Translations under genes and position numbers: made by a program | Shown here: piece by piece, positions 1-64,000 of the stretch | Numbering within the stretch: position 1 is the stretch's first letter | Layout of the letters: each line of letters begins with the position of its first letter | DNA from: Bifidobacterium sp. N4G05 | Lineage (GTDB): Bacteria > Actinomycetota > Actinomycetes > Actinomycetales > Bifidobacteriaceae | Length of the DNA stretch: 64,000 bases | Direction: 5' to 3' | NCBI RefSeq assembly: GCF_002742445.1 | Contig: NZ_NJNQ01000003.1 | Location: forward strand, 248,001 to 312,000 | Notes under the pieces: model-generated | Seen by the model: the letters and a program-made list of their open reading frames with translations, nothing else | What the model was told of the DNA's origin: nothing | The model's database searches: none

Positions 1-1240
1 TCAGACCATGTTTAATCGGGTCGAGTTCGGTGATGCCCATGGCGTACGCCACCATGGCTCCTGCCGCGGATCCACGGCCCGGCCCCACCATCACGCCATG
101 CGATTTGGCCCAGTTGATGTAGTCGGCCACCACGAGGAAGTATCCGCAGAACTGCATCTGGCAGATCACACCGCATTCGTAATCGGCCTGCTTAAGCACT
201 TCGATCGGCGGATGACCGTCATAGCGCTGTTCCAAGCCTTCCTCGACTTTTCGCAGGAACAGCGAGGTCTCGTCCCAGCCTTCCGGGCAGTCGAATTGCG
301 GCATGAACGCGCCGTCCTCATGATCGTCGAACATGACATTGCAGCGTTCGGCGATTTCCAACGTGTTGTCACACGCTTCGGGAATGTCTTTGAACAGTTC
401 GCGCATTTCTTCGGCAGATTTCAGGTAGTAGCCGGTTCCGTCGAATTTGAATCGTCCCGGCTCGTCCAACGTGGAACCCGAGTTGATGCACAGCATGGCG
501 TCCTGCGAGCCCGCGTCTTCGGCACGCACGTAATGCGAATCGTTGGTGGCAAGCAGCGGCGCGTTCAGTTTTTTCGCAATGTCCAGCAGACCGTCGGTCA
601 CTTGCTTTTCGATTTTCAGACCGTGGTCCATGAATTCGATATAAAAATTGTCGCGTCCGAAAATATCCTGTAATTCCCCTGCAGCACGCAATGCTTCGTC
701 GAATTGGCCGAGCAGCAGTCGCGTTTGGATGATTCCTGACGGGCATCCGGAAGATGCGATGATGCCTTTGGAATATTTGGCAAGGATTTCCTTATCCATT
801 CGAGGGTATCGCATGACACGTCCCTCAAGATTCGCGTCGGTGGACGCTTTCATAAGATTGACGAGGCCTTCGTCGGTTTCGGCCCACATCGTAAGGTGGG
901 TGATCAGGCCGCCGCCGGATACGTCGTTAGGGTTGCGCCGGCGATGCTGCGGATCGATATCGGGATTCCAGTTGGTGTCCCAGCTGACGCGGGTTTGGTC
1001 CTGTCGCGCGGTTTCCGGCGTCACATACGCTTCGATGCCGATGATCGGTTTGACGCCCTCTTTGACCGCGGTGCTCCACATTTCGTATGCACCATGCATG
1101 TTGCCATGGTCGGTGATGCCGACGGCGGGCATATTGAGTTCTTTGGCACGCTTGACCAGATCCGGAATTTTCGATGCGCCGTCAAGCAGCGAATAATGCG
1201 TGTGATTATGCAGTTGTACGAAATTTCCGGAAGTAGCCAT
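1..1240 (-). CDS. dnaE: DNA polymerase III alpha subunit, N-terminal part (cut by window edge)
   Basis: The catalytic subunit of the replicative DNA polymerase III. Only the first 413 codons are present; the frame stays open to base 1. The protein begins MATSGNFVQLHNHTHYSLLD, the N-terminal PHP domain with the paired His residues (H-N-H) expected in DnaE. The ATG at 1238-1240 is chosen because the PHP motif starts about ten residues in, as in other DnaE proteins. It lies 34 bases downstream of the pseudouridine synthase gene, in the same direction, so it may be the last gene of the lspA-rluD-dnaE series. Family assignment is firm; the polymerase core itself is outside the window. Confidence 0.93.
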   Translation of the reverse strand, partial: MATSGNFVQLHNHTHYSLLDGASKIPDLVKRAKELNMPAVGITDHGNMHGAYEMWSTAVKEGVKPIIGIEAYVTPETARQDQTRVSWDTNWNPDIDPQHRRRNPNDVSGGGLITHLTMWAETDEGLVNLMKASTDANLEGRVMRYPRMDKEILAKYSKGIIASSGCPSGIIQTRLLLGQFDEALRAAGELQDIFGRDNFYIEFMDHGLKIEKQVTDGLLDIAKKLNAPLLATNDSHYVRAEDAGSQDAMLCINSGSTLDEPGRFKFDGTGYYLKSAEEMRELFKDIPEACDNTLEIAERCNVMFDDHEDGAFMPQFDCPEGWDETSLFLRKVEEGLEQRYDGHPPIEVLKQADYECGVICQMQFCGYFLVVADYINWAKSHGVMVGPGRGSAAGAMVAYAMGITELDPIKHGL

Positions 1241-1274
1241 GCGTTCCAATCTACCGGTGATTGGTGACGTGCGC

Positions 1275-2213
1275 TCACGCTTCGGGCTTGTCTTGTGTGT
1301 CGTGTCTGTCGCGCATCACATCAAGCGCATGCTCCAGATCAGCTGGGTAATGTGATTTCACCGTAGTCCAGACACGGGTTCGCGGATGGCGGAATTCGAG
1401 TTGCATCGCGTGCAGCCACTGCCGTTCCAGTCCTAACGTTTCGCTCAGTTGCGGATTGGCGCCATACATGGCGTCTCCGGCAAGCGGATGCCCGATGGAT
1501 GAGAAATGCACGCGAATCTGATGCGTACGCCCGGTTTCAAGGTTCACGGAAACTAGTGTCGCCTCACCGAAACGTTCCATCACATCCCAATGGGTAATGG
1601 CCTCTTTGCCGGCAGGAGTCACGCAAAAACGAAAATCGGAGACTTTGGCGCGACCGATCGGTGCTTCGATGGTTGCTTTGTTTTCCTTGAGATTGCCTTG
1701 CACGAGCGCATGATAGGTTTTTACGACTTCATGTTCGGCGAATTGTCTGCGCATTTCCACATAGGCGAGATCGGACTTGCATACGAGCATCAATCCGGAT
1801 GTGCCCACGTCGAGGCGGGATACGATGCCTTGACGCCCTGCAGCGCCATAAGAAGTGATGTGCACTCCCCTGTCGAGCAGACTGCCGAGCACCGTCGGAC
1901 CGGTCCAGCCGACGGAAGCATGAGCCGCCACACCCACCGGTTTGTCAACCACCACCACATCGTCGTCTTCATAGACCACGGCCATATCATGCGCGATCGG
2001 TTCAGGATCGGTTCGTTCCTCGACGATATCGAATTCCACGGTTTCGCCTGATTGCAGAGTCGACGATTTGGAAATGTCACGGCCAAGTACACGCGCCTGC
2101 CCGCTTTCGATGAGTTCCGCTGCCTTGGCACGGGAAATGCCCAGCATTTTGGCAACGGCGACATCGAAACGTTTGCCGACAAGCGCGTCGGGTGCGGGAA
2201 CAAGACGGCTCAT
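1275..2213 (-). CDS. RluD/RluA-family 23S rRNA pseudouridine synthase
   Basis: Converts specific uridines of structured RNA, most likely 23S rRNA, to pseudouridine in the cytoplasm. The 312 residues carry an N-terminal S4 RNA-binding domain (about residues 13-60, GKRFDVAVAKMLGISRAKAA) and a catalytic domain with the RLDVGTSGL motif near residue 134, whose Asp is the nucleophile, followed by the GRTHQIRVH motif typical of the family. Length fits RluD. Its start overlaps the end of lspA by four bases, so the two are probably translationally coupled. The exact target uridines cannot be read from sequence, so RluD as opposed to another RluA-family member is an inference. Confidence 0.9.
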   Translation of the reverse strand: MSRLVPAPDALVGKRFDVAVAKMLGISRAKAAELIESGQARVLGRDISKSSTLQSGETVEFDIVEERTDPEPIAHDMAVVYEDDDVVVVDKPVGVAAHASVGWTGPTVLGSLLDRGVHITSYGAAGRQGIVSRLDVGTSGLMLVCKSDLAYVEMRRQFAEHEVVKTYHALVQGNLKENKATIEAPIGRAKVSDFRFCVTPAGKEAITHWDVMERFGEATLVSVNLETGRTHQIRVHFSSIGHPLAGDAMYGANPQLSETLGLERQWLHAMQLEFRHPRTRVWTTVKSHYPADLEHALDVMRDRHDTQDKPEA

Positions 2214-2770
2214 GTGCTCTTCTCTCCAGCCGTCCGTTCCATCTGTTCCTTGTTCCGTTCGTCAAGTTCCTTCTGACTGAACGGTTCTCCTACGAGCAGC
2301 AATGCAACTGCGGCAACGCCCGCCACCATCAGGAAAACGTCAGCAACATTGCCGACCGACCATCCGTAGTTGAGGAAGTCGACGACTTTGCCGTTGAGGA
2401 AACCTTCGGCATATGCAACGCGGTCGATGAGATTGCCTAACGCTCCGGCGAATGCAAGAGCGAACACCACCGTCCATTTCATGGAAATGGTACGGATCTC
2501 CAGTACCACCAACGCCACGCAAGCCACAATGGCAAGCAGGGAAATCAACCACGTCATGTTGGATCCCATACCCAAGGACGCGCCCGGATTATGCACCAAC
2601 GTGAATGAAAGCATTCCCGGAACCACACGTACCGTATGCCCGTCGGCAAGCGCCGACTGCGCCCATGCCTTGGTGATCTGATCAAGTACCAGCGCCGCAA
2701 CGGCGATACACGCAAAGACGGCCACGCGAGTGCGCAGCCGTCTTTGATCATTTGTCATGATGTCAGACAC
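2210..2770 (-). CDS. lspA: lipoprotein signal peptidase (signal peptidase II)
   Basis: Membrane aspartyl protease that removes the signal peptide from prolipoproteins after lipid attachment. 186 residues with four hydrophobic segments. The family blocks are visible: NPGASLGMG, GALGNLIDRV with the first catalytic Asp, and VVDFLNYG...GNVADVFL with the second. Its substrates probably include the lipobox proteins encoded at 18286 and 39808. The GTG at 2770 gives MSDIMTND; an ATG four codons later (2758) is an equally possible start and neither has a strong ribosome site. It lies nine bases after the DivIVA gene and overlaps the pseudouridine synthase gene. Confidence 0.93.
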   Translation of the reverse strand: MSDIMTNDQRRLRTRVAVFACIAVAALVLDQITKAWAQSALADGHTVRVVPGMLSFTLVHNPGASLGMGSNMTWLISLLAIVACVALVVLEIRTISMKWTVVFALAFAGALGNLIDRVAYAEGFLNGKVVDFLNYGWSVGNVADVFLMVAGVAAVALLLVGEPFSQKELDERNKEQMERTAGEKST

Positions 2771-2779
2771 AGCCTAATC

Positions 2780-4471
2780 TCAGTCGTTCTGGGAATCCTG
2801 ATCATAGTTGTTCGTGTCGGACACCTGCGACACGAGCTGTCCGAGGAATTCGGTAAGACGCGCGCGGTATTCGGTTTCGAACTGCTTGAGGCCCTGAATG
2901 TTACCTTCGATGACCTTGGTCTGCGCTTCGAGATTGTCGCGGACCTGCTGAGCATAATCGTCGGCTGCGGTACGGGTCTTCGAATCGTAGTCGAAGGCAC
3001 GCTTCTGCACTTCGGACTCGTACTCGTCGGCTTCGTTGTGCTTCGTGGAGAAGTAGGTATCGCCATCCTGGGTCTTCTGTACAAGGTAGGCATCGCCCTC
3101 CTGAGTCTTCTGATCCAGATAAGCATCACCATCCTGGGTCTTCTGCGCAAGGTAGGCATCGCCCTCCTGAGTCTTCTGATCCAGATAAGCATCACCATCC
3201 TGGGTCTTCTGCGCAAGATAAGCATCACCATCCTGGGTCTTCTGCGCAAGATAAGCATCGCCCTCCTGAGTCTTCTGATCCAAGTAGGCGTTACCCTCCT
3301 GAGTGCGCTGTGCCAGGTAGTCATCGCCTTCTTGGGCACGCTTGGCCAAGTACGCGTCGCCTTCCTGAGTCTTCTGGTTCAGGTAACCATCAGCCTTGGC
3401 ACGGGTGTCGGCCGAATACTGATCAGCATCGGAACGGGTGCTTTCGGAATAGTTGTCAGCCTCGAAACGAGTACGGTTGGAGTAGTCGTTGGCATTGCCG
3501 ATGAGCTCATCGTACTTGCGCTGGGACTCGTCGGTAATTTCCTTGGCCTTGGCCTTGCCCTTGTCGACATACTGGTCGTGCAGCTGCATGGCCAAGGTCA
3601 GCATGGCGGTGGCGCGCTCCGGCTCCGTATTAGCGGTGGCTGCGGCTCCTGCGATCTTCTGCAGGCTTCCGGTTTCGGTGCTCGGCTCGACCTTGGCGAC
3701 CTGCTCGCGCAGCTGGGCTTCACGCTGCTGCGATTCCTGCAGCTGCTGTGCAAGCTGCTGAATCTGCGCGGCCTGCTGCTGGGCACGCTCATCCTGCTGC
3801 TGGGACTGTGCCGCATGCTGCTGCGTGAGCTGCTGAGCTTGGGCGACCTGCTCCTGAGCCTCTTCAAGCCTTGCATTGAGCTGCTGGATCTCAGCCGCCT
3901 GCTGCTGGGCCACCACAACCTGCTGCTGGGCGGAAGCCAGCTGACGGGACAGGTCTTCGGTCTGCGCACGGAATGCGTCGCGCTCATGCTGCATGGAGGT
4001 CAGCTGTTCGCCCAAATCCGCCTGGCCGGCAGCTTCAGCCGCCTGTGCGGTGAGCTGGTCAACCTGTGCGGACAGACGATCCACCTGATCCTTGAGCTGT
4101 TCGTTCTGAGCCGACAGAGCACGGTTGCTTTCCTCAGCCTCGGTAAGCTTGGCTGCTGCGACCTGAGCTGCCTGAGCTGCCTGATCACCAGCGCCGGCTG
4201 CCTGCTCGGAGGCGGACTTCAATGTCGCGTTCTCCTGCTGCAGGGACTGAACCTGAGCGCTGAGCTCGGAAATCTTGGAGTTGAGCCCCGCAACATCCGG
4301 GCCGAGGGCCTGAGTGGCCTGGCCGCTGGCGACTGCCTGCTTGCCTAGAGCCTCCACCGTCTCGGTTACCTGATCGAGAAAATCGTCGACTTCGTCGACG
4401 TCATACCCCTCTTTGAACCTTACGGTCTGGAAAGTATGCTCTCTGATATCTTTCGGCGTCAACAGAGCCAT
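2780..4471 (-). CDS. DivIVA/Wag31-type polar growth scaffold with 11-residue repeats
   Basis: Cytoplasmic coiled-coil scaffold that in actinobacteria marks poles and septa and guides cell-wall growth. The N terminus MALLTPKDIREHTFQTVRFKEGYDVDEVDDFLD is a DivIVA membrane-binding domain. A long Gln/Ala-rich coiled coil follows (about residues 65-250), then a middle domain, then ten tandem 11-residue units of the form QKTQEGDAYLA encoded at about 3047-3376. I chose ATG 4471 because the DivIVA domain begins there and GCGAGGTG precedes it; an in-frame extension to 4576 exists but reads unlike the family. At 563 residues it is much longer than typical Wag31 because of the coiled coil and repeats. 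It follows yggT in the division cluster. Confidence 0.9.
   Translation of the reverse strand: MALLTPKDIREHTFQTVRFKEGYDVDEVDDFLDQVTETVEALGKQAVASGQATQALGPDVAGLNSKISELSAQVQSLQQENATLKSASEQAAGAGDQAAQAAQVAAAKLTEAEESNRALSAQNEQLKDQVDRLSAQVDQLTAQAAEAAGQADLGEQLTSMQHERDAFRAQTEDLSRQLASAQQQVVVAQQQAAEIQQLNARLEEAQEQVAQAQQLTQQHAAQSQQQDERAQQQAAQIQQLAQQLQESQQREAQLREQVAKVEPSTETGSLQKIAGAAATANTEPERATAMLTLAMQLHDQYVDKGKAKAKEITDESQRKYDELIGNANDYSNRTRFEADNYSESTRSDADQYSADTRAKADGYLNQKTQEGDAYLAKRAQEGDDYLAQRTQEGNAYLDQKTQEGDAYLAQKTQDGDAYLAQKTQDGDAYLDQKTQEGDAYLAQKTQDGDAYLDQKTQEGDAYLVQKTQDGDTYFSTKHNEADEYESEVQKRAFDYDSKTRTAADDYAQQVRDNLEAQTKVIEGNIQGLKQFETEYRARLTEFLGQLVSQVSDTNNYDQDSQND
3047..3376 (-). repeat. ten tandem 33-bp coding repeats in the DivIVA-like gene
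   Basis: Ten consecutive 33-base units, each encoding a variant of (Q/K)(K/R)(T/A)Q(E/D)G(D/N)(A/D/T)Y(L/F)(A/D/V/S). Units differ mainly at the E/D and A/D positions, while several neighbours are nearly identical in DNA (for example the runs around 3110-3250), which favours recombination between units. An 11-residue period is that of a hendecad coiled coil. Unit boundaries were counted by hand from the translation. Confidence 0.9.
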
Positions 4472-4579
4472 AAATCTTACACCTCGCTTTGGGCTTGATG
4501 CCTTGCTGTTGTTGCTTTCATTTGTTGACTCTAGCACGGAACCACCGATTTTTTGCGAAAAATCGGCATTTGACATGCA

Positions 4580-4861
4580 TTAAATGAGGAAATCAATAAC
4601 AATGAGAATGAAATAAAGAACGATGAATGCCACATCGAAATAAATAGGACCCATTGGAATAGGGCGGATATATTGGCGTAGCCAGCGCAGTGGAGGCTCT
4701 GTCAACTGGTAAACCGCGTCAATCAGCGACGACGCCAACCCCCGTGGACGCCATGCCGACGCCAACACAGCTATCCAATCGAGAATCATGCGAATGAACA
4801 GCACCAGAATGTAGGCATTCACCAGAAAGTGAACGACGCTACCGATCAAAGTCAAAATCAT
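4580..4861 (-). CDS. YggT family membrane protein
   Basis: Small integral membrane protein of the YggT family, found beside sepF and divIVA in most Gram-positive division clusters; its biochemical role is not established. About 93 residues with two hydrophobic segments (roughly residues 1-25 and 68-92) separated by a loop that contains the family pattern YQLTEPPLRWLRQYIRPIPMGPIYFDVAFI. I chose ATG 4861 rather than the TTG at 4879, because MILTLIGSVVHF matches the usual N terminus of the family; the ribosome site before it (GGTGGTG) is weak. It lies between sepF and the DivIVA gene, and a hairpin at 4891 separates it from sepF. Confidence 0.88.
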   Translation of the reverse strand: MILTLIGSVVHFLVNAYILVLFIRMILDWIAVLASAWRPRGLASSLIDAVYQLTEPPLRWLRQYIRPIPMGPIYFDVAFIVLYFILIVIDFLI

Positions 4862-4890
4862 GGAGCACCACCATAGCAACAGAACATAAC

Positions 4891-4920
4891 AAAGCCCCCA
4901 TCACGAGTGATGGAGGCTTT
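4891..4920 (-). terminator. hairpin terminator/attenuator between sepF and yggT
   Basis: AAAGCC-CCATCAC pairs with GTGATGG-GGCTTT around a two-base loop, 35 bases after the sepF stop. In the minus direction it is followed by a T-containing tail (TTTGTTATGTT). It may lower expression of yggT and downstream genes relative to ftsZ-sepF. Confidence 0.7.
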
Positions 4921-4954
4921 ACGCAGTCTGATTTCGCAATGGCTTTCGTCTGCG

Positions 4955-5434
4955 TCAGTCGGCGAACAAATCGTGCGACGAGCTATTCACCTGCGGTTCC
5001 TCAACCTTGATATTCACTTGAGCTGGGCTAAGCAGGAACACACGCGGAGTGACACGTTCGATGGAGCCACGCACGCCGAAAACCACACCCGCGGAAAAGT
5101 CCACAATACGATACGCCACGGCCTCGGCAACGCCAGTTAGGTTCAGCACCACCGGAACGCCGTCGCGAATGGCACGTCCGACCAGCTGCGCATCCTCATA
5201 GGACTTCGGGTGAATCGTGGTGATACGGCTCACCCTTCCACCTTGGAACGGGTTGGCTTTGGTCTGCTCGCGCGGTGCGGACGTCGCGGCAGGCGTCGAA
5301 GCCATCGGGGTCACAGAATGATCGGAATCGAACGAGGTTTCGCCGCTCTCAGCCTCCTCGTTAAAATCCTCGTCACCCTCGGCAACGTCGGTCATGCCCA
5401 AATAGGACATCGCGCTTTTCATAAAACCTGCCAT
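4955..5434 (-). CDS. sepF: cell division protein SepF
   Basis: Membrane-anchoring partner of FtsZ that aligns filaments at the septum; in actinobacteria, which lack FtsA, it is the main FtsZ tether. 159 residues: an N-terminal amphipathic stretch (MAGFMKSAMSYLGM), an acidic linker (about residues 18-65), and the SepF fold (about 70-150) with the family block KSYEDAQLVGRAIRDGVPVVLNL and DFSAGVVFG. It lies 30 bases downstream of ftsZ in the same direction, the canonical arrangement. Length and motifs are normal. Confidence 0.95.
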   Translation of the reverse strand: MAGFMKSAMSYLGMTDVAEGDEDFNEEAESGETSFDSDHSVTPMASTPAATSAPREQTKANPFQGGRVSRITTIHPKSYEDAQLVGRAIRDGVPVVLNLTGVAEAVAYRIVDFSAGVVFGVRGSIERVTPRVFLLSPAQVNIKVEEPQVNSSSHDLFAD

Positions 5435-5464
5435 GAACGATCCTTTCGCGTCTTCGCGTTGCTT

Positions 5465-6715
5465 TTAGCGCAGGAAATCCGGAATATCCAAATCGCCGGC
5501 GTCGTTCGAAGACACCACTTCATGCTCGGTGGTCTGATCGAATGACGGAACGACGGGTTCCGGAGTGGACGGAACATAAGTGGACAGCGGCTGCACCTTC
5601 GGGGCTTCCGGAGTCTGAATGAGCTGAGGCTGCTGCGGAGCCGCCGCCCTCGGAGCAGCAGCTCTCGGAGCCGCGGACAGCGCCGACAGCGGAATCGTAT
5701 CTTCCGCAGGCTCGGCCTGCTTCTGGGCCTCGGCCTGAGGGGCCTTCTTGGAGTTGGCATCGAAGCCTGCGGCGATGACAGTGACACGCACTTCGTCGCC
5801 ATAGGCGTCGTCGAGGGAAAGACCCCAAATGATCTGCGCTTCCGGATGGATGGCCTTGCCCACCAGCTGAGTGGCGGCAGCCGCTTCCTGCAGCTTCAGG
5901 TCGGACGGACCCGCGATGTTGATCAAAGCGCCATGAGCACCCTCGATGCTTTCTTCCAGCAGCGGAGAGCTGATGGCGATTTCGGCGGCCTGGGTGGCGC
6001 GATCCTCGCCCCGGGCGGAACCGATGCCGAACAGTGCGGTGCCTGCGCCACGCAGAATGGCGTTGACGTCGTTGAAGTCGACGTGAATGTAAGAATTGGA
6101 GGAAATCAGGTCCGTGATGCCCTGCACACCTGCCAGCAATGCAGTGTCGGCGGTCTTGAACGCGTCGACGATACCAATGGTGCGATCGGAAAGCTCAAGC
6201 AGTCGATCGTTCGGAATCACAATCAGTGCATCGACTTCCTTGCGCAGATTCTCAATGCCAAGTGCTGCGGAAGCCGCACGCTGGGGACCTTCAAAGCCGA
6301 ACGGACGGGTAACCACCGCAATGGTCAACGCACCCTGCTGGTGTGCGGCACGAGCTACGATCGGGCTTGCGCCGGTACCGGTGCCACCACCCTCACCGCA
6401 GGTCACGAACACCATATCGGCGCCCTTGAGCGATTCCTCGATATCAGACTGATGATCCTGAGCGGCTTTAGCGCCCTTCTCCGGGTCGGCACCGGCGCCA
6501 AGACCACGGCTGGTGGCATCGTTCAAGGAGATCTTGACATCAGCGTCGGAACGCATCAGATCCTTCGCGTCGGTATTGATCGCAATAAATTCAACACTTT
6601 GAAGACCCTCGGCAATCATGCGATTGACGGCATTACCGCCAGCTCCACCAACACCGACAACCTTGATATTCGTCTTGTCGTTGAAATTGTCAGTCTGGGC
6701 AATCTCGCTCACCAT
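5465..6715 (-). CDS. ftsZ: cell division GTPase FtsZ
   Basis: Tubulin-like GTPase that forms the Z ring. 416 residues: GTP-binding GVGGAGGNAVNRM near residue 21, the tubulin signature GGGTGTGASP at about residues 109-118, the T7-loop region in DLISSNSYIHVDFNDV, a proline/alanine-rich linker (about 325-400), and the conserved C-terminal peptide DLDIPDFLR that binds SepF. It is the first gene of the minus-strand cluster; 174 bases separate it from dusB, so its promoter probably lies in 6716-6889. No unusual features. Confidence 0.98.
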   Translation of the reverse strand: MVSEIAQTDNFNDKTNIKVVGVGGAGGNAVNRMIAEGLQSVEFIAINTDAKDLMRSDADVKISLNDATSRGLGAGADPEKGAKAAQDHQSDIEESLKGADMVFVTCGEGGGTGTGASPIVARAAHQQGALTIAVVTRPFGFEGPQRAASAALGIENLRKEVDALIVIPNDRLLELSDRTIGIVDAFKTADTALLAGVQGITDLISSNSYIHVDFNDVNAILRGAGTALFGIGSARGEDRATQAAEIAISSPLLEESIEGAHGALINIAGPSDLKLQEAAAATQLVGKAIHPEAQIIWGLSLDDAYGDEVRVTVIAAGFDANSKKAPQAEAQKQAEPAEDTIPLSALSAAPRAAAPRAAAPQQPQLIQTPEAPKVQPLSTYVPSTPEPVVPSFDQTTEHEVVSSNDAGDLDIPDFLR

Positions 6716-6889
6716 AGTCTCCTGTCACTCGCGTTTACGCACAACTTTATCGCAGACACGCCGTAATACGCGCGCTTTTCGCCGTGTGTAACGACGTTTT
6801 TTCACTTTTTATTGCTAACGTGTTCATTTCGCCTCAGATGTACCCTCTTTCGGCGCCCCACACGATTTAACCACATCAGCATGTCATGT

Positions 6890-8119
6890 TCAATAACTGG
6901 CATCCATAGGATCATCGCCGAACAGCGCCTGACGTTCATCATGCGTCGTTTCCCGTGATTCCAACCATCCGTAGGGCAAATGCACTTTCTTTGCGAAGCG
7001 CACGCGCCCCCTTGGCTTGTCGACCACTCGTTCGGGGAAACGGGTGTCGGGATCCAGCTTGCCTATTTCGGTTCTGACATCCTCAAGATTTTCACATTCC
7101 ATGAAAGCGCGACGGGTGGAGCCTCCAACGGGGAATCCCTTGAGATACCACGCGATATGCTTACGCAGATCATGCACGGCCATCTGCTCGTCGCCATCAT
7201 AAAATTCGGTCAACAGTTCCGCATGGCGTTCAACCACACGGCACACGTCTCCCAATGTAGGGTCGACACGCTTGTCGCAGCCGGCGAACGCGTTCTTGAT
7301 ATCGGCAAACAGCCACGGCCTGCCTTGACAGCCACGGCCGATCGCAACACCAGCGCAACCGGTTTCGGCAACCATGGCAAGCGCATCGTTCGCACCCCAA
7401 ATGTCACCGTTGCCGAACACTGGAATATCTAGCGCTTCGACCAGTTCACCGATTCTGCTCCAGTCGGAATGCCCACCGTAATATTCGGCGGTGGTACGCG
7501 CATGCAGGGTAACGGCCCTGCAACCTTCCTCCTGCGCGATATGCCCGGCTTCAAGGAACGTCTCATGCTCGTGGTCGATGCCGACACGAATCTTCGCCGT
7601 AACAGGCACATTGGCCGCATCACAGACCTTGACCACGCGTTGGATAATCTCACGGAACAGATCCGTCTTCCATGGCAACGCCGAACCGCCGCCACGCCTG
7701 GTCACTTTGGGTACGGGGCATCCGAAATTCAGATCGACGTGGTCGGCCATGTTTTCGTCGATGACGATTTTCGCAGCCTGTTCCACGATTGCTGGATTCA
7801 CGCCATACAGTTGCAGCGAGCGAATCTTCTCGCTTGGAGCGAAATGACACAACCGCAATGCTTTGGGATTGCGGGCAACCAACGCGCGCGCGGTGATCAT
7901 TTCAGCTACGTACAGACCGTCAGGACCGTAGCTTTCGCAAATCACGCGGAACGGCCAGTTGGTCACTCCCGCCATAGGCGAAAGCACCACCGGCGTCTCA
8001 ACATGCACCGACCCTAAATCAACAGGCTTAATAACCGGAGGAACCGACGGCCTCACCGCGTCGGTACGCGGGTCGAGCACGTCGGATTCCTCGTAAGCAG
8101 TCACAATGCTATCTGGCAT
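6890..8119 (-). CDS. dusB: tRNA-dihydrouridine synthase, DusB type
   Basis: FMN-dependent enzyme that reduces uridines in the D loop of tRNA using NADPH. 409 residues: TIM barrel starting VVLSPMAGVTNWPFR, catalytic Cys in DLNFGCPVPKVTRRGGGSAL (near residue 135), the HARTTAEYYGGHSDW block and GNGDIW near the FMN phosphate site. An N-terminal extension of about 35 residues precedes the barrel, as is common in actinobacterial members. It begins 29 bases downstream of glyQS in the same direction, so the two tRNA-related genes may be cotranscribed. Confidence 0.93.
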   Translation of the reverse strand: MPDSIVTAYEESDVLDPRTDAVRPSVPPVIKPVDLGSVHVETPVVLSPMAGVTNWPFRVICESYGPDGLYVAEMITARALVARNPKALRLCHFAPSEKIRSLQLYGVNPAIVEQAAKIVIDENMADHVDLNFGCPVPKVTRRGGGSALPWKTDLFREIIQRVVKVCDAANVPVTAKIRVGIDHEHETFLEAGHIAQEEGCRAVTLHARTTAEYYGGHSDWSRIGELVEALDIPVFGNGDIWGANDALAMVAETGCAGVAIGRGCQGRPWLFADIKNAFAGCDKRVDPTLGDVCRVVERHAELLTEFYDGDEQMAVHDLRKHIAWYLKGFPVGGSTRRAFMECENLEDVRTEIGKLDPDTRFPERVVDKPRGRVRFAKKVHLPYGWLESRETTHDERQALFGDDPMDASY

Positions 8120-8148
8120 AAGAACGCTATGGTAACCAGTAACCAGTT

Positions 8149-9624
8149 TTAGTACAAGCCACCGGCTTCGGCGATCTTGACGGACTCAGGCCAAGCCTCG
8201 CCGCCCATCTCGACCGGTACCTGCGGGTAGCGCACATGCTTCTCGCCAATGCGTGCAGACACGTAATCGGCCACCTTGTCGAGTGCGACGCGCTCCTGCT
8301 GCATGGTGTCACGTTCACGAATGGTGACGGCCTGATCGTCGAGCGTATCGAAGTCGACGGTGATGCACAGCGGGGTGCCGATTTCGTCTTCGCGACGGTA
8401 GCGACGACCGATCGCACCGGCCTCGTCGTAGTCGATCATCCAATCGTGCTGACGCAGGTCGGCTGCCAGATCATGTGCCACGGTCTGCAGTTCCGGCTTC
8501 TTGCTCAACGGCAGCACTGCGGCCTTGACCGGAGCCAGGCGCGGATCAAGACGAAGCACGGTACGCTTGTCGACGCCGCCCTTGGTGTTCGGCGCCTCGT
8601 CAACGTCGTAGGCATCAACAAGGAAGGCCATGAGAGAGCGGGTCAGGCCTGCGGCCGGCTCGATGACGTACGGCACGTACTTTTCGCCGGTGGCCTGGTT
8701 GAAGTAGCTCAGGTCCTCGCCGGAATGCTTGGCATGTGCAGAAAGGTCGAAGTCAGTACGGTTGGCCACACCTTCGAGTTCACCCCAATCGGATCCTTGG
8801 AAGCCGAACTTGTATTCAATGTCGACGGTACGCTTCGAATAGTGGGCCAGCTTCTCCTTCGGATGCTCATAGTGGCGCAGGTTCTCCGGTTTCACGCCAA
8901 GATCGATGTACCACTGGGTGCGTGCGTCGATCCAGTACTGGTGCCATTCCTCATCGGTACCCGGAGCCACGAAGAATTCCATTTCCATCTGTTCGAACTC
9001 GCGGGTACGGAAGATGAAGTTGCCCGGGGTGATTTCATTACGGAAGGACTTGCCCATGTTGGCGATGCCGAACGGCGGCTTGGAACGAGAAGAGGTCATC
9101 ACGTTCTTGAAGTCCACGAAAATGCCCTGCGCGGTTTCCGGACGCAGGTAGTGCAGCGAATTCTCGTCTTCGACCGGTCCGAGGTGGGTGCGCAGCATCA
9201 TGTTGAAGTCGCGCGGTTCAGTCCAGTTGCCACGGGTGCCGCAATCCGGGCACACAATATCCTTGAGACCGTTTTCCGGCAGCTTGTCGCCATGCTTTTC
9301 GGCATAGGATTCCTCAAGCTTATCCGCACGGTGGCGCTTGTGGCAGTTGAGGCATTCGATCAGCGGATCGTTGAACACGGACACGTGGCCGGAAGCCACC
9401 CACACAGCCGGCGGAAGAATAATGGACGTGTCAACGCCCACCACGTCGCCACGGGTGACGACCATGGAACGCCACCATTCGCGCTTGATATTGTCTTTCA
9501 GCGCAACGCCGAGCGGACCGTAATCCCACGCGGAACGGGTTCCACCGTAGATTTCACCGGCGGGGAAAACAAAGCCACGACGCTTGGCGAGGGATACGAC
9601 TTCATCGAGTTTGGATACAGCCAC
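8149..9624 (-). CDS. glyQS: glycyl-tRNA synthetase (single-chain type)
   Basis: Charges tRNA-Gly with glycine in the cytoplasm. 491 residues of the homodimeric class II type: N terminus [25 protein letters not shown], motif 2 [18 protein letters not shown], motif 3 in [17 protein letters not shown] and a C-terminal anticodon-binding domain. A four-cysteine zinc site appears as CLNC (near residue 89) and CPDC (near residue 123). The gene has a long untranslated 5' side (9625 onward) that contains a large inverted repeat. Single-chain GlyRS is normal for Bifidobacterium. Confidence 0.96.
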
Positions 9625-9750
9625 AATGCACCTTCTGGTTTGAACGGTTTGGGGTCTTTACAAGCGCAAAGCCTACCTTCACGCGGTGACAGAACGCCAC
9701 CCAATTGGGTCGTATCTCGCCTGCGTATGGCAGATTCCACATCTCGACAT

Positions 9751-9858
9751 GAGGCTTCTCGCTTATATATGGTAGGTCAAATAGTCAAACCGGCCATTTT
9801 CACACCCCCGATATGGCCTTTCTTCGGAGAGGACTGCCATATATAAGCGAGAAGCCTC
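9751..9858. repeat. perfect 22-bp inverted repeat in the glyQS-thiM intergenic region
   Basis: GAGGCTTCTCGCTTATATATGG-type arm at 9751-9772 and its exact reverse complement at 9837-9858, separated by 64 bases. The arms contain TATATA. The gap 9625-10039 between divergent glyQS and the TPP riboswitch otherwise shows no gene; the right half (9860-10010) is AT-rich and probably carries the thiM promoter. It may be an operator, a small mobile-element relic or an RNA fold in the glyQS leader; I cannot decide. Confidence 0.8.
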
Positions 9859-10039
9859 CGTACAAACCCCATACACATATTTACATATCCATGGTTTAGC
9901 AGAATCTAAACAACAATAACTATGTAATTATCTGCTGTTTAAGATGGATCATAACCACAGATGTGAATCACCTCGAGCAAGGCATCCACGTCAGTAGTAC
10001 AGTGTCAGGGCCTTTGTATAGGTTGGATACGTTATGTAC

Positions 10040-10128
10040 ATGCAGGGGGGCTTCCGACGAAAGTGGGAGCTGAGATAGGCGAATGCCTGACCCTTTGAAC
10101 CTGTTGGTTAGGACCAACGTAGGGAGCA
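10040..10128 (+). promoter_or_regulatory. TPP (thiamine pyrophosphate) riboswitch
   Basis: THI-box sense RNA in front of thiM. The conserved CTGAGA occurs at 10070-10075, followed by ACCCTTTGAACCTG at 10090-10103 and GGTTAGGACCAACGTAGGGA, all in the canonical order and spacing. The element ends only a few bases from the thiM ATG and AGGGAGCAGACA is the ribosome site, so ligand binding probably blocks translation initiation directly. Confidence 0.95.
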
Positions 10129-10132
10129 GACA

Positions 10133-11002
10133 ATGAGCGATGACTCATTTTCGGCAACGTTGCGCGAACAGATTGCACAGGCAGTCAACAACGTACGAAC
10201 GACCACGCCTTTGGCGCAGTCGTTCACCAATTTCGTCACGATGAATCTTGTGGCCAACGCACAGCTTGCCGCCGGAGGCACTGCCGCCATGAGCTTTCTA
10301 CCGGACGATGTAATCGACACCGCGGAAATCGCAGGATCGAACTACATCAATGTGGGCACGTTGCTGCCGTTCTTCAAAGATGCGCTGCCGGAAATCGCCT
10401 ACAAACTACACAAGAACGGCAAGACGTGGGTGCTTGACCCGGTCGCCGCGGGCATCGGAAAAACCCGTACCGCCATTCTCGAATCGTTCCGCACCTATCC
10501 GCCGACCATCGTGCGCGGCAATGCGAGCGAGATCATCGCACTCGATGCGATGTGGGGTCTTGCACAAAACGATTCCACCGTTCCCGGCACGCGTCCGGCA
10601 GGCGTGGAGGCTGTGGACGAGGTCGATGCAGCTGTTGACGCAGCCAAACGAGTGGCTCGTCATCTTGCCAAACACTCCCCCACCGGCGCCGGTGCGGTGG
10701 CCGTTTCCGGAGCAGTCGATCTGGTGACCAACGGCGAGCATGTGTTCCGTCTGCCAGGCGGCAGCGCGATGATGACGAAGATCATCGGCGCCGGCTGCTC
10801 ACTTGGCGGCGTTACCGCAACATACTTGGCCGTAGCGGAACCGTTGGTAGCTGCGATTTCCGCTTCACTGCTGTACAACAGGGCTTCCGAAATCGCCGAA
10901 GCGAAATCTTCAGGCCCGGGGTCCTTCCAAGTAGCGCTGCTCGATGCGCTTTGGAACGTCACAGCCGAGGAAGTCGCCGCCTCCGAAATCATCGTCGACT
11001 AG
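10133..11002 (+). CDS. thiM: hydroxyethylthiazole kinase
   Basis: Phosphorylates 4-methyl-5-(2-hydroxyethyl)thiazole, the salvage route to the thiazole half of thiamine. 289 residues: TTPLAQSFTNFVTMNLVANAQLAAGGTAAMS near the N terminus, KTWVLDPVAAGIGKTRTA, VRGNASEIIAL, and the ATP/active-site region MMTKIIGAGCSLGGVTA with the catalytic Cys. The TPP riboswitch directly before it shows feedback control by thiamine pyrophosphate. It is the first gene of a thiM-thiD-thiamine-binding-protein set. Confidence 0.95.
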   Translation: MSDDSFSATLREQIAQAVNNVRTTTPLAQSFTNFVTMNLVANAQLAAGGTAAMSFLPDDVIDTAEIAGSNYINVGTLLPFFKDALPEIAYKLHKNGKTWVLDPVAAGIGKTRTAILESFRTYPPTIVRGNASEIIALDAMWGLAQNDSTVPGTRPAGVEAVDEVDAAVDAAKRVARHLAKHSPTGAGAVAVSGAVDLVTNGEHVFRLPGGSAMMTKIIGAGCSLGGVTATYLAVAEPLVAAISASLLYNRASEIAEAKSSGPGSFQVALLDALWNVTAEEVAASEIIVD

Positions 11003-11007
11003 ACTTT

Positions 11008-11050
11008 GCCGAACCCTGCACACTATGCGGCATGTTATGCAGGGTTCGGC
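11008..11050 (+). terminator. hairpin after thiM
   Basis: Thirteen-base perfect stem GCCGAACCCTGCA / TGCAGGGTTCGGC with a 17-base loop, five bases after the thiM stop. There is no T-run after it, so it may be a leaky attenuator or mRNA-stabilising hairpin between thiM and thiD. Confidence 0.6.
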
Positions 11051-11117
11051 AATTGCGTATGCGGAGTATTTCAAAACTTCAGATCACAAGTAAGCAAGAG
11101 CAAGTAAGGAGTCATTC

Positions 11118-11960
11118 ATGACCAGCACATTGCCACCGGTATTGAGCATCGCGGGATCGGATTCCTCCGGTGGTGCCGGCATTCAGGCGGATTTGAAAAC
11201 CATGATCGCCAATGGCGTGTTCGGCATGACCGCCATCGCTGCACTGACCGCGCAGAACACCACAGGCGTGACTATGGTCACGAACACTCCTCCGGAAATG
11301 CTCGCCGCGCAAATCGACGCAGTATTTGAAGATATTCCGCCGGTCGCCGTGAAGATTGGCATGGTGTCGAGCGTGGAGCTCATCAACGTGATCGCCGACC
11401 GTCTGATTGCGCATGGTGCCACGAATATTGTGCTTGATCCGGTAATGGTGGCAACGTCCGGCGCGAAGCTTATCGAAGATGACGCGATTGCGGCACTGAC
11501 TTCCAAGCTGTTCCCGCTGGCCACCGTCATCACGCCGAATATGCCGGAAACCCAGGCGCTGTGCGAGCTGGCCGTCGAACAGGGTGCCGACGCGATCGAC
11601 TACGAGAATGGCGAGAGCATCTCCAGCGAGAACGACATGGTGACTGCAGGCCATATGCTCGCCGGCCATTTCGGCTGCGCGGTGCTCGTCAAGGGCGGTC
11701 ATGGTACGCAGGATGCCAGTGATGTGCTCGTTGAGCCGAACGGCAAAGTCACCTGGTTCCGCGCGCGTCGTATCAACAATCCGAACACGCATGGCACCGG
11801 ATGCACGCTGTCTTCGGCGATCGCGTCGCATCTGGCGCTTGGCGAAACATTGCCGGAAGCCGTCGACAGGGCAAAACTGTATCTGACGGGAGCCTTGGAG
11901 GCACAGCTTGACCTCGGTCACGGATCCGGACCGATGGATCACGCTTGGAAATGGCGCTGA
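11118..11960 (+). CDS. thiD: hydroxymethylpyrimidine/phosphomethylpyrimidine kinase
   Basis: Two successive phosphorylations of HMP to HMP-PP for thiamine synthesis. 280 residues of the ribokinase fold: LSIAGSDSSGGAGIQADLKTM at the N terminus, FGMTAIAALTAQNTTGV, DPVMVATSGAKL, and the C-terminal anion-hole motif NTHGTGCTLSSAIA with the catalytic-region Cys. GTAAGGAG precedes the ATG. With thiM it gives both salvaged halves of thiamine; no thiE or thiC is in this window. Confidence 0.96.
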   Translation: MTSTLPPVLSIAGSDSSGGAGIQADLKTMIANGVFGMTAIAALTAQNTTGVTMVTNTPPEMLAAQIDAVFEDIPPVAVKIGMVSSVELINVIADRLIAHGATNIVLDPVMVATSGAKLIEDDAIAALTSKLFPLATVITPNMPETQALCELAVEQGADAIDYENGESISSENDMVTAGHMLAGHFGCAVLVKGGHGTQDASDVLVEPNGKVTWFRARRINNPNTHGTGCTLSSAIASHLALGETLPEAVDRAKLYLTGALEAQLDLGHGSGPMDHAWKWR

Positions 11961-12027
11961 CAGCCAAATTCGCACCATCCAATCCAAGCCATATCAAGTC
12001 GATAGGAACGCAACGAAAGGAACGAAC

Positions 12028-12393
12028 ATGACCCTTGATCGCAATGCGGAAAAGCAGGAAGTGCCGATCAATCCGGAAACAGGCAAGCCGTATATCAACA
12101 CGCTTGCCGCAGTCGCCATTTCCCCCGCTGGAGCAAGCCCTGAAAAGTCCACGTACGTGGCGCAGGCGGTCGACGTGATCCGCCAATCCGGATTGCCGAG
12201 CGAAACCAACGCCATGTTCACCAACATCGAAGGCGATATCGACGACGTGCTCAAGGTGATTCGTGACGCCACCCTGAAGCTGGCTGGCCAAGGCTATCGC
12301 ACCGACGTGGTGATCCGTCTCGATATTCGTCCGGGTTTCGAAGGTCAGATTCACGCCAAGCAGGCGCTTGTGGATGAAATCCTGTCGGAATAA
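12028..12393 (+). CDS. MTH1187-family thiamine-binding protein
   Basis: Small cytoplasmic ferredoxin-like protein of the MTH1187/YkoF-related family (COG0011), members of which bind thiamine or its HMP part. 121 residues: NTLAAVAISPAGASPEKSTYVAQAVDVIRQSGL followed by NAMFTNIEGDIDDVLKVIRDA. I chose ATG 12028, preceded by GAAAGGA; the frame opens upstream at 11908 but that part overlaps thiD. The context, third behind a TPP riboswitch, supports a role in thiamine or HMP handling. A hairpin terminator follows. Confidence 0.85.
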   Translation: MTLDRNAEKQEVPINPETGKPYINTLAAVAISPAGASPEKSTYVAQAVDVIRQSGLPSETNAMFTNIEGDIDDVLKVIRDATLKLAGQGYRTDVVIRLDIRPGFEGQIHAKQALVDEILSE

Positions 12394-12433
12394 ATCCGGC
12401 AATAGACTGTTATATCGTCGTAAAAAAAAAATC

Positions 12434-12470
12434 GAAAAGCGCGTCATCTATAAGAAATGGCGCGCTTTTC
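12434..12470 (+). terminator. terminator of the thi operon
   Basis: GAAAAGCGCG...CGCGCTTTTC stem extended by CAT/ATG, with an A-run before (12422-12431) and a T-rich tail after, so it can act in both directions. Confidence 0.8.
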
Positions 12471-12498
12471 TTATTGATTCAGGTATAGTGTAGCGATC

Positions 12499-13542
12499 AT
12501 GACTACGATGAAGGAAATTGCCGAAGCGGCAGGGGTGTCCATTTCCACCGTTTCCTTGGTACTTAACGGCAGAGATGAGGGACGTGTGAAAGCCCCGTTG
12601 GCCGCACTCATACGTGAGAAGGCGGACGAACTCGGCTACACGGTCAATCCTCTGGCGCGCAGCCTACGCACTTGCCGCACACGAATTCTCGGCTTCATCA
12701 GCGAGGAAGTCGCCACCACCCCGTATGCAGGCGGCATCATTCTGGGTGCGCAGGATGCGGCAAGCACCTACGGGTATATGATCATCACGGTCAGCACCGA
12801 TGGCAAGGCAAGCGAAGAGAATGAAATCGCCACATTGAAACGGTATGGCGTGGATGGTTTCTTCTATTCGAAGATGTCGAACCGCATTGCAACCGTGCCC
12901 GCATCCCTCGATGATTATCCGGTAGTGATGGTGGATGCCACCGATGCCGACAACCAGATCCCCAGCATCGAGCCAGACGAATTCCAAATCGCCTACGATG
13001 CCACAAAACGGCTGATTCAAGCCGATTGCGAGAGGATCGCCTATATCGGATGTTCCGAAAACATGATTGCGCAGGATGGTCGTTTTGCCGGATATCAGGC
13101 AGCGTTGCAGGATTCCGGTTTTACCTACGATCCTTCGTTGGTATGCAATGTACTCCATAATGGCCCGGCGTTGCGCGCCGTCGACAAGCTGTTCGACGAA
13201 CGCAATCCCGACGGTTTCTTCTGTTTCAACGATGCGCGCGCGTGGTATGTGTACGAATGCGCGGCACGCCGTGGACTGACTGTCGGCAAGGATATTTCCA
13301 TCGTCGGCGTCGACAACCACCGCGTGTTTGCCGAAACGCTGGAACCGCAGTTGACCACAGTGGAGCTGCCCCACTATGAGATGGGTTATTGGGCTGCCTG
13401 CAAGCTGATTTCGCTGATCGAACGCAAGCCTGTCGACAGCTCGTCCTGGCCGAGCACCACCGCTCCCCTGCCACCGTTGGATTCGCCGATTCCCGCGAAG
13501 ATCCATTGTGCGCTGATAGAAAAGGGATCAGTCCGAAGCTGA
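12499..13542 (+). CDS. LacI-family regulator of the sucrose locus
   Basis: DNA-binding repressor. 347 residues: N-terminal helix-turn-helix MKEIAEAAGVSISTVSLVLNG and hinge helix NPLARSLRT, then a periplasmic-binding-protein-like sensor domain with RFAGYQAAL, DGFFCFNDA and SIVGVDNHRVF. A TATAGT -10 box stands just before it (12484-12489). It is followed, same strand, by a sugar permease and a GH32 hydrolase, so by position it is the sucrose/fructo-oligosaccharide repressor (CscR type). The likely operators are the twin palindromes at 13664-13689 that overlap the permease promoter. Effector identity is inferred only from neighbours. Confidence 0.9.
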   Translation: MTTMKEIAEAAGVSISTVSLVLNGRDEGRVKAPLAALIREKADELGYTVNPLARSLRTCRTRILGFISEEVATTPYAGGIILGAQDAASTYGYMIITVSTDGKASEENEIATLKRYGVDGFFYSKMSNRIATVPASLDDYPVVMVDATDADNQIPSIEPDEFQIAYDATKRLIQADCERIAYIGCSENMIAQDGRFAGYQAALQDSGFTYDPSLVCNVLHNGPALRAVDKLFDERNPDGFFCFNDARAWYVYECAARRGLTVGKDISIVGVDNHRVFAETLEPQLTTVELPHYEMGYWAACKLISLIERKPVDSSSWPSTTAPLPPLDSPIPAKIHCALIEKGSVRS

Positions 13543-13564
13543 TTTCCTTGATTTGAGATCATGC

Positions 13565-13614
13565 AAGAAGGTTTTTGACATGTCTGTTGCGACACGCCGA
13601 AGGCCTTCTTTTTT
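13565..13614 (+). terminator. terminator after the LacI gene
   Basis: AAGAAGG (13565-13571) pairs with CCTTCTT (13604-13610) followed by TTTT; an inner TGTC/GACA hairpin closes part of the long loop. Confidence 0.6.
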
Positions 13615-13633
13615 CATACCTCATTTCGGCTTA

Positions 13634-13707
13634 ATTGCAACACTTCTGAGAAGCGTTGCAATTATTGACGTCAATCGATTGACGTCAATCGTTTGACACG
13701 CTATTAT
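13634..13707 (+). promoter_or_regulatory. sugar permease promoter with two operators
   Basis: Two identical 12-base palindromes ATTGACGTCAAT at 13664-13675 and 13678-13689. The second contains a -35 box TTGACG (13679-13684), which stands exactly 17 bases before a -10 box TATTAT (13702-13707). A further imperfect palindrome with arms ATTGCAAC/GTTGCAAT lies upstream at 13634-13662 (one mismatch). A repressor bound at 13678-13689 would cover the -35, as expected for the LacI protein encoded just upstream. Confidence 0.75.
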
Positions 13708-13826
13708 TTAACCATGTTCATTCACTTGGCACGGAAGCCGGGTGAATGACGGTACAACACAGCATCGGTCAAACAATGAAGTGCTGCGCGGTAGCGGCAC
13801 CAACAAAGAGAAACAGAGAAAACAAC

Positions 13827-15152
13827 ATGGCAAGCAACACTCGATCTGCATGGAAGAATCCTTCCTACCTGCAGAGCTCCTTCGGCATCTTCATGTTCTT
13901 CTGCTCGTGGGGCATCTGGTGGTCCTTCTTCTCCCGCTGGCTCACCGACCCGACCCACGGCCTGGGCATGACCTCCGCAGAGCAGGGCCAGATCTACTCC
14001 ATCAATTCCTTGGCAACCCTAGTCATCATGTTCGCCTATGGCGCCATCCAAGATCAACTGGGCATCAAGCGTAAGCTCGTGATCTTCGTCTCCGCCATCG
14101 CAGCGCTCGTCGGCCCGTTCGTACAGTTCGTGTATGCCCCGATGCTGACCGCCGGCGGCACCACCCGTTTCATCGGCGTGCTCATCGGCTCCATTGTGCT
14201 CTCCGCAGGCTTCATGGCCGGCTGCTCCCTGTTCGAAGCGCTCACCGAACGCTACTCCCGTAAGTTCGGCTTCGAATACGGCCAGTCCCGCGCTTGGGGC
14301 TCCTTCGGTTACGCCATCGTGGCACTATGCGCAGGCTTCCTGTTCAACATCAACCCACTGCTGAACTTCTGGGTCGGCTCTATCTGCGGCCTTGGCATGC
14401 TGTGCATCTACGCTTTCTGGGTTCCGGCCGAGCAGAAGGAAGAACTCAAGAAGGAAGCCGATCCGAACGCGGCTCCAACCAACCCATCCTTCAAAGAGAT
14501 GATCTCCGTTCTGAAGATGCCGACCCTGTGGGTGCTCATCGTCTTCATGCTGTTCACCAACACCTTCTACACCGTGTTCGACCAGCAGATGTTCCCTAAC
14601 TACTACGCTTCCCTCTTCTCCTCCACTGAAGTCGGCAACGCCACCTACGGCACCCTGAACTCCTTCCAGGTGTTCCTCGAGTCCGCCATGATGGGCGTCG
14701 TCCCGATCATCATGAAGAAGATCGGCGTTCGTAACTCCCTGCTGCTCGGCGCAACCGTGATGTTCCTGCGTATCGGACTGTGCGGCGTGTTCCACGATCC
14801 GGTCAGCGTCTCCATCGTCAAGCTGTTCCACTCGATCGAGGTTCCGCTATTCTGCCTACCGGCATTCCGCTACTTCACCCTGCACTTCGATACCAAGCTG
14901 TCGGCAACCCTGTACATGGTGGGCTTCCAGATCGCTTCCCAGATCGGACAGGTGATCTTCTCCACCCCGATGGGTGCTCTGCACGACGCCATGGGCGACC
15001 GTCCGACCTTCTTCACCATCTCCGGCATCGTGTTCGCCGCTCTGGTCTACGGCTTCTTCGTGATCAAGAAGGACGACCAGGAAGTCGGCGGTGATCCGTT
15101 CTACACCGATAAGCAGCTCAAGGCCCAAGCCGCAGCTGAAGCGAACGCCTGA
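13827..15152 (+). CDS. MFS oligosaccharide:H+ symporter, probable sucrose permease
   Basis: Twelve-helix transporter of the LacY/RafB/CscB family (oligosaccharide:proton symporter) that would import sucrose or short fructo-oligosaccharides. 441 residues from ATG 13827 (MASNTRSAWKNPSYLQSS); the frame opens earlier at 13746 but the first 27 codons look untranslated. N-terminal FGIFMFFCSWGIWWSFFSRWL and the charged loop EALTERYSRKFGFEYGQSRAWGSFGYA are typical of the family. The adjacent GH32 hydrolase and LacI regulator point to sucrose. A hairpin after the stop (15189-15230) may reduce read-through into the hydrolase gene. Confidence 0.9.
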   Translation: MASNTRSAWKNPSYLQSSFGIFMFFCSWGIWWSFFSRWLTDPTHGLGMTSAEQGQIYSINSLATLVIMFAYGAIQDQLGIKRKLVIFVSAIAALVGPFVQFVYAPMLTAGGTTRFIGVLIGSIVLSAGFMAGCSLFEALTERYSRKFGFEYGQSRAWGSFGYAIVALCAGFLFNINPLLNFWVGSICGLGMLCIYAFWVPAEQKEELKKEADPNAAPTNPSFKEMISVLKMPTLWVLIVFMLFTNTFYTVFDQQMFPNYYASLFSSTEVGNATYGTLNSFQVFLESAMMGVVPIIMKKIGVRNSLLLGATVMFLRIGLCGVFHDPVSVSIVKLFHSIEVPLFCLPAFRYFTLHFDTKLSATLYMVGFQIASQIGQVIFSTPMGALHDAMGDRPTFFTISGIVFAALVYGFFVIKKDDQEVGGDPFYTDKQLKAQAAAEANA

Positions 15153-15188
15153 GCGTACGCCAAAATCAGCAAGAACACAACTAAATCG

Positions 15189-15230
15189 TGCTGCTCGAAG
15201 CGTTTCACCCTTTTTCCGCTTCGGGCAGCA
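15189..15230 (+). terminator. hairpin between permease and hydrolase genes
   Basis: TGCTGCTCGAAGCG (15189-15202) pairs with CGCTTCGGGCAGCA (15217-15230) with one G-T pair; a short T-containing tail follows. Likely partial terminator. Confidence 0.6.
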
Positions 15231-15316
15231 TTCTTAAAAACTCTCACTTAAAAACTCAATACGCAACAATTCAACAATCGCAAGATTCAACAATCATTAA
15301 GAAAGGCTGTTCAACG

Positions 15317-16873
15317 ATGACTGACTTCACTCCGGATGCACCCGTCCTCCACGAAATCAAGAACCACAGCGAAGCTCTGGCACAGGCGGAAGCAGGCGTT
15401 GCGGCCATGGCCGCCGAACGAAACAACCGCTGGTACCCGAAGTTCCACATCGCATCCAACGGCGGTTGGATCAACGATCCGAACGGCCTGTGCTTCTACA
15501 AGGGCCGTTGGCACGTCTTCTACCAGCTGCACCCGTATGGCACCCAGTGGGGCCCGATGCATTGGGGCCACGTCTCCTCCGCCGATATGGTCAATTGGAA
15601 GCGTGAACCGATTATGTTCGCCCCGTCTCTGGAAGAGGAAAAGGACGGCGTCTTCTCCGGTTCCGCAGTGATTGGCGACGACGGCGAACTCAAGTTCTAC
15701 TACACCGGCCACCGTTGGGCCAACGGCAAGGACAACACTGGCGGCGACTGGCAGGTACAGATGCTCGCCGAACCAGACAACGATGAGCTGACCAGCGCCA
15801 CCAAGCGCGGCATGATCATTGATTGCCCGACCGACAAGGTCAACCACCACTACCGAGATCCGAAGGTCTGGAAGACCGGCGACAAGTGGTACATGACCTT
15901 CGGTGTCTCCTCTGCCGAGAAGCGCGGCCAGATGTGGCTGTTCTCCTCCGATGACATGGTTCGTTGGACCTACGAACGCGTACTGTTCGAACACCCGGAT
16001 CCGAACGTCTTCATGCTTGAATGCCCGGACTTCTTCCCGATCAAGGACGCCGAAGGCAACGAGAAGTGGGTTATCGGCTTCTCCGCCATGGGCACCAAGG
16101 CTTCCGGCTTCATGAACCGCAACGTTTCCAATGCCGGCTACATGATCGGCACATGGACTCCGGGTGAGGCGTTCCAGCCGGAAACCGAGTTCCGCTTGTG
16201 GGATTGCGGCCACAACTATTACGCTCCACAGTCGTTCAACGACGGCGAACGCCAAATCGTATACGGCTGGATGAGCCCGTTCGTTGAGCCGATTCCGATG
16301 CAGGATGACGGCTGGTGCGGCAACATGACCCTTCCACGTGAGATCACGCTGGGTGCCGACGGCGACCTGCACACTGCTCCAGTTGCCGAAATGAAGGGCT
16401 TGCGTGAAAACACCACCGATTTCGGCGCAATCTCACTGGGTGTCAATGGCGAGCAGACCATTGCTGATGATGCTGAAGCCGTGGAAATCGAAATGACCAT
16501 CGATCTCAACGCCTCCACTGCGGAACGTGCTGGTCTGAAGATTCACGCGACTGAAGATGGCGCTTACACGTACGTTGCGTTCGACGATCAGATCGGTCGT
16601 ATGGTGGTCGATCGTCAGGCCGCAGCCCAGGGTGATCGCGGCTACCGTACCGCCCCGCTTTCCACCGAGGAACTGGCTTCCGGCGAACTCAAGCTGCGCG
16701 TGTTTGTGGATCGCGGCTGCGTGGAAGTGTATGTGAACGACGGTCACCAGGCCATGAGCTCCTTCAGCTACGCTTCCGAAGGCCCGCGCGCCATCAAGCT
16801 TGTTGCCGAATCCGGCACGCTTGAGATCAAGTCCCTGAAGCTCCACACCATGAAGTCCATCGGACTGGAGTGA
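15317..16873 (+). CDS. GH32 beta-fructofuranosidase (sucrose hydrolase)
   Basis: Cytoplasmic hydrolase that splits sucrose, and possibly fructo-oligosaccharides, into fructose and the remaining sugar. 518 residues: five-bladed propeller with WINDPNG (nucleophile Asp, near residue 51), HYRDPKVW (transition-state Asp) and LECPDF (acid/base Glu), followed by a C-terminal beta-sandwich. No signal peptide. ATG 15317 follows AAGAAAGG at 15298; upstream in-frame codons do not resemble the family. It acts on sugar imported by the permease in front of it and a strong terminator closes the unit. Confidence 0.94.
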   Translation: MTDFTPDAPVLHEIKNHSEALAQAEAGVAAMAAERNNRWYPKFHIASNGGWINDPNGLCFYKGRWHVFYQLHPYGTQWGPMHWGHVSSADMVNWKREPIMFAPSLEEEKDGVFSGSAVIGDDGELKFYYTGHRWANGKDNTGGDWQVQMLAEPDNDELTSATKRGMIIDCPTDKVNHHYRDPKVWKTGDKWYMTFGVSSAEKRGQMWLFSSDDMVRWTYERVLFEHPDPNVFMLECPDFFPIKDAEGNEKWVIGFSAMGTKASGFMNRNVSNAGYMIGTWTPGEAFQPETEFRLWDCGHNYYAPQSFNDGERQIVYGWMSPFVEPIPMQDDGWCGNMTLPREITLGADGDLHTAPVAEMKGLRENTTDFGAISLGVNGEQTIADDAEAVEIEMTIDLNASTAERAGLKIHATEDGAYTYVAFDDQIGRMVVDRQAAAQGDRGYRTAPLSTEELASGELKLRVFVDRGCVEVYVNDGHQAMSSFSYASEGPRAIKLVAESGTLEIKSLKLHTMKSIGLE

Positions 16874-16907
16874 AGCTGATCCAGGGCAGTAGCAAGGGGT
16901 AAATAGT

Positions 16908-16947
16908 AAGGTGGGTTCCGTGTCAGGCAAGATGCGGAACCCACCTT
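16908..16947 (+). terminator. strong terminator of the sucrose locus
   Basis: Perfect 13-base stem AAGGTGGGTTCCG (16908-16920) / CGGAACCCACCTT (16935-16947) with a 14-base loop. Confidence 0.8.
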
Positions 16948-17025
16948 GCGTTATGCCGCAAGTTGTGACTTACGTTTTGGTTTGAAAAACGATTTTCGTT
17001 TCAGAACGTGGTTTAGGGAGTGCTT

Positions 17026-17144
17026 TATACTAACACCCCGGTAATGAACTTTTCTGACCGGAACGCGGGCAGGCTCCTCACCTTACTGATTTCTCGCCAC
17101 CGGTCACGTGCGCGCCCACTATGGCGCAGAAAGCAAGGTGAACG
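17026..17144 (+). promoter_or_regulatory. -10 box and structured leader before the ABC permease
   Basis: A TATACT hexamer at 17026-17031 precedes a leader of about 105 bases. The leader contains CCGGT/ACCGG arms and a TCACCTT (17078-17084) that can pair with AAGGTGA (17135-17141), the permease ribosome site. I recognise no known riboswitch class in it (no THI-box CTGAGA). Possible translational switch; low certainty. The rest of 16948-17025 shows nothing definite. Confidence 0.35.
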
Positions 17145-17993
17145 ATGGCGGTTTCGCACGTTCAACACATACACTCTGAGCATGCTCAGTCAGTAATCTC
17201 ACGATATTTCTCCACTGTTTTGAGTATCTGCAAGCGCCGCATTCCCACAGTCATCGCAGTAGTGTTGCTGTTAGTGATTTGGGAGGCGTGGGTTCGTATC
17301 GGCAATGTGCCCAGCACTATGATTGCCGCGCCGAGCGAAATCGCGCAGGCCACCGTCGAAACCTGGTCGACGTTATGGCCCGCCACCCAAGTTACCCTGA
17401 TTGAAGGCACCGTCGGTTTTCTGTTCGCCGTACTGTTCGGCATTCTTATCGGCATATTGTTGTACTGTTCGCGCATTGCGAACGCCGCATTGTTCCCGTT
17501 GCTTTCGGCCGCGCAGACCATGCCGTTGATTTCCATCGCTCCCCTGTTCTTGATTTGGTTCGGTTTTGAAATTTCCGGAAAAATCGTGATCGTAACAGTA
17601 TTCGGCTTATTCCCGATTGCAGTGCAGACGATTCGCGGTCTTGAAGCGGTCCCCCAGTTTTATTCGGATGTTGCGCTGACTTGTGGTGCCACGAAAGCGT
17701 GGACACTGTGGCATGTGAAGTTGCGTGTTGCCGCTCGTCAGATTTATGGCGGCATCCGCGTTTCCGGCGCATACATTTTCGCCACTGCCGCCACCGCAGA
17801 ATATTTGGGCGCACGCAAGGGTCTTGGCATTTGGCTACAGGCCGCCTACAATTCGTTCCGCACGCCGCTGATCTTTGCGGCAACGCTTGTCATCATCGCC
17901 ATCACCGGCATATTGATGATTGTGGTGAACCTGAGCGAACGCATATTGCTTGGCCCTGCCGACGCTGACGCCGATCCCGACGCGGACCAGTAA
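17145..17993 (+). CDS. ABC transporter permease (ThiX/SsuC-like)
   Basis: Inner-membrane permease of the BPD_transp_1 family used by importers of thiamine precursor, riboflavin, taurine or nitrate. 282 residues with about six membrane segments; the EAA-like coupling loop appears as DVALTCGATKAWTLWHVKLRVAARQIYGGIRVSGAY. A binding protein of the NMT1/THI5-like family is encoded next on the same strand, 292 bases downstream. Because thiamine genes are nearby, an HMP-precursor importer is plausible, but riboflavin or other substrates are not excluded. No ATPase gene is in the window. Confidence 0.85.
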   Translation: MAVSHVQHIHSEHAQSVISRYFSTVLSICKRRIPTVIAVVLLLVIWEAWVRIGNVPSTMIAAPSEIAQATVETWSTLWPATQVTLIEGTVGFLFAVLFGILIGILLYCSRIANAALFPLLSAAQTMPLISIAPLFLIWFGFEISGKIVIVTVFGLFPIAVQTIRGLEAVPQFYSDVALTCGATKAWTLWHVKLRVAARQIYGGIRVSGAYIFATAATAEYLGARKGLGIWLQAAYNSFRTPLIFAATLVIIAITGILMIVVNLSERILLGPADADADPDADQ

Positions 17994-18285
17994 ATCGCGC
18001 GCGTACCTCATTACGGCAATCACCCGCCTTTCCAAAAGCACGCGGCAATCCGCCACTCCGCATCATGCAGACGGTCACACTGACTGCATATAATAAAACC
18101 CGCTGTTAAGCCAATGTGTGGCAAACCGGCAATGTTCCACAGCCTTTCAACAGGCACCATAAGGAACGTCGGGGGCATTGGACGAGCGGGGGCCTTAGGC
18201 CCTTCGTATCGTTTTCTGCCCGAACTCCGCTCGCAGCACATCCCTAGAAAACGGTAGAGAAGATAGATTCAAGGGAAATCGCTTT
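17994..18285 (+). other. gene-free interval with hairpins before the binding-protein gene
   Basis: No credible gene. It holds a small hairpin GGGGCCTTAGGCCC (about 18187-18200) and arms CGTTTTCT (about 18209) and AGAAAACG (about 18246) that could pair over a 30-base interval just before the lipoprotein ATG. The binding-protein gene may therefore have its own leader. Confidence 0.35.
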
Positions 18286-19383
18286 ATGAGCATCTTCAGC
18301 AGGCATGACGCCACCGCACATACTCACATCGCAGGTAAAATCATCGCACTCTTCAGCGCAATCGCCATGCTGTTCAGCGTCACCGCATGCGGGCAAAGCA
18401 ACGATTCCGCAACAAGCGCAACAGACGGCAGCGGTCTGACCAAAGTGACCTTCATGCTGTCCTGGGCGCCCGACACCAATCATATCGGCGTATATGTGGC
18501 AAAAAACAAGGGCTATTTCAAAAAGGCAGGTCTTGACGTCAATATCGTGGCCGTGGCACAGGCCGGTGCCGAACAAGCTGTGAACAACGGCGTGGCCGAC
18601 TTCGCATTGTCGAATCTCACCAACGTAGGCACGTATGCCATCAAGGGCGCAACCATCAAGCAGGTGCTGCAGGTGCAGCAGAAGCCAAGCGCCATCTGGT
18701 GTTCGCTCGCTTCCAACACTGAAATCAAATCTCCAAAGGATTTCGACGGCAAAACCTTCGCCACCTTCGGTTCCAACGAATCCGATGCGGTGATCCGCCG
18801 CATGATCCAGTTTGACGGCGGCAAGGGCGAATTCGACAAGGTGACCGTCGGCACATCCACGTTCCAAGCGCTTTCCAGCAAAAAGGCCGATTTCGGCGGC
18901 TTCTACGCCACTTGGGAGGGTGTGCAGGCTGACATGTACGGCCCGAAGCTCAACTGCTTTGCCGAACCGGATTACGGCGTTCCCGGCAATGCCGACACTA
19001 TTGGCGTGATCACCAACGACAAGACGATTTCCAAGAATCCTGAGCTGGTGAAGAAGTTCGTGCAGGCCACCAAGAAGGGCTACGAGTACGCATATTCGAA
19101 TCCTAACGATGCGGCGAAGATTCTTGTGGACGAGGCTCCCGATGCGAATCTTAAGCTCGATTTCGTCAAGAACAGCATGAAAACCATTGTGGATGGCCAG
19201 TATTGGGGCGATCCTGCCAAGATCAAGGACGGTTCGTTCACGTTCGGCACGAACGATGTTGAAGGCGCACAGCAGTATTTCGACTTCCTCGCGCAGGAAA
19301 ACGCCTACACCGATTCGCATGACAAGGTGATTCATGACGCTCCGCAGGCCAAGGATCTCGCCACCGACGAGTTCCTGAAATAA
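18286..19383 (+). CDS. NMT1/THI5-like ABC substrate-binding lipoprotein
   Basis: Cell-surface binding protein of an ABC importer. 365 residues: signal peptide with a hydrophobic stretch (about residues 16-33) ending in the lipobox FSVTAC, Cys near residue 34 being the lipidation site; then the NMT1/THI5-like domain beginning LTKVTFMLSWAPDTNHIGVYVAKNKGYFKKAGLDVNIV. That opening is characteristic of pyrimidine (HMP) or riboflavin-type binders. Paired with the permease upstream; the ATPase is missing from the window and may be encoded elsewhere. The substrate is an inference. Confidence 0.87.
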   Translation: MSIFSRHDATAHTHIAGKIIALFSAIAMLFSVTACGQSNDSATSATDGSGLTKVTFMLSWAPDTNHIGVYVAKNKGYFKKAGLDVNIVAVAQAGAEQAVNNGVADFALSNLTNVGTYAIKGATIKQVLQVQQKPSAIWCSLASNTEIKSPKDFDGKTFATFGSNESDAVIRRMIQFDGGKGEFDKVTVGTSTFQALSSKKADFGGFYATWEGVQADMYGPKLNCFAEPDYGVPGNADTIGVITNDKTISKNPELVKKFVQATKKGYEYAYSNPNDAAKILVDEAPDANLKLDFVKNSMKTIVDGQYWGDPAKIKDGSFTFGTNDVEGAQQYFDFLAQENAYTDSHDKVIHDAPQAKDLATDEFLK

Positions 19384-19571
19384 TCGGGTTTGAACGAATA
19401 GGTTTGTAACCCGTTTATGTGCGAATAATCGAAATATTGGAATACGGCATCCTGCATTTTTATTTCATGCCCAGCACTGCTTGCTCAGTACGGGTTGAAC
19501 ATGGTTTGTAGGATGCCGCACCTTTATGCGTTGCGCTTGGCTTCATTGCACGAGTTTGATTAAATAAAAAT

Positions 19572-20813
19572 ATGACACGACTGATTCTTGATGTGGACAC
19601 CGGTATCGACGATGCGCTGGCGTTGGCGTATCTTGCGACGTTCGATACGGTTGACGTGCTTGGCGTGATCGGCACGTACGGCAACGTTTCTGTCGACACT
19701 GCGGTTCGCAATACTTCGTATGTGCTGGAACGGTTGGGGTTTCGGCACATACCGGTGATGCGCGGATCGTCGCATCCTTCGTGGGCTCGGTGTTTCATTC
19801 CGGATGCAGGTTGTGCGCAATTCCATGGCACGGACGGATTGGGAGGATTCGGCCCGGCTTGCGATAGTTCGTCTTCAGATAATGCTTTTTCAGATAATTT
19901 TGTGGGTAATTCCGGTTCTGATACTGTTTTTTCTCGTGATTATCGCAGTCTGATTTCCGTTGGCGGATATGCGTTGGATGATATTCATGCGAATCCTGCG
20001 GTTGATTCGTTTGAATTGTCGCTTACTACGGATTCGGCTTCTTCTATTCATGCTGATGATTCTTCCGCCGACTCGGTTTCCGAGGGCGTACAGTTCATTA
20101 TTGATCAGGTTCGTGCTTATGGTTTCGACGTCACTGTGGTTGCGACTGGTCCGTTGACCGATATTGATGCTGCGATTGCGGCCGCTCCGGATATTGCGGG
20201 CAAACTCAAACTGGTGATGATGGGCGGCACGTTGACGCAGGAAGGCAACTGTTGGGATCTGACTGCGGAAACGAATATCATTCAGGATCCGGAAGCCGCG
20301 GATCGTGTGTTCCATTCCGGTGCAGACATCACTATGGTCGGTCTGGACGTGACACATCAATGTCTGATGGGTTCTGATACAACCCGTGCTTGGCGTGAAG
20401 CAGCAAATGCCGACACACTTGGTGATCCAGCCGGTAATTCGAATGCAGCTTCAGCTCGAACCTCAAGTTCGGACTCAGGCCCATCTGCTTCCGATGTGCG
20501 CGTATTCCTCGCTGGCATGGCTGATTTTTCCATTGCCGCGAATTACAAAGCCGATGCACGCCTGTTTTCTCAAGGCATGCCTTTGCATGATCCACTGGCC
20601 GCAGCTGTCGCCGTAGATCCGTCACTGGTGAACTGCATTGATCTGCCAATGAAAGTTGAACTCGAAACCGGCGATTTCCATGGCACGCGCGGCCGAACCA
20701 TCGGAGACCCCGCCGGCCTGATCGACTCCAACGCCCCTCGTATCCACGTGGCCCTTCAAGTCGATTCCCATCGTTTCGTCTCTGACTTCACCACCCGCAT
20801 AAAGTCTCTGTAG
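19572..20813 (+). CDS. inosine-uridine preferring nucleoside hydrolase with low-complexity insertions
   Basis: Calcium-dependent hydrolase that releases ribose from nucleosides. The N terminus LILDVDTGIDDALALAY is the metal-binding signature; VVATGPLTDIDAAI and MMGGTLTQEGNCWDLTAETNIIQDPEAA are further family blocks. At 413 residues it is about 80-100 longer than usual because of a Ser/Asp-rich insertion at about residues 98-170 and a second Ser/Ala-rich one at about 277-303; the DNA there (about 19863-20081) is more AT-rich than the rest. ATG 19572 has no obvious ribosome site but the signature starts at residue 4. A two-way terminator follows. Confidence 0.88.
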   Translation: MTRLILDVDTGIDDALALAYLATFDTVDVLGVIGTYGNVSVDTAVRNTSYVLERLGFRHIPVMRGSSHPSWARCFIPDAGCAQFHGTDGLGGFGPACDSSSSDNAFSDNFVGNSGSDTVFSRDYRSLISVGGYALDDIHANPAVDSFELSLTTDSASSIHADDSSADSVSEGVQFIIDQVRAYGFDVTVVATGPLTDIDAAIAAAPDIAGKLKLVMMGGTLTQEGNCWDLTAETNIIQDPEAADRVFHSGADITMVGLDVTHQCLMGSDTTRAWREAANADTLGDPAGNSNAASARTSSSDSGPSASDVRVFLAGMADFSIAANYKADARLFSQGMPLHDPLAAAVAVDPSLVNCIDLPMKVELETGDFHGTRGRTIGDPAGLIDSNAPRIHVALQVDSHRFVSDFTTRIKSL

Positions 20814-20824
20814 CAATACAAAAC

Positions 20825-20849
20825 GGGGAGAGCCTTATGCTCTCCCCGC
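20825..20849. terminator. bidirectional terminator between nucleoside hydrolase and uppS
   Basis: CGGGGAGAGC / GCTCTCCCCG with a five-base loop; AAAA precedes it so it works best for the minus transcript, and it separates two convergent genes. Confidence 0.85.
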
Positions 20850-20874
20850 AGTGAACGCGATCAATTAGGCAACA

Positions 20875-21666
20875 CTACTTTTTGACGCCACCGAAACGAC
20901 GGTCGCGGTGAATGTAGTGATCGATCGAACGCCATAGCACGTCTCGACCGCAATCAGGGAACAGTTCCGGCACGAAATCGAGTTCGGCATACGCCGCTTC
21001 CCACGGCAGGAAGTTCGACGTGCGCTGTTCGCCGGAAGTACGAATCACCAAATCGCAATCAGGAATATCAGGATTGTACAGGTGTTCGGCAATCATTTTT
21101 TCCGTTACGCGATCGCCGGAGATCTTGCCGTCACGCACTTCCTTTGCGATTGCCGCGCAAGCATCCGCGATTTCGGCACGTCCGCCGTAATTCAGGCAGA
21201 ACACCACGTCGATGGTCGTGTTGTTTTTGGTACGTTCCTGTGCTTTTTCCAATTCGTCGATAACGGATTTCCATAGTTTCGGACGGCGGCCGGCCCAGCG
21301 CACGCGCACGCCCCACTCGTTCATCTGTTCCACACGACGATGGATGATGTCACGCGAGAAGCCCATCAGGAAGCGCACTTCCTGCGGAGAACGCTTCCAG
21401 TTCTCCGTGGAGAACGTATATAGCGACAGGTAACGCACACCAGCTTCGATGGCACCTGCGATGGTGTCGAACACCACCGGTTCGGCAGCCTGATGTCCGT
21501 CAGTGCGAATCAGCCCACGCTGCTGCGCCCAACGACCATTGCCGTCCATAATCACGCCGATATGGCGCGGAACCTTGTTCTTCGGAAAATCGGGAATAAT
21601 CGACGGGTCCGAAAATGGTGCCGCCGGAATGTCAAGGGACTTGTAATCCACGTTCTCAAAAGCCAT
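20875..21666 (-). CDS. uppS: isoprenyl (undecaprenyl) diphosphate synthase
   Basis: Cis-prenyltransferase that makes the long-chain polyprenyl diphosphate carrier for cell-wall synthesis. About 263 residues: HIGVIMDGNGRWAQQRG with the catalytic Asp, YTFSTENWKRSPQEV, and the C-terminal RTSGEQRTSNFLPWEAAYAEL. ATG 21666 gives MAFENVDYK; a GTG at 21687 overlapping the end of recO is possible. It follows recO closely and thus is probably cotranscribed. Together with ispG and dxr on the same strand it groups the isoprenoid pathway. Confidence 0.95.
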   Translation of the reverse strand: MAFENVDYKSLDIPAAPFSDPSIIPDFPKNKVPRHIGVIMDGNGRWAQQRGLIRTDGHQAAEPVVFDTIAGAIEAGVRYLSLYTFSTENWKRSPQEVRFLMGFSRDIIHRRVEQMNEWGVRVRWAGRRPKLWKSVIDELEKAQERTKNNTTIDVVFCLNYGGRAEIADACAAIAKEVRDGKISGDRVTEKMIAEHLYNPDIPDCDLVIRTSGEQRTSNFLPWEAAYAELDFVPELFPDCGRDVLWRSIDHYIHRDRRFGGVKK

Positions 21667-21671
21667 ACCCG

Positions 21672-22400
21672 CTAATCTAGCAAGCACATGGAACGAATCG
21701 GACGTTCCAAATAGTATTCACCCCATTTTTCCACCATTTGGCGGGTTTTCGGAAGCAATGCCGTACCGTCCAGCTCTCCCCAATCGCCGTCGACAAGCGC
21801 CTGCAACTGGCAGATCGCATTCCACGAAACGTCAAACGATTCACGAATATGATCGGTCGAACACATCAGACCACCCGCGGAAATCGAGAAGAACCATGGA
21901 CGATCAGTAGAAATCGGATCCCTGCACACCACGCAGGCACGCAAACGTGGCGTCCAACCAGCAATTGCAAGAGCACGCATCACGTAGGAATCACCAATCG
22001 CAGCAGACTCATGTGCATGCTTGGAAAGGGCATTCAATGCTCCCAACACCAGCCGATACTGCGCCACGGAACGCTCATGCTCCGTCACCACAAGCTTGTC
22101 AGCCGTTTCGCAAATCACATTCGCCGCGGTATACGCCTTGAAATCGGTGCAGATGCCTCTCGCATACGCCGACACCGACTCGGCTTGGGAAATCACATCA
22201 AGCGAACGTCCTTCCGCAATAAGCAACGAGACGCGCATGAAAGGCTCCAAACGACCTCCGAAACGCGATTTGGTTCGGCGCACGCCTTTGGCGACGGCAC
22301 GGATTTTGCCATGGTCGCGTGTCAGCAAAGTGACGATACGATCAGCTTCGCCAAGTTTGACGGTGCGCAAGACCACGCCCTCGTCCTGATACAGCGGCAT
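21672..22400 (-). CDS. recO: DNA repair protein RecO
   Basis: Mediator that helps load RecA in the RecFOR recombination pathway. 242 residues: N-terminal OB fold beginning MPLYQDEGVVLRTVKLGEADRIVTLLTRDHGKIRAVAKGVRRTKSRFGGRLEPF and a C-terminal part with a zinc-site-like CVVCRDPI and MCSTDHI. The recO-uppS arrangement is common in actinobacteria. Confidence 0.94.
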   Translation of the reverse strand: MPLYQDEGVVLRTVKLGEADRIVTLLTRDHGKIRAVAKGVRRTKSRFGGRLEPFMRVSLLIAEGRSLDVISQAESVSAYARGICTDFKAYTAANVICETADKLVVTEHERSVAQYRLVLGALNALSKHAHESAAIGDSYVMRALAIAGWTPRLRACVVCRDPISTDRPWFFSISAGGLMCSTDHIRESFDVSWNAICQLQALVDGDWGELDGTALLPKTRQMVEKWGEYYLERPIRSMCLLD

Positions 22401-22488
22401 TCACACGCCTCCTTTGCCTCGCCTCGTTTTCCCAACTGAACTATATATTTTCCGCACATTCTCGCGCCAGCCGCACTTTCCCGCGATA

Positions 22489-24201
22489 TCAGTAAATAAA
22501 CAATCCCCAGAACGCGAACACCAACAGCATATACAGCATGGTGACCGCCGTGATCCAAAACATCACACGTCCGAATCGCGTCGATGCGAGCACCGGCTGG
22601 CGGCCACTCACAATCGCGCCTATAGCCCCCTTACGCGGTGGCCATTGTGCAAGACCACGATTCGTCGCCTCCTCGATAAGACGCATGAATACGCGGGACC
22701 ACGCCCACACCACGGCAACGCAAACCATTTGAATAACCGGCCAACTCCAATACATCATGCCCGGATTCTCGGCGGGAGCGCCACCCCACGCTAGCTTGAC
22801 CACGCCCATAACCACTTCGCCCAATCCTGCACCAAACAGCACAAAAGTGGCCATGGTGGTCACGGCAAGCGTAATCAACGCGTTTTTGAACACAGGACTC
22901 AGCCCCAACACATATCGGCGTCGATGCACACGCGCCCAAATTTTACGTACAAGCACAATCAACCACAGCACGCCGATCACCAGCAGCAAAAGCACCATGC
23001 TGACATGCAACACCACTAGATAGATGGTCAGCCCACTATTCGATCGCAATTCCAACGGAACCGCGATCGACTGGTACAGGTTGGTGCCGGCCACACGTTC
23101 GCTGGTCTGCTCCAGTCCTTGCGTGGTACCGACGGCCCAACTGATCACATCATCCACGTAGGCGTCAGCGAACGGAGTACCGCTGTTGGCTTCGTCGCCG
23201 AGTCGGAGCACATGGTTGGCGATCGGATATGTGCGCACGGTCACGTCCCAATTGCCCGACTTATGCGCCATGTCGATGATTTCCTCCGTGCCTTCCACCT
23301 GCGCGGTCATCACGTCTTTGGTGCCGTACGCCACAAGCGTGGGAATGGAATAGGCTTGGGGATTCAACGTGTCGAGGTCGAGATTAGTCAGGCCGAACAA
23401 TTTCGCATCGATGTTGAATGCGCGGCGCACGATGGACTGGTATCCATCATGCGCTCCGACCAGCGCGAAATCCTGCGCCGCAAGGAATCCCAACGAATAT
23501 CGTGGCGAATACACCATTGGGCTCAACAGCACTTGGAACGCCACGTTAGGGTCTTGCCCAAGCAGATATGAGGAAATCCATGTGCTTTCGGAAGTCGCGT
23601 AAATGCCAACATTCGAAGCGTCAACGTTGTCGAGATCACGCAACATGTTGATGACCTGATCGTAGATGGCTGCGGATCCTGGATAGTCACGGGTCGCATC
23701 GTTGGTGGACCACACCGGCTTGTCAAGCACAGCCGTCACGAAACCCGCGGATGAGAGCGCAAATGCCATGTCTCCGAAGGAGCTGTCGCATGTGCCATAA
23801 CCTGCTCCATGCATGAACACCACGCCAGGCCGATTATTCCCTGCACCTTTCGGCTCACGGATCAGCACTTTGATATGTTGGATCTCACCGGTTGACGGTT
23901 GCTTGGCGTCGATGGTGACATAGCGTTGCGTCACTTCGTAATCGCCTTGTTTGGCAAGGGTTTTGCCCGAAGGATTGCCGAAGGTCACGGACGTGTCGGA
24001 CGTCAACGTTTCGATGGTTTGCCCGGTCGGCTCGTAATTCCATGATGATGCCGTCAGATTGGAGACCGATACCAGAATGCCCAACAATATGATGAAAATG
24101 GGCAGACTGACCATCAGTCGTTTGCTCCTCGTCCACTGACTGGATTGGATTTCCCCGTTGGACATGACTGACTGACGTTCCTGATCTGACACGCCGTTCA
24201 T
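22489..24201 (-). CDS. membrane-attached alpha/beta hydrolase with C-terminal membrane domain
   Basis: About 570 residues. One N-terminal membrane segment (LMVSLPIFIILLGILVSVSNL), an extracytoplasmic alpha/beta-hydrolase domain (about 60-370) with the oxyanion block VVFMHGAGYGTCDSSFGD, then at least four C-terminal membrane segments. The usual nucleophile elbow GxSxG is not evident; YATSESTW near residue 205 stands in its place, with a candidate His in YPIANHVLRLGD. Function unknown: an esterase or peptidase of the envelope is the best guess. ATG 24201 is chosen; 24165 (MSNGE) is an alternative. Confidence 0.7.
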   Translation of the reverse strand: MNGVSDQERQSVMSNGEIQSSQWTRSKRLMVSLPIFIILLGILVSVSNLTASSWNYEPTGQTIETLTSDTSVTFGNPSGKTLAKQGDYEVTQRYVTIDAKQPSTGEIQHIKVLIREPKGAGNNRPGVVFMHGAGYGTCDSSFGDMAFALSSAGFVTAVLDKPVWSTNDATRDYPGSAAIYDQVINMLRDLDNVDASNVGIYATSESTWISSYLLGQDPNVAFQVLLSPMVYSPRYSLGFLAAQDFALVGAHDGYQSIVRRAFNIDAKLFGLTNLDLDTLNPQAYSIPTLVAYGTKDVMTAQVEGTEEIIDMAHKSGNWDVTVRTYPIANHVLRLGDEANSGTPFADAYVDDVISWAVGTTQGLEQTSERVAGTNLYQSIAVPLELRSNSGLTIYLVVLHVSMVLLLLVIGVLWLIVLVRKIWARVHRRRYVLGLSPVFKNALITLAVTTMATFVLFGAGLGEVVMGVVKLAWGGAPAENPGMMYWSWPVIQMVCVAVVWAWSRVFMRLIEEATNRGLAQWPPRKGAIGAIVSGRQPVLASTRFGRVMFWITAVTMLYMLLVFAFWGLFIY

Positions 24202-24248
24202 TGTACCGACCCCAGCTGAAATGACAATCAACAGCCAGCGAAATCAGC

Positions 24249-24281
24249 AGGAGGTCGATCACAATCTGTGATCGACCTCCT
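24249..24281 (-). terminator. terminator after ispG
   Basis: Perfect 14-base stem AGGAGGTCGATCAC / GTGATCGACCTCCT with a five-base loop, 30 bases beyond the ispG stop. Confidence 0.85.
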
Positions 24282-24310
24282 GTAATCAATGAATCAGAGC
24301 ACTCAACGAA

Positions 24311-25507
24311 TCAGCAATTACCCTGTGTCACCGGCACCACTACAGGGCCGGTGGCATTGACTGGCATCTGTCCGTCCGCTTCCATCTGTGCGGCAATTTC
24401 CTGCGCTTTGGCCAGCAACGTTTCCACAATCTGATCTTCGGGAACGGTCTGAATAACCTTGCCCTTGATGAAAATCTGCCCCTTGCCGTTGCCGGATGCC
24501 ACACCCAGATCGGCTTCTCGTGCCTCACCTGGACCGTTCACGATACAACCCATCACGGCCACACGAATCGGCGCGGTCACGTCCTTCAATCCTTCGGTCA
24601 CGGCATTGGCCAGCTGAATCACGTCAACCTGGGAACGGCCGCAGCTCGGGCAGGATATAATATCAAACTTACGCGGGCGCAATCCCATGTATTCCAGCAG
24701 TTTGCAGCCGACTTTCACTTCTTCGACGGGCGGTGCGGACAGTGAAACACGAATCGTATCTCCAATACCTTCAGCCAGCAGCGCACCGAATGCAAGACAG
24801 CTTTTGATCGTACCCTGCCATGCGGGACCCGCCTCGGTAACGCCGAGATGCAGCGGCCAATCGCCTTTGGACGCGAGCAGACGGTACGTCTCCACCATGG
24901 TGATCACATCATGATGTTTGACGGAAATCTTGAAATCATGGAAGCCGACGTCTTCAAACATGCGCGCTTCCTTCATGGCGGACGCAACCAACGCTTCCGG
25001 CGTCGGACCGCCATATTTTGCATACAGTTCCTTATCGAGCGAGCCCGCGTTCACGCCGATGCGCAACGAGATGCCCGCATCGGTGGCGGCCTTGCAGATG
25101 GAGGGACCAACCTCATCGAATTTACGGATGTTGCCCGGATTCACGCGTACCGCGGCACAGCCCGCATCGATAGCCTGAAACACGTATTTGCTTTGAAAAT
25201 GAATATCGGCGATTACCGGGATCGGCGATTTCTTCACGATTTCCGGCAGCGCGTTGGCATCATCCTGGTTTGGCACGGCCACGCGCACGATGTCGCATCC
25301 GGCTGCGGTCAGTTGGGCAATCTGCTGCAATGTTGCGGGCACATTAGCGGTCAGCGTGTTGGTCATGGATTGCACCGAAATTGGCGCTCCCCCACCTACC
25401 GGCACCGATCCGACCATGATTCGGCGGGACTTGCGGCGCGGATGCAATGGGCTTTCGCTAATGGCTGCCTCACCGGTTTTACGGAACGGCTTTTCGATTT
25501 CTGGCAT
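24311..25507 (-). CDS. ispG: 4-hydroxy-3-methylbut-2-en-1-yl diphosphate synthase
   Basis: Iron-sulfur enzyme of the MEP isoprenoid pathway (MEcPP to HMBPP). 398 residues: TIM barrel with [20 protein letters not shown] at the start, and the [4Fe-4S] ligands in [13 protein letters not shown] and [13 protein letters not shown]. It lies 88 bases after dxr, an earlier step of the same pathway, with a hairpin in the gap. No unusual features. Confidence 0.96.
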
Positions 25508-25527
25508 ACGTCAAATCCTTGCAATAA

Positions 25528-25553
25528 CAAGGCTCCCAACACGGGGAGCCTTG
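25528..25553 (-). terminator. hairpin between dxr and ispG
   Basis: CAAGGCTCCC / GGGAGCCTTG, six-base loop, tail TTATTG in the minus direction. It lies just before the ispG start and may attenuate read-through. Confidence 0.75.
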
Positions 25554-25594
25554 CGTCACTCACGTTTCGTTTGTTTGTCTTGTTTCGTTTTCCG

Positions 25595-26773
25595 TTACTT
25601 GTTTATCAGGTTGTCGGCACGATGGCGGGCTTCAAGCTCGAGTTGGCTCATTTCCTCCACGGAAGCGAACAACGGATTGCCACGCAGCTCCGCGTCCATT
25701 TCGTCCAACACTTCCCTGACGGTATCGACAATGCCGAGATACGGCAGACGATGTTCAAGGAAAGCATGGACGGCCTGTTCGTTGGCAGCGTTCAACACGG
25801 CCGTATGCTTTTCGGAAGCTTCCAGGCAGTGTCGAGCCAAGCTCACCGCGGGGAAAGCCTCATCGTCGAGCGGTTCGAACGTCCAGGTCGCGGCTTTTGT
25901 CCAATCGCATGCCGCCGCAATATTGCCAAGTCGTTCCGGAGCGGACAGTCCAAGCGCGATCGGCAGGCGCATGTCAGGCGGCGAAGCCTGCGCAATGGTG
26001 GCACCATCGCGGAATTCCACCATGGAGTGCACGATAGATTGCGGGTGCACGGTCACGTCAATGCGGCTCGGAGGCATGTCGAACAGACGACTCGCCTCAA
26101 TGACTTCAAGTCCCTTGTTCATCAGTGTGGACGAGTTGATGGTCACCACCGGACCCATATTCCAAGTGGGGTGGTTCAACGCCTGTTCCGGTGTGATATC
26201 GGTCATCTGTTCGCGTTTCCAACCACGGAACGGCCCGCCCGAAGCGGTGACGACCAGTTTCGACACTTCACCATGTGTGCCTGAACGCAACGATTGCCAG
26301 ATGGCGGAATGTTCGGAATCGACCGGATTGATCTGCTGGGCGCGCACTTGCGCGTCGAACAGCAAATGCCCGCCTGCCACTACGGATTCCTTGTTGGCGA
26401 GTGCCAGCTGCGATCCTGCCTGCAGTGCCGCGATGGAAGGCTCAAGTCCGATGGATCCGGTGATGCCGTTCAATACCACGTCGGCTCCGGATCCGGCCAT
26501 GGCGACCACGGCCTCCGGTCCGGCTGTGATTCTCACATTGCCTGCACCAGCTTGCTCTAATGCCTCACGTAGTGCTTTTGCCGCGCTTTCTTTGAAAACA
26601 GCGACTTCTGAGACATGGAATTGTGCCGCCTGTTGGGCCAGAAGTTCCACGTGGGAGCCGCCTGCGGCAAGTCCGACCACGTTGAAGCGGTCGAGATGTC
26701 GGGAGATGACGTCAAGACCTTGGGTACCGATGGATCCGGTGGATCCGAGAATGACTACGGTTGAGGTTTGCAT
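25595..26773 (-). CDS. dxr: 1-deoxy-D-xylulose 5-phosphate reductoisomerase
   Basis: First committed step of the MEP pathway (DXP to MEP, with NADPH). 392 residues: Rossmann start VVILGSTGSIGTQGLDV, ANKESVVAGG, metal/active-site blocks VDSEHSAIWQ and TASGGPFRGW, and HPTWNMG. Length and order of motifs are normal. It precedes ispG on the same strand. Confidence 0.96.
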   Translation of the reverse strand: MQTSTVVILGSTGSIGTQGLDVISRHLDRFNVVGLAAGGSHVELLAQQAAQFHVSEVAVFKESAAKALREALEQAGAGNVRITAGPEAVVAMAGSGADVVLNGITGSIGLEPSIAALQAGSQLALANKESVVAGGHLLFDAQVRAQQINPVDSEHSAIWQSLRSGTHGEVSKLVVTASGGPFRGWKREQMTDITPEQALNHPTWNMGPVVTINSSTLMNKGLEVIEASRLFDMPPSRIDVTVHPQSIVHSMVEFRDGATIAQASPPDMRLPIALGLSAPERLGNIAAACDWTKAATWTFEPLDDEAFPAVSLARHCLEASEKHTAVLNAANEQAVHAFLEHRLPYLGIVDTVREVLDEMDAELRGNPLFASVEEMSQLELEARHRADNLINK

Positions 26774-26823
26774 GGGTTATGCGTGTGCTCCGTATTGTTT
26801 TTGTTTGCTCGTGTGAACGTGAA

Positions 26824-26851
26824 AACAGGCTGACGGTCACGCCAGCCTGTT
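26824..26851 (-). terminator. terminator after the second DivIVA-like gene
   Basis: AACAGGCTG / CAGCCTGTT around a ten-base loop, 12 bases after the stop at 26864, with TTTTCACG following in the minus direction. Confidence 0.8.
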
Positions 26852-26863
26852 CAATGCGATTGC

Positions 26864-28429
26864 TTATTCAAAAGAGGGGAACGACAGGTCGGGAATGTCG
26901 ACATCCAGATTGCTGTTGGTCGCTCCGAACATCGGATTGGTTGCCGGCTGAATTTCGTTCTTCTTCTCTTCCACTGTCGGCTTCGCCGGTTCAACGGGAG
27001 TTGCCGTTGTCGAGTGATCTGCAGAGGTTGCCGGTTCCGGCGTGAAGGAAGGTGGAACGGTCGGCAAGGTTCCGAGATCGATCGAGTCGGTGTTGATCTG
27101 CGGAAGGTTCGGCGTCGATAGGCTTGGCACGCGCGGGGTGAACGTGTCTTCAACCGGATCGGGAGCGTCGATGTTCTGGGCCATCTGCGCCAAGGCAGCC
27201 AACGAAGAATCGGGAGCGATATTGATGCCGTGAGACTCTTCCGGCTGATGCGCGACCGGAGTGTCTGGAATCACAGGAGCCGAAGGCTCGGACGGAGCAT
27301 CATAGCTCGGCGCGTCATCATCGGAAAGCGGATTGAATGCTTCGGTTTCCGTTCCTGCGGAAGATGGCTCATCGGCAACCGCATTGGACGCTTGGAACAG
27401 GTGTGCCAACGACTGTTCCGGAGCCGCTGGAGCAATCGGAGCAGCCTGAGGTTCCGACGTTGCAGAAGCTGCCGGAGTTACCGGAGCCGGCGGAGTGCTG
27501 ACGGTCGGCTGGAACACAGGCGGAACCACGGGAGCATACGTCGGCGCAGCGGTTTGAGCGGCCGGAATGCTCACCGGGGACGCTGCAGACGTGGTGAAAA
27601 TCTCACGTTCCGCCTTATTCAAAGCATCGAAGGAGTCGGCGCCGTTTTGAACCTGAGCGGACTGCGCAGTAGGTTCTGCGGAAACGGCTGGAACGGTGAA
27701 TAGCGGCGAAACCACCTGCGTCTCTTGAGATTCCAGACTTGTTGAGGACGGATTGACTGCGGCTATCGCGCTTGCGGAGGGCTCGCCCACGAAGTCGGCC
27801 ACACGCGCATAGGATTCGAGTCTGGTCAGCAGCTGCACGCATTCGTTCAGGTAATAATCCACCTGACGCTCGTCATAGCCACGCTTGCCCTTGCGCTGGG
27901 TGAAGATCACATTCGCCACGGTCTGGGAGTTCAGATCGACGAGTTTCTTGGCATCGTCTTCCGATACTTCCTCAACGCCGAGCTCGCCAGCGGCCTTCGT
28001 CAGGCACTGATCGACGATGCGATCCACTTGCTTGCGGTCATAGCTCGGGTCCTTGCCTTCTCCTGGCTTGAAACGTTCGCCGTGCTCACGTTTGGAGTGG
28101 GTGTCAAGCTGACTGAACAGGGTTTCGGTCTGTGCCTTCCACGCCACGCGGCCATGCTGCGAGATCTCCCATGTGGTCTGCTTGTCTACCACGGCACGCT
28201 CCAGCCGGGCAAGGGCCGCGTCCACCTGAGCGATCATATAGCCGCCCTTGACCAAATCGAAAGAAACATTTTGAATATCATGCTGGGTGAGTTGCGCTCC
28301 CTCACCTTCGTATAGCATGTGCGCACGCTCAAGAAAAGCGTCCACCTGTTCGGAATCGTACCCCCACTTGCGCTTCGAAGTACGAGCGATCCCCGATGCG
28401 TTCCTCTCGGATTCAGGTTCCTGCGCCAT
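26864..28429 (-). CDS. DivIVA-domain-like protein with Pro/Ala-rich tail
   Basis: 521 residues. Three short helical DivIVA-like modules are visible: KRKWGYDSEQVDAFLERAHMLY (about residues 20-41), SFDLVKGGYMIAQVDAALARLERA, and KGKRGYDERQVDYYLNECVQLLTRLES (about 187-213); a fourth reads DPSYDRKQVDRIVDQCL. The C-terminal 290 residues are disordered-looking and rich in Pro, Ala and Ser. Repeated (G/S)Y(D)xxQVD patterns resemble the DivIVA N-terminal module (DVDEVDDFLD). Probably a cytoplasmic scaffold of cell growth; precise role unknown. Confidence 0.75.
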   Translation of the reverse strand: MAQEPESERNASGIARTSKRKWGYDSEQVDAFLERAHMLYEGEGAQLTQHDIQNVSFDLVKGGYMIAQVDAALARLERAVVDKQTTWEISQHGRVAWKAQTETLFSQLDTHSKREHGERFKPGEGKDPSYDRKQVDRIVDQCLTKAAGELGVEEVSEDDAKKLVDLNSQTVANVIFTQRKGKRGYDERQVDYYLNECVQLLTRLESYARVADFVGEPSASAIAAVNPSSTSLESQETQVVSPLFTVPAVSAEPTAQSAQVQNGADSFDALNKAEREIFTTSAASPVSIPAAQTAAPTYAPVVPPVFQPTVSTPPAPVTPAASATSEPQAAPIAPAAPEQSLAHLFQASNAVADEPSSAGTETEAFNPLSDDDAPSYDAPSEPSAPVIPDTPVAHQPEESHGINIAPDSSLAALAQMAQNIDAPDPVEDTFTPRVPSLSTPNLPQINTDSIDLGTLPTVPPSFTPEPATSADHSTTATPVEPAKPTVEEKKNEIQPATNPMFGATNSNLDVDIPDLSFPSFE

Positions 28430-28637
28430 TGGCTATCGACCTCCTACTGCACTACTCAACGCAACTACTCTACGTGATTGATTCGACGCGTGCCGCTTTC
28501 ATGTGGAAAATTCAGCGAATTGACACTCAAAATCGCACCGTTTTTCACGCATTTGCCGTGAGAGGAACCCCTTATCTGACAACGCGACACACGTTGAAGC
28601 TGTCGCCGGCAACGAATACTGTACAGTAGAGCTTTGC

Positions 28638-29023
<386 letters not shown>

Positions 29024-29055
29024 AAAGGCTTGGAATGGTGTGATTCCAAGCCTTT
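29024..29055 (-). terminator. terminator after the DUF3052 gene
   Basis: AAAGGCTTGGAAT / ATTCCAAGCCTTT with a six-base loop; T-run follows in the minus direction (TTTTTG). Confidence 0.85.
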
Positions 29056-29108
29056 ATATGAGCGTCCGACCTTGGCCAAGCGTGCCGAGGCGGGCAAAAC
29101 GAATACGA

Positions 29109-29534
29109 TCAGCGGCCTTTACCGAATGCACGCAGACGGATGCCGTTCCAGTCGCCGCTGACGGTCAGTGGCGTGGCTGCATTCATGCCGGCGGTCTTCG
29201 CGGCGGACTGCACGGTGCTTGAACTTGCCGCGCCCGGACGTCCCGGCTTCGGGGTGAGCACCCACAATGGACCGTCGCCTCCAAGGACCGCATACGCATC
29301 GACGATGGTGTCAGACAGTTCGTCTTCGTCATCGCCGTCGCGCCACCAGATAATCACGCCATCAACGGCGGAATCATAGTCCTCGTCGACCAGCTCCTCA
29401 CCGGTCAGCTCCTCGATCTTGGCACGGATCGAGTCGTCCACATCATCGTCCCACAGCCATTCCTGTACCAGGTCGCCGGCGTGGAAACCGAATTCTTCAG
29501 CGTTATCAGATGCCGTTTGATTCACGTTCGTCAA
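29109..29534 (-). CDS. DUF3052 family protein
   Basis: Actinobacteria-specific cytoplasmic protein of unknown function. 141 residues, strongly acidic in the first half: GFHAGDLVQEWLWDDDVDDSIRAKIEELTG, then VDGVIIWWRDGDDEDELSDTIVDA and GPLWVLTPKPGRPG, the family core. The protein has a basic C-terminal tail. In other actinobacteria the family is often found beside aceE; that gene is not here. Confidence 0.87.
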   Translation of the reverse strand: MTNVNQTASDNAEEFGFHAGDLVQEWLWDDDVDDSIRAKIEELTGEELVDEDYDSAVDGVIIWWRDGDDEDELSDTIVDAYAVLGGDGPLWVLTPKPGRPGAASSSTVQSAAKTAGMNAATPLTVSGDWNGIRLRAFGKGR

Positions 29535-29620
29535 TATACCAACACTGCTCGAACATATACGTTACAAACCGTGAAATTGCTCACTTTGCGAGATTGTTTT
29601 TTCTTATATTTTGGAATGCG

Positions 29621-30505
29621 TCACTCTTCCGCAGAGCATTGCGGCAGTGATGCACCCTTGCCGTCTCGGATGGCGATCAGCGCATCGTATGCCTCCTGCA
29701 AAGTGGACGCTTTCACCACGTTCAAGCCTTCCGGAATATGGCCTACAACGCTGGAACAATTGGATTCCGGGGCGAGAAACCAGGTTGCGCCGTCGCGTTT
29801 CGCTCCGAGCATCTTCAAACGGATGCCTCCGATTTCGCCGACTTCACCTTTGTCGTTCATCGTGCCCGTTCCCGCGATGATCTTACCCCCGGAAAGTTTT
29901 TCACCGGTCACCTTGTCGATCAGACCAAGCGTGTACATCATGCCCGCCGAGGGCCCTCCGATGTCGTCCACATGCATGGACACTTTCATGCCGGACACGT
30001 CATAGCCATGCTCTTTCAGAAACTTTTTCGCCGCCGCGGTGGCGGAATCCTGCGATGACGTCATCTCCTTGTCGCTGGAATCCTTGTATTCCTCTGCGGT
30101 CTGCCCAACAGGAACCACCGCCTCCTGAGGCATCACCGTGGATTTCGAATCGGCCCACGCCACCAATGCCTGCGCGTTCGACACCGGGTATCCTGGCACA
30201 CCTGAAGCATTGACCGTGACCAACAGCAGCTGGCCTGAGTCCTTATACGTTTTCACACCGGAAACGGCGACGACCTGCTTGCCGGAAACCTCCCCGAGCA
30301 CATTCTGCGTCGGACCGGGCATCTGCACCACATATGCGCTGGGCATAATCAACACCAATACGCACAGTACCGCCACCACCGGCCCTGCAAGATAACGCCA
30401 TGAACGCGCGGACAGCCAACCTTCCGCGTTTATCAGCCATCGTTTGACACGTCCCGGAGCACCGTTACGTGTGTTTTTGCCGTAAATTCGTCGTGTTTCC
30501 TTCAT
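29621..30505 (-). CDS. YlbL-type membrane-anchored Lon-like (S16) protease
   Basis: Secreted-side serine protease with an N-terminal anchor. About 294 residues from ATG 30505 (MKETRRIYG), which follows GGGAGG by ten bases; an in-frame extension to 30541 is less likely. One membrane segment (YLAGPVVAVLCVLVLIMPSAYVV). The S16 catalytic Ser lies in DDIGGPSAGMMYTLGL and the Lys in GGIRLKMLGAKRDGA. Shorter than Bacillus YlbL, and I do not see a clear PDZ domain between anchor and protease. Divergent from the DUF2342 gene, the usual actinobacterial pairing. Confidence 0.87.
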   Translation of the reverse strand: MKETRRIYGKNTRNGAPGRVKRWLINAEGWLSARSWRYLAGPVVAVLCVLVLIMPSAYVVQMPGPTQNVLGEVSGKQVVAVSGVKTYKDSGQLLLVTVNASGVPGYPVSNAQALVAWADSKSTVMPQEAVVPVGQTAEEYKDSSDKEMTSSQDSATAAAKKFLKEHGYDVSGMKVSMHVDDIGGPSAGMMYTLGLIDKVTGEKLSGGKIIAGTGTMNDKGEVGEIGGIRLKMLGAKRDGATWFLAPESNCSSVVGHIPEGLNVVKASTLQEAYDALIAIRDGKGASLPQCSAEE

Positions 30506-30580
30506 CTTGGGCATACCTCCCATAGCATAGTATGGAACCAACCAAACTTGAAAAAACGCTTAGGAAAAGGCAGGGCCGGC

Positions 30581-32158
30581 ATGGACGAGAACGCGATCCG
30601 CCAATGGTTTATCGATTGTTTCGGACCAATTCAAGGCGAGATGGCATGGAACCAGTTTTCCAACATGCCGGAGGAGTTGCGCGACCAGCTGATGAGTCAG
30701 GATGTAAGCAAGCTTCCCAAACCGGCTGAAGTCAGGTCTATGATGCAGGCGTTCACCGCGGGCGGACTCAACACTTTCGGAGACATCCAGCACATTACCG
30801 AAGAAGGTCCAATCAACGTCAAATTGGCAAAATCATTGGCACTGCAGCAGACCAATGGCGAGGGATCTGAAACCAGCGTGAGCGCGGAATACGGAGAGAT
30901 GGCCCGCCGCGCCATCAGCGAGGCGAATCTGTGGCTCGATACCGCCTGCGAGTTCAATCCAGCACAGGGCGAGACGCAGGTACTCACCCGCGCTGGATGG
31001 GTGGAAGGCTGCATCGATTCCTGGGCGCAGTTCGCATCTCCCATAGCCGAGTCGATGAGCGACGCACTGGCTTCGATTTTATCTCAGCGCTTTGGAGATT
31101 CGGAGTTTCATACAGAAGTTTCCGGCATTTTCGCTGGTCCGGTGCAGATTCCGATTCCTGATGACATGAAGGATCCGGCAAAGCTGATGCGTTTCGTCGG
31201 CAACACGTCGTTTGCCATGCAGTTGGGACGCGCCGCCGGTGATCTGTCACATGAGGTGCGCGGCAGTTTCGACCAAGGTATTTCGCTGCTGAAGAATCCG
31301 GCTGGAGGCCTGATTGTACAGAACGTCGTTGAATACGCCAAATCCTTGGAAATCGATGTGACCGAGGTGATGGGCTATCTTGCGTTGCAGGAGCTCGCCC
31401 ATTCGCGCCTGTATGCTTCCGTGCCGTGGCTGATGCCACGCTTCGAGGCGCTGTTGGGCAAATATGCCCGTGGCACCAGCATCGATTTGGACGCCATGGA
31501 GGAGCAGATCCGCGATGCGCAGTCCGTCGACCCGGATTCCATGGCCGACGCGGTGAACATCACCAAGGTGGCGTTCCCCGACACGCCTGAACAACAGCAG
31601 GCCATGAAATCGCTGGAGAATCTGCTCGCCTTGGTCGAGGGCTGGGTAGACACCGTAGTGTGGCGCGCCGGCATGGCCCATATTCCGCATATCGAACAGC
31701 TTCGTGAGATGCTCCGCCGCGAGCGCGCCATCGGAGGTCCTGCGGAACGAACCTTCGAAAGCCTGATCGGCTTGCAATTGCGTCCGAAGCGCATGCGTGA
31801 AGCGGCCGCATTGTGGGATAACATCTGCGCCACGGAAGGCGCGCAGGCACGAGACGCGAAATGGTCGCATCCCGATCTGCTGCCGCAACTGCCGAATGAT
31901 GACGATGGCAACGCCTCGCAATCGCAAAACAACGGATCGTCGGAAAGCACGGAAAATACGACGTTCGCCGCTTCCAATGCAACCGGCACGGCACCACAGC
32001 CCCTTGGCGACGCCGATGGCATGACCATCGATTGGGATGCCGAACTCAGCAAGCTGCTTGACGAGGAAGAGCACAAGGGCGGCGAATCCGATACCAATGG
32101 CGACGGCTCTGACGATTCCGCAGAATCCGGCAGCAACAACGAAACCGACGCCGAGTAA
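30581..32158 (+). CDS. DUF2342 zinc-metalloprotease-like protein lacking the first metal His
   Basis: About 525 residues of the actinobacterial DUF2342 family, annotated as zinc-dependent metalloproteases with an HExxH site. In this protein the site reads ALQELAHSRLYASVPWL near residue 280: the first His is Gln (QELAH), so the canonical zinc site is incomplete. The N-terminal helical domain and the block PIPDDMKDPAKLMRFVGNTSFAMQLGRAAGDLSHEV are family-like. The C-terminal 80 residues are acidic and low-complexity. ATG 30581 follows AGGAAAAGGCAGGG; TTG 30548 is a weaker option. Its activity is uncertain. Confidence 0.82.
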   Translation: MDENAIRQWFIDCFGPIQGEMAWNQFSNMPEELRDQLMSQDVSKLPKPAEVRSMMQAFTAGGLNTFGDIQHITEEGPINVKLAKSLALQQTNGEGSETSVSAEYGEMARRAISEANLWLDTACEFNPAQGETQVLTRAGWVEGCIDSWAQFASPIAESMSDALASILSQRFGDSEFHTEVSGIFAGPVQIPIPDDMKDPAKLMRFVGNTSFAMQLGRAAGDLSHEVRGSFDQGISLLKNPAGGLIVQNVVEYAKSLEIDVTEVMGYLALQELAHSRLYASVPWLMPRFEALLGKYARGTSIDLDAMEEQIRDAQSVDPDSMADAVNITKVAFPDTPEQQQAMKSLENLLALVEGWVDTVVWRAGMAHIPHIEQLREMLRRERAIGGPAERTFESLIGLQLRPKRMREAAALWDNICATEGAQARDAKWSHPDLLPQLPNDDDGNASQSQNNGSSESTENTTFAASNATGTAPQPLGDADGMTIDWDAELSKLLDEEEHKGGESDTNGDGSDDSAESGSNNETDAE

Positions 32159-32180
32159 TCGCGCTATTCCGTTAGCAGTA

Positions 32181-33689
32181 TCAGCGGAAGAAGCGCGACA
32201 CTCGTCGTGCCCTTTCGCCCTCATTGCCTTCACGGGTGCGCGCATATGAGACGTCCAACGTGTCCTCGGCGCGCGTCACGGCCACATACATGAGTCTGCG
32301 CTCCTCTTCAAGCACGTCGCCCTCCTGCGGCGCCCCATACGGTATGAGCCCTTCCGAGCAGCCGATGAGGAATACGTGTTTGAATTCCAGACCCTTGGAT
32401 GCATGGATGGTGGAAATGGTCACGCCGCTAAGATCCGCACCGACGCCCAATGCCTCCAACATGGCCAATCTGGTTTGTACATCGTCGGAAAGCGCAGAAT
32501 TCTGCCACCCGCTATCCCTGCGCACGCGATATCTCAGATGCTGTTTGCCCAATGCCTTGCACAGGATTTTCTGCTGCGCGTTGACTCTGGTGAGGATCGC
32601 GCAATCGGCCGTCGACTCCCCCGCATCCACCAGTTTACGAATACGTGCCGCTACGCCTTGCGCTTCTTCCCAATCATTGCCGTATATGGTTTCCACAACC
32701 CTCCGCCCTTTGCTCCTTTCAGAGCTAAGCTTCAGATAATCGGCCCGTTGCGGCGATGCGGCAAGTATACGATTGGCATAGTTGACGATCTGCGGCGTGG
32801 AACGGTAGTCATTGTTGAGGTTGATATCTGCGGTGAGCGGACCGAATTCCGAAGCGAAATTGAGCAGACTGTAACTGCTTGCGCCCGCGAACGAGTAAAT
32901 GGTCTGCGCGGGATCTCCTACCACGCAGATGTTGCGGTTTGAGCCAAGCCATCGGGTGAGCAAGCGGTGTTGCAATGGCGAAACGTCCTGATATTCGTCG
33001 ACGGTGAGCCATGCGATATTGGAACGGATGGCCGAGGCCACGTCATCATCGCTTTCCATCAAATGGCATACGATCAGCAGAATATCGTCGAAATCGATTT
33101 CGTTGCGATTTGTTTTTTCCGCTTCATACGCTTTGTATACATCTACGAATTGGCTTGGTTCAAGACCTGAAGGCGGCTGACGATGCGTTGCCGCGCAAAC
33201 GCGCACGTAATCTTCCGGCGCGATTAGTGAGATTTTGCACCAGTTGATTTCCGTCTGCAAGTTGCGTATGGTGTCGTCATCCACCTGGAAGGTGGTGACG
33301 CGGCGTAGCGAACGCTCCACCAGTTCCCGTGGATTTCGACAGATGAATGGCATCGGCCCTTCGCACACGTCCGGCCAAACCTGACGAAGCTGGTGGAGGG
33401 CCGCGGAGTGGAAGGTCGCGGCTTTGACGTCGGCTGCGACATCAAGCTTCGACAGTCGGCTACGCATTTCCGCCGCTGCTTTGACGGAGAACGTGACCGC
33501 CATCGTGCTTCGCGGATTCCATGCTTTGGTGGCGCACGCATAGGCGATTCTACGGGTTACGGTTCGCGTTTTGCCAGCGCCAGCGCCAGCGATAATGCGC
33601 ACCGGACCGTCCACTGCCGTGGCGGCAGCCCGTTGCGCGTCATCTAATCCGTCGAGAATCTCTTCCACTGTTGCACTCATGCGTTCCAT
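32181..33689 (-). CDS. UvrD/Rep-family superfamily 1 DNA helicase
   Basis: ATP-driven 3'-5' helicase. 502 residues: Walker A IIAGAGAGKTRTVTRRI, motif II WLTVDEYQDVSPLQ, motif III VVGDPAQTIYSFAGA, motif V ISTIHASKGLEFKHVFLIG and motif VI EERRLMYVAVTRAEDTL. It is shorter than UvrD/PcrA and lacks a long C-terminal extension or HRDC domain, resembling a trimmed UvrD2. It converges with the DUF2342 gene, 22 bases apart. Confidence 0.92.
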   Translation of the reverse strand: MERMSATVEEILDGLDDAQRAAATAVDGPVRIIAGAGAGKTRTVTRRIAYACATKAWNPRSTMAVTFSVKAAAEMRSRLSKLDVAADVKAATFHSAALHQLRQVWPDVCEGPMPFICRNPRELVERSLRRVTTFQVDDDTIRNLQTEINWCKISLIAPEDYVRVCAATHRQPPSGLEPSQFVDVYKAYEAEKTNRNEIDFDDILLIVCHLMESDDDVASAIRSNIAWLTVDEYQDVSPLQHRLLTRWLGSNRNICVVGDPAQTIYSFAGASSYSLLNFASEFGPLTADINLNNDYRSTPQIVNYANRILAASPQRADYLKLSSERSKGRRVVETIYGNDWEEAQGVAARIRKLVDAGESTADCAILTRVNAQQKILCKALGKQHLRYRVRRDSGWQNSALSDDVQTRLAMLEALGVGADLSGVTISTIHASKGLEFKHVFLIGCSEGLIPYGAPQEGDVLEEERRLMYVAVTRAEDTLDVSYARTREGNEGERARRVSRFFR

Positions 33690-33876
33690 TGTGGCAGATT
33701 GCCGTCATCGGCGCATGCGTTTTCACGAGATGTCATTGCATGTCTTGCCTGACTGCACCCAATATGCCCGTCATGACTGCGCAATATGATGCAACGTCGA
33801 TTTAAGGGCGGTTTGCCGGCAGTTTTACGGGCAAGTCGGCGCATCTTCGCCCCTACTGTGTATTAAGGTTGGAATT

Positions 33877-35418
33877 GTGACCGAACGAAGCAAATTTATG
33901 ATGGCTGCCCTGACCAGCGCGACAATGCCCAATGCCGCCATTGCCGGCACGCGAGCCAGCGAACAGACCAACTCGACCGACAAGGGGTATGGCGTCGACC
34001 ACGCCGTGGTTCAGGATACGGCAGGCAAACTGTATGACGTGTTCGCATCCAATACGCCTGAAGGCCGCAAGCGTCTTGCCGGCCGTGTGCGTGCGGCTCA
34101 AACGTTGGCGCAAGCCCGCGAATTGGGTGGATTGGGGTTTGCTATCGATCACGTAGTGGCTTTTTCCAACGGAGATTTAAAGCATTCCGCCACTGGAGAC
34201 ACGTCCGTGCTCGTGTCCACCCACCATGTGGGCCAGGCACGACCGCTGGAACTGCTGACGTTGGATGATTGTTCCAGTGTGGGCACCGCTCTGGGTGCGA
34301 TCCATCGACTTCGTCCTGATTTTCTTCAGGAAGCGGGTTATCCGGTGTTTGTCACTGACCAGATTCGCGCTCAGCTGACCGCTTGGATCAAACGGTTGCG
34401 CCAGGCCGGGCATGTTCCGCAGGAGATCACCACTAGCTGGGCGAATATTCTTGAGACCGACGGGCTATGGTCGTTCTCCACTTGCCCGGTGCATGGCGGG
34501 TTGCGCGACGGCGATCTGCTGTTTTCCGGTTCGTCCATCACCGCGGTCACGAATTGGCAGGACATGCAGGTAAACGATCCTGCTCGCGATTTGTCTTGGA
34601 TTTTCGCCAAACTTGATGAGAATCACCGTAACGCCCTGCTTTCCGCATATGGTCGCATGTTGGGTAACCGTTTGGATGATCTGATTATGCTGCGCGCGAA
34701 TCTGTGGCTGCAGATGGAACAGGTCGGCGATTTCATTTCCGCTTTGAACAAGGCGGACAACGCCAAGATCATGCAATTCAAGGCACAGGTGGAACGTTTG
34801 GCGCACCAGTTGGGTGTTGTCACGGCAAAGAATCGCGCACAAACCGAACCGAGGCAGGAATCCAAGGATCATCCCCAGCGCCCGCCGAGCACGATCACCG
34901 TAGGCACGTTACTGAACGAATCGGAGCGTCGCCGTAACGCGGCCGCACAGCAGAATAATTCCGACACGACCGGCGAACGTCACATCGACGCCGTAGACAT
35001 GGATGATTCCACTGGAGATTTCGACGTGACCGGCTCCCAGCCGGTCCGCAAGACGAAGGAAATCGTCAACGACGCGACGGAAGCGTTCGCACCGGCCGGA
35101 ACCCAGCAATCACAAGCACCGTCCGACAATACGAATGAGCGTGAGGCGACCCCGGTCAGTACCTTCATTCCGGAACGTTCCGCAAAAGAACGGCACGAAT
35201 CCATGCCGTCAAGTTCCACCATGGTAATCAGCAGGCTGGGAACGGCCGACGACAACGACGATACGAACGAAGAATCGATTCCCGCATCGCATAGCGAGGC
35301 CGCAACAGTACTCATTCCACTGCTGGAACGAGATGAGGCGACCATGCAGAAAGCGCAGGCGCAGATCAATCAGTGGGAGGCGGAAGACGCCACCGATGAG
35401 AAGCCACGCGTAGAATAG
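33877..35418 (+). CDS. aminoglycoside-phosphotransferase-fold protein, probable pseudokinase
   Basis: 513 residues. The first 330 have the APH fold: SVGTALGAIHRLRPDF, then HGGLRDGDLLFSGSSITAVTNWQDMQVNDPARDLSW. In active members these read HGDxxxxNxL and a D-W metal motif; here the catalytic Asp is Gly, the Asn is Asp and the metal Asp is Asn. The remaining 180 residues are a low-complexity acidic tail. GTG start at 33877 follows AAGGTTGGA. Lying between the UvrD-like helicase and DUF3107, the usual actinobacterial context; function unknown. Confidence 0.78.
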   Translation: MTERSKFMMAALTSATMPNAAIAGTRASEQTNSTDKGYGVDHAVVQDTAGKLYDVFASNTPEGRKRLAGRVRAAQTLAQARELGGLGFAIDHVVAFSNGDLKHSATGDTSVLVSTHHVGQARPLELLTLDDCSSVGTALGAIHRLRPDFLQEAGYPVFVTDQIRAQLTAWIKRLRQAGHVPQEITTSWANILETDGLWSFSTCPVHGGLRDGDLLFSGSSITAVTNWQDMQVNDPARDLSWIFAKLDENHRNALLSAYGRMLGNRLDDLIMLRANLWLQMEQVGDFISALNKADNAKIMQFKAQVERLAHQLGVVTAKNRAQTEPRQESKDHPQRPPSTITVGTLLNESERRRNAAAQQNNSDTTGERHIDAVDMDDSTGDFDVTGSQPVRKTKEIVNDATEAFAPAGTQQSQAPSDNTNEREATPVSTFIPERSAKERHESMPSSSTMVISRLGTADDNDDTNEESIPASHSEAATVLIPLLERDEATMQKAQAQINQWEAEDATDEKPRVE

Positions 35419-35478
35419 GCACACATAACCCGTACATACATGTGCGCATGCATTGCGCATTATCACGAAGGAGCATCC

Positions 35479-35703
35479 ATGGATATTGAACTCGGCATTC
35501 AGAATGTGGCCCGCACCGTCACCTTCAGCACCGAACAGAGCGCCGATGAGGTCAACACGGCCATCGCCGACGCCGTGGAGAACGGCAAGACCATCAATCT
35601 GACGGACGCCAAGGGCCGTCGCATTGTGGTGCCGGCAGGCTCGCTCGGCTACGCCATCATCGGTTCCGAAACCAAGCACGCCGTCGGTTTCGGCAACCTC
35701 TGA
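35479..35703 (+). CDS. DUF3107 family protein
   Basis: 74-residue ATP-binding-fold-like small protein of the actinobacterial DUF3107 (TB9.4-like) family; function unknown. MDIELGIQNVARTVTFSTEQSADEV and GRRIVVPAGSLGYAIIGSE cover the whole family. GAAGGAG precedes the ATG at 35479. Confidence 0.88.
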   Translation: MDIELGIQNVARTVTFSTEQSADEVNTAIADAVENGKTINLTDAKGRRIVVPAGSLGYAIIGSETKHAVGFGNL

Positions 35704-35760
35704 TCCGTTCGCATCACCAGATTTCAGCTTCGAGCTGAAACACACGTTTTCGACGTAACA

Positions 35761-35792
35761 AGAAAAGCCAGACGTTCACGTCTGACTTTTCT
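35761..35792 (+). terminator. terminator after DUF3107
   Basis: AGAAAAG-CAGACG / CGTCTG-CTTTTCT hairpin with loop TTCA, then ATTTT. Confidence 0.85.
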
Positions 35793-35879
35793 ATTTTGGG
35801 CGATCAACTCGTTCCTGGTTTCATATCGCGATTACGCATCGATGATTGCGTTTCGGTTTTTTATTTTCGCCTTCGACGA

Positions 35880-36758
35880 TTATTTGCTCAAGTGAACGCC
35901 TCGATTGATGATTTCCTGAACCGTTTCATCATCGGTGAGGTTCTCCCCCAGCACGTTCGGCTTGCCTTTGCCGTGCCAGTCGGATCCACCGGTTACCAGC
36001 AGATCATGCTTGCCGGCAATGGCAAGCAGCCGCTCACGCTGCTCGGGTGGATTGCCGCGATGCCACACTTCCAAACCGTCCAACCCTTCGGTGATGAGAG
36101 ATTCGATTTGCCGGTCAGTCAGCAGGGTCCGGTTACGCCGGGGGTCTCCGGCGTGGGCGATAACCGTCACCCCGCCCGCACCCTTGACCGCGGCCACCAC
36201 GTCATGTGTGGTCGGCGATGGCGTGGGAATGTAATATTTCGACGTCGCGCTCACCGCGTCGGCGAACGCGTCGGATCGCGTTTCATACACGCCGGCAGCC
36301 ACCAATGCGTCGGCGATATGCGGCCGACCGATCGTGGTGCGTTTGCCTTCACGCACCTGCGCGAGCACATCATCCCACGTAATCGGAAAATCCTGCGCCA
36401 TCAGTTCGACCATGCGCTTGGTTCTACGCAGTCGCGCCTCGCGGGTGGACGCGAACATCTCGCTGATATTGGCGTTCAACGGATCATATTGGAACGCAAG
36501 CATATGCACGGACACATTGCCGTCGACGGCGGTGATTTCCGTGCCACGCAACAACGGCAATCCAATCTCCTGCGAAGCGGCCAACGCATCCTGCCAACCG
36601 GAGGTCGTGTCATGATCGGCAATCGCAACACCATGCAATCGCAATGATCGTGCCTCTTTCAGCAACACACGCGGCGTTTCCGTACCGTCGGAAAAAACGG
36701 TATGACAGTGAATGTCCCAACCTTCAGCGGGCGGTGCCGCAGTGCCTACGCGAATCAT
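35880..36758 (-). CDS. PHP-domain phosphoesterase (RNase AM/TrpH-like)
   Basis: Metal-dependent phosphoesterase; relatives include 5'-3' exonuclease RNase AM and 3',5'-nucleotide bisphosphatase. About 292 residues: WDIHCHTVFSDGTETP with the first metal His pair, VAIADHDTTSGW, LLRGTEITA, VTVIAHAGDPRR and LLVTGGSDWHGKGKP complete the PHP metal site. ATG 36758 (MIRVGTAAPP) is chosen. Divergent from the VKOR gene. Confidence 0.9.
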   Translation of the reverse strand: MIRVGTAAPPAEGWDIHCHTVFSDGTETPRVLLKEARSLRLHGVAIADHDTTSGWQDALAASQEIGLPLLRGTEITAVDGNVSVHMLAFQYDPLNANISEMFASTREARLRRTKRMVELMAQDFPITWDDVLAQVREGKRTTIGRPHIADALVAAGVYETRSDAFADAVSATSKYYIPTPSPTTHDVVAAVKGAGGVTVIAHAGDPRRNRTLLTDRQIESLITEGLDGLEVWHRGNPPEQRERLLAIAGKHDLLVTGGSDWHGKGKPNVLGENLTDDETVQEIINRGVHLSK

Positions 36759-36848
36759 GTATCCATCGTAAGCTGTTCTTCGTCGCAACGCGGCACAATA
36801 CCGCGTAAACTAGGCGATGACAACGTTTGTATTTTGATTCAAGGATGC

Positions 36849-37517
36849 ATGATGAGCGATTTCCCCGGCGGACTGGTTGCCGAAGCCACTCTCGACGATG
36901 ATTATACGAAACCGCGCGGCTGGCGTCACGGCGCCACTTGGACGTATCTGATTATGCTGGTCGCTTCGGCAGTCGCGCTGGTCGTATCGTTCGTGCTTTC
37001 CGCCGAGACACTGAAATTGGCTCGCAATCCCGGTCAAAAGCTCAGCTGTGATGTGAATGCCGTGATGTCGTGTTCCACGGTTGCGGAATCGTGGCAGGCT
37101 GAGATTGTGAAGTTCGCCGGTTTGAGTTTCCCGAATGCGTTCTTCGGTATCGCCGCGGAATCAGTGTTTGTAACGATTGCGGTGATTGGATTGATGAAGG
37201 TTGCCGTGCCTCGCTGGTTTGCGTTGTGCACATGGCTGGGTGGACTGGCCGCGCTGGCTTATTCGTATTGGCTGACCTCGCAGTCGCTGTTTGTGATCAA
37301 CGCGCTATGCCCGTGGTGCCTGTGTCTGATGTTCTCCACTACCGTGCAGTTCATGGCGTTGTCTCATGCCACGACGGTGGTTCAGGGGATTCCGGCCAAA
37401 GGTGCGGGCGTACGCACTTACTACCGTCTTAATTACGATCTAATGGTCGATGCCGTATGGATTGTGGCATTGATCGTGATCATTCTCGTCAAGGATGGCC
37501 CGATGCTGTTCAGCTGA
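36849..37517 (+). CDS. vitamin K epoxide reductase (VKOR) family membrane protein
   Basis: Quinone-linked membrane thiol oxidase that can reoxidise a DsbA-like protein to make disulfides in secreted proteins. About 222 residues, five hydrophobic segments. The first Cys pair is CDVNAVMSCS and the redox motif is CPWC in NALCPWCLCLMF. The start is ATG 36849 or the adjacent ATG 36852, after AAGG. No thioredoxin domain is fused. A terminator shared with dapF follows. Confidence 0.92.
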   Translation: MMSDFPGGLVAEATLDDDYTKPRGWRHGATWTYLIMLVASAVALVVSFVLSAETLKLARNPGQKLSCDVNAVMSCSTVAESWQAEIVKFAGLSFPNAFFGIAAESVFVTIAVIGLMKVAVPRWFALCTWLGGLAALAYSYWLTSQSLFVINALCPWCLCLMFSTTVQFMALSHATTVVQGIPAKGAGVRTYYRLNYDLMVDAVWIVALIVIILVKDGPMLFS

Positions 37518-37560
37518 CGTCAGCCAACAATCTATGCAATATCAAATATTTGCCTGAATA

Positions 37561-37596
37561 CAAGAGAAGCCGACTGGAAACAGCCGGCTTCTCTTG
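37561..37596. terminator. bidirectional terminator between VKOR gene and dapF
   Basis: CAAGAGAAGCCG / CGGCTTCTCTTG, 12-base stem with a 12-base loop, between convergent genes. Confidence 0.85.
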
Positions 37597-37658
37597 TATT
37601 TATTTGCGGATTTCGGTTTCTCATATGAGATTCGCGCGAAAACCGTCTTACAGCAGTC

Positions 37659-38558
37659 TTACAGCAGTTCGATTTTTCCGACGATGGTGGCCGATCCGGT
37701 GAGTTTCACATCGTCGTCGGTCACGTCGACGCGCAAGGTGCCGCCACGTACGGTGATCGTCCAATGGTCGATGCCTGTTTTGGCACGCAGGGTGATGGCG
37801 GTGGCGCACAGGCCCGTACCGCACGACAGCGTTTCGCCGCAGCCGCGCTCGTTGACGCGCATGGTGGCGCTGCCCTCGTTGTCGCCTTCGCTTTGTTCGT
37901 CGATACGCACGAATTCAACGTTCTGGTCGCTTTCGATCTGGGGCGAGACGACCGGCTTGGTCACCAGATCAAGCTGTTCCACGGTCGGCAGGCTGGAGAA
38001 CGCGTCTTCGATGACGGCGACCACATGCGGATTGCCCATGTCCACGAACGTGCCTCGCGCGGAACCCTTGGTTCCCGGAATCGTTACCTCGTAGAAGTCG
38101 AGGTCACCACGCTTCCACGCGCCCATTTCCACCTGGAACACGTCGTTGCCGAGGCCGGGCACATTGCCGAGCGACGTCAGCACTTTCACGCCGGCGCGCG
38201 TGCCAAGGCGGAATGGTTTGCCACCCGGCTGGTCGGCGATACCCTGGCGTTGCGCGAACAGGGTGATGGCTCGTGTGCCGTTGCCGCACATTTCGGCCAA
38301 TGATCCGTCGGCGTTACGGTAGTCCATGAACCATTGCGCGTCCCCGGCAGCGCATTCGTCCACTTGGGCATCATTCAGGTCGGAAACGTCTTTCGGGTGG
38401 GCGAGACGAATCAGTCCGTCGCCGCCAATGCCGAAATGACGGTCGCACAGCATTCGCACTTCGTCGGCGGTCGGCTCATACGCTCCTTCGGGGTCAACAT
38501 ACACCACGAAATCGTTGCCTGTGGCGTGCGCTTTGTAAACAATGTTCGGAATGCTCAT
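37659..38558 (-). CDS. dapF: diaminopimelate epimerase
   Basis: Makes meso-diaminopimelate from the L,L form for lysine (and, where used, peptidoglycan). 299 residues: YKAHATGNDFVVYVD, first catalytic Cys in LAEMCGNGTRAITLF and second in GCGETLSCGTGLCATAI. Normal length. Divergent from murI, another amino-acid racemase-type cell-wall gene. Confidence 0.95.
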   Translation of the reverse strand: MSIPNIVYKAHATGNDFVVYVDPEGAYEPTADEVRMLCDRHFGIGGDGLIRLAHPKDVSDLNDAQVDECAAGDAQWFMDYRNADGSLAEMCGNGTRAITLFAQRQGIADQPGGKPFRLGTRAGVKVLTSLGNVPGLGNDVFQVEMGAWKRGDLDFYEVTIPGTKGSARGTFVDMGNPHVVAVIEDAFSSLPTVEQLDLVTKPVVSPQIESDQNVEFVRIDEQSEGDNEGSATMRVNERGCGETLSCGTGLCATAITLRAKTGIDHWTITVRGGTLRVDVTDDDVKLTGSATIVGKIELL

Positions 38559-38624
38559 ACCAATTCACTCTACACGCGGTAGGCTATTGGAGGCAGGCTA
38601 AGTCTGGCAATCGCAGGAGGAATC

Positions 38625-39401
38625 ATGACTTCAACGGCACCAATCGGCGTATTCGACTCCGGTTTGGGAGGTATTTCCGTGGTCCGTGAGATCCGCCATA
38701 ACATGCCGAATGAGCGTGTGCTCTATTTCGGCGACTCCGCAAACGCCCCATATGGCACGAAATCTCCGGAACAGGTGCGCGACCTGTCGAACACCATCGT
38801 GGAGCGTTTCGTGAAACAAGGTGTGAAAGCGGTGGTGATCGCCTGCAATACCGCAACTTCCGCAGCAGCCAACGAACTGCGCGACCGCTACGACATTCCG
38901 ATCATCGGCATGGAACCGGCATTGAAAGTGGCATGCGACCGTGGTGAGGGCCATCGTCAGCGCGTGATCGTGGCCGCCACTCCCCTTACGTTGCGCGAGA
39001 AGAAATTCGCCGTGTTGATGGACCGGTTCAAAGCCGATCATACGATTTTTCCGGAACCATGCCCCGGTTTGGTGGAGATCGTCGAACATGGCCTGCTTGA
39101 CAATCATGACACGGTGATGCGCACGTTGCATGAGTATTTCGACCAGTATGATTTGTCGACGATTGATTCGGTAGTGCTTGGCTGCACGCATTTCGTGTTC
39201 TATCGTGACTATTTCCGCGAATTGCTGCCGAGTTCAGCTGCGATCATCGACGGTAACGCCGGTACCGTGCGCCATCTTGGCGTGGTGCTCGAATCGTTGG
39301 GCAAACTTGCGCCGGACCATGCCGACGGCGGTATTGAACTTGCGAATTCAGACACTTGCGAACGAATTGCACGGTTAGCACAGTCGCTGCTCGATCGCTG
39401 A
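38625..39401 (+). CDS. murI: glutamate racemase
   Basis: Makes D-glutamate for peptidoglycan. 258 residues: [28 protein letters not shown], first catalytic Cys in [15 protein letters not shown] and second in [25 protein letters not shown] is the ribosome site. Downstream lies a fragment of a phospholipase gene. Confidence 0.96.
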
Positions 39402-39464
39402 TCGGCGAATGAGCGCAAATGTCCTCAATACGCGCGTAGAGTCAAGAAAACAGCAGCTTCAGAG

Positions 39465-39638
39465 AACGATGAAGTGGTGTTGGCCAAGGAATACGAGAAA
39501 GACGGCCGCGTGCTTATTCTCGCACCGGAAAGCCTGTATGGTTTAAGCACGTTGAGCAAGTCGTTCGAAGGTTTGGAACGCATGTACCGCGCGGGCCATG
39601 CGGCGGCCGAGGCCATTCCCTCATTCCTGGAAAGCTGA
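39465..39638 (+). pseudogene. 3'-end remnant of a patatin-like phospholipase gene
   Basis: An in-frame fragment ending at TGA 39636 encodes EVVLAKEYEKDGRVLILAPESLYGLSTLSKSFEGLERM... and matches the last 55 residues of the intact phospholipase at 42683-43531 with only a few changes. The DNA is about 90 percent identical by eye, including an unbroken run near 39543-39590. Nothing upstream of 39465 resembles the rest of the gene and no start is present. Confidence 0.85.
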
Positions 39639-39807
39639 GGATGGCGTCCGCACACGCATTGGATGCGGACACGCCGTATTCATCGCCTGCGAGCTGTTCG
39701 TTTCCAAATTGAGACGTAACACGAAAATTTTATAAAGCTCCTATATTGTGTCCTATTGTTTTTCGCCGACATAATCGGCGGAAATGCCGACATTAAAGGA
39801 GAATGAA

Positions 39808-41457
39808 ATGAAGAACAACGCGTTCCGTCGACTGCTGGCCATGGCCGCAGCGGGCGCCATGCTGACGTCGATCGCCGCATGCGGCTCGTCGTCCAGCGAT
39901 GACACAGCCTCCAACGGCTCCGATAGCACCTCGCTGATTTCAGTGAACAACAGCGAACCGCAGAACGGCCTAATTCCAAGCGACACCAACGAAATGGGCG
40001 GCGGCAAAGTTATTCGATACCTGTTCGAAGGTCTGGTGAGCTTTGACGCAAAGGGCAAGCAACATCTCGAAGTCGCCGAGAGTATCACCCCGAACGAGGA
40101 TGCCACCACGTACACAATCAAGTTGAAGAAAGGCTGGAAGTTCACCAACGGCGAGGCAGTAACCGCCCATTCCTTCGCCGACACCTGGAGTTTCGCCGCC
40201 AATGTGAAGAACGCGCAGAAGACCGCAAGCCGATTCTCCACCATCAAGGGCTATGACGAGCTGCAGGATCCGAACGTCGATCCGAAGGCCACACTTTCCG
40301 GTCTTTCCACCCCGGACGACTACACGCTGGTCGTCGAGCTGAACAAGCCTGATTCCGTATTCCCGACCAAGCTCGCGCACCAATCCATGTTCCCGCTGCC
40401 AAGCGTGGCATTTAAGGACATCAAGAAGTTCGGTCAGGCTCCGATTGGCAATGGTCCGTACAAGTTCAAGTCCTGGTCCCACGACAAGAACATCATCGTC
40501 GTACCAAACAAGGATTATAAGGGCAGCCGCAAGGTGTCCAACAAAGGCATCGAATACCGCGTCTACACGAATGAGGATTCCGCTTACTCCGACGTGCTGT
40601 CTGGCAACCTCGACGTGATGGATCAGATTCCACAGTCTGCGGTGAAGACCTTCCGTCAGGATTCCAGCGTGATCGCCTACAGCCAGGCAGGATCCTCGTT
40701 CCAGTCCTTCATCATTCCGGAACGTCTTGAGCATTTCGGCAACGACGAAGAAGGCCAGTTGCGTCGTCAGGCCATTTCCATGGCCATCGACCGCGACCAG
40801 ATCGTCAAGAAGGTTTACAACAACACGAAGACCCCGACCACCGATTTCACTTCACCGCTCGTCCCCGAATATGTGAAGAAACTGGAACAGAACGGCAGCA
40901 ACCTGAAATACAACGCTTCCAAGGCCAAGGAACTCTGGAAGAAAGCCAATGCCATCAAGCCATGGTCCGGCAACTTCCGAATCGCCTATAACGCCGATGG
41001 CGGCCATAAGGAATGGGTCGATGCCGTGTGCAACCAGATCAAGAACACACTCGACATCGACGCCGCTGGCGAGCCGTACGCCACGTTCAGCGACGTGCGT
41101 AACCAGGTGACCAACCGCACCATCAAAACCGCGTTCCGTGCCGGCTGGATGCTGGATTACCCGTCCGCTGAAGATTATCTCAATCCGCTATATGCCTCCA
41201 GCTCCGCTGACGGTCATGGTTCGAACGATGGTGATTACAAGAGCGCGGAATTCGACGAGCTCCTGAACGCCGCACTTGCCCAGACCGACGTAAAGAAGCG
41301 AACCGAGGACTTCACCAAGGCTCAGGAAGTGCTGGCCAAGGATCTTCCGGTGATTCCGCTGTGGAACGACAACGTCGCCGCCGTGTCCGCGACGAACGTG
41401 AAGAACGTGTCGTTCGATTACACCAATCTACCTACCTACAACACCATCACTAAGTGA
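39808..41457 (+). CDS. oligopeptide-type ABC substrate-binding lipoprotein
   Basis: Family 5 (OppA/DppA-like) solute-binding protein, cell-surface attached. 549 residues: signal peptide with lipobox LTSIAAC (Cys near residue 25), a short Ser/Asp linker, then NEMGGGKVIRYLFEGLVSFD, the family signature, and DWMLDYPSAEDYLNPLY-like block near residue 450. AAAGGAG precedes ATG 39808. Permease and ATPase genes are not adjacent, so it may work with a transporter encoded elsewhere. Two strong terminators follow. Confidence 0.92.
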   Translation: MKNNAFRRLLAMAAAGAMLTSIAACGSSSSDDTASNGSDSTSLISVNNSEPQNGLIPSDTNEMGGGKVIRYLFEGLVSFDAKGKQHLEVAESITPNEDATTYTIKLKKGWKFTNGEAVTAHSFADTWSFAANVKNAQKTASRFSTIKGYDELQDPNVDPKATLSGLSTPDDYTLVVELNKPDSVFPTKLAHQSMFPLPSVAFKDIKKFGQAPIGNGPYKFKSWSHDKNIIVVPNKDYKGSRKVSNKGIEYRVYTNEDSAYSDVLSGNLDVMDQIPQSAVKTFRQDSSVIAYSQAGSSFQSFIIPERLEHFGNDEEGQLRRQAISMAIDRDQIVKKVYNNTKTPTTDFTSPLVPEYVKKLEQNGSNLKYNASKAKELWKKANAIKPWSGNFRIAYNADGGHKEWVDAVCNQIKNTLDIDAAGEPYATFSDVRNQVTNRTIKTAFRAGWMLDYPSAEDYLNPLYASSSADGHGSNDGDYKSAEFDELLNAALAQTDVKKRTEDFTKAQEVLAKDLPVIPLWNDNVAAVSATNVKNVSFDYTNLPTYNTITK

Positions 41458-41462
41458 TGTTT

Positions 41463-41493
41463 CTGGACGGCGAACGAATGATTCGCCGTCCAG
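41463..41493 (+). terminator. first terminator after the peptide-binding protein gene
   Basis: CTGGACGGCGAA / TTCGCCGTCCAG, perfect 12-base stem, seven-base loop, six bases after the stop. Confidence 0.8.
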
Positions 41494-41503
41494 AAAGGGA
41501 GCT

Positions 41504-41554
41504 AAAGCACAGCGGGGTTCGAATCCTTCATGGATTCGAACCCCGCTGTGCTTT
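41504..41554. terminator. long bidirectional terminator
   Basis: Perfect 23-base stem (41504-41526 with 41532-41554) around a five-base loop TTCAT; AAAGCACAGCGGGG at one end and its complement at the other. It separates the convergent peptide-binding and asparaginase genes. Confidence 0.9.
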
Positions 41555-41588
41555 TGTGACTTGTTTTTGACGGTTTGCCGCTACAGTA

Positions 41589-42527
41589 TCAACTCTGCAC
41601 GTAGCTGCCCTTCGGAGACTTCCAACCGCAGTTCATCATCTCGCTATTGAATACCATCGCGCCTTCACCGTGCGCCGGAACGACGATCATACCGCCATCG
41701 CCATGATGACGGGCGACACCATCCAGCGCCGCCTTCGCAGCCTCGACCGGCTCCTCCTTGGCGTACAGAACGCGATCAGAAACCTGATGCGCAGCGACTT
41801 CCTTGACGAACGCCTCACCGATGCCGGTGCAGGAGATCGCGACGGAATCGTTGTTGGCATAGGTGCCACAGCCCGGCAGGGGCGAATCGCCGACGCGTCC
41901 CGGCATCTGGTTGGTGATGCCACCGGTGGAGGTGCCGGCAGCGATGTTGCCGAACGAGTCGCGGGCGACAGCGCCGATGGTGCCATGCTTCTCCCACTCA
42001 TCGCCGTTGGATTGCGCCTCGCGCAAGGATTCCTGGCGTGCCGGAGTGATGAAATATTCGCTGTCGCACAGTTCGATTCCCCACTCCTTAAGCAAATCAT
42101 TACCGGGCTTGGCAAACATGACATGCTTGGTCTTTTCCTTGATGGCACGCGCTACGTTGATCGGATTCTTAGACGTGGTCAGACCACACGCGGAACCGAC
42201 CTCGCCATCGACACCGGTCATCAGGCAGGAATCCATGGATACGATGCCTTCGCTCGTCAATGCAGCACCACGACCAGCGTTGAACTCCGGAGCATCCTCC
42301 ATAACACGGATAGCCGCGCACACGGCATCCTCCGCCGGCGCACCCTGCTCCAGCAGCGCATAGCCAGCTTCAAGAGCCCTGTTCAAATCCTGCTCCACCT
42401 GGGCACGACGTTCCGGCGTATCCTTTTTGCCACGATTGCCGGCACCCGCGTGAATCACCAGCAGAATCCCGTCCGGATCAGCTTGGGCGATGTGGACCGT
42501 CGACTGAGGCAGTGCAGCTTCGTTCAT
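41589..42527 (-). CDS. isoaspartyl peptidase / L-asparaginase (Ntn-hydrolase type)
   Basis: Plant-type asparaginase that cleaves isoaspartyl dipeptides and asparagine; it matures by autocleavage. 312 residues from ATG 42527 (MNEAALPQSTVHI), preceded by GGAGAAG; an upstream in-frame stretch is not family-like. The nucleophile Thr lies in KHGTIGAVARDSFGNIAAGTSTGG near residue 178; GRVGDSPLPGCGTYA and CTGIGEAFV are substrate-site blocks. Divergent from the phospholipase gene. Confidence 0.92.
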   Translation of the reverse strand: MNEAALPQSTVHIAQADPDGILLVIHAGAGNRGKKDTPERRAQVEQDLNRALEAGYALLEQGAPAEDAVCAAIRVMEDAPEFNAGRGAALTSEGIVSMDSCLMTGVDGEVGSACGLTTSKNPINVARAIKEKTKHVMFAKPGNDLLKEWGIELCDSEYFITPARQESLREAQSNGDEWEKHGTIGAVARDSFGNIAAGTSTGGITNQMPGRVGDSPLPGCGTYANNDSVAISCTGIGEAFVKEVAAHQVSDRVLYAKEEPVEAAKAALDGVARHHGDGGMIVVPAHGEGAMVFNSEMMNCGWKSPKGSYVQS

Positions 42528-42682
42528 TGATATCTTCTCCACTCCATTTTTATTGATTGTTCGCAGATATCTTACGTCGTTCTTCGCTAAGAAATGACCG
42601 AATACGCAGAAATACGTCAATTAGACCGCGTAAAGTCAATTGAACCCGCAAAAGGGACGGACGGCGAAAGGACGGGGCGCAT

Positions 42683-43531
42683 ATGGCTCACAGGACGGCA
42701 ATGATCGACGTCGGCGGCGGTTTCCGCGCGATCTACGGTGCGGGCGTGATGGACCGCATGCTTGAGGACGGCATCAGCGTCGACCATTGCTACGGCGTTT
42801 CCGCAGGCAGCGCCAACATGGTCTCGTTCATCGCGAAGCAGCACGGGCGCAACCACACGTTCTACACGCAGTACGCGTTCCGCAAGGAGTACGCGAGCTT
42901 CGACAGCTACGTCAAGAACCATAATTTCGCCAACCTCGACTACGTGTATAGCACGCTCAGCAATCATGATGGTGAAAATCCGGTTGACTACGCGGCTTTC
43001 GAAGCCAACCCGACCGATTTCACCGTGGTTGCGTGCAACGCCGAAGACGGCTCCACGAAGTATTTCAGCAAGTCCGACGTGAGCTACGACAATTTCGATA
43101 TCATGAAGGCGTCATCAGCAGTGCCGGTAGCTTGCGAACCGTATGCGATCGATGGCGTCCCCTATTACGACGGCGGCATCGCCGATCCGATTCCGGTGCA
43201 GAAGGCCATCGATGACGGCTACGACCGTATCGTGGTGATACTCACCCGCCCGAAAGACACCGTACGCGAACAGAAGAGGGACATCGGCCCGGCCAGGATT
43301 TTGAAGCGCAGCCACCCCGAAGCCGCGGAAAAACTGCTCAACCGTTATCAGAAGTACAACGACGAAGTGGCGCTGGCCAAGGAATACGAGCAGGACGGCC
43401 GCGTGCTCATCCTCGCGCCGGAAAGCCTGTACGGCCTGAACACGTTGAGCAAGTCGTTCGAAGGTTTGGAACGCATGTACCGCGCGGGCTATGCGGCAGC
43501 CGAGGCCATTCCCGCATTCCTAAAAAGTTGA
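42683..43531 (+). CDS. patatin-like phospholipase
   Basis: Serine acyl hydrolase of the RssA/YjjU-type patatin family. 282 residues: glycine-rich oxyanion loop DVGGGFRAIYGAGV, nucleophile Ser in CYGVSAGSANM (near residue 41), catalytic Asp in YYDGGIADPIPV. No signal peptide or anchor, so cytoplasmic or peripheral. Its 3' end has a broken second copy at 39465-39638. The LysR gene starts 13 bases after its stop, suggesting cotranscription. Confidence 0.9.
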   Translation: MAHRTAMIDVGGGFRAIYGAGVMDRMLEDGISVDHCYGVSAGSANMVSFIAKQHGRNHTFYTQYAFRKEYASFDSYVKNHNFANLDYVYSTLSNHDGENPVDYAAFEANPTDFTVVACNAEDGSTKYFSKSDVSYDNFDIMKASSAVPVACEPYAIDGVPYYDGGIADPIPVQKAIDDGYDRIVVILTRPKDTVREQKRDIGPARILKRSHPEAAEKLLNRYQKYNDEVALAKEYEQDGRVLILAPESLYGLNTLSKSFEGLERMYRAGYAAAEAIPAFLKS

Positions 43532-43544
43532 GCACTACCCTTAT

Positions 43545-44561
43545 ATGAACACTCCAGCCGATAGCAACACGCGCGAAAACGCCAACACGAACACCGACAT
43601 CAGCATCACCGCGAATGCCACGGGATTCAGCACGAAAACACTGAACCCGCAGATTCTCGTGACCTTGTGGAATGTGGAACGTTTGGGTTCGTTCTCCGCG
43701 GTCGCGCGCGAAACCGGCTGGTCGCAACCGGCCATCAGCCAACAGATCCGCAAGGTCGAACGCGAACTTGACGCAAAACTCGTGCAGCGCACGTCGCATG
43801 GGGTGGGATTAACGCCGATCGGCCGTATTCTGGCACGCCACGGGCAGCTCATCGACAATCGTGTTACGCAGGCCGTCAAAGATGTGGAGGAATACCAGCG
43901 CAACGGATCGACGCATATTCGCCTAGTCGCTCCCCCATCGGTATGCTCGTCGTTCGTGGCGCGCGTACTCGTGCATATCAGCAAAACGTCCGACATTCGC
44001 GTGAGCCTCATGCAGATGGAGCCGCCTGAGGCCATGGACGCGTTGGAACAGGGGCTTGCCGATTGCGCGATCATCTTCCAATACAATTCACTGCCCGCCT
44101 TAGTTGGTCCGGACGATTTGGAAGTCTCCCCCTTCGGTATCGATCCGCTGATGCTGCTGATCGGCGCGAACAACACGATCGCACGCCAGTATGAAAGCTC
44201 GCATCTGCCGGTCCAGCTGGTTTCGGCACGCGGCGAACAGTGGATCGCCGGCTGTGAGACCTGTCAGGCGAATCTGGTGTCGTTGGCGCATGCCGCCGGT
44301 TTCACGCCGGAGATTACGCATTCGACCGATGATTTTTGGGCAACGCAGAATCTTGTGGAAGTCGGCATGGGCGTCTCGATCGTATCCCGTTTAGCCACAA
44401 CCGCTGGAATGCAGTCCAATCTGGCCGCACTGCCGATTGCCGACAACAACGCATTCCGTACCGTCTGTTTCGTCACAAGAAAAGCTGACGACCGACCGTC
44501 AGTGGCCCGCGTCAAAGACGAAATCGAAAAGGCGTCACATCAGTATTTGGAAAGCATCTGA
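43545..44561 (+). CDS. LysR-family transcriptional regulator
   Basis: 338 residues: N-terminal winged helix-turn-helix VERLGSFSAVARETGWSQPAISQQIRKVERELDAKLVQRT (about residues 44-83) after an unusual 38-residue Asn/Thr-rich leader, then an effector-binding domain. The leader may mean that the true start is internal, but no better ribosome site is visible. Lies between phospholipase and PatB-like genes; targets unknown. Confidence 0.88.
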   Translation: MNTPADSNTRENANTNTDISITANATGFSTKTLNPQILVTLWNVERLGSFSAVARETGWSQPAISQQIRKVERELDAKLVQRTSHGVGLTPIGRILARHGQLIDNRVTQAVKDVEEYQRNGSTHIRLVAPPSVCSSFVARVLVHISKTSDIRVSLMQMEPPEAMDALEQGLADCAIIFQYNSLPALVGPDDLEVSPFGIDPLMLLIGANNTIARQYESSHLPVQLVSARGEQWIAGCETCQANLVSLAHAAGFTPEITHSTDDFWATQNLVEVGMGVSIVSRLATTAGMQSNLAALPIADNNAFRTVCFVTRKADDRPSVARVKDEIEKASHQYLESI

Positions 44562-44750
44562 TTCGCTTCTGATTCCCTGATTGCGGAATGCTGATGCGAG
44601 CGAATGTTTCTTGTATTTTTCAGCATCGACATGATCAGATTAATAATTGAATAGCAAAAGCATCTGATATAAGAAAACTTCATAACCATCTCTGCTTTCA
44701 GCACAAGAACACACTGTTCTTTCACCCAACGCGTACGTCATGCTGGAACC

Positions 44751-45977
44751 ATGGAAGAAATCATGGATATCAAGCATCGTACCGATTCCGGCTTTAACGC
44801 CGACGCCATCGACCACACCACCGCAGCCGACCTTGCCGAAGTCGGCTCCGACAAGTGGACACGCTACCCCGGCTGCATCGGCGCGTTCATCGCCGAAATG
44901 GACTACGGCCTAGCACCCTGCATTCAGGAAGCCATCGACAACGCTTGTGACCATTGCAAACTCGGCTACATTCCCGAACCTTGGAAACAACGCGTGGCAG
45001 AGGCATGCGCAGGCTGGCAGCGCACACATTACGGCTGGGATGTGGATCCCAGTATCATTCGCGTGGTTCCCGACGTGCTTGAGGCATACGAGGTCTTCCT
45101 GCGCGAACTAGTCGGCGCAGGCAACAGCGTGATCGTGCCGACACCTGCCTACATGCCGTTCCTAAGCGTGCCGAAACTCTATGACGTCAATGTGATCGAA
45201 ATCGAAATGCTGCAAAGCAGCGACGCCGAAACCGGTGAGGCGCAGTGGCTGTTCGATTTCGACGCCATTGAACGCGCGTTTGCGGCCGGATGCCATGCGT
45301 TCGTGCTCTGCAACCCGCACAACCCGATCGGCAAAGTGCTCACCTTGGAAGAGGAGCTGCGTCTGAGCGATCTTGCGGCACAGTATGACGTGCGTATTTT
45401 CAATGATGAGATTCATGCGCCGTTCGTGTTTGAGGGCAAGCACATTCCGTTCCCCACCATCAGCGAGCAGGCCGCATTACAGTCGATGACCGCTACCAGC
45501 GCGTCGAAATCGTTCAATATTCCGGGCACGAAGTGCGCGCAGGTGCTGCTTACCAATCCTGCGGATCGTGACATGTGGGCGGTCAAGGCGGAGTGGAGCG
45601 AACATCAGACCGCCACCATCGGCGCAATCGCCACCACCACCGCATATAACGAAGGTGATCCGTGGTTCCAGGACGCGTTCGCCTACGTGCGTAGGAATAT
45701 TGCCCTGTTCGATGAGCAGATGCGTGAGCGGTTCGCCGGAATCGGCTATATCAAACCGCAGGGCACATATATCGCATGGCTTGATTTCTCGCCGCTTGGC
45801 ATCGAAGACCCGGCCACATACTTCCTTGAGAAAGCGCAAGTGGCGCTAACCGATGGACGCTCATGCGGCGAGGCAGGTGTCGGATGCGTGCGTGTGAACG
45901 TGGCAATGCCCTATCCGCTGCTGGTTGAATGCTTGGACCGAATGTTCAACGCATTGCACGCCGACGGATTATTGTAG
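44751..45977 (+). CDS. PatB/MalY-type PLP aminotransferase, probable cystathionine beta-lyase
   Basis: Fold-type I PLP enzyme; the PatB/MalY group mostly cleaves C-S bonds of cystathionine or cysteine. 408 residues: WIAEMDY-like start FIAEMDYGLAPCIQEAI, LCNPHNPIGKVLTLEEL-like block, FNDEIHAPFVFEGKHIPF, and the PLP Lys in ATSASKSFNIPGTKCAQ. The start may be ATG 44751 or 44763. The last gene before the CRISPR region; strong terminator at 46077. Confidence 0.88.
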   Translation: MEEIMDIKHRTDSGFNADAIDHTTAADLAEVGSDKWTRYPGCIGAFIAEMDYGLAPCIQEAIDNACDHCKLGYIPEPWKQRVAEACAGWQRTHYGWDVDPSIIRVVPDVLEAYEVFLRELVGAGNSVIVPTPAYMPFLSVPKLYDVNVIEIEMLQSSDAETGEAQWLFDFDAIERAFAAGCHAFVLCNPHNPIGKVLTLEEELRLSDLAAQYDVRIFNDEIHAPFVFEGKHIPFPTISEQAALQSMTATSASKSFNIPGTKCAQVLLTNPADRDMWAVKAEWSEHQTATIGAIATTTAYNEGDPWFQDAFAYVRRNIALFDEQMRERFAGIGYIKPQGTYIAWLDFSPLGIEDPATYFLEKAQVALTDGRSCGEAGVGCVRVNVAMPYPLLVECLDRMFNALHADGLL

Positions 45978-46076
45978 GCTTCGCCACATATTCAGTGTTT
46001 TCCTCAACCAACGGCAGCATAACGGTGAACGCCCCGCGTTAGAACGAGAAGGCTTATAAATCAGTTTGCTTTAAGC

Positions 46077-46114
46077 AATACCCCAAGAGTGCGGAACACT
46101 CTTGGGGTATTTTC
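46077..46114. terminator. strong bidirectional terminator
   Basis: Perfect 15-base stem AATACCCCAAGAGTG / CACTCTTGGGGTATT with loop CGGAA, followed by TTTC. It closes both the aminotransferase transcript and the minus-strand ribbon-helix-helix gene. Confidence 0.9.
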
Positions 46115-46186
46115 ATCAGGCGGGAACCCCGACAAACATGTTCAAGTAAACAAAATCCCGGCAGCCAAAAGCAACCGGGACAATGC

Positions 46187-46429
46187 TCAAGCGTCAACGA
46201 GATCGCGCGCTATCGCATGGCGTATCACGTCATCACGCCCAACGCCCAACCGCCTAGCTTTCGCGTCAACCAACGCCAACATGTCCGCGGAAACACCCAA
46301 CGAGACACTATCGGGATAATCGGCGTCCACTGGGAAAATAGGACCATGCATCACGGGTCCCTTACTTCCACCGTAATCGCCACGTTCGGCGGCTTCGCCC
46401 CAACGATCAAACTCGGCATCACTAATCAC
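46187..46429 (-). CDS. small ribbon-helix-helix (antitoxin-like) protein
   Basis: 80 residues starting at GTG 46429, which follows a perfect AGGAGG by six bases. The C-terminal half SLGVSADMLALVDAKARRLGVGRDDVIRHAIARDLVDA has the pattern of a ribbon-helix-helix DNA-binding domain as in CopG-type antitoxins; the N-terminal half (ISDAEFDRWGEAAERGDYG...) fits an antitoxin tail. No toxin gene stands next to it: about 70 bases to the terminator downstream and the CRISPR array upstream. Orphan antitoxin or small regulator; function unproven. Confidence 0.75.
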   Translation of the reverse strand: MISDAEFDRWGEAAERGDYGGSKGPVMHGPIFPVDADYPDSVSLGVSADMLALVDAKARRLGVGRDDVIRHAIARDLVDA

Positions 46430-46511
46430 AACACACCTCCTACTCGGTAACTTCACGCAAAAACTTAGCCGTGGCCGGCATAGCATGGAATATAACCCAA
46501 TGGTCAACGTC

Positions 46512-49500
46512 GTTTCAATCCACGCTCTCCGTGAGGAGAGCGACCCGGTCACGCTTCGCTTGACCAAACGGTCCAAAAATTTCAATCCACACTCCCCTTG
46601 CGGGGAGTGACCCGGAATCCGCAGACCAAGGACTTGGACGTCAGGATTTCAATCCACACTCCCCTTGCGGGGAGTGACTTCGGCTCACGGTTTGAGTCTT
46701 CCTGATGTTGACCGTATTTCAATCCACACTCCCCTTGCGGGGAGTGACGGCCGGGGCGTTTGACGAGCGCCTGCATCGATTTATTTCAATCCACGCTCTC
46801 CGTGAGGAGAGCGACCCGTCTACGTGCGTAATCCGAAGCCCGACAAGGTATGATTTCAATCCACGCTCTCCGTGAGGAGAGCGACGACACATGGGACGGA
46901 GCCGAGACCTTCGACCGAATTTCAATCCACGCTCTCCGTGAGGAGAGCGACCCACTGGACTTGCCGACCGATTTGGCTCCGTCGAATTTCAATCCACGCT
47001 CTCCATGAGGAGAGCGACGCGGTTGGCCGGATCGTTCCTGAGGTTCGAGCAATTTCAATCCACGCTCTCCATGAGGAGAGCGACTCTGCGCGGTCACGTC
47101 GATCGTGTCGTACAGCCAATTTCAATCCACGCTCTCCATGAGGAGAGCGACTTGCGGAGCCACCGCGCCGTGCGTGGCGTATCGATTTCAATCCACGCTC
47201 TCCATGAGGAGAGCGACCAGCGTCTTTCGAACCATCGACTCCCACGCATGGTAATTTCAATCCACGCTCTCCATGAGGAGAGCGACTCGCCGCCGATGGC
47301 GATTGGCGCGATGGTGACGTTATTTCAATCCACGCTCTCCATGAGGAGAGCGACCGGCCGGTATGGCGTGTAGGCGGTGGCCCATTTACGATTTCAATCC
47401 ACGCTCTCCATGAGGAGAGCGACTCAACGCCGATGACCTGTGGGTGGCTGACCTGCAGATTTCAATCCACGCTCTCCATGAGGAGAGCGACCGAAGAGGA
47501 ACGGCAGACCGAAACCGTAGACGATATTTCAATCCACGCTCTCCATGAGGAGAGCGACCTCTATATCCAGCATGCCGATTGGGACGATCCATTATTTCAA
47601 TCCACGCTCTCCATGAGGAGAGCGACTAAGGACAAGGCGAGCTTCCAGCCGGTCGGCGTTATTTCAATCCACGCTCTCCATGAGGAGAGCGACTTCACGG
47701 TCTGGCCGTTGGAATTGATGTCGTATGTATTTCAATCCACGCTCTCCATGAGGAGAGCGACGCGTCGCCCCAGTCGAACACCACGTCGGACTTCGAATTT
47801 CAATCCACGCTCTCCATGAGGAGAGCGACATCAATTGAATTAGACAATGCTTTAAGATTCATATTTCAATCCACGCTCTCCATGAGGAGAGCGACAGTCG
47901 GAGGCATACAGCATGTCACCGGCAAGTTATTTCAATCCACGCTCTCCATGAGGAGAGCGACATGTGAGCGCAAAACCATACAGCGTACCGAATGTATTTC
48001 AATCCACGCTCTCCATGAGGAGAGCGACCCGTTATGGTGCCGTCATTGTTGGCGATGCCCGCCATTTCAATCCACGCTCTCCATGAGGAGAGCGACCAAG
48101 ACCGGTAATGAGCTGGTGGAATTAACCGTGTTATTTCAATCCACGCTCTCCATGAGGAGAGCGACAGGTCGCTGTAGTTGGCGGTGTCGCTGCCGGCGAA
48201 TTTCAATCCACGCTCTCCATGAGGAGAGCGACTAGCGAGACCGTCTTTTTGGTGGCGCGCGTGGTATTTCAATCCACGCTCTCCATGAGGAGAGCGACCG
48301 AAAAGTTCCTCAAAGGCAAACGCTCCCGCAGATTTCAATCCACGCTCTCCATGAGGAGAGCGACAGAGTGGGGTGTGCGTCTTGGACACCACCAAAGAAA
48401 TTTCAATCCACGCTCTCCATGAGGAGAGCGACTCGGCCCGCCGGCCGCTTTTGTGCAGCCAACGGAAATTTCAATCCACGCTCTCCATGAGGAGAGCGAC
48501 GCAATCATTGTGGACCGGCATCATGGCCGTCGTATTTCAATCCACGCTCTCCATGAGGAGAGCGACAGTTCGAGGATGTCGCATACGTCCTTGGCGACAT
48601 TTCAATCCACGCTCTCCATGAGGAGAGCGACATGCTATGTCGTGGGTGACTCCATGGCGTGACTCATTTCAATCCACGCTCTCCATGAGGAGAGCGACCA
48701 GCTGGCGCAAGCCACGGCGCAAGGCGATTATGAATTTCAATCCACGCTCTCCATGAGGAGAGCGACTCCAGCACGATATCCAGCTCGGCAACGCCTACGT
48801 GATTTCAATCCACGCTCTCCATGAGGAGAGCGACCCGTTTTATGGTCACGTCCGGCAATATTGGCGGTGTATTTCAATCCACGCTCTCCATGAGGAGAGC
48901 GACCTACGCGCGCTTCGGCATATGGATATCCGTATCCATTTCAATCCACGCTCTCCATGAGGAGAGCGACCAGATTTGATGGCAATGAGTAATTTCACGT
49001 ACTGATTTCAATCCACGCTCTCCATGAGGAGAGCGACATTGTGTGGCCGCGAACTGCGATTTGTGGCCAACATTTCAATCCACGCTCTCCATGAGGAGAG
49101 CGACGGCAACACGGCCACGCCAGTGGTCAACACTTGATTTCAATCCACGCTCTCCATGAGGAGAGCGACCGGACTCCCACACGGTCACGGCCTCGGGGTC
49201 GATATTTCAATCCACGCTCTCCATGAGGAGAGCGACCGGCCATGTTGGCGCGCCGGCTGCTGTCCCAGTCATTTCAATCCACGCTCTCCATGAGGAGAGC
49301 GACAAGGCAACACGGCCACGCCAGTGGTCAACACTTGATTTCAATCCACGCTCTCCATGAGGAGAGCGACTCGGCATCTTCAGCTCGGCCGCGAACGGTG
49401 CCAGATTTCAATCCACGCTCTCCATGAGGAGAGCGACTAATAATCAAGTTTGGCGTGTCGCACACTAGACTGATTTCAATCCACGCTCTCCATGAGGAGA

Positions 49501-50381
49501 GCGACTGATACCACCGCCATGCTGTCCAAACTGGTGGAATTTCAATCCACGCTCTCCATGAGGAGAGCGACCGGTCGATGTCGAGCCGCAGCCGGCCGAC
49601 GTGAGATTTCAATCCACGCTCTCCATGAGGAGAGCGACCAATGCAATGCTCATGCCAATCATGATACTACGATTTCAATCCACGCTCTCCATGAGGAGAG
49701 CGACTGGCATTGGCGACTGTCTTGTCCGAGAGCAGGTCGATTTCAATCCACGCTCTCCATGAGGAGAGCGACCCGTATTCTTGTGGATATCCTGCATAGT
49801 CTTCCGCATTTCAATCCACGCTCTCCATGAGGAGAGCGACCTGCACTTGAGCACTCAATATTATCCGATTTTCGACATTTCAATCCACGCTCTCCATGAG
49901 GAGAGCGACATGTTCGTCTTTTATTTGGGGCGTACCATGCGAATTTCAATCCACGCTCTCCATGAGGAGAGCGACGGAAATCCTCACCGCACTTGGAGCG
50001 GACAACGTAATTTCAATCCACGCTCTCCATGAGGAGAGCGACGGCTATTACTTTTACACAATGGATTGACCAGACGAATTTCAATCCACGCTCTCCATGA
50101 GGAGAGCGACTACCGGGCGCTGGGGTTCAGGGTACGGCCTTCCATATTTCAATCCACGCTCTCCATGAGGAGAGCGACTACACCACACGTCGATAGGTTC
50201 CGACGATATGGCATTTCAATCCACGCTCTCCATGAGGAGAGCGACTTGATGCGTTTTGGGCATGGTGGGCGTATGTCCAAATTTCAATCCACGCTCTCCA
50301 TGAGGAGAGCGACCTTTTCGGTCGCTCTCCTCATGGAGAGCGTGGATTATTTCAATCCACGCTCTCCATGAGGAGAGCGAC
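46512..50381 (-). CRISPR. type I-C CRISPR array, 58 repeats and 57 spacers
   Basis: 33-base repeats with spacers of about 32-37 bases, counted by hand. In transcribed (minus) orientation the repeat starts GTCGCTCTCCTCATGGAGAG and ends CGTGGATTGAAAT, a standard type I-C repeat with an 8-bp hairpin. Repeats numbered from the low-coordinate (oldest) end: repeats 8-58 have loop TCAT; 1 and 5-7 have TCAC; 2-4 (46579-46748) have a covarying stem CACTCCCC/GGGGAGTG and loop GCAA. Spacer 39 (49105-49136) and spacer 42 (49304-49337) are the same sequence with different lengths. The leader-proximal spacer 57 (50314-50348) is copied from the array itself. Confidence 0.98.
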
Positions 50382-50765
50382 AGTGCAGCTGGACATTTTT
50401 GTCCGCTTTTTGAGACGCAAGCCAGCTGCCTAGCTTTAAGCATATCAAACAACACCGCCGATACGACGAACAACATGTCTAAAACGAGCAACTGGCTTTC
50501 TATCTCATTTTAATGTCCATTATTTAGTTTTCAAACGCCCCACGAAAATCACAATTCGGATTTCGATAGTTTTTCAGGTGCGAAAGACGTCCCTTATCAT
50601 GAGCGCTTCCACTTCGCACAAACACCATTCCAAGACCGGCCACCTTGCCGAAAACACAATACTGCTGGCTAGAAAACACACTCTGAATACCGGACGGCAC
50701 ACTCAAACACTCAACCCAGCATACCCCACACCATATCGTTATGGCACCATACCATTTTACCTGTG
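50382..50765 (-). promoter_or_regulatory. CRISPR leader region
   Basis: 384 bases between cas2 and the first repeat, AT-rich, no credible gene. Immediately before the first repeat lie nested inverted repeats: GCAGCTGG (50385-50392) with CCAGCTGC (50422-50429), and GGACATTTTTGTCC at 50391-50404. The newest spacer is at this end, consistent with it being the leader and with array transcription on the minus strand. Confidence 0.8.
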
Positions 50766-51056
50766 CTATATCATCATCACATCATTAACCGGCAAACTCC
50801 GTTCACGTCCATAATGCTCAATCCTATCCGCATATCGAGCGCCAAGTTTATAAAAGCGCAGGCTGTCCTCATCGGTATTGGCAATCTTCAGCAAATCGTG
50901 CACCAACACCAGATAATCGGAAGGATTCACCGAGCATTCGAAAACACTGTTCTGCACACGCTGTCCGTATTTCATACATGTCTTCGCCACCAAACGAAGA
51001 CGACGCTTCCCCTCAGGGGTTTCCGTACTCACATCGTACGCAACCACAACCATCAT
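50766..51056 (-). CDS. cas2: CRISPR-associated protein Cas2 (type I-C)
   Basis: 96-residue ferredoxin-fold subunit of the Cas1-Cas2 spacer integrase. MMVVVAYDVSTETPEGKRRLRLVAKTC, with the conserved Asp of YDV, and GQRVQNSVFECSVNPSDY. Last gene of the cas5c-cas2 operon, 67 bases after cas1 and directly before the leader. An intact copy fits recent acquisition at this locus. Confidence 0.95.
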   Translation of the reverse strand: MMVVVAYDVSTETPEGKRRLRLVAKTCMKYGQRVQNSVFECSVNPSDYLVLVHDLLKIANTDEDSLRFYKLGARYADRIEHYGRERSLPVNDVMMI

Positions 51057-51123
51057 GGTTTTTCACCTCCAATAACGTATCACCACGAATCATCGCATAC
51101 CGCCACACACAGCTACACACCTT

Positions 51124-52158
51124 TTACTTCCACATAAATGGCGGGTAATCATCAAGATCACCCCGCAACGATCGAGCTAGCAGCAACGCTTGCACATACG
51201 GAACCAATCCCCACGAAATTTTTTCTTGCAGGAACGGATGAAGAATCTGATCACTCTTCTTTTTCTGCCACGCCGTAAGCACTTTCTTCCGCCCGGAATC
51301 AGACAGCAGCACACCGCCATTCTCCCGTATTTCAAAATCCCCCGACTTAACAGCACCTGTATTAACCAATGTCAGCACAAAGCGGTCAGCCAACACCGGG
51401 CGAAACTCTTCAACCAGATCCAATGCCAGAGAGGCTCTCCCAGGCCGATCCGTATGCATAAAACCAACATACGGATCCAACCCCACGCCTTGCAAAGCCG
51501 CAATGCAATCATTCGTCAATATGGAGTAACAAAAAGATAACAATGCATTTAGTCTGTCCAGCGGAGGCCTCCTCGACCTACTGGTGAAAAAGAAATCATC
51601 TTTATTCTTCAGAACCAAATCGTCAAAAGCGTAGAAATAATCTTTGGCAGCAAGCCCTTCGACACCCCTCAACTCATCAACCGTCAAACTTTTCCGAGCT
51701 TCTAACAATGCCACAGACAATTTGCCGCTCTGCTCGGCAAGTCGATCGATATTCACCCGCAAAGCATGATCACGTTTCGTGCGTTCGAGCACCCATTTCG
51801 CATTGTAAAGTTTTCCAACAATGAAAGATTTCGCGTAACACAAAGATTTTTGTTCGTCATCCGCGACTCGAAATTGTTCACGGCGAAGTAGCACATTACG
51901 ATTCTCCTCCCCTAACACGGAACAGTAATAATGACCTCTCGGTGAATAGAATGCCATAGAAACACCCAGTTTGCCGCAGCGCCCCATAAGAGCAGGCGAA
52001 GCACCCTTATACGAGAAACACATGATTCCTTCAATTGACCGTAATGGCACTTTCGCCAAGGTTTTGTCATTCTGATAAATCACAACATTATCGTTCTCCA
52101 AAGCAAGATAGGCATCTTCCGTCATCACAAACAGCGTGTTTAACAGCTGCTTCATCAC
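51124..52158 (-). CDS. cas1: CRISPR-associated integrase Cas1 (type I-C)
   Basis: 344 residues. Integrase that inserts new spacers at the leader end. The metal-site Glu lies in ELRGVEGLAAKDYFYAF, the His in YVGFMHTDRPGRASLALDLVEEFRP with the following acidic residues. Starts by overlapping cas4 by four bases, so expression is coupled. No truncation. Confidence 0.96.
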   Translation of the reverse strand: MMKQLLNTLFVMTEDAYLALENDNVVIYQNDKTLAKVPLRSIEGIMCFSYKGASPALMGRCGKLGVSMAFYSPRGHYYCSVLGEENRNVLLRREQFRVADDEQKSLCYAKSFIVGKLYNAKWVLERTKRDHALRVNIDRLAEQSGKLSVALLEARKSLTVDELRGVEGLAAKDYFYAFDDLVLKNKDDFFFTSRSRRPPLDRLNALLSFCYSILTNDCIAALQGVGLDPYVGFMHTDRPGRASLALDLVEEFRPVLADRFVLTLVNTGAVKSGDFEIRENGGVLLSDSGRKKVLTAWQKKKSDQILHPFLQEKISWGLVPYVQALLLARSLRGDLDDYPPFMWK

Positions 52159-52832
52159 TCCCCGCTTTCCTTGAGCCGTTCTTCGATATATGCTTTTGCC
52201 GATTTCACCTTCCGTAATTCAGGCAGGCACAAATCCCGTAGAGAACATGACAAACACGATCTGGTCTGTTTCACTTTGGGAGTCCATCCGCGGAAGAAAA
52301 GATCATGCATTTGCAAGAAGTCAGCTTCGACCATGCGGCGAAGATCTTCGTCCAATTTTACCCGCTCACGACGTTTTGTCTGCCGATAGAACAAAGCACC
52401 TTCAGGAATATCACACGCGAGCATTTCTTCCAAGCACATCGCTTCCGCGCATAGCTGTAAACGATCAGCATCAATCGTTTTGGATTTGCCGTGTTTGTAT
52501 TCAATCGGATACGGCAACCACAATCCATCTCTTCCGTGAAGCGGAACACCATCATTAGACTTATGGAATTCCACAACATCACAGGCTCCAGTTATGCCGA
52601 GCGCTCGCGAATAGACTCTCAAATCTCGCATGATCAGCGTATCGCCGCGAGATTCAGAAGCCGCATAATCGTGGGCACGTTCATGTTCCAGATGCCCAGC
52701 TGTAGTCAAATAGTTCTCTGACCACAGCTGTTCGATATGGATAAGCGCCCACTGTCGTTTGCAGAATGAGAAATGCTGGATACCTGAAAGGGCCAGCCAA
52801 TCTTCTTCCGGATATCCTTCTGGCCCTTTCAT
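52155..52832 (-). CDS. cas4: CRISPR-associated exonuclease Cas4
   Basis: 225 residues, RecB-like nuclease with an iron-sulfur cluster that trims prespacers and selects those with the right PAM. One Cys near the N terminus (HFSFCKRQWALIH) and a C-terminal cluster SCLSCSLRDLCLP; nuclease residues in GACDVVEF and PIEYKHGKSK. ATG 52832 follows AAGGGGTG; the GTG at 52850 is a weaker start. In type I-C, Cas4 acts with Cas1-Cas2, fitting the TTC PAM seen for spacer 57. Confidence 0.94.
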   Translation of the reverse strand: MKGPEGYPEEDWLALSGIQHFSFCKRQWALIHIEQLWSENYLTTAGHLEHERAHDYAASESRGDTLIMRDLRVYSRALGITGACDVVEFHKSNDGVPLHGRDGLWLPYPIEYKHGKSKTIDADRLQLCAEAMCLEEMLACDIPEGALFYRQTKRRERVKLDEDLRRMVEADFLQMHDLFFRGWTPKVKQTRSCLSCSLRDLCLPELRKVKSAKAYIEERLKESGE

Positions 52833-52865
52833 GCAACACCCCTTACTCACTCAATTCCAAACGCT

Positions 52866-53711
52866 TCAGCGTCCTTCAAGCACTTCGTACCGCAAGTCGG
52901 GAATAGAAGATTCATTCACTGCCACCGTTCCATTCACATTAACGGAAACGGAACGATGAACTTTGGCGGAAGAGTATTGCCCTGACTTGCTGTTGTGCGT
53001 GAACCACACAACGTCCAACACTTCCATGGACCCCGCAGGACGAGCCGAACTTTCATCATTCTCAAACAACGTGACGAGAGCTTCCTTGATTTTTTCGGCA
53101 TCTTCTGCAGTAAACCCGGTTTTTTCGGCAAGCTGCGGGCTGATGCTGCCATACGTCGCATACACCGCACGGCCGGAAACACGGTATTTCATTCCCATGG
53201 TATCGGAGGATTTCTTACCGGTGTCCGTGGTTTCACTGTTCACTGACTTAGTGATCTGCACGTCGTCAATGGCAATGGGTTCAACCGAGAACGCAGCCTG
53301 AATGGAAACCGGACCGCGCACGCCCAGGGAGACTTCATCAACATCCTTAGCTTTTTTGAACGCGAATACTTGTCCGAACGTGCGTACGTCAAGCCACTGT
53401 TCGCACACTTTCTGGAACACTAGGTTCTTTTGCTTCTGCTCTTCTTTCGGCAAGGTTTTCATATATGTGTTGAAACGGTCCGACAATGATTTTGCGCCGT
53501 CATCGGAACGGTCATCGGACTGCACGAAAATCGTTTCACCAGCATCTTGCAGGCGATTGCGAATCTTCCTTTTCAGCGCAACATCGGAAACCTCGCCCAG
53601 CCCTTCCGATGTGGTTCGTGGACGATTGCCATTCAACGGATCACCGTTAGGATTGGCATTATTAGCCGCAAAAACGACTGCGAAATCAATCTTATTTTCC
53701 AAAGCTGCCAT
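52866..53711 (-). CDS. cas7: Cascade backbone protein Cas7 (Csd2), type I-C
   Basis: 281 residues. Repeated subunit that coats the crRNA in the I-C Cascade complex. Begins NKIDFAVVFAANNANPNGDPLNGNRPRTTSEGLGEVSDV, the Csd2 signature with RRM fold, with GVRGPVSIQAAFSVEPI and GMKYRVSGRAVYATYGSISPQLAEKTG further on. Placed between cas8c and cas4 as usual. Confidence 0.96.
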   Translation of the reverse strand: MAALENKIDFAVVFAANNANPNGDPLNGNRPRTTSEGLGEVSDVALKRKIRNRLQDAGETIFVQSDDRSDDGAKSLSDRFNTYMKTLPKEEQKQKNLVFQKVCEQWLDVRTFGQVFAFKKAKDVDEVSLGVRGPVSIQAAFSVEPIAIDDVQITKSVNSETTDTGKKSSDTMGMKYRVSGRAVYATYGSISPQLAEKTGFTAEDAEKIKEALVTLFENDESSARPAGSMEVLDVVWFTHNSKSGQYSSAKVHRSVSVNVNGTVAVNESSIPDLRYEVLEGR

Positions 53712-53771
53712 GATAATGACTCCTTAACTTTTTCTTGGATAATTAACGTCGATAACTTCAAAAACTAAACG

Positions 53772-55649
53772 CTAGTTTTCTTTGCTCTTCTGGGATGCTT
53801 CTTGCGCTTTACGCATAGACTCCCTTCGCTGGCATGAATAACCGAGCAGAAAGAGCGGTGAAAGTGCACGGTTATCTTCGAAGTCTCCTTCTTTGAAAAG
53901 CGCCATGACCTCATCCACGCTGTTCTGGAACCAAGGCGCGCCATTCGCTGATTTCAGGTAGGGCATCAGTTGCTTCCACAGCGTTCCCCATGTTGCAAAC
54001 GGCTTTGCGACGAAATTGCTCATGAGCTTAACAGCATTGGTCGGACGGGTGTCACTGATTCCTTGCTTGTACAGGACGCCGTTTTCAAAGCGGTCCGCGA
54101 GTGCCAGCAATCTCCCGTATAAATAGTCGCGGTCATTTCGTGTTGGTTCAAGGTACATGGATATCGTGTCCTCCTGTTTGTTTTGCTTCCTCGCGTCATC
54201 AATGTAATGTTTTTTCCATAGGCTGCATGCGATTTCAAAATCTCTTAGCCATGCTCCTGGAGCGTCATATCCCATAGGTTTAGTGACTCTGTGGTATGTG
54301 GCGTCCAATATGGAACGGGGAAGCGATTCTCCTCCGAACATGCATTCTATAAGCTGCTTTTTCGTGTTTTTCGCAAAACGTTTATAGGCTTTGCTGCTTC
54401 TGTCTGACACGTTGTATGCACAGCTGATGATGTCAGCAAATGGTGGCGCACCTTCATATGTGACAAACTTCTTCTTTTCTTTGTCGTATATTTTCAACGG
54501 CCATGCTGCATCAACATGCCACTGCAGAATACTTTCGACATATTCGTCTCTCGAAAGTTCACGATAATACGTAACGCTCAAACGTCCAGACGTCGCCGCA
54601 TCCAGAATGACGATCATCATTGGATCGGTATGCTTTTTGAGTTTGTTAGCATTGCCATATCCGCGCAGTACCTTCGAAAAAACTTTTGCGTATTGAAAGT
54701 TTGTTGCGGTCAGCGCATCTGCAACATCGTTGCGTGGAGTTTCCGGCTCGACTACAGCCGATGAGAACAAAGAGCCAAAATCATAAGAGCCTTCCTGCGG
54801 GTCGAGTTTCGGCTTTTCGTTGGGGTTTTTCACCGAGCAGATGACTATAGCCTGAGTATCGGTAATCGTTCCATGATTATTGACCAACCATTGCAGCGTC
54901 GAATGTATCTTCTGCGATGTTTCACCATCGACTTGCAAAGCTTCTTCTTTGGAAGCAAAGCGCCCTCGATAGGTAAAATTCGATGAATCGTTCGCCGATA
55001 ACAGTTTGGCATTGCCATTGACACTGACAATTTTCTTAGGGAAGTTCAAGATCGGAGTATATAGGTCCTCTCCAAACATATCCTTTCCTATTTTCTGACG
55101 ATCATGTCGTAAATAGGAAATCCATTGTGCCTGTATATCGGGATCATTCGAGACATCTGAGTTTTGCAGCCCAATTTCAACTTCGAAGCAAACGCCTGCT
55201 TTTCGGTCTTTTTCGGTTATTTCCACATTGAACCGAGCGGCTTCTTCGCTGATGCTGTGTTCCGAAACGCATCGATAGATGGCATTGAGTTTGACGTTAT
55301 CACCCTTCCAAGCGGCAAGCTGCTCCAAATACATGGAGGTTTTCTTCTCGTCGAAATGCAAATCGAGATATTGGAGTTGATCAAACAGAGGATGCGGCAC
55401 CGGCTTGCTGGTACGTCCCATGGAACTTTCTGTGCACGGGATGACAATCGTTTGTTTTTCCCTCAGAAGCCGTAGTATCTCACCATTCCCGTTTACCCCT
55501 AGCGTCAATAGTGTCGGAAGTGTCGTATGCCCCGGAGGAATCAAGGCTTTCCTAATGTCAAGCGTAGAACCGTCGCCACTTCTCGGAATTTTTCCGGCGG
55601 CGTTGTGCACAGATTCGTTGATAAGCAACAGATTGTTCGACAGGCTCAT
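53772..55649 (-). CDS. cas8c: Cascade large subunit Cas8c (Csd1)
   Basis: About 625 residues. The large subunit of the I-C effector that recognises the PAM and recruits Cas3; internal start gives the small subunit Cas11c in this family, though I did not pin it. The start abuts the cas5c stop (TGA GTG ATG); ATG 55649 is chosen, following GGAGAGGAG. Recognisable Csd1 blocks include GQNSDVSNDPDIQAQWISYLRHDRQKIG-like residues near 180 and LVNNHGTITDTQAIVICSVKNPNEKP. Confidence 0.94.
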   Translation of the reverse strand: MSLSNNLLLINESVHNAAGKIPRSGDGSTLDIRKALIPPGHTTLPTLLTLGVNGNGEILRLLREKQTIVIPCTESSMGRTSKPVPHPLFDQLQYLDLHFDEKKTSMYLEQLAAWKGDNVKLNAIYRCVSEHSISEEAARFNVEITEKDRKAGVCFEVEIGLQNSDVSNDPDIQAQWISYLRHDRQKIGKDMFGEDLYTPILNFPKKIVSVNGNAKLLSANDSSNFTYRGRFASKEEALQVDGETSQKIHSTLQWLVNNHGTITDTQAIVICSVKNPNEKPKLDPQEGSYDFGSLFSSAVVEPETPRNDVADALTATNFQYAKVFSKVLRGYGNANKLKKHTDPMMIVILDAATSGRLSVTYYRELSRDEYVESILQWHVDAAWPLKIYDKEKKKFVTYEGAPPFADIISCAYNVSDRSSKAYKRFAKNTKKQLIECMFGGESLPRSILDATYHRVTKPMGYDAPGAWLRDFEIACSLWKKHYIDDARKQNKQEDTISMYLEPTRNDRDYLYGRLLALADRFENGVLYKQGISDTRPTNAVKLMSNFVAKPFATWGTLWKQLMPYLKSANGAPWFQNSVDEVMALFKEGDFEDNRALSPLFLLGYSCQRRESMRKAQEASQKSKEN

Positions 55650-55652
55650 CAC

Positions 55653-56360
55653 TCACTCCTCTCCCACCGGCTGCAGATTGCTCCCCAAAGCGAATTCCTT
55701 AACACTCTGGTTTTTCCTGATAATTCGTCCATCCAATTTCGTGGATTCCGGACGCTCAAATTCGATGATGCCGTCGGACATAACAGGCGACCAGAATCGG
55801 GCGATAAAATCGTGGTCCTCGTTTTCATCCGGATACGTGAATCCATGGAACATGTATCCCATATTCCACTCGCCATAACCGTCATAAAACCCTTCGCCAG
55901 ATCCGAACTCACATGGTTCCACATACCCCTGGCACTCGCGCGTCCCCAAGAATATGTCTCGGCGACCGCCTTTCTGAACGGATCTCAAGGCGATATTATG
56001 ATGTTTGTTTTCGTCGCGGTCAGCGACAAGATCTTCACGCTGATCATTCCATTCGAAATGAGCCAAAACCTGATAACGCACGTCTTTGAGATATGTGTAG
56101 TACGAAAGATCATTGCCACCGCTCATTTTGATGGGTCGAATTCCCTTTCCTTCAGTCTGAACTCTGTTCATCACACGAACAGCGTCAATAACCCACATAA
56201 AAGTTGGCTTCCAATAGATGCTTTCCGTAATGCCTTTCAAAGCTTGGTACGTTGGCACCTGATACGAAAATTTCTCACCCCCAACACGTGTTGCCGCTTC
56301 CGAGAACAACGCATATCTGCCTGATACCTCATATTCAATTGAGTTGCGATGTCGTTGCAT
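55653..56360 (-). CDS. cas5c: Cas5c (Cas5d), crRNA-processing subunit of I-C Cascade
   Basis: 235 residues. In type I-C this Cas5 replaces Cas6: it cuts the repeat hairpin and stays bound to the 5' handle. [37 protein letters not shown] is the N-terminal RRM with the conserved Tyr region; AAGGAG precedes ATG 56360. First gene of the effector operon; its own promoter is at 56401-56429, and that promoter is the predicted target of the CreR-like RNA. Confidence 0.95.
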
Positions 56361-56400
56361 ATAACTCCTTCGTTAATCGTTCCCTCAACCAGTCACTGTC

Positions 56401-56429
56401 AATATAGCACATTTTACGCTTGTTGTACA
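56401..56429 (-). promoter_or_regulatory. promoter of the cas5c-cas8c-cas7-cas4-cas1-cas2 operon
   Basis: Minus strand: -35 TGTACA (56424-56429), exactly 17 bases, then TGC-TATATT extended -10 (56401-56406). Predicted start near 56394 gives a leader of about 33 bases before the cas5c ATG. Confidence 0.8.
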
Positions 56430-56434
56430 TAGAA
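56415..56434 (-). promoter_or_regulatory. predicted Cascade binding site on the cas5c promoter (TTC PAM plus 17-base target)
   Basis: Minus strand reads TTC (56432-56434) then TATGTACAACAAGCGTA (56431-56415). The pseudo-spacer at 56527-56543 reads TATGTACAACATGCGTA. Identity is 16 of 17; the mismatch is position 12. The target covers the -35 box and most of the spacer of the cas5c promoter. Confidence 0.8.
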
Positions 56435-56489
56435 CTCTTTGAGTGTTTCTCAATCAACAATCAACCAGTTATTCTTGTATAAGTGGGTT

Positions 56490-56592
56490 TTCCTACTGTC
56501 GCCACATTCATGGCGTGGATTGAAAATATGTACAACATGCGTATTTACCAAACGAAACTCTCCTGCAGATTCCCATCGATCTGCAGGAGAAC
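56490..56592 (+). ncRNA. CreR-like Cas-regulating RNA (degenerate repeat plus pseudo-spacer)
   Basis: Plus strand, opposite to the cas genes. A promoter is visible: -35 TCAACA (56454-56459), 18 bases, -10 TATAAG (56478-56483). Then a repeat-like element at 56498-56526 that starts GTCGC, has a short hairpin CGCCA...TGGCG and ends GCGTGGATTGAAAA, sharing the 13-base 3' handle (GCGTGGATTGAAA) with the array repeat. The following bases (56527-56543) match the cas5c promoter beside a TTC PAM. The hairpin at 56559-56590 would end the RNA. I infer that it loads into Cascade through the handle and represses the effector operon. Confidence 0.8.
56559..56590. terminator. terminator between cas3 and the cas5c promoter region
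   Basis: Perfect 12-base stem TCTCCTGCAGAT / ATCTGCAGGAGA with an eight-base loop. In the minus direction it follows the cas3 stop by 12 bases and is followed by GTTTCGTTTG; in the plus direction it would close the CreR-like RNA. Confidence 0.8.
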
Positions 56593-56602
56593 CACTGCCC
56601 TT

Positions 56603-59020
56603 TCATATCATCAACAGAGACATGTCCGTCTCTGTCACCACGCCATATTCGCCTTTGTAATAATCTCCATTCAGAACGCAAATATCGAAATCCTCGTTAG
56701 CGATGGAAATCGCATGTTTTTCGTTCAAAATCTTGTATTCGTAATCGAAAAGGGAAACCGTGTATTCCTGTAGCCGCCGCAGAATCGCAATCTTCTCCCT
56801 CAACTCACCGTGGCCCAACATATCCAGTAATTCCATCGCATTGCCATAGGGAACCACAACATTGTGCGTGATTTTCGGAATCACACGATATTCATTGCCG
56901 ACCGTTTTGAACGCCTGGGCAAAAAACGGATTGTATCTCTCCCCCATCGTATTGTTCTCGAATTGCTTACGTTGGCTTTCGTTGTATGCCAGCAACTCAT
57001 AAATCGTTTTTCCAGCGTTTTCCTTTTTCCAAAGCGGACCATCCAGCAAACTATTGCCGCCATATCGATCCTCACTTTGAAGCAGCATGCCATAAAACTC
57101 ATTGAGCATGCCAGTAGAAAGCAGATCAGCATCAGGATGCTCACCCATAATCTGCAAAGTGAGCTTTTTGCCTCTGTGAATCTCTGGAAGATAGTCCTTG
57201 AACCTTTCCTCACCTTGCAACGGATAGACATACACATCCTTGATTTCTTTCGATTCACCATTCCTGTTGCACCTGCCAGCCGCTTGCATAATGCTATCCA
57301 GACCAGCCATCGCCCTGACTACGCATGCGAACGAAAGGTCCACTCCCGCTTCGATAAGCTGAGTGCTTACGCAAATCACCGGCTTGGAATCATGAGGATC
57401 AGTTAACACCTTTATTCTCGCTAACTGGTCTGCCCTATGTTTGCCACACATGGCAGTACTCAAATGAATCAACTCAAACTGCCCGCCAGCATTGAGCTCT
57501 TGCAAACACTGATACATTTTGCGCGCTTCACTCTTCGTGTTGACGATAGACAGGCAATTGCCGTTCCGAAGTGCCTGCTCATATATGATGTTCGCAAGTT
57601 CCTCGCAACTCTTGCTTTCCTGTGAAGCAATAATCCGGGTACGCTTGAGCTTCTCTTCGTAACCATCAGTATTGTCGATAAGATCAGGCTCGTCTGACAG
57701 ACGCAGATTCTTTCGCGCCGTTCGTTCCAATAAAGGCTGCGTAGCTGAGCACAGCAGAATAGTCGAGTCCAATATCGTCGAAAGAAAACTCACAACTTCA
57801 TTAAACGGATTGATGATATTCAACGGAAGCGACTGAATCTCATCAAAAATGATGACGCTATTGGCCATGTTGTGGAATTTACGAAGTTTCGTACCACGCG
57901 CCGACATAACCGTTTCCAAGAATTCGACCATCGTAGTCACGATGATCGGATTATCCCAACGTTCAGACGCCAGTTTACGTTGACGTTCCTTCGCATCCTC
58001 TTCCTCACTTGTGCCGATAGATCCCGTGTTATCGGAATTCTGAAGGCCCGCGGTGGAGTAATGCTCCAACACAATATTGCTGTCAGCATCCAGACCAAGC
58101 ATATTCCGGAATGTTGCCACGGTCTGTGACGTAATAGACAAGTACGGAATCACATAAATGATTCGTCTTTTCCCTGTTTCCAAAGCATGATGCAAGGCGA
58201 AATTCAACGAAGCCAACGTTTTACCGCCTCCGGTCGGAACCGACAATCGGTAAATCCCTGTCTCCCTGCTCCCAGCTTGACGGCACTGTTCCGTAATCTG
58301 TTGACGGATTTTATTGATTTCGGATGTCGAATCGAATGATTTCATGCTTTCGTCAAGACGGCGAATCAGTTCCGACCAATCCGCCTTGATCGGATGATAT
58401 TGCTCTTTCGTCTCAAAATAAGCCGTATCTGTTCTATCGGCATCAATCAAACGAGAATAAACGTATTTAACTAGTAATCCCGAGTAGAAATAACGACTAT
58501 CTTTCGACAATTTCAGCGATTTAGTTCGTCCTGCAAAATCGAAAACATCTTTTTCGGCCTGCTGGAAGGTGTCTTGCAAGTCGAGGTCCAAATCATGTAG
58601 CCCCTGTTTGATCTCCCCATACGCATATTTAGGATTCTGTTTATCTGCTTCCGTAAAACCTGTGAGAAAAGCCTCATCACCGATTTCATTGATGCAATCA
58701 GGAAGCTCTCCATGATGTTTTGCAATAACAAGTTCAAGAATCTCTTTCACGATTTCCGCTGCCGAATTCGAAATCGGCAGGTCATTGACGACGAACGCAC
58801 CCTGCCTCGCATGAGGAATCTCACCACGACGTCCCTTGCCTGATATCAGATACGTTTGAAACTGTTGCGCGACCTTTCCAACATCATGCAGGAGCGCCGC
58901 CATTCGCGGAATCTGAGAAAACTCCGATTCATAGCTTTCCGCTAAGTCACCCGCATTGTGAAGATGGTCACGCAACGTCTGCACACCGCCATCCGCGTCC
59001 TTGTGCGCCAGCAAAGTCAT
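56603..59020 (-). CDS. cas3: CRISPR-associated nuclease-helicase Cas3 (HD-helicase fusion)
   Basis: 805 residues. Degrades targeted DNA after recruitment by Cascade. N-terminal HD nuclease with HLHNAGDLAE and AALLHDVGKVAQQF, then SF2 helicase with SVPTGGGKTLASLNFAL (Walker A), FDEIQSLP (Walker B) and QAAGRCNRNG (motif VI). ATG 59020 follows GAAGGAG; the TTG at 59047 is an alternative. A terminator and separate promoter divide it from cas5c, so it is its own unit. No inactivating change is evident. Confidence 0.96.
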   Translation of the reverse strand: MTLLAHKDADGGVQTLRDHLHNAGDLAESYESEFSQIPRMAALLHDVGKVAQQFQTYLISGKGRRGEIPHARQGAFVVNDLPISNSAAEIVKEILELVIAKHHGELPDCINEIGDEAFLTGFTEADKQNPKYAYGEIKQGLHDLDLDLQDTFQQAEKDVFDFAGRTKSLKLSKDSRYFYSGLLVKYVYSRLIDADRTDTAYFETKEQYHPIKADWSELIRRLDESMKSFDSTSEINKIRQQITEQCRQAGSRETGIYRLSVPTGGGKTLASLNFALHHALETGKRRIIYVIPYLSITSQTVATFRNMLGLDADSNIVLEHYSTAGLQNSDNTGSIGTSEEEDAKERQRKLASERWDNPIIVTTMVEFLETVMSARGTKLRKFHNMANSVIIFDEIQSLPLNIINPFNEVVSFLSTILDSTILLCSATQPLLERTARKNLRLSDEPDLIDNTDGYEEKLKRTRIIASQESKSCEELANIIYEQALRNGNCLSIVNTKSEARKMYQCLQELNAGGQFELIHLSTAMCGKHRADQLARIKVLTDPHDSKPVICVSTQLIEAGVDLSFACVVRAMAGLDSIMQAAGRCNRNGESKEIKDVYVYPLQGEERFKDYLPEIHRGKKLTLQIMGEHPDADLLSTGMLNEFYGMLLQSEDRYGGNSLLDGPLWKKENAGKTIYELLAYNESQRKQFENNTMGERYNPFFAQAFKTVGNEYRVIPKITHNVVVPYGNAMELLDMLGHGELREKIAILRRLQEYTVSLFDYEYKILNEKHAISIANEDFDICVLNGDYYKGEYGVVTETDMSLLMI

Positions 59021-59167
59021 AATCTGCTCCTTCACAGATATGTTCAAGCACCCCTACATTACCATAGCGTTACAGTTCTCACGAGCATTGCAACGAGGTT
59101 CGGCATATAGAGGCAGAAGACTTTCAAGTGGAATAATCCGCATATACGCATACTCATTGGTATACCT

Positions 59168-59277
59168 ATTCATATCTTTCCATTTTCAATTCCAAATGGA
59201 AAGATATGAATATTTTTGCGTTAGCTACACTTAATCGAATAAGTGTAGCTAAATTCCGCGTTAGCCACATTTATTCG
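59168..59277. promoter_or_regulatory. palindromes upstream of cas3
   Basis: Two perfect inverted repeats: an 18-base arm ATTCATATCTTTCCATTT (59168-59185) with its complement at 59194-59211, and TTAGCTACACTTA (59221-59233) with TAAGTGTAGCTAA (59240-59252). A further degenerate copy GCGTTAGCCACATTTATTCG lies at 59258-59277 (17 of 20 matching 59218-59237). Likely operator sites or hairpins in the cas3 upstream region. No gene lies in 59021-59590. Confidence 0.65.
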
Positions 59278-59285
59278 CACATAGA

Positions 59286-59591
59286 AAAAGCCGGACAGCG
59301 GATTCTTGGAATCCACCCACTTGGGCGAACCCGTTGAATCCGCCGTCCGGCGGCGCGACTGCTTCTCAAGAATGTGTGCTTGACTCACATGGATGGTACT
59401 GAGAACCATTCGCTTAACGATCTGTTTCCGTGCGCGCCAACCGCGTAAGGAACGCGGCTGCGCGGCACGGACACAAATCAAGTCTTGAGTGGACTCGAGC
59501 CGCGGTGGGCAACGCCACGGCGGCTCGAAAGCCAAGGGATTACTCTAGCCGCAGCTTGGAATAATCACAAGCCGACCGAGCTTCGTTCAGT
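59286..59591 (-). other. GC-rich multi-hairpin segment after ileS ending in a terminator
   Basis: Minus strand, about 300 bases. Hairpins: GAGCCGC...GCGGCTC (59496-59526 region), a long one with CCGTGC...GCACGG around GCCGCGT-TCCTT-ACGCGG (about 59431-59472), and a final GCCGGAC-GCGGATTC / GAATCCGC-GTCCGGC stem (59290-59352) followed by CTTTTTCT. This is the ileS terminator and perhaps a structured non-coding RNA; it matches no RNA class I recognise (not RNase P, tmRNA). Confidence 0.45.
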
Positions 59592-62500
59592 TCAGGCCTT
59601 GGCGACCTCGACGTTCAGCTCATCGCCGGCAGTCACTTCGAAGGAAGTGGCGAGCGTCTCGGAGGAGACAAGTTCCTTGAACTGTTCGACCTTGGCCACG
59701 TCTTCGGCGGGCACAACGAGCTTCAGTGCGATACGGTCGGAGATCTGCAGATCGGCGGCCTTGCGGGCGTCCTGCACGGCGCGGATCACGTCGCGGGCAT
59801 AGCCTTCTGCGATCAGATCGTCGTTCAGCTCGGTGTCGAGGATCACGAAGCCACCGGTCGGCAGTGCAGCACTTACAGAGTTGGCGGCCTCTTCGGCGTT
59901 CTTCTCCTCCACGCTGTTAATCAGCTCATATTCGCCTTCCTCAAGCACGATCTCACCGTTCGGAGTCTCACATACCGGAGCGCCTTCGGCGTTCACATGC
60001 CATGCGCCGGACTTGGAAGCCTTGATGGCGAACTGCACGTCCTTGCGCAGGCGCTTGCCTGCCACGCGAGCGTTCACACGCAGCTCGTTGATGATCTTCA
60101 AGCCTTGGGCTTCGGCATCTTCAAGCGTGCACAATTCAACGTTCTTCACGTTCAGTTCGGATTTCAGAATCTCGTCGTATGCGGCCACGGCGGTAGTGTT
60201 TTCCACCACAACGGTCAGCTTGGACAGCGGCTGGCGCACGCGAATCTGCTTCGTCTTACGCATAGACAGGGTGCCAGACACGACCTCGCGCACCTTCTCC
60301 ATCGCATCAACCAGAGCCGGATCGTCAACAAGCACGCGGCCCAGTTCTGTTGCCTCTCCGGTCTGCTCGTCGGCAAGGAATGGCCAGTCGGCCAGATGCA
60401 CGGATTCACCACCGGTCAGGCCACGCCACACGGCTTCCGCTTCCATCGGAGCAAGCGGTGCGATCACGCGCATGAATGCTTCAAGCACGGTGTACAGCGT
60501 GTTGAACGCGTTCGCATCCTCGTTCCAGAAACGGTCACGATTGTTGCGGATGTACCAGTTGGTGAGCATGTCGATGAAATCGGACACGGCTTCACATGCA
60601 TCGGAAATCAGGAAGTCATCCAGCGAATGCTGCGTCTTCTCGATCAGTCGGCGGGTACGTGCCAGCAGATAACGGTCCATTTCCGGCAGTGCGGCAACCT
60701 CATCGGCACGCAGCGCACGAGCATCGAAACCAGCACCATTATTAGCAGCGTTCGCATACAGGGTGAAGAAGTAGTACGAGCTCCACACCGGCAGCATGAC
60801 CTGGCGAACGGTGTCACGAATGCCATCGGCGGTCACGATCAGATTGCCGCCGCGCAGAATCGGCGAGCTCATGAGGAACCAACGCATGGCGTCGGAACCG
60901 AAATCGTTGAACACACCGTTCACGTCCGGATAGTTACGCAGATGCTTCGACATCTTCTGGCCGTCGGAGCCAAGCACGATGCCGTGGCAGATCACGTTCT
61001 TGAATGCCGGCTTGTCGAACAGGGCGGTCGCCATGATGTGCTGCACGTAGAACCAGCCACGGGTCTGGCCGATGTATTCCACAATGTAATCACACGGGAA
61101 ATGCTGTTCGAAGGTTTCCTTGTTTTCGAACGGGTAATGGTACTGGGCGAAGCTCATGGAACCGGATTCGAACCAGCAGTCCATCACGTCGCTGATGCGG
61201 TGCATATGGCTCTTGCCGGTCGGATCGTCCGGGTTGACGCGCGTCAGCTCATCAATGTACGGGCGGTGCATGTTGACATTGCCCTCATGGTCGCGCGGAT
61301 AGTCACCGAAGTCGGCCTTCAGCTCCTCCAACGAACCGTACACGTCCACGCGTGGATACTTAGGATCATCGGACACCCACACCGGAATCGGGGAACCCCA
61401 GAAACGGTTACGGGAAATGGACCAGTCACGTGCGTTGGCGAGCCATTTACCGAACTGGCCGTCCTTCACATTGCCCGGAATCCAGTTGATCTGCTGATTC
61501 AGTTCGAGCAGACGGTCCTTGATCTTGGTGACAGACACGAACCAGGAGCTCACCGGCTTGTAGATCAGCGGAGTGGCGCAACGCCAGCAGTGCGGGTAGG
61601 AGTGCACGTAGCTCTTCTCCTGGAAAAGGATCGCGCGCTGATCTTCCGGAATGCGCTCCAACGGGCCGTCGCCGGCACGCAGGTTACGCAGGATCGGCTT
61701 GTTCGCATCGAACACATACATGCCCTCGTAATCCGGGCACAGCGAAGTGAACTTGCAGCCCGCGTCGAGCACATCAACGCTCTTGATGCCCTTGGCGTTG
61801 AGCGTATTCATATCGTCTTCACCGTACGGAGCCTGATGCACGAGGCCGGTACCTTCAACGGTGTCGACATAGTCGGCGGTGAAGATCTGATAGCCTTCCG
61901 GACCCGGAACCTTGCCTTCGACGGCGTTCTCGTCGCCTGCGAAGTACGGGAACACCGGGTAGTAGCGCCAGCCTTCCATTTCGGCACCCTTGAGTTCGCG
62001 CACGATCTCATAGTTCTCGCCGAGTTCCTTGGCGTAAGAACCGAGCAGCGGCTTGCCCAGATAGAACTTCTTGCCAGCGAACTTGCCTTCGGTCGGACGC
62101 ACTTCCACATAGTCGATGTCTGCGCCGACCACAATAGCAAAGTTGGTGGGAACGGTCCACGGCGTAGTGGTCCAGAACACCGCGTAGGCGTCTTCCTCAT
62201 CGCGCAGCTTCACGGCCACGGACACGGTGGTGTCTTGACGATCCTGATACACGTCGGCATCCATGCGCAGCTCATGCGCGGAAAGCGGCGTCTGATCCTT
62301 CGGGCAGTACGGCAGCACGCGGTAGCCCTGATATGCGAGGCCCTTGTCGTACAGCTGCTTGAACGCCCACATCACGGATTCCATGTATGGAATGTTCAGC
62401 GTCTTATAGCCATGCTCGAAATCGACCCAACGTGCCTGACGGTGCACGTAGTCCTTCCACTCGTTGGTGTACTTGAGCACGGAGGCACGGCAGGCATCAT

Positions 62501-62903
62501 TGAACTTGTCGATGCCCATTTCCTTGACCTGATCGACCGAATCGATGCCCAGTTCCTTCTGGGCTTCAAGTTCGGCCGGCAGACCGTGCGTATCCCAACC
62601 GAACACACGATTGACCTTGTGGCCCTTCATGGTCTGGTAACGCGGAATCACATCCTTGGCGTAACCGGTCAGCAGGTGGCCGTAATGCGGCAGACCGTTG
62701 GCGAACGGAGGGCCGTCGAAGAACACGAATTCGTTCTGGCTGTGATCGCCGGAAGGACGGCGTTCAATGGACTTCTGGAAAGTGTCGTCCTTCTCCCAAT
62801 AATCAAGGACGGATTCTTCCAGCTTTGGGAAACTGGGGTTCGGCGCTACATTGGCGCTCTGCTCACCCGCAGCTGCCTTCGGATACACGTTGTTTTCGCT
62901 CAC
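59592..62903 (-). CDS. ileS: isoleucyl-tRNA synthetase
   Basis: Charges tRNA-Ile. 1103 residues, class I: HIGH-type motif PHYGHLLTGYAKD near residue 75 and KMSKHLRNYPD; catalytic domain, CP1 editing insertion with TTPWTVPTNFAI, and a C-terminal anticodon domain. The GTG at 62903 is the start, 3' of CGAGGAG which lies inside the T-box anti-SD hairpin. The long-form IleRS of actinobacteria. The upstream T-box supplies feedback by uncharged tRNA-Ile. Confidence 0.97.
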   Translation of the reverse strand: MSENNVYPKAAAGEQSANVAPNPSFPKLEESVLDYWEKDDTFQKSIERRPSGDHSQNEFVFFDGPPFANGLPHYGHLLTGYAKDVIPRYQTMKGHKVNRVFGWDTHGLPAELEAQKELGIDSVDQVKEMGIDKFNDACRASVLKYTNEWKDYVHRQARWVDFEHGYKTLNIPYMESVMWAFKQLYDKGLAYQGYRVLPYCPKDQTPLSAHELRMDADVYQDRQDTTVSVAVKLRDEEDAYAVFWTTTPWTVPTNFAIVVGADIDYVEVRPTEGKFAGKKFYLGKPLLGSYAKELGENYEIVRELKGAEMEGWRYYPVFPYFAGDENAVEGKVPGPEGYQIFTADYVDTVEGTGLVHQAPYGEDDMNTLNAKGIKSVDVLDAGCKFTSLCPDYEGMYVFDANKPILRNLRAGDGPLERIPEDQRAILFQEKSYVHSYPHCWRCATPLIYKPVSSWFVSVTKIKDRLLELNQQINWIPGNVKDGQFGKWLANARDWSISRNRFWGSPIPVWVSDDPKYPRVDVYGSLEELKADFGDYPRDHEGNVNMHRPYIDELTRVNPDDPTGKSHMHRISDVMDCWFESGSMSFAQYHYPFENKETFEQHFPCDYIVEYIGQTRGWFYVQHIMATALFDKPAFKNVICHGIVLGSDGQKMSKHLRNYPDVNGVFNDFGSDAMRWFLMSSPILRGGNLIVTADGIRDTVRQVMLPVWSSYYFFTLYANAANNGAGFDARALRADEVAALPEMDRYLLARTRRLIEKTQHSLDDFLISDACEAVSDFIDMLTNWYIRNNRDRFWNEDANAFNTLYTVLEAFMRVIAPLAPMEAEAVWRGLTGGESVHLADWPFLADEQTGEATELGRVLVDDPALVDAMEKVREVVSGTLSMRKTKQIRVRQPLSKLTVVVENTTAVAAYDEILKSELNVKNVELCTLEDAEAQGLKIINELRVNARVAGKRLRKDVQFAIKASKSGAWHVNAEGAPVCETPNGEIVLEEGEYELINSVEEKNAEEAANSVSAALPTGGFVILDTELNDDLIAEGYARDVIRAVQDARKAADLQISDRIALKLVVPAEDVAKVEQFKELVSSETLATSFEVTAGDELNVEVAKA

Positions 62904-62910
62904 CGTATCT

Positions 62911-63139
62911 CCTCGTAGGTTCTTACTATTTGTCTCCTACGAGGACGATGGCATCGCGCCCATCCGGACGCCGCCACCGCGGTACCACCTCGTTTGCCAT
63001 GCTTTTGTGACGCGCACGACCGCTCGTATGTTCGGCTGTTCGGGCCTTCCCGCCGGGTCTAATAAGCCGCTGACACGACCGTTCTTCCGGAAGCTCCCCG
63101 CTGATAACGGATCATCGCTCGCATTTCGGTTGTCACTAT
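62911..63139 (-). promoter_or_regulatory. T-box leader of ileS, translational type
   Basis: Minus strand. The T-box core AGGTGGTACCGCGG is at 62977-62990; an ATC triplet at 63110-63112 fits an Ile specifier in a short stem I. At the 3' end CCTCGTAGG (minus, from 62936-62944) pairs with CCTACGAGG (minus, from 62911-62919), which contains the ileS ribosome site: the sequestering hairpin. No T-run is present, so control is probably at translation. Confidence 0.88.
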
Positions 63140-63255
63140 AGCATGCGGCGCGAACTATTTCGCTTGTTTTTCATGATTATGGACGATTCTTTAGTAGGAT
63201 TCACAAGAATGAAAAAGTAAAAAGAAACACCAGACGCGTAACGTCTTAAGCATCA

Positions 63256-64000
63256 CTATTTCGCAGGCACAAAACTGTCACGCGCCACCAATGACGTCGA
63301 CAGATACACATGCTGACGAATCGTACGCTTGCCAGAAATGGCGTCGCCCAATGTCAAGGTCGCAACGCGCGCAAGCTCGTTCAGATCAATGGAGAAGGTG
63401 CTCAATGGTGGCGAAGTCAACTGCGAAATCGTCTGATTATTGATGCTGATCACGCTGATGTCACGTGGCACCAGCACGCCAACCGCATTGAATGCCTGTA
63501 GCATGCCCACCGCGATCACATCGGCGGCGACAATCACGGCATCCGGTAGCACACCATTATGATCGCGCACGAACCGCTCCCCCAAAGCACGTCCGTTGCT
63601 CACCGTGAACAGGCCGTCGGAATACACGAGCCCGTCGGACTGAATGCCGAAACGCTTCGTTTCACGGCGGAAATACGTGGCACGGTTCTCCTCGTCGGCC
63701 TCATAAAAGTTCATAAGGGAGCCCTTGCCACCAATAAATCCAACACGTTTCATGCCCTTGGCCGCACACGCCGCAACCGCATCATGTATGGTCTGCTGCA
63801 AATCAGGTTGCACGGAATCGAACAGATTCGGCGCCGGATTCACATCAATGAACACGCCATACGGCATGACCCTGTGCAGCCGTTCCAATTCCTTCTCGCC
63901 AATCTGGTCGGCGCCGATTACCATGAAACCGTCGAACTTGGAACCGGACGCAATCATGTCATTGAGGTTGTGGAACACCGTCATTTCCATGCGCTGCTGC
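63256..64000 (-). CDS. LacI/GalR-family regulator, C-terminal part (cut by window edge)
   Basis: The frame is open to the right edge; 248 codons are present, covering most of the sugar-sensing domain: VIGADQIGEKELERLHRVMPYGVFIDV, GMKRVGFIGGKGSLMNFYEADEENRATYFRRE, DAVIVAADVIAVGMLQAFNAVGVLVPRDISVISINNQ, and the C-terminal STSLVARDSFVPAK. The helix-turn-helix lies beyond 64000. The family is clear; the sugar is not. Confidence 0.88.
   Translation of the reverse strand, partial: QQRMEMTVFHNLNDMIASGSKFDGFMVIGADQIGEKELERLHRVMPYGVFIDVNPAPNLFDSVQPDLQQTIHDAVAACAAKGMKRVGFIGGKGSLMNFYEADEENRATYFRRETKRFGIQSDGLVYSDGLFTVSNGRALGERFVRDHNGVLPDAVIVAADVIAVGMLQAFNAVGVLVPRDISVISINNQTISQLTSPPLSTFSIDLNELARVATLTLGDAISGKRTIRQHVYLSTSLVARDSFVPAK

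Follow-up and report, generated by a model that had tools for sequence, protein, structure and literature searches.

An expanded hendecad rod in the DivIVA of Bifidobacteriaceae that appears to change length by whole 11-residue units

Introduction

The divIVA gene of Bifidobacterium sp. N4G05 contains a 33-bp tandem repeat, and the question that this locus raises is whether the repeat is a stretch of DNA that is free to slip in length or part of a protein rod whose geometry limits how its length can change. In bifidobacteria DivIVA is regarded as a marker of the cell ends that grow, and in other Actinomycetota it is essential. The first-pass annotation of the window, by which we mean the whole 64,000-nucleotide stretch of DNA analysed here, had proposed that the repeat gives DivIVA a length-variable rod of hendecads. 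A hendecad consists of 11 residues, which complete three turns of helix and span about 1.6 nm, and coils built from hendecads are hard to predict and have been little studied. Here we describe the repeat in the window, follow it through the family and the class, and weigh what it may do in the protein.

Results

The divIVA gene of the window

The gene shows the features of the DivIVA/Wag31 family, namely an N-terminal DivIVA domain, a neighbourhood of ftsZ, sepF and yggT, and a C-terminal coil ending in L--FE--YR (Table 1). The linkage of divIVA to the ftsZ-sepF-yggT cluster is described in a review of actinobacterial genomes (PMC4255298). With a match to Pfam PF05103 of 35.8 bits against a cut-off of 28 (E 9.4e-9), and with yggT, sepF and ftsZ nearby, the identification as DivIVA made in the first pass stands. 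A signal peptidase II gene lies downstream, and the nearest named relative of the protein, that of B. catenulatum subsp. kashiwanohense, is 96% identical in the alignment, so that the host probably belongs to the B. catenulatum group. The open frame would also permit an earlier ATG at 4576. An error in the gene call is ruled out by the 563 open residues, the conserved start and the conservation of both of the anchors that flank the repeat.

Table 1. Features of the divIVA locus, in positions of the window and residues of the 563-residue protein.
Feature	Position	Strand	Basis
divIVA, 563 aa from ATG at 4471	2780..4471	-	Pfam DivIVA, ORF, MALLTPKDI start conserved among relatives
DivIVA domain, residues 4-134 (Pfam span)	4070..4462	-	Pfam
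Gln/Ala-rich coil, residues 61-262, overlapping the Pfam span	3686..4291	-	Hydrophobic period 3.47, near heptads
Hendecad run, residues 297-527, between the LHDQYV and LK-FE--YR anchors	2891..3583	-	Anchors, translation
Ten similar units, residues 366-475, partly amplified as 66-bp pairs	3047..3376	-	TRF, direct repeats
Unit GDAYLDQKTQE	3098..3130	-	DNA identical to 3164-3196
Second copy of the GDAYLDQKTQE 33-mer	3164..3196	-	DNA identical to 3098-3130
Conserved C-terminal helix, residues 528-551	2819..2890	-	Alignment, class-level comparison, AlphaFold
YggT-family membrane protein gene, adjoining divIVA	4580..4879	-	
sepF	4955..5434	-	
ftsZ	5465..6715	-	

The direct repeats keep a 33-base register over 3053-3304, with a weaker likeness continuing to 3376. 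When the window was scanned with TRF a period of 33 was found at 3053-3277 (82% matches, score 268) and a period of 66 at 3059-3304 (86%, score 345), and a period of 99 also scored. Only the CRISPR array at 46853-49840 reaches comparable scores within the window, all other rows being at 61 or below. Translation of the minus strand gives exactly ten 11-residue units of the QKTQEGDAYLA type, as the first-pass annotation had read them, and its remark that some units are nearly identical in DNA is borne out by one 33-mer that stands twice, 66 bases apart, with zero mismatches (Table 1). In extent, however, the annotation fell short, since the ten units are the most alike portion of a run that is about twice as long, with 21 eleven-residue blocks, and is found family-wide. 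Over this whole array the mean DNA identity between units is 53%. The distance from LHDQYV (residue 297) to LKQFETEYR (residue 528) is 231 residues, or 21 blocks of 11, and the block can be written ADxYSxxTRxE with positions a-k, where a is Ala or Gly, d is Tyr and h is Thr, Val or Lys.

The 11-residue period that had been claimed also held. The best hydrophobic period of the window's run, in a segment predicted to be helical with a mean pLDDT of 88.5 (see below), is 3.66, which is near 11/3, and it lies between 3.62 and 3.72 in all 114 arrays, as against a median of 3.47 for the upstream coil. Heptads as the repeat of the array are ruled out by this period. A repeat by chance is likewise ruled out, by the tandem-repeat scores, the 33-base register and the phase in the 196 loci described in the next section.

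Elsewhere in the window, the long CRISPR array at 46853-49840 has the repeat ATTTCAATCCACGCTCTCCATGAGGAGAGCGAC (tandem-repeat consensus), and near it lies a Cas1 gene of subtype I-C (51124-52158, PADLOC Cas1c, E 2e-149). Across the array from Cas1, seven ORFs at 36702-45977 were searched against the PADLOC models, with no match. A TPP riboswitch (10034-10142) and a tRNA gene (28638-28711) were the sole Rfam matches at the gathering score, and a short tandem, ATTGACGTCAATCG, at 13664-13697 (2.4 copies, 95% match) is possibly a paired regulator site.

Spacing of the anchors across the family and the class

To describe the array in other genes we used the distance from LHDQYV to LK-FE--YR. In the Bifidobacterium group, Gardnerella included, all 196 loci had a distance divisible by 11, and it took 13 values from 121 to 253 residues, or 11-23 blocks. 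The loci cover all 112 genus genomes together with 80 named loci, some genes having been fetched twice, and they hold 110 distinct arrays and 114 proteins. The same was true of all 40 genes from other genera of Bifidobacteriaceae, which we picked by hand among the 67 matching genomes of these genera; the 10 genomes lacking a match were all less than 90% complete. Genera here are database codes, so that some of the "other-genus" genomes are named Bifidobacterium in NCBI. Together the 114 and 40 proteins give 153 distinct sequences.

Amongst 50 class-level loci from Actinomycetes, the 38 that carry both anchors share one hendecad phase, at distances of 47, 58, 69, 80, 102 and 135, though the set is uneven, with 14 of the 38 at a distance of 69, many of them from one genus, and 20 of the 50 loci chosen by us. 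The end anchor is absent in eight loci (L232, L233, L237, L239, L254, L299, L309 and L316) and the start pattern in four (L297, L301, L303 and L306), which by eye are in register and were left uncounted. Because the units repeat in register, a start pattern with its match within the array would fall in phase too, and the count of 38 therefore speaks for a continuous register more than for an exact start. These class-level runs are short, with 4-12 units, 5 or 6 in 30 of the 38, against the 11-23 blocks of the bifidobacterial genes. In family, position in the protein, end motif, hendecad phase and the small residue at a, the bifidobacterial run is like the CC2 (CCD) of actinomycete DivIVA/Wag31.

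Changes in length

On a quick tree of the 153 proteins, built with the array left out, the number of blocks changed at least 48 times. The Gln/Ala-rich coil upstream of the array accepts indels of many lengths when relatives are compared; its length changed at least 50 times among the 96 measurable proteins, a count that excludes the 57 of 153 without an ETGSL anchor, and fell into all residue classes modulo 7 and modulo 11. The two parts of the protein can be set against each other in 49 sister pairs. The array differs in 10 of these, each time by 11 or 22 residues, whereas the upstream part differs in 23, by 1-5, 7, 12, 16 or 21 residues, with none of the 23 differences a multiple of 11 and eight of them multiples of 7. 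Within the arrays of the genes examined neither a length other than a multiple of 11 nor a shift of register was found. Nor did we see compensation between the upstream part and the array, as there was no negative correlation of their lengths (Spearman 0.20, p 0.035, 115 genes, kinship ignored).

The window's gene has 21 blocks, and four genes that are 94.8-96.5% identical to it upstream of the array have 20, 20, 22 and 23. A copy number that varies between strains had been anticipated; variation was found among near-species relatives, with 20-23 blocks in these five genes, while of the pairs at 97% identity or above only one in nine differs. That pair, L002 and L086, belongs to the B. catenulatum group, and the other eight are stable. 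For pairs of distinct genes at 95% identity or above, 4 of 15 differ in block number and none in upstream length, and at 88-92% identity the two measures are level, each differing in 22 of 48 pairs. The genome collections hold one genome per species, so these block counts compare species and not strains, and loci of the same species from two collections, such as L002 and L087 with the same array, can be one gene and are uninformative on strains. A scan of viral contigs for relatives found none. In the B. catenulatum group 33- and 66-bp units are clearly being duplicated.

Residues along the rod

The residue at position d is Tyr in 1177 of the 1190 units counted in the genus set, where the first two units and the last are omitted, and in 320 of 339 units from the 40 genes of other family genera. 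In the class-level set, which takes the last four units of 42 Actinomycete genes with the final one included, it is Tyr in none of 168. The last unit in the genus set has mostly Gln at d (102 of 114). Only position a, with Ala, Gly or Ser in 1173 of the 1190 units, approaches d in constancy, while h is Thr or Val in 873. The class-level units instead have mostly Lys, Arg, Gln or Glu at d, where bifidobacteria have Tyr, and mostly Leu or Ile at h (121 of 168), where bifidobacteria have Thr, Val or Lys. Their apolar positions are a, with Ala in 113, and h; Ala also stands at e in 76. The Bifidobacteriaceae have thus placed a tyrosine at a hendecad position that is polar in other Actinomycetes.

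The usual core pattern of hendecads is given as a, d and h, and small core residues are described as suiting dimeric hendecads (PMC9858780). In the ten units of the window, taken at residues 360-469, Gly is found at a in nine and Lys or Arg at h in all ten. With so weak a core the amplified stretch may coil only weakly or exist as a single helix, and the ten amplified units are the least certain part of the rod.

Structure prediction and structural matches

AlphaFold models of the whole protein consist of long helices with a mean pLDDT of 68.7 and a pTM of 0.28, and the array is broken at residues 404-411. A second job, run on residues 283-551 with 14 long-array relatives, gave two helices with a mean pLDDT of 88.5 and a pTM of 0.60; this was the best of five models, which ranged in pLDDT from 56 to 88, and its break, at residues 414-418, is unlike that of the first job. 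A structure prediction had been put forward as a check on the straight coiled coil expected from the repeat. Run as a single chain, it returned the helix, with the chain split in two. AlphaFold has been reported to bend long coiled coils and to be poor on hendecads (PMC11676326), and with such trouble the break may be an artefact. The models thus support a helical array, and a break in the helix is unproven.

In a search of the PDB with the fold of the second model no match reached E 0.001, and what ranked near the top, above that threshold, was generic coiled coils, Smc segments and chemoreceptors among them. By sequence, all 25 PDB matches of the ten units at E 0.1 or below were alpha-synuclein, as were all nine matches of the full protein at E 0.01 or below. 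The ten units reach a best E of 1.1e-4 and align in 11-residue register through KTxEG. This is most simply the convergence of two 11-residue helical repeats. Searched against the PDB at E 0.1 or below, a profile of the class-level DivIVAs did not find any DivIVA entry. It matched weakly the stalks of ATP synthase subunit b and V-type subunit E (E 0.002 and 0.0073), which were outscored by two designed helical proteins; these peripheral stalks have an unrelated function and lack a DivIVA domain.

Discussion

Relation to known rods

The C-terminal coil of Bacillus subtilis DivIVA is much shorter than the bifidobacterial rod. It also oligomerises, and is described as a tetramer (PMC12585849). Closer in kind are FilP and Scy, in which a DivIVA-like N-terminus is followed by extended hendecads, with many Ala residues in the core as set out by Martinez-Goikoetxea and Lupas (PMC9858780). 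The same account places Scy and some FilP genes in the context of crotonyl-CoA carboxylase/reductase and others (PMC9858780). The window's gene has the DivIVA-like start and the long hendecad rod, but the FilP/Scy gene context is absent; it is a divIVA that lies close to ftsZ and sepF and carries the C-terminal helix of DivIVA. Within the order, a divIVA of a different family (L302) has tandem hendecads of its own, with GQKQHDDLVSK three times and a near copy at 935-1213. Like the bifidobacterial units these have Gly at a, but the unit is a different one and there is no tyrosine row, so amplification of units probably arose more than once.

A functional study of a bifidobacterial DivIVA was not among the matches listed in the open literature, as judged by titles and the starts of abstracts, nor was a description of the array, the 11-residue rule or the tyrosine row, though the hendecad survey of the same authors (J Struct Biol 2023) may hold related cases. 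A phase-locked, expanded DivIVA hendecad rod with a tyrosine row particular to the family would be a new addition to the known hendecad and DivIVA rods.

What the repeat may be

We think it probable that the repeat is an expanded, length-quantised hendecad rod in the C-terminal self-assembly domain of DivIVA, which changes by whole hendecads under a constraint on its phase. Alternatively, the array could be a mutational minisatellite of little function, in which 33-bp slippage lengthens or shortens the protein by 11 residues and any length of helical spacer will do. The near-identical 33- and 66-bp units and the changes of copy number in the B. catenulatum group are consistent with this, as is a unit pair of at least 90% DNA identity in 15 of the 110 arrays, and because slippage of existing units alone gives whole 33-bp changes, part of the 11-residue rule may indeed be mutational. 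However, all 64 arrays without any unit pair at 80% DNA identity stay in phase, over 11-21 blocks, though duplication long ago may underlie them, and the units, at an average of 54% DNA identity across the arrays, yet retain the tyrosine at d and the small residue at a. The minisatellite account also has to face the single phase of the 38 class-level genes and an array without lengths other than multiples of 11, while the upstream part differs by many lengths, and we consider it unlikely. We infer instead that both processes act, with duplication providing the whole units and selection presumably removing the rest.

Other readings keep a structural role but give it to a different surface. The rod might pack through a and h and leave the tyrosine row at d to join rods laterally into a sheet or gel, in which case copy number would set stickiness more than length. 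The near-constant tyrosine of the genus and the other genera, its complete absence from the class-level units and the fact that only position a comes near it in constancy all speak for this reading; Tyr can equally be a core residue, however, as a, d and h are the usual pattern (PMC9858780), and we regard lateral assembly as quite improbable. Still less likely, to our minds very unlikely, is that the amplified units lie on the membrane as a lone amphipathic 11/3 helix, in the manner of alpha-synuclein, and not as a coiled coil. The matches to alpha-synuclein in the KTxEG register and the want of a good coiled-coil core in the amplified units would both fit, but a helix of the alpha-synuclein type would call for lysine-rich 11-mers with a net positive charge, whereas the units carry 0 to −2 each (genus mean −0.79), which is unfavourable for an anionic membrane. 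Units with KTxEG were moreover seen in only some of the species viewed (uncounted), and a match of one repeat to another is, as noted above, most simply convergence.

On the reading that we prefer, that of a length-quantised hendecad rod, the repeat would make the rod in the C-terminal part of DivIVA (Wag31), a polar scaffold, longer. Among the other Actinomycetes examined, the rod is a short hendecad run ending in the conserved helix. In the Bifidobacteriaceae it has 11-23 blocks, and the B. catenulatum group is apparently still altering this number as 33- and 66-bp units duplicate in tandem. The rod would gain about 1.6 nm with every hendecad. Changes by whole hendecads would survive and others would not, because one face of the helix must stay aligned from end to end, so the rod could lengthen or shorten but not turn out of phase. 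The helix at residues 528-551 corresponds to the last part of the second coiled coil in other actinomycete DivIVAs, with a self-assembly role by homology (PMC12585849, PMC12393619). In Kitasatospora a minimised DivIVA is reported to need the second coiled coil for walled growth, and the C-terminal motif has been modelled as joining two dimers antiparallel into a tetramer (PMC12585849); by homology the bifidobacterial run would be the rod leading to the tetramer joint. Homology likewise leads us to infer that this segment forms a coiled coil by pairing and is what drives self-assembly at the pole. Selection presumably enforces the phase of the array, and the length of the rod may set spacing in the scaffold.

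Implications for polar growth in bifidobacteria

A more far-reaching version, which we put forward only tentatively and think on balance doubtful, is that the rod is a molecular ruler with a tyrosine row that changes in steps of one hendecad, the number of units tuning the spacing or stickiness of the scaffold at the pole and hence the shape or branching typical of a species. The face of the rod would, as part of this proposal, have been rebuilt from Ala and Leu at a and h to a small residue, Tyr and Thr at a, d and h.

The family in any case offers a natural series of 11-23 blocks in one scaffold protein, with at least 48 changes of length that kept phase. Such a series makes two questions testable, namely whether it makes a difference what phase the DivIVA rod is in, and whether polar growth depends on the rod's length; the constant tyrosine offers a third test. 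If length were to prove neutral, the array would still be a neat case of a helical rod altered in whole structural repeats only.
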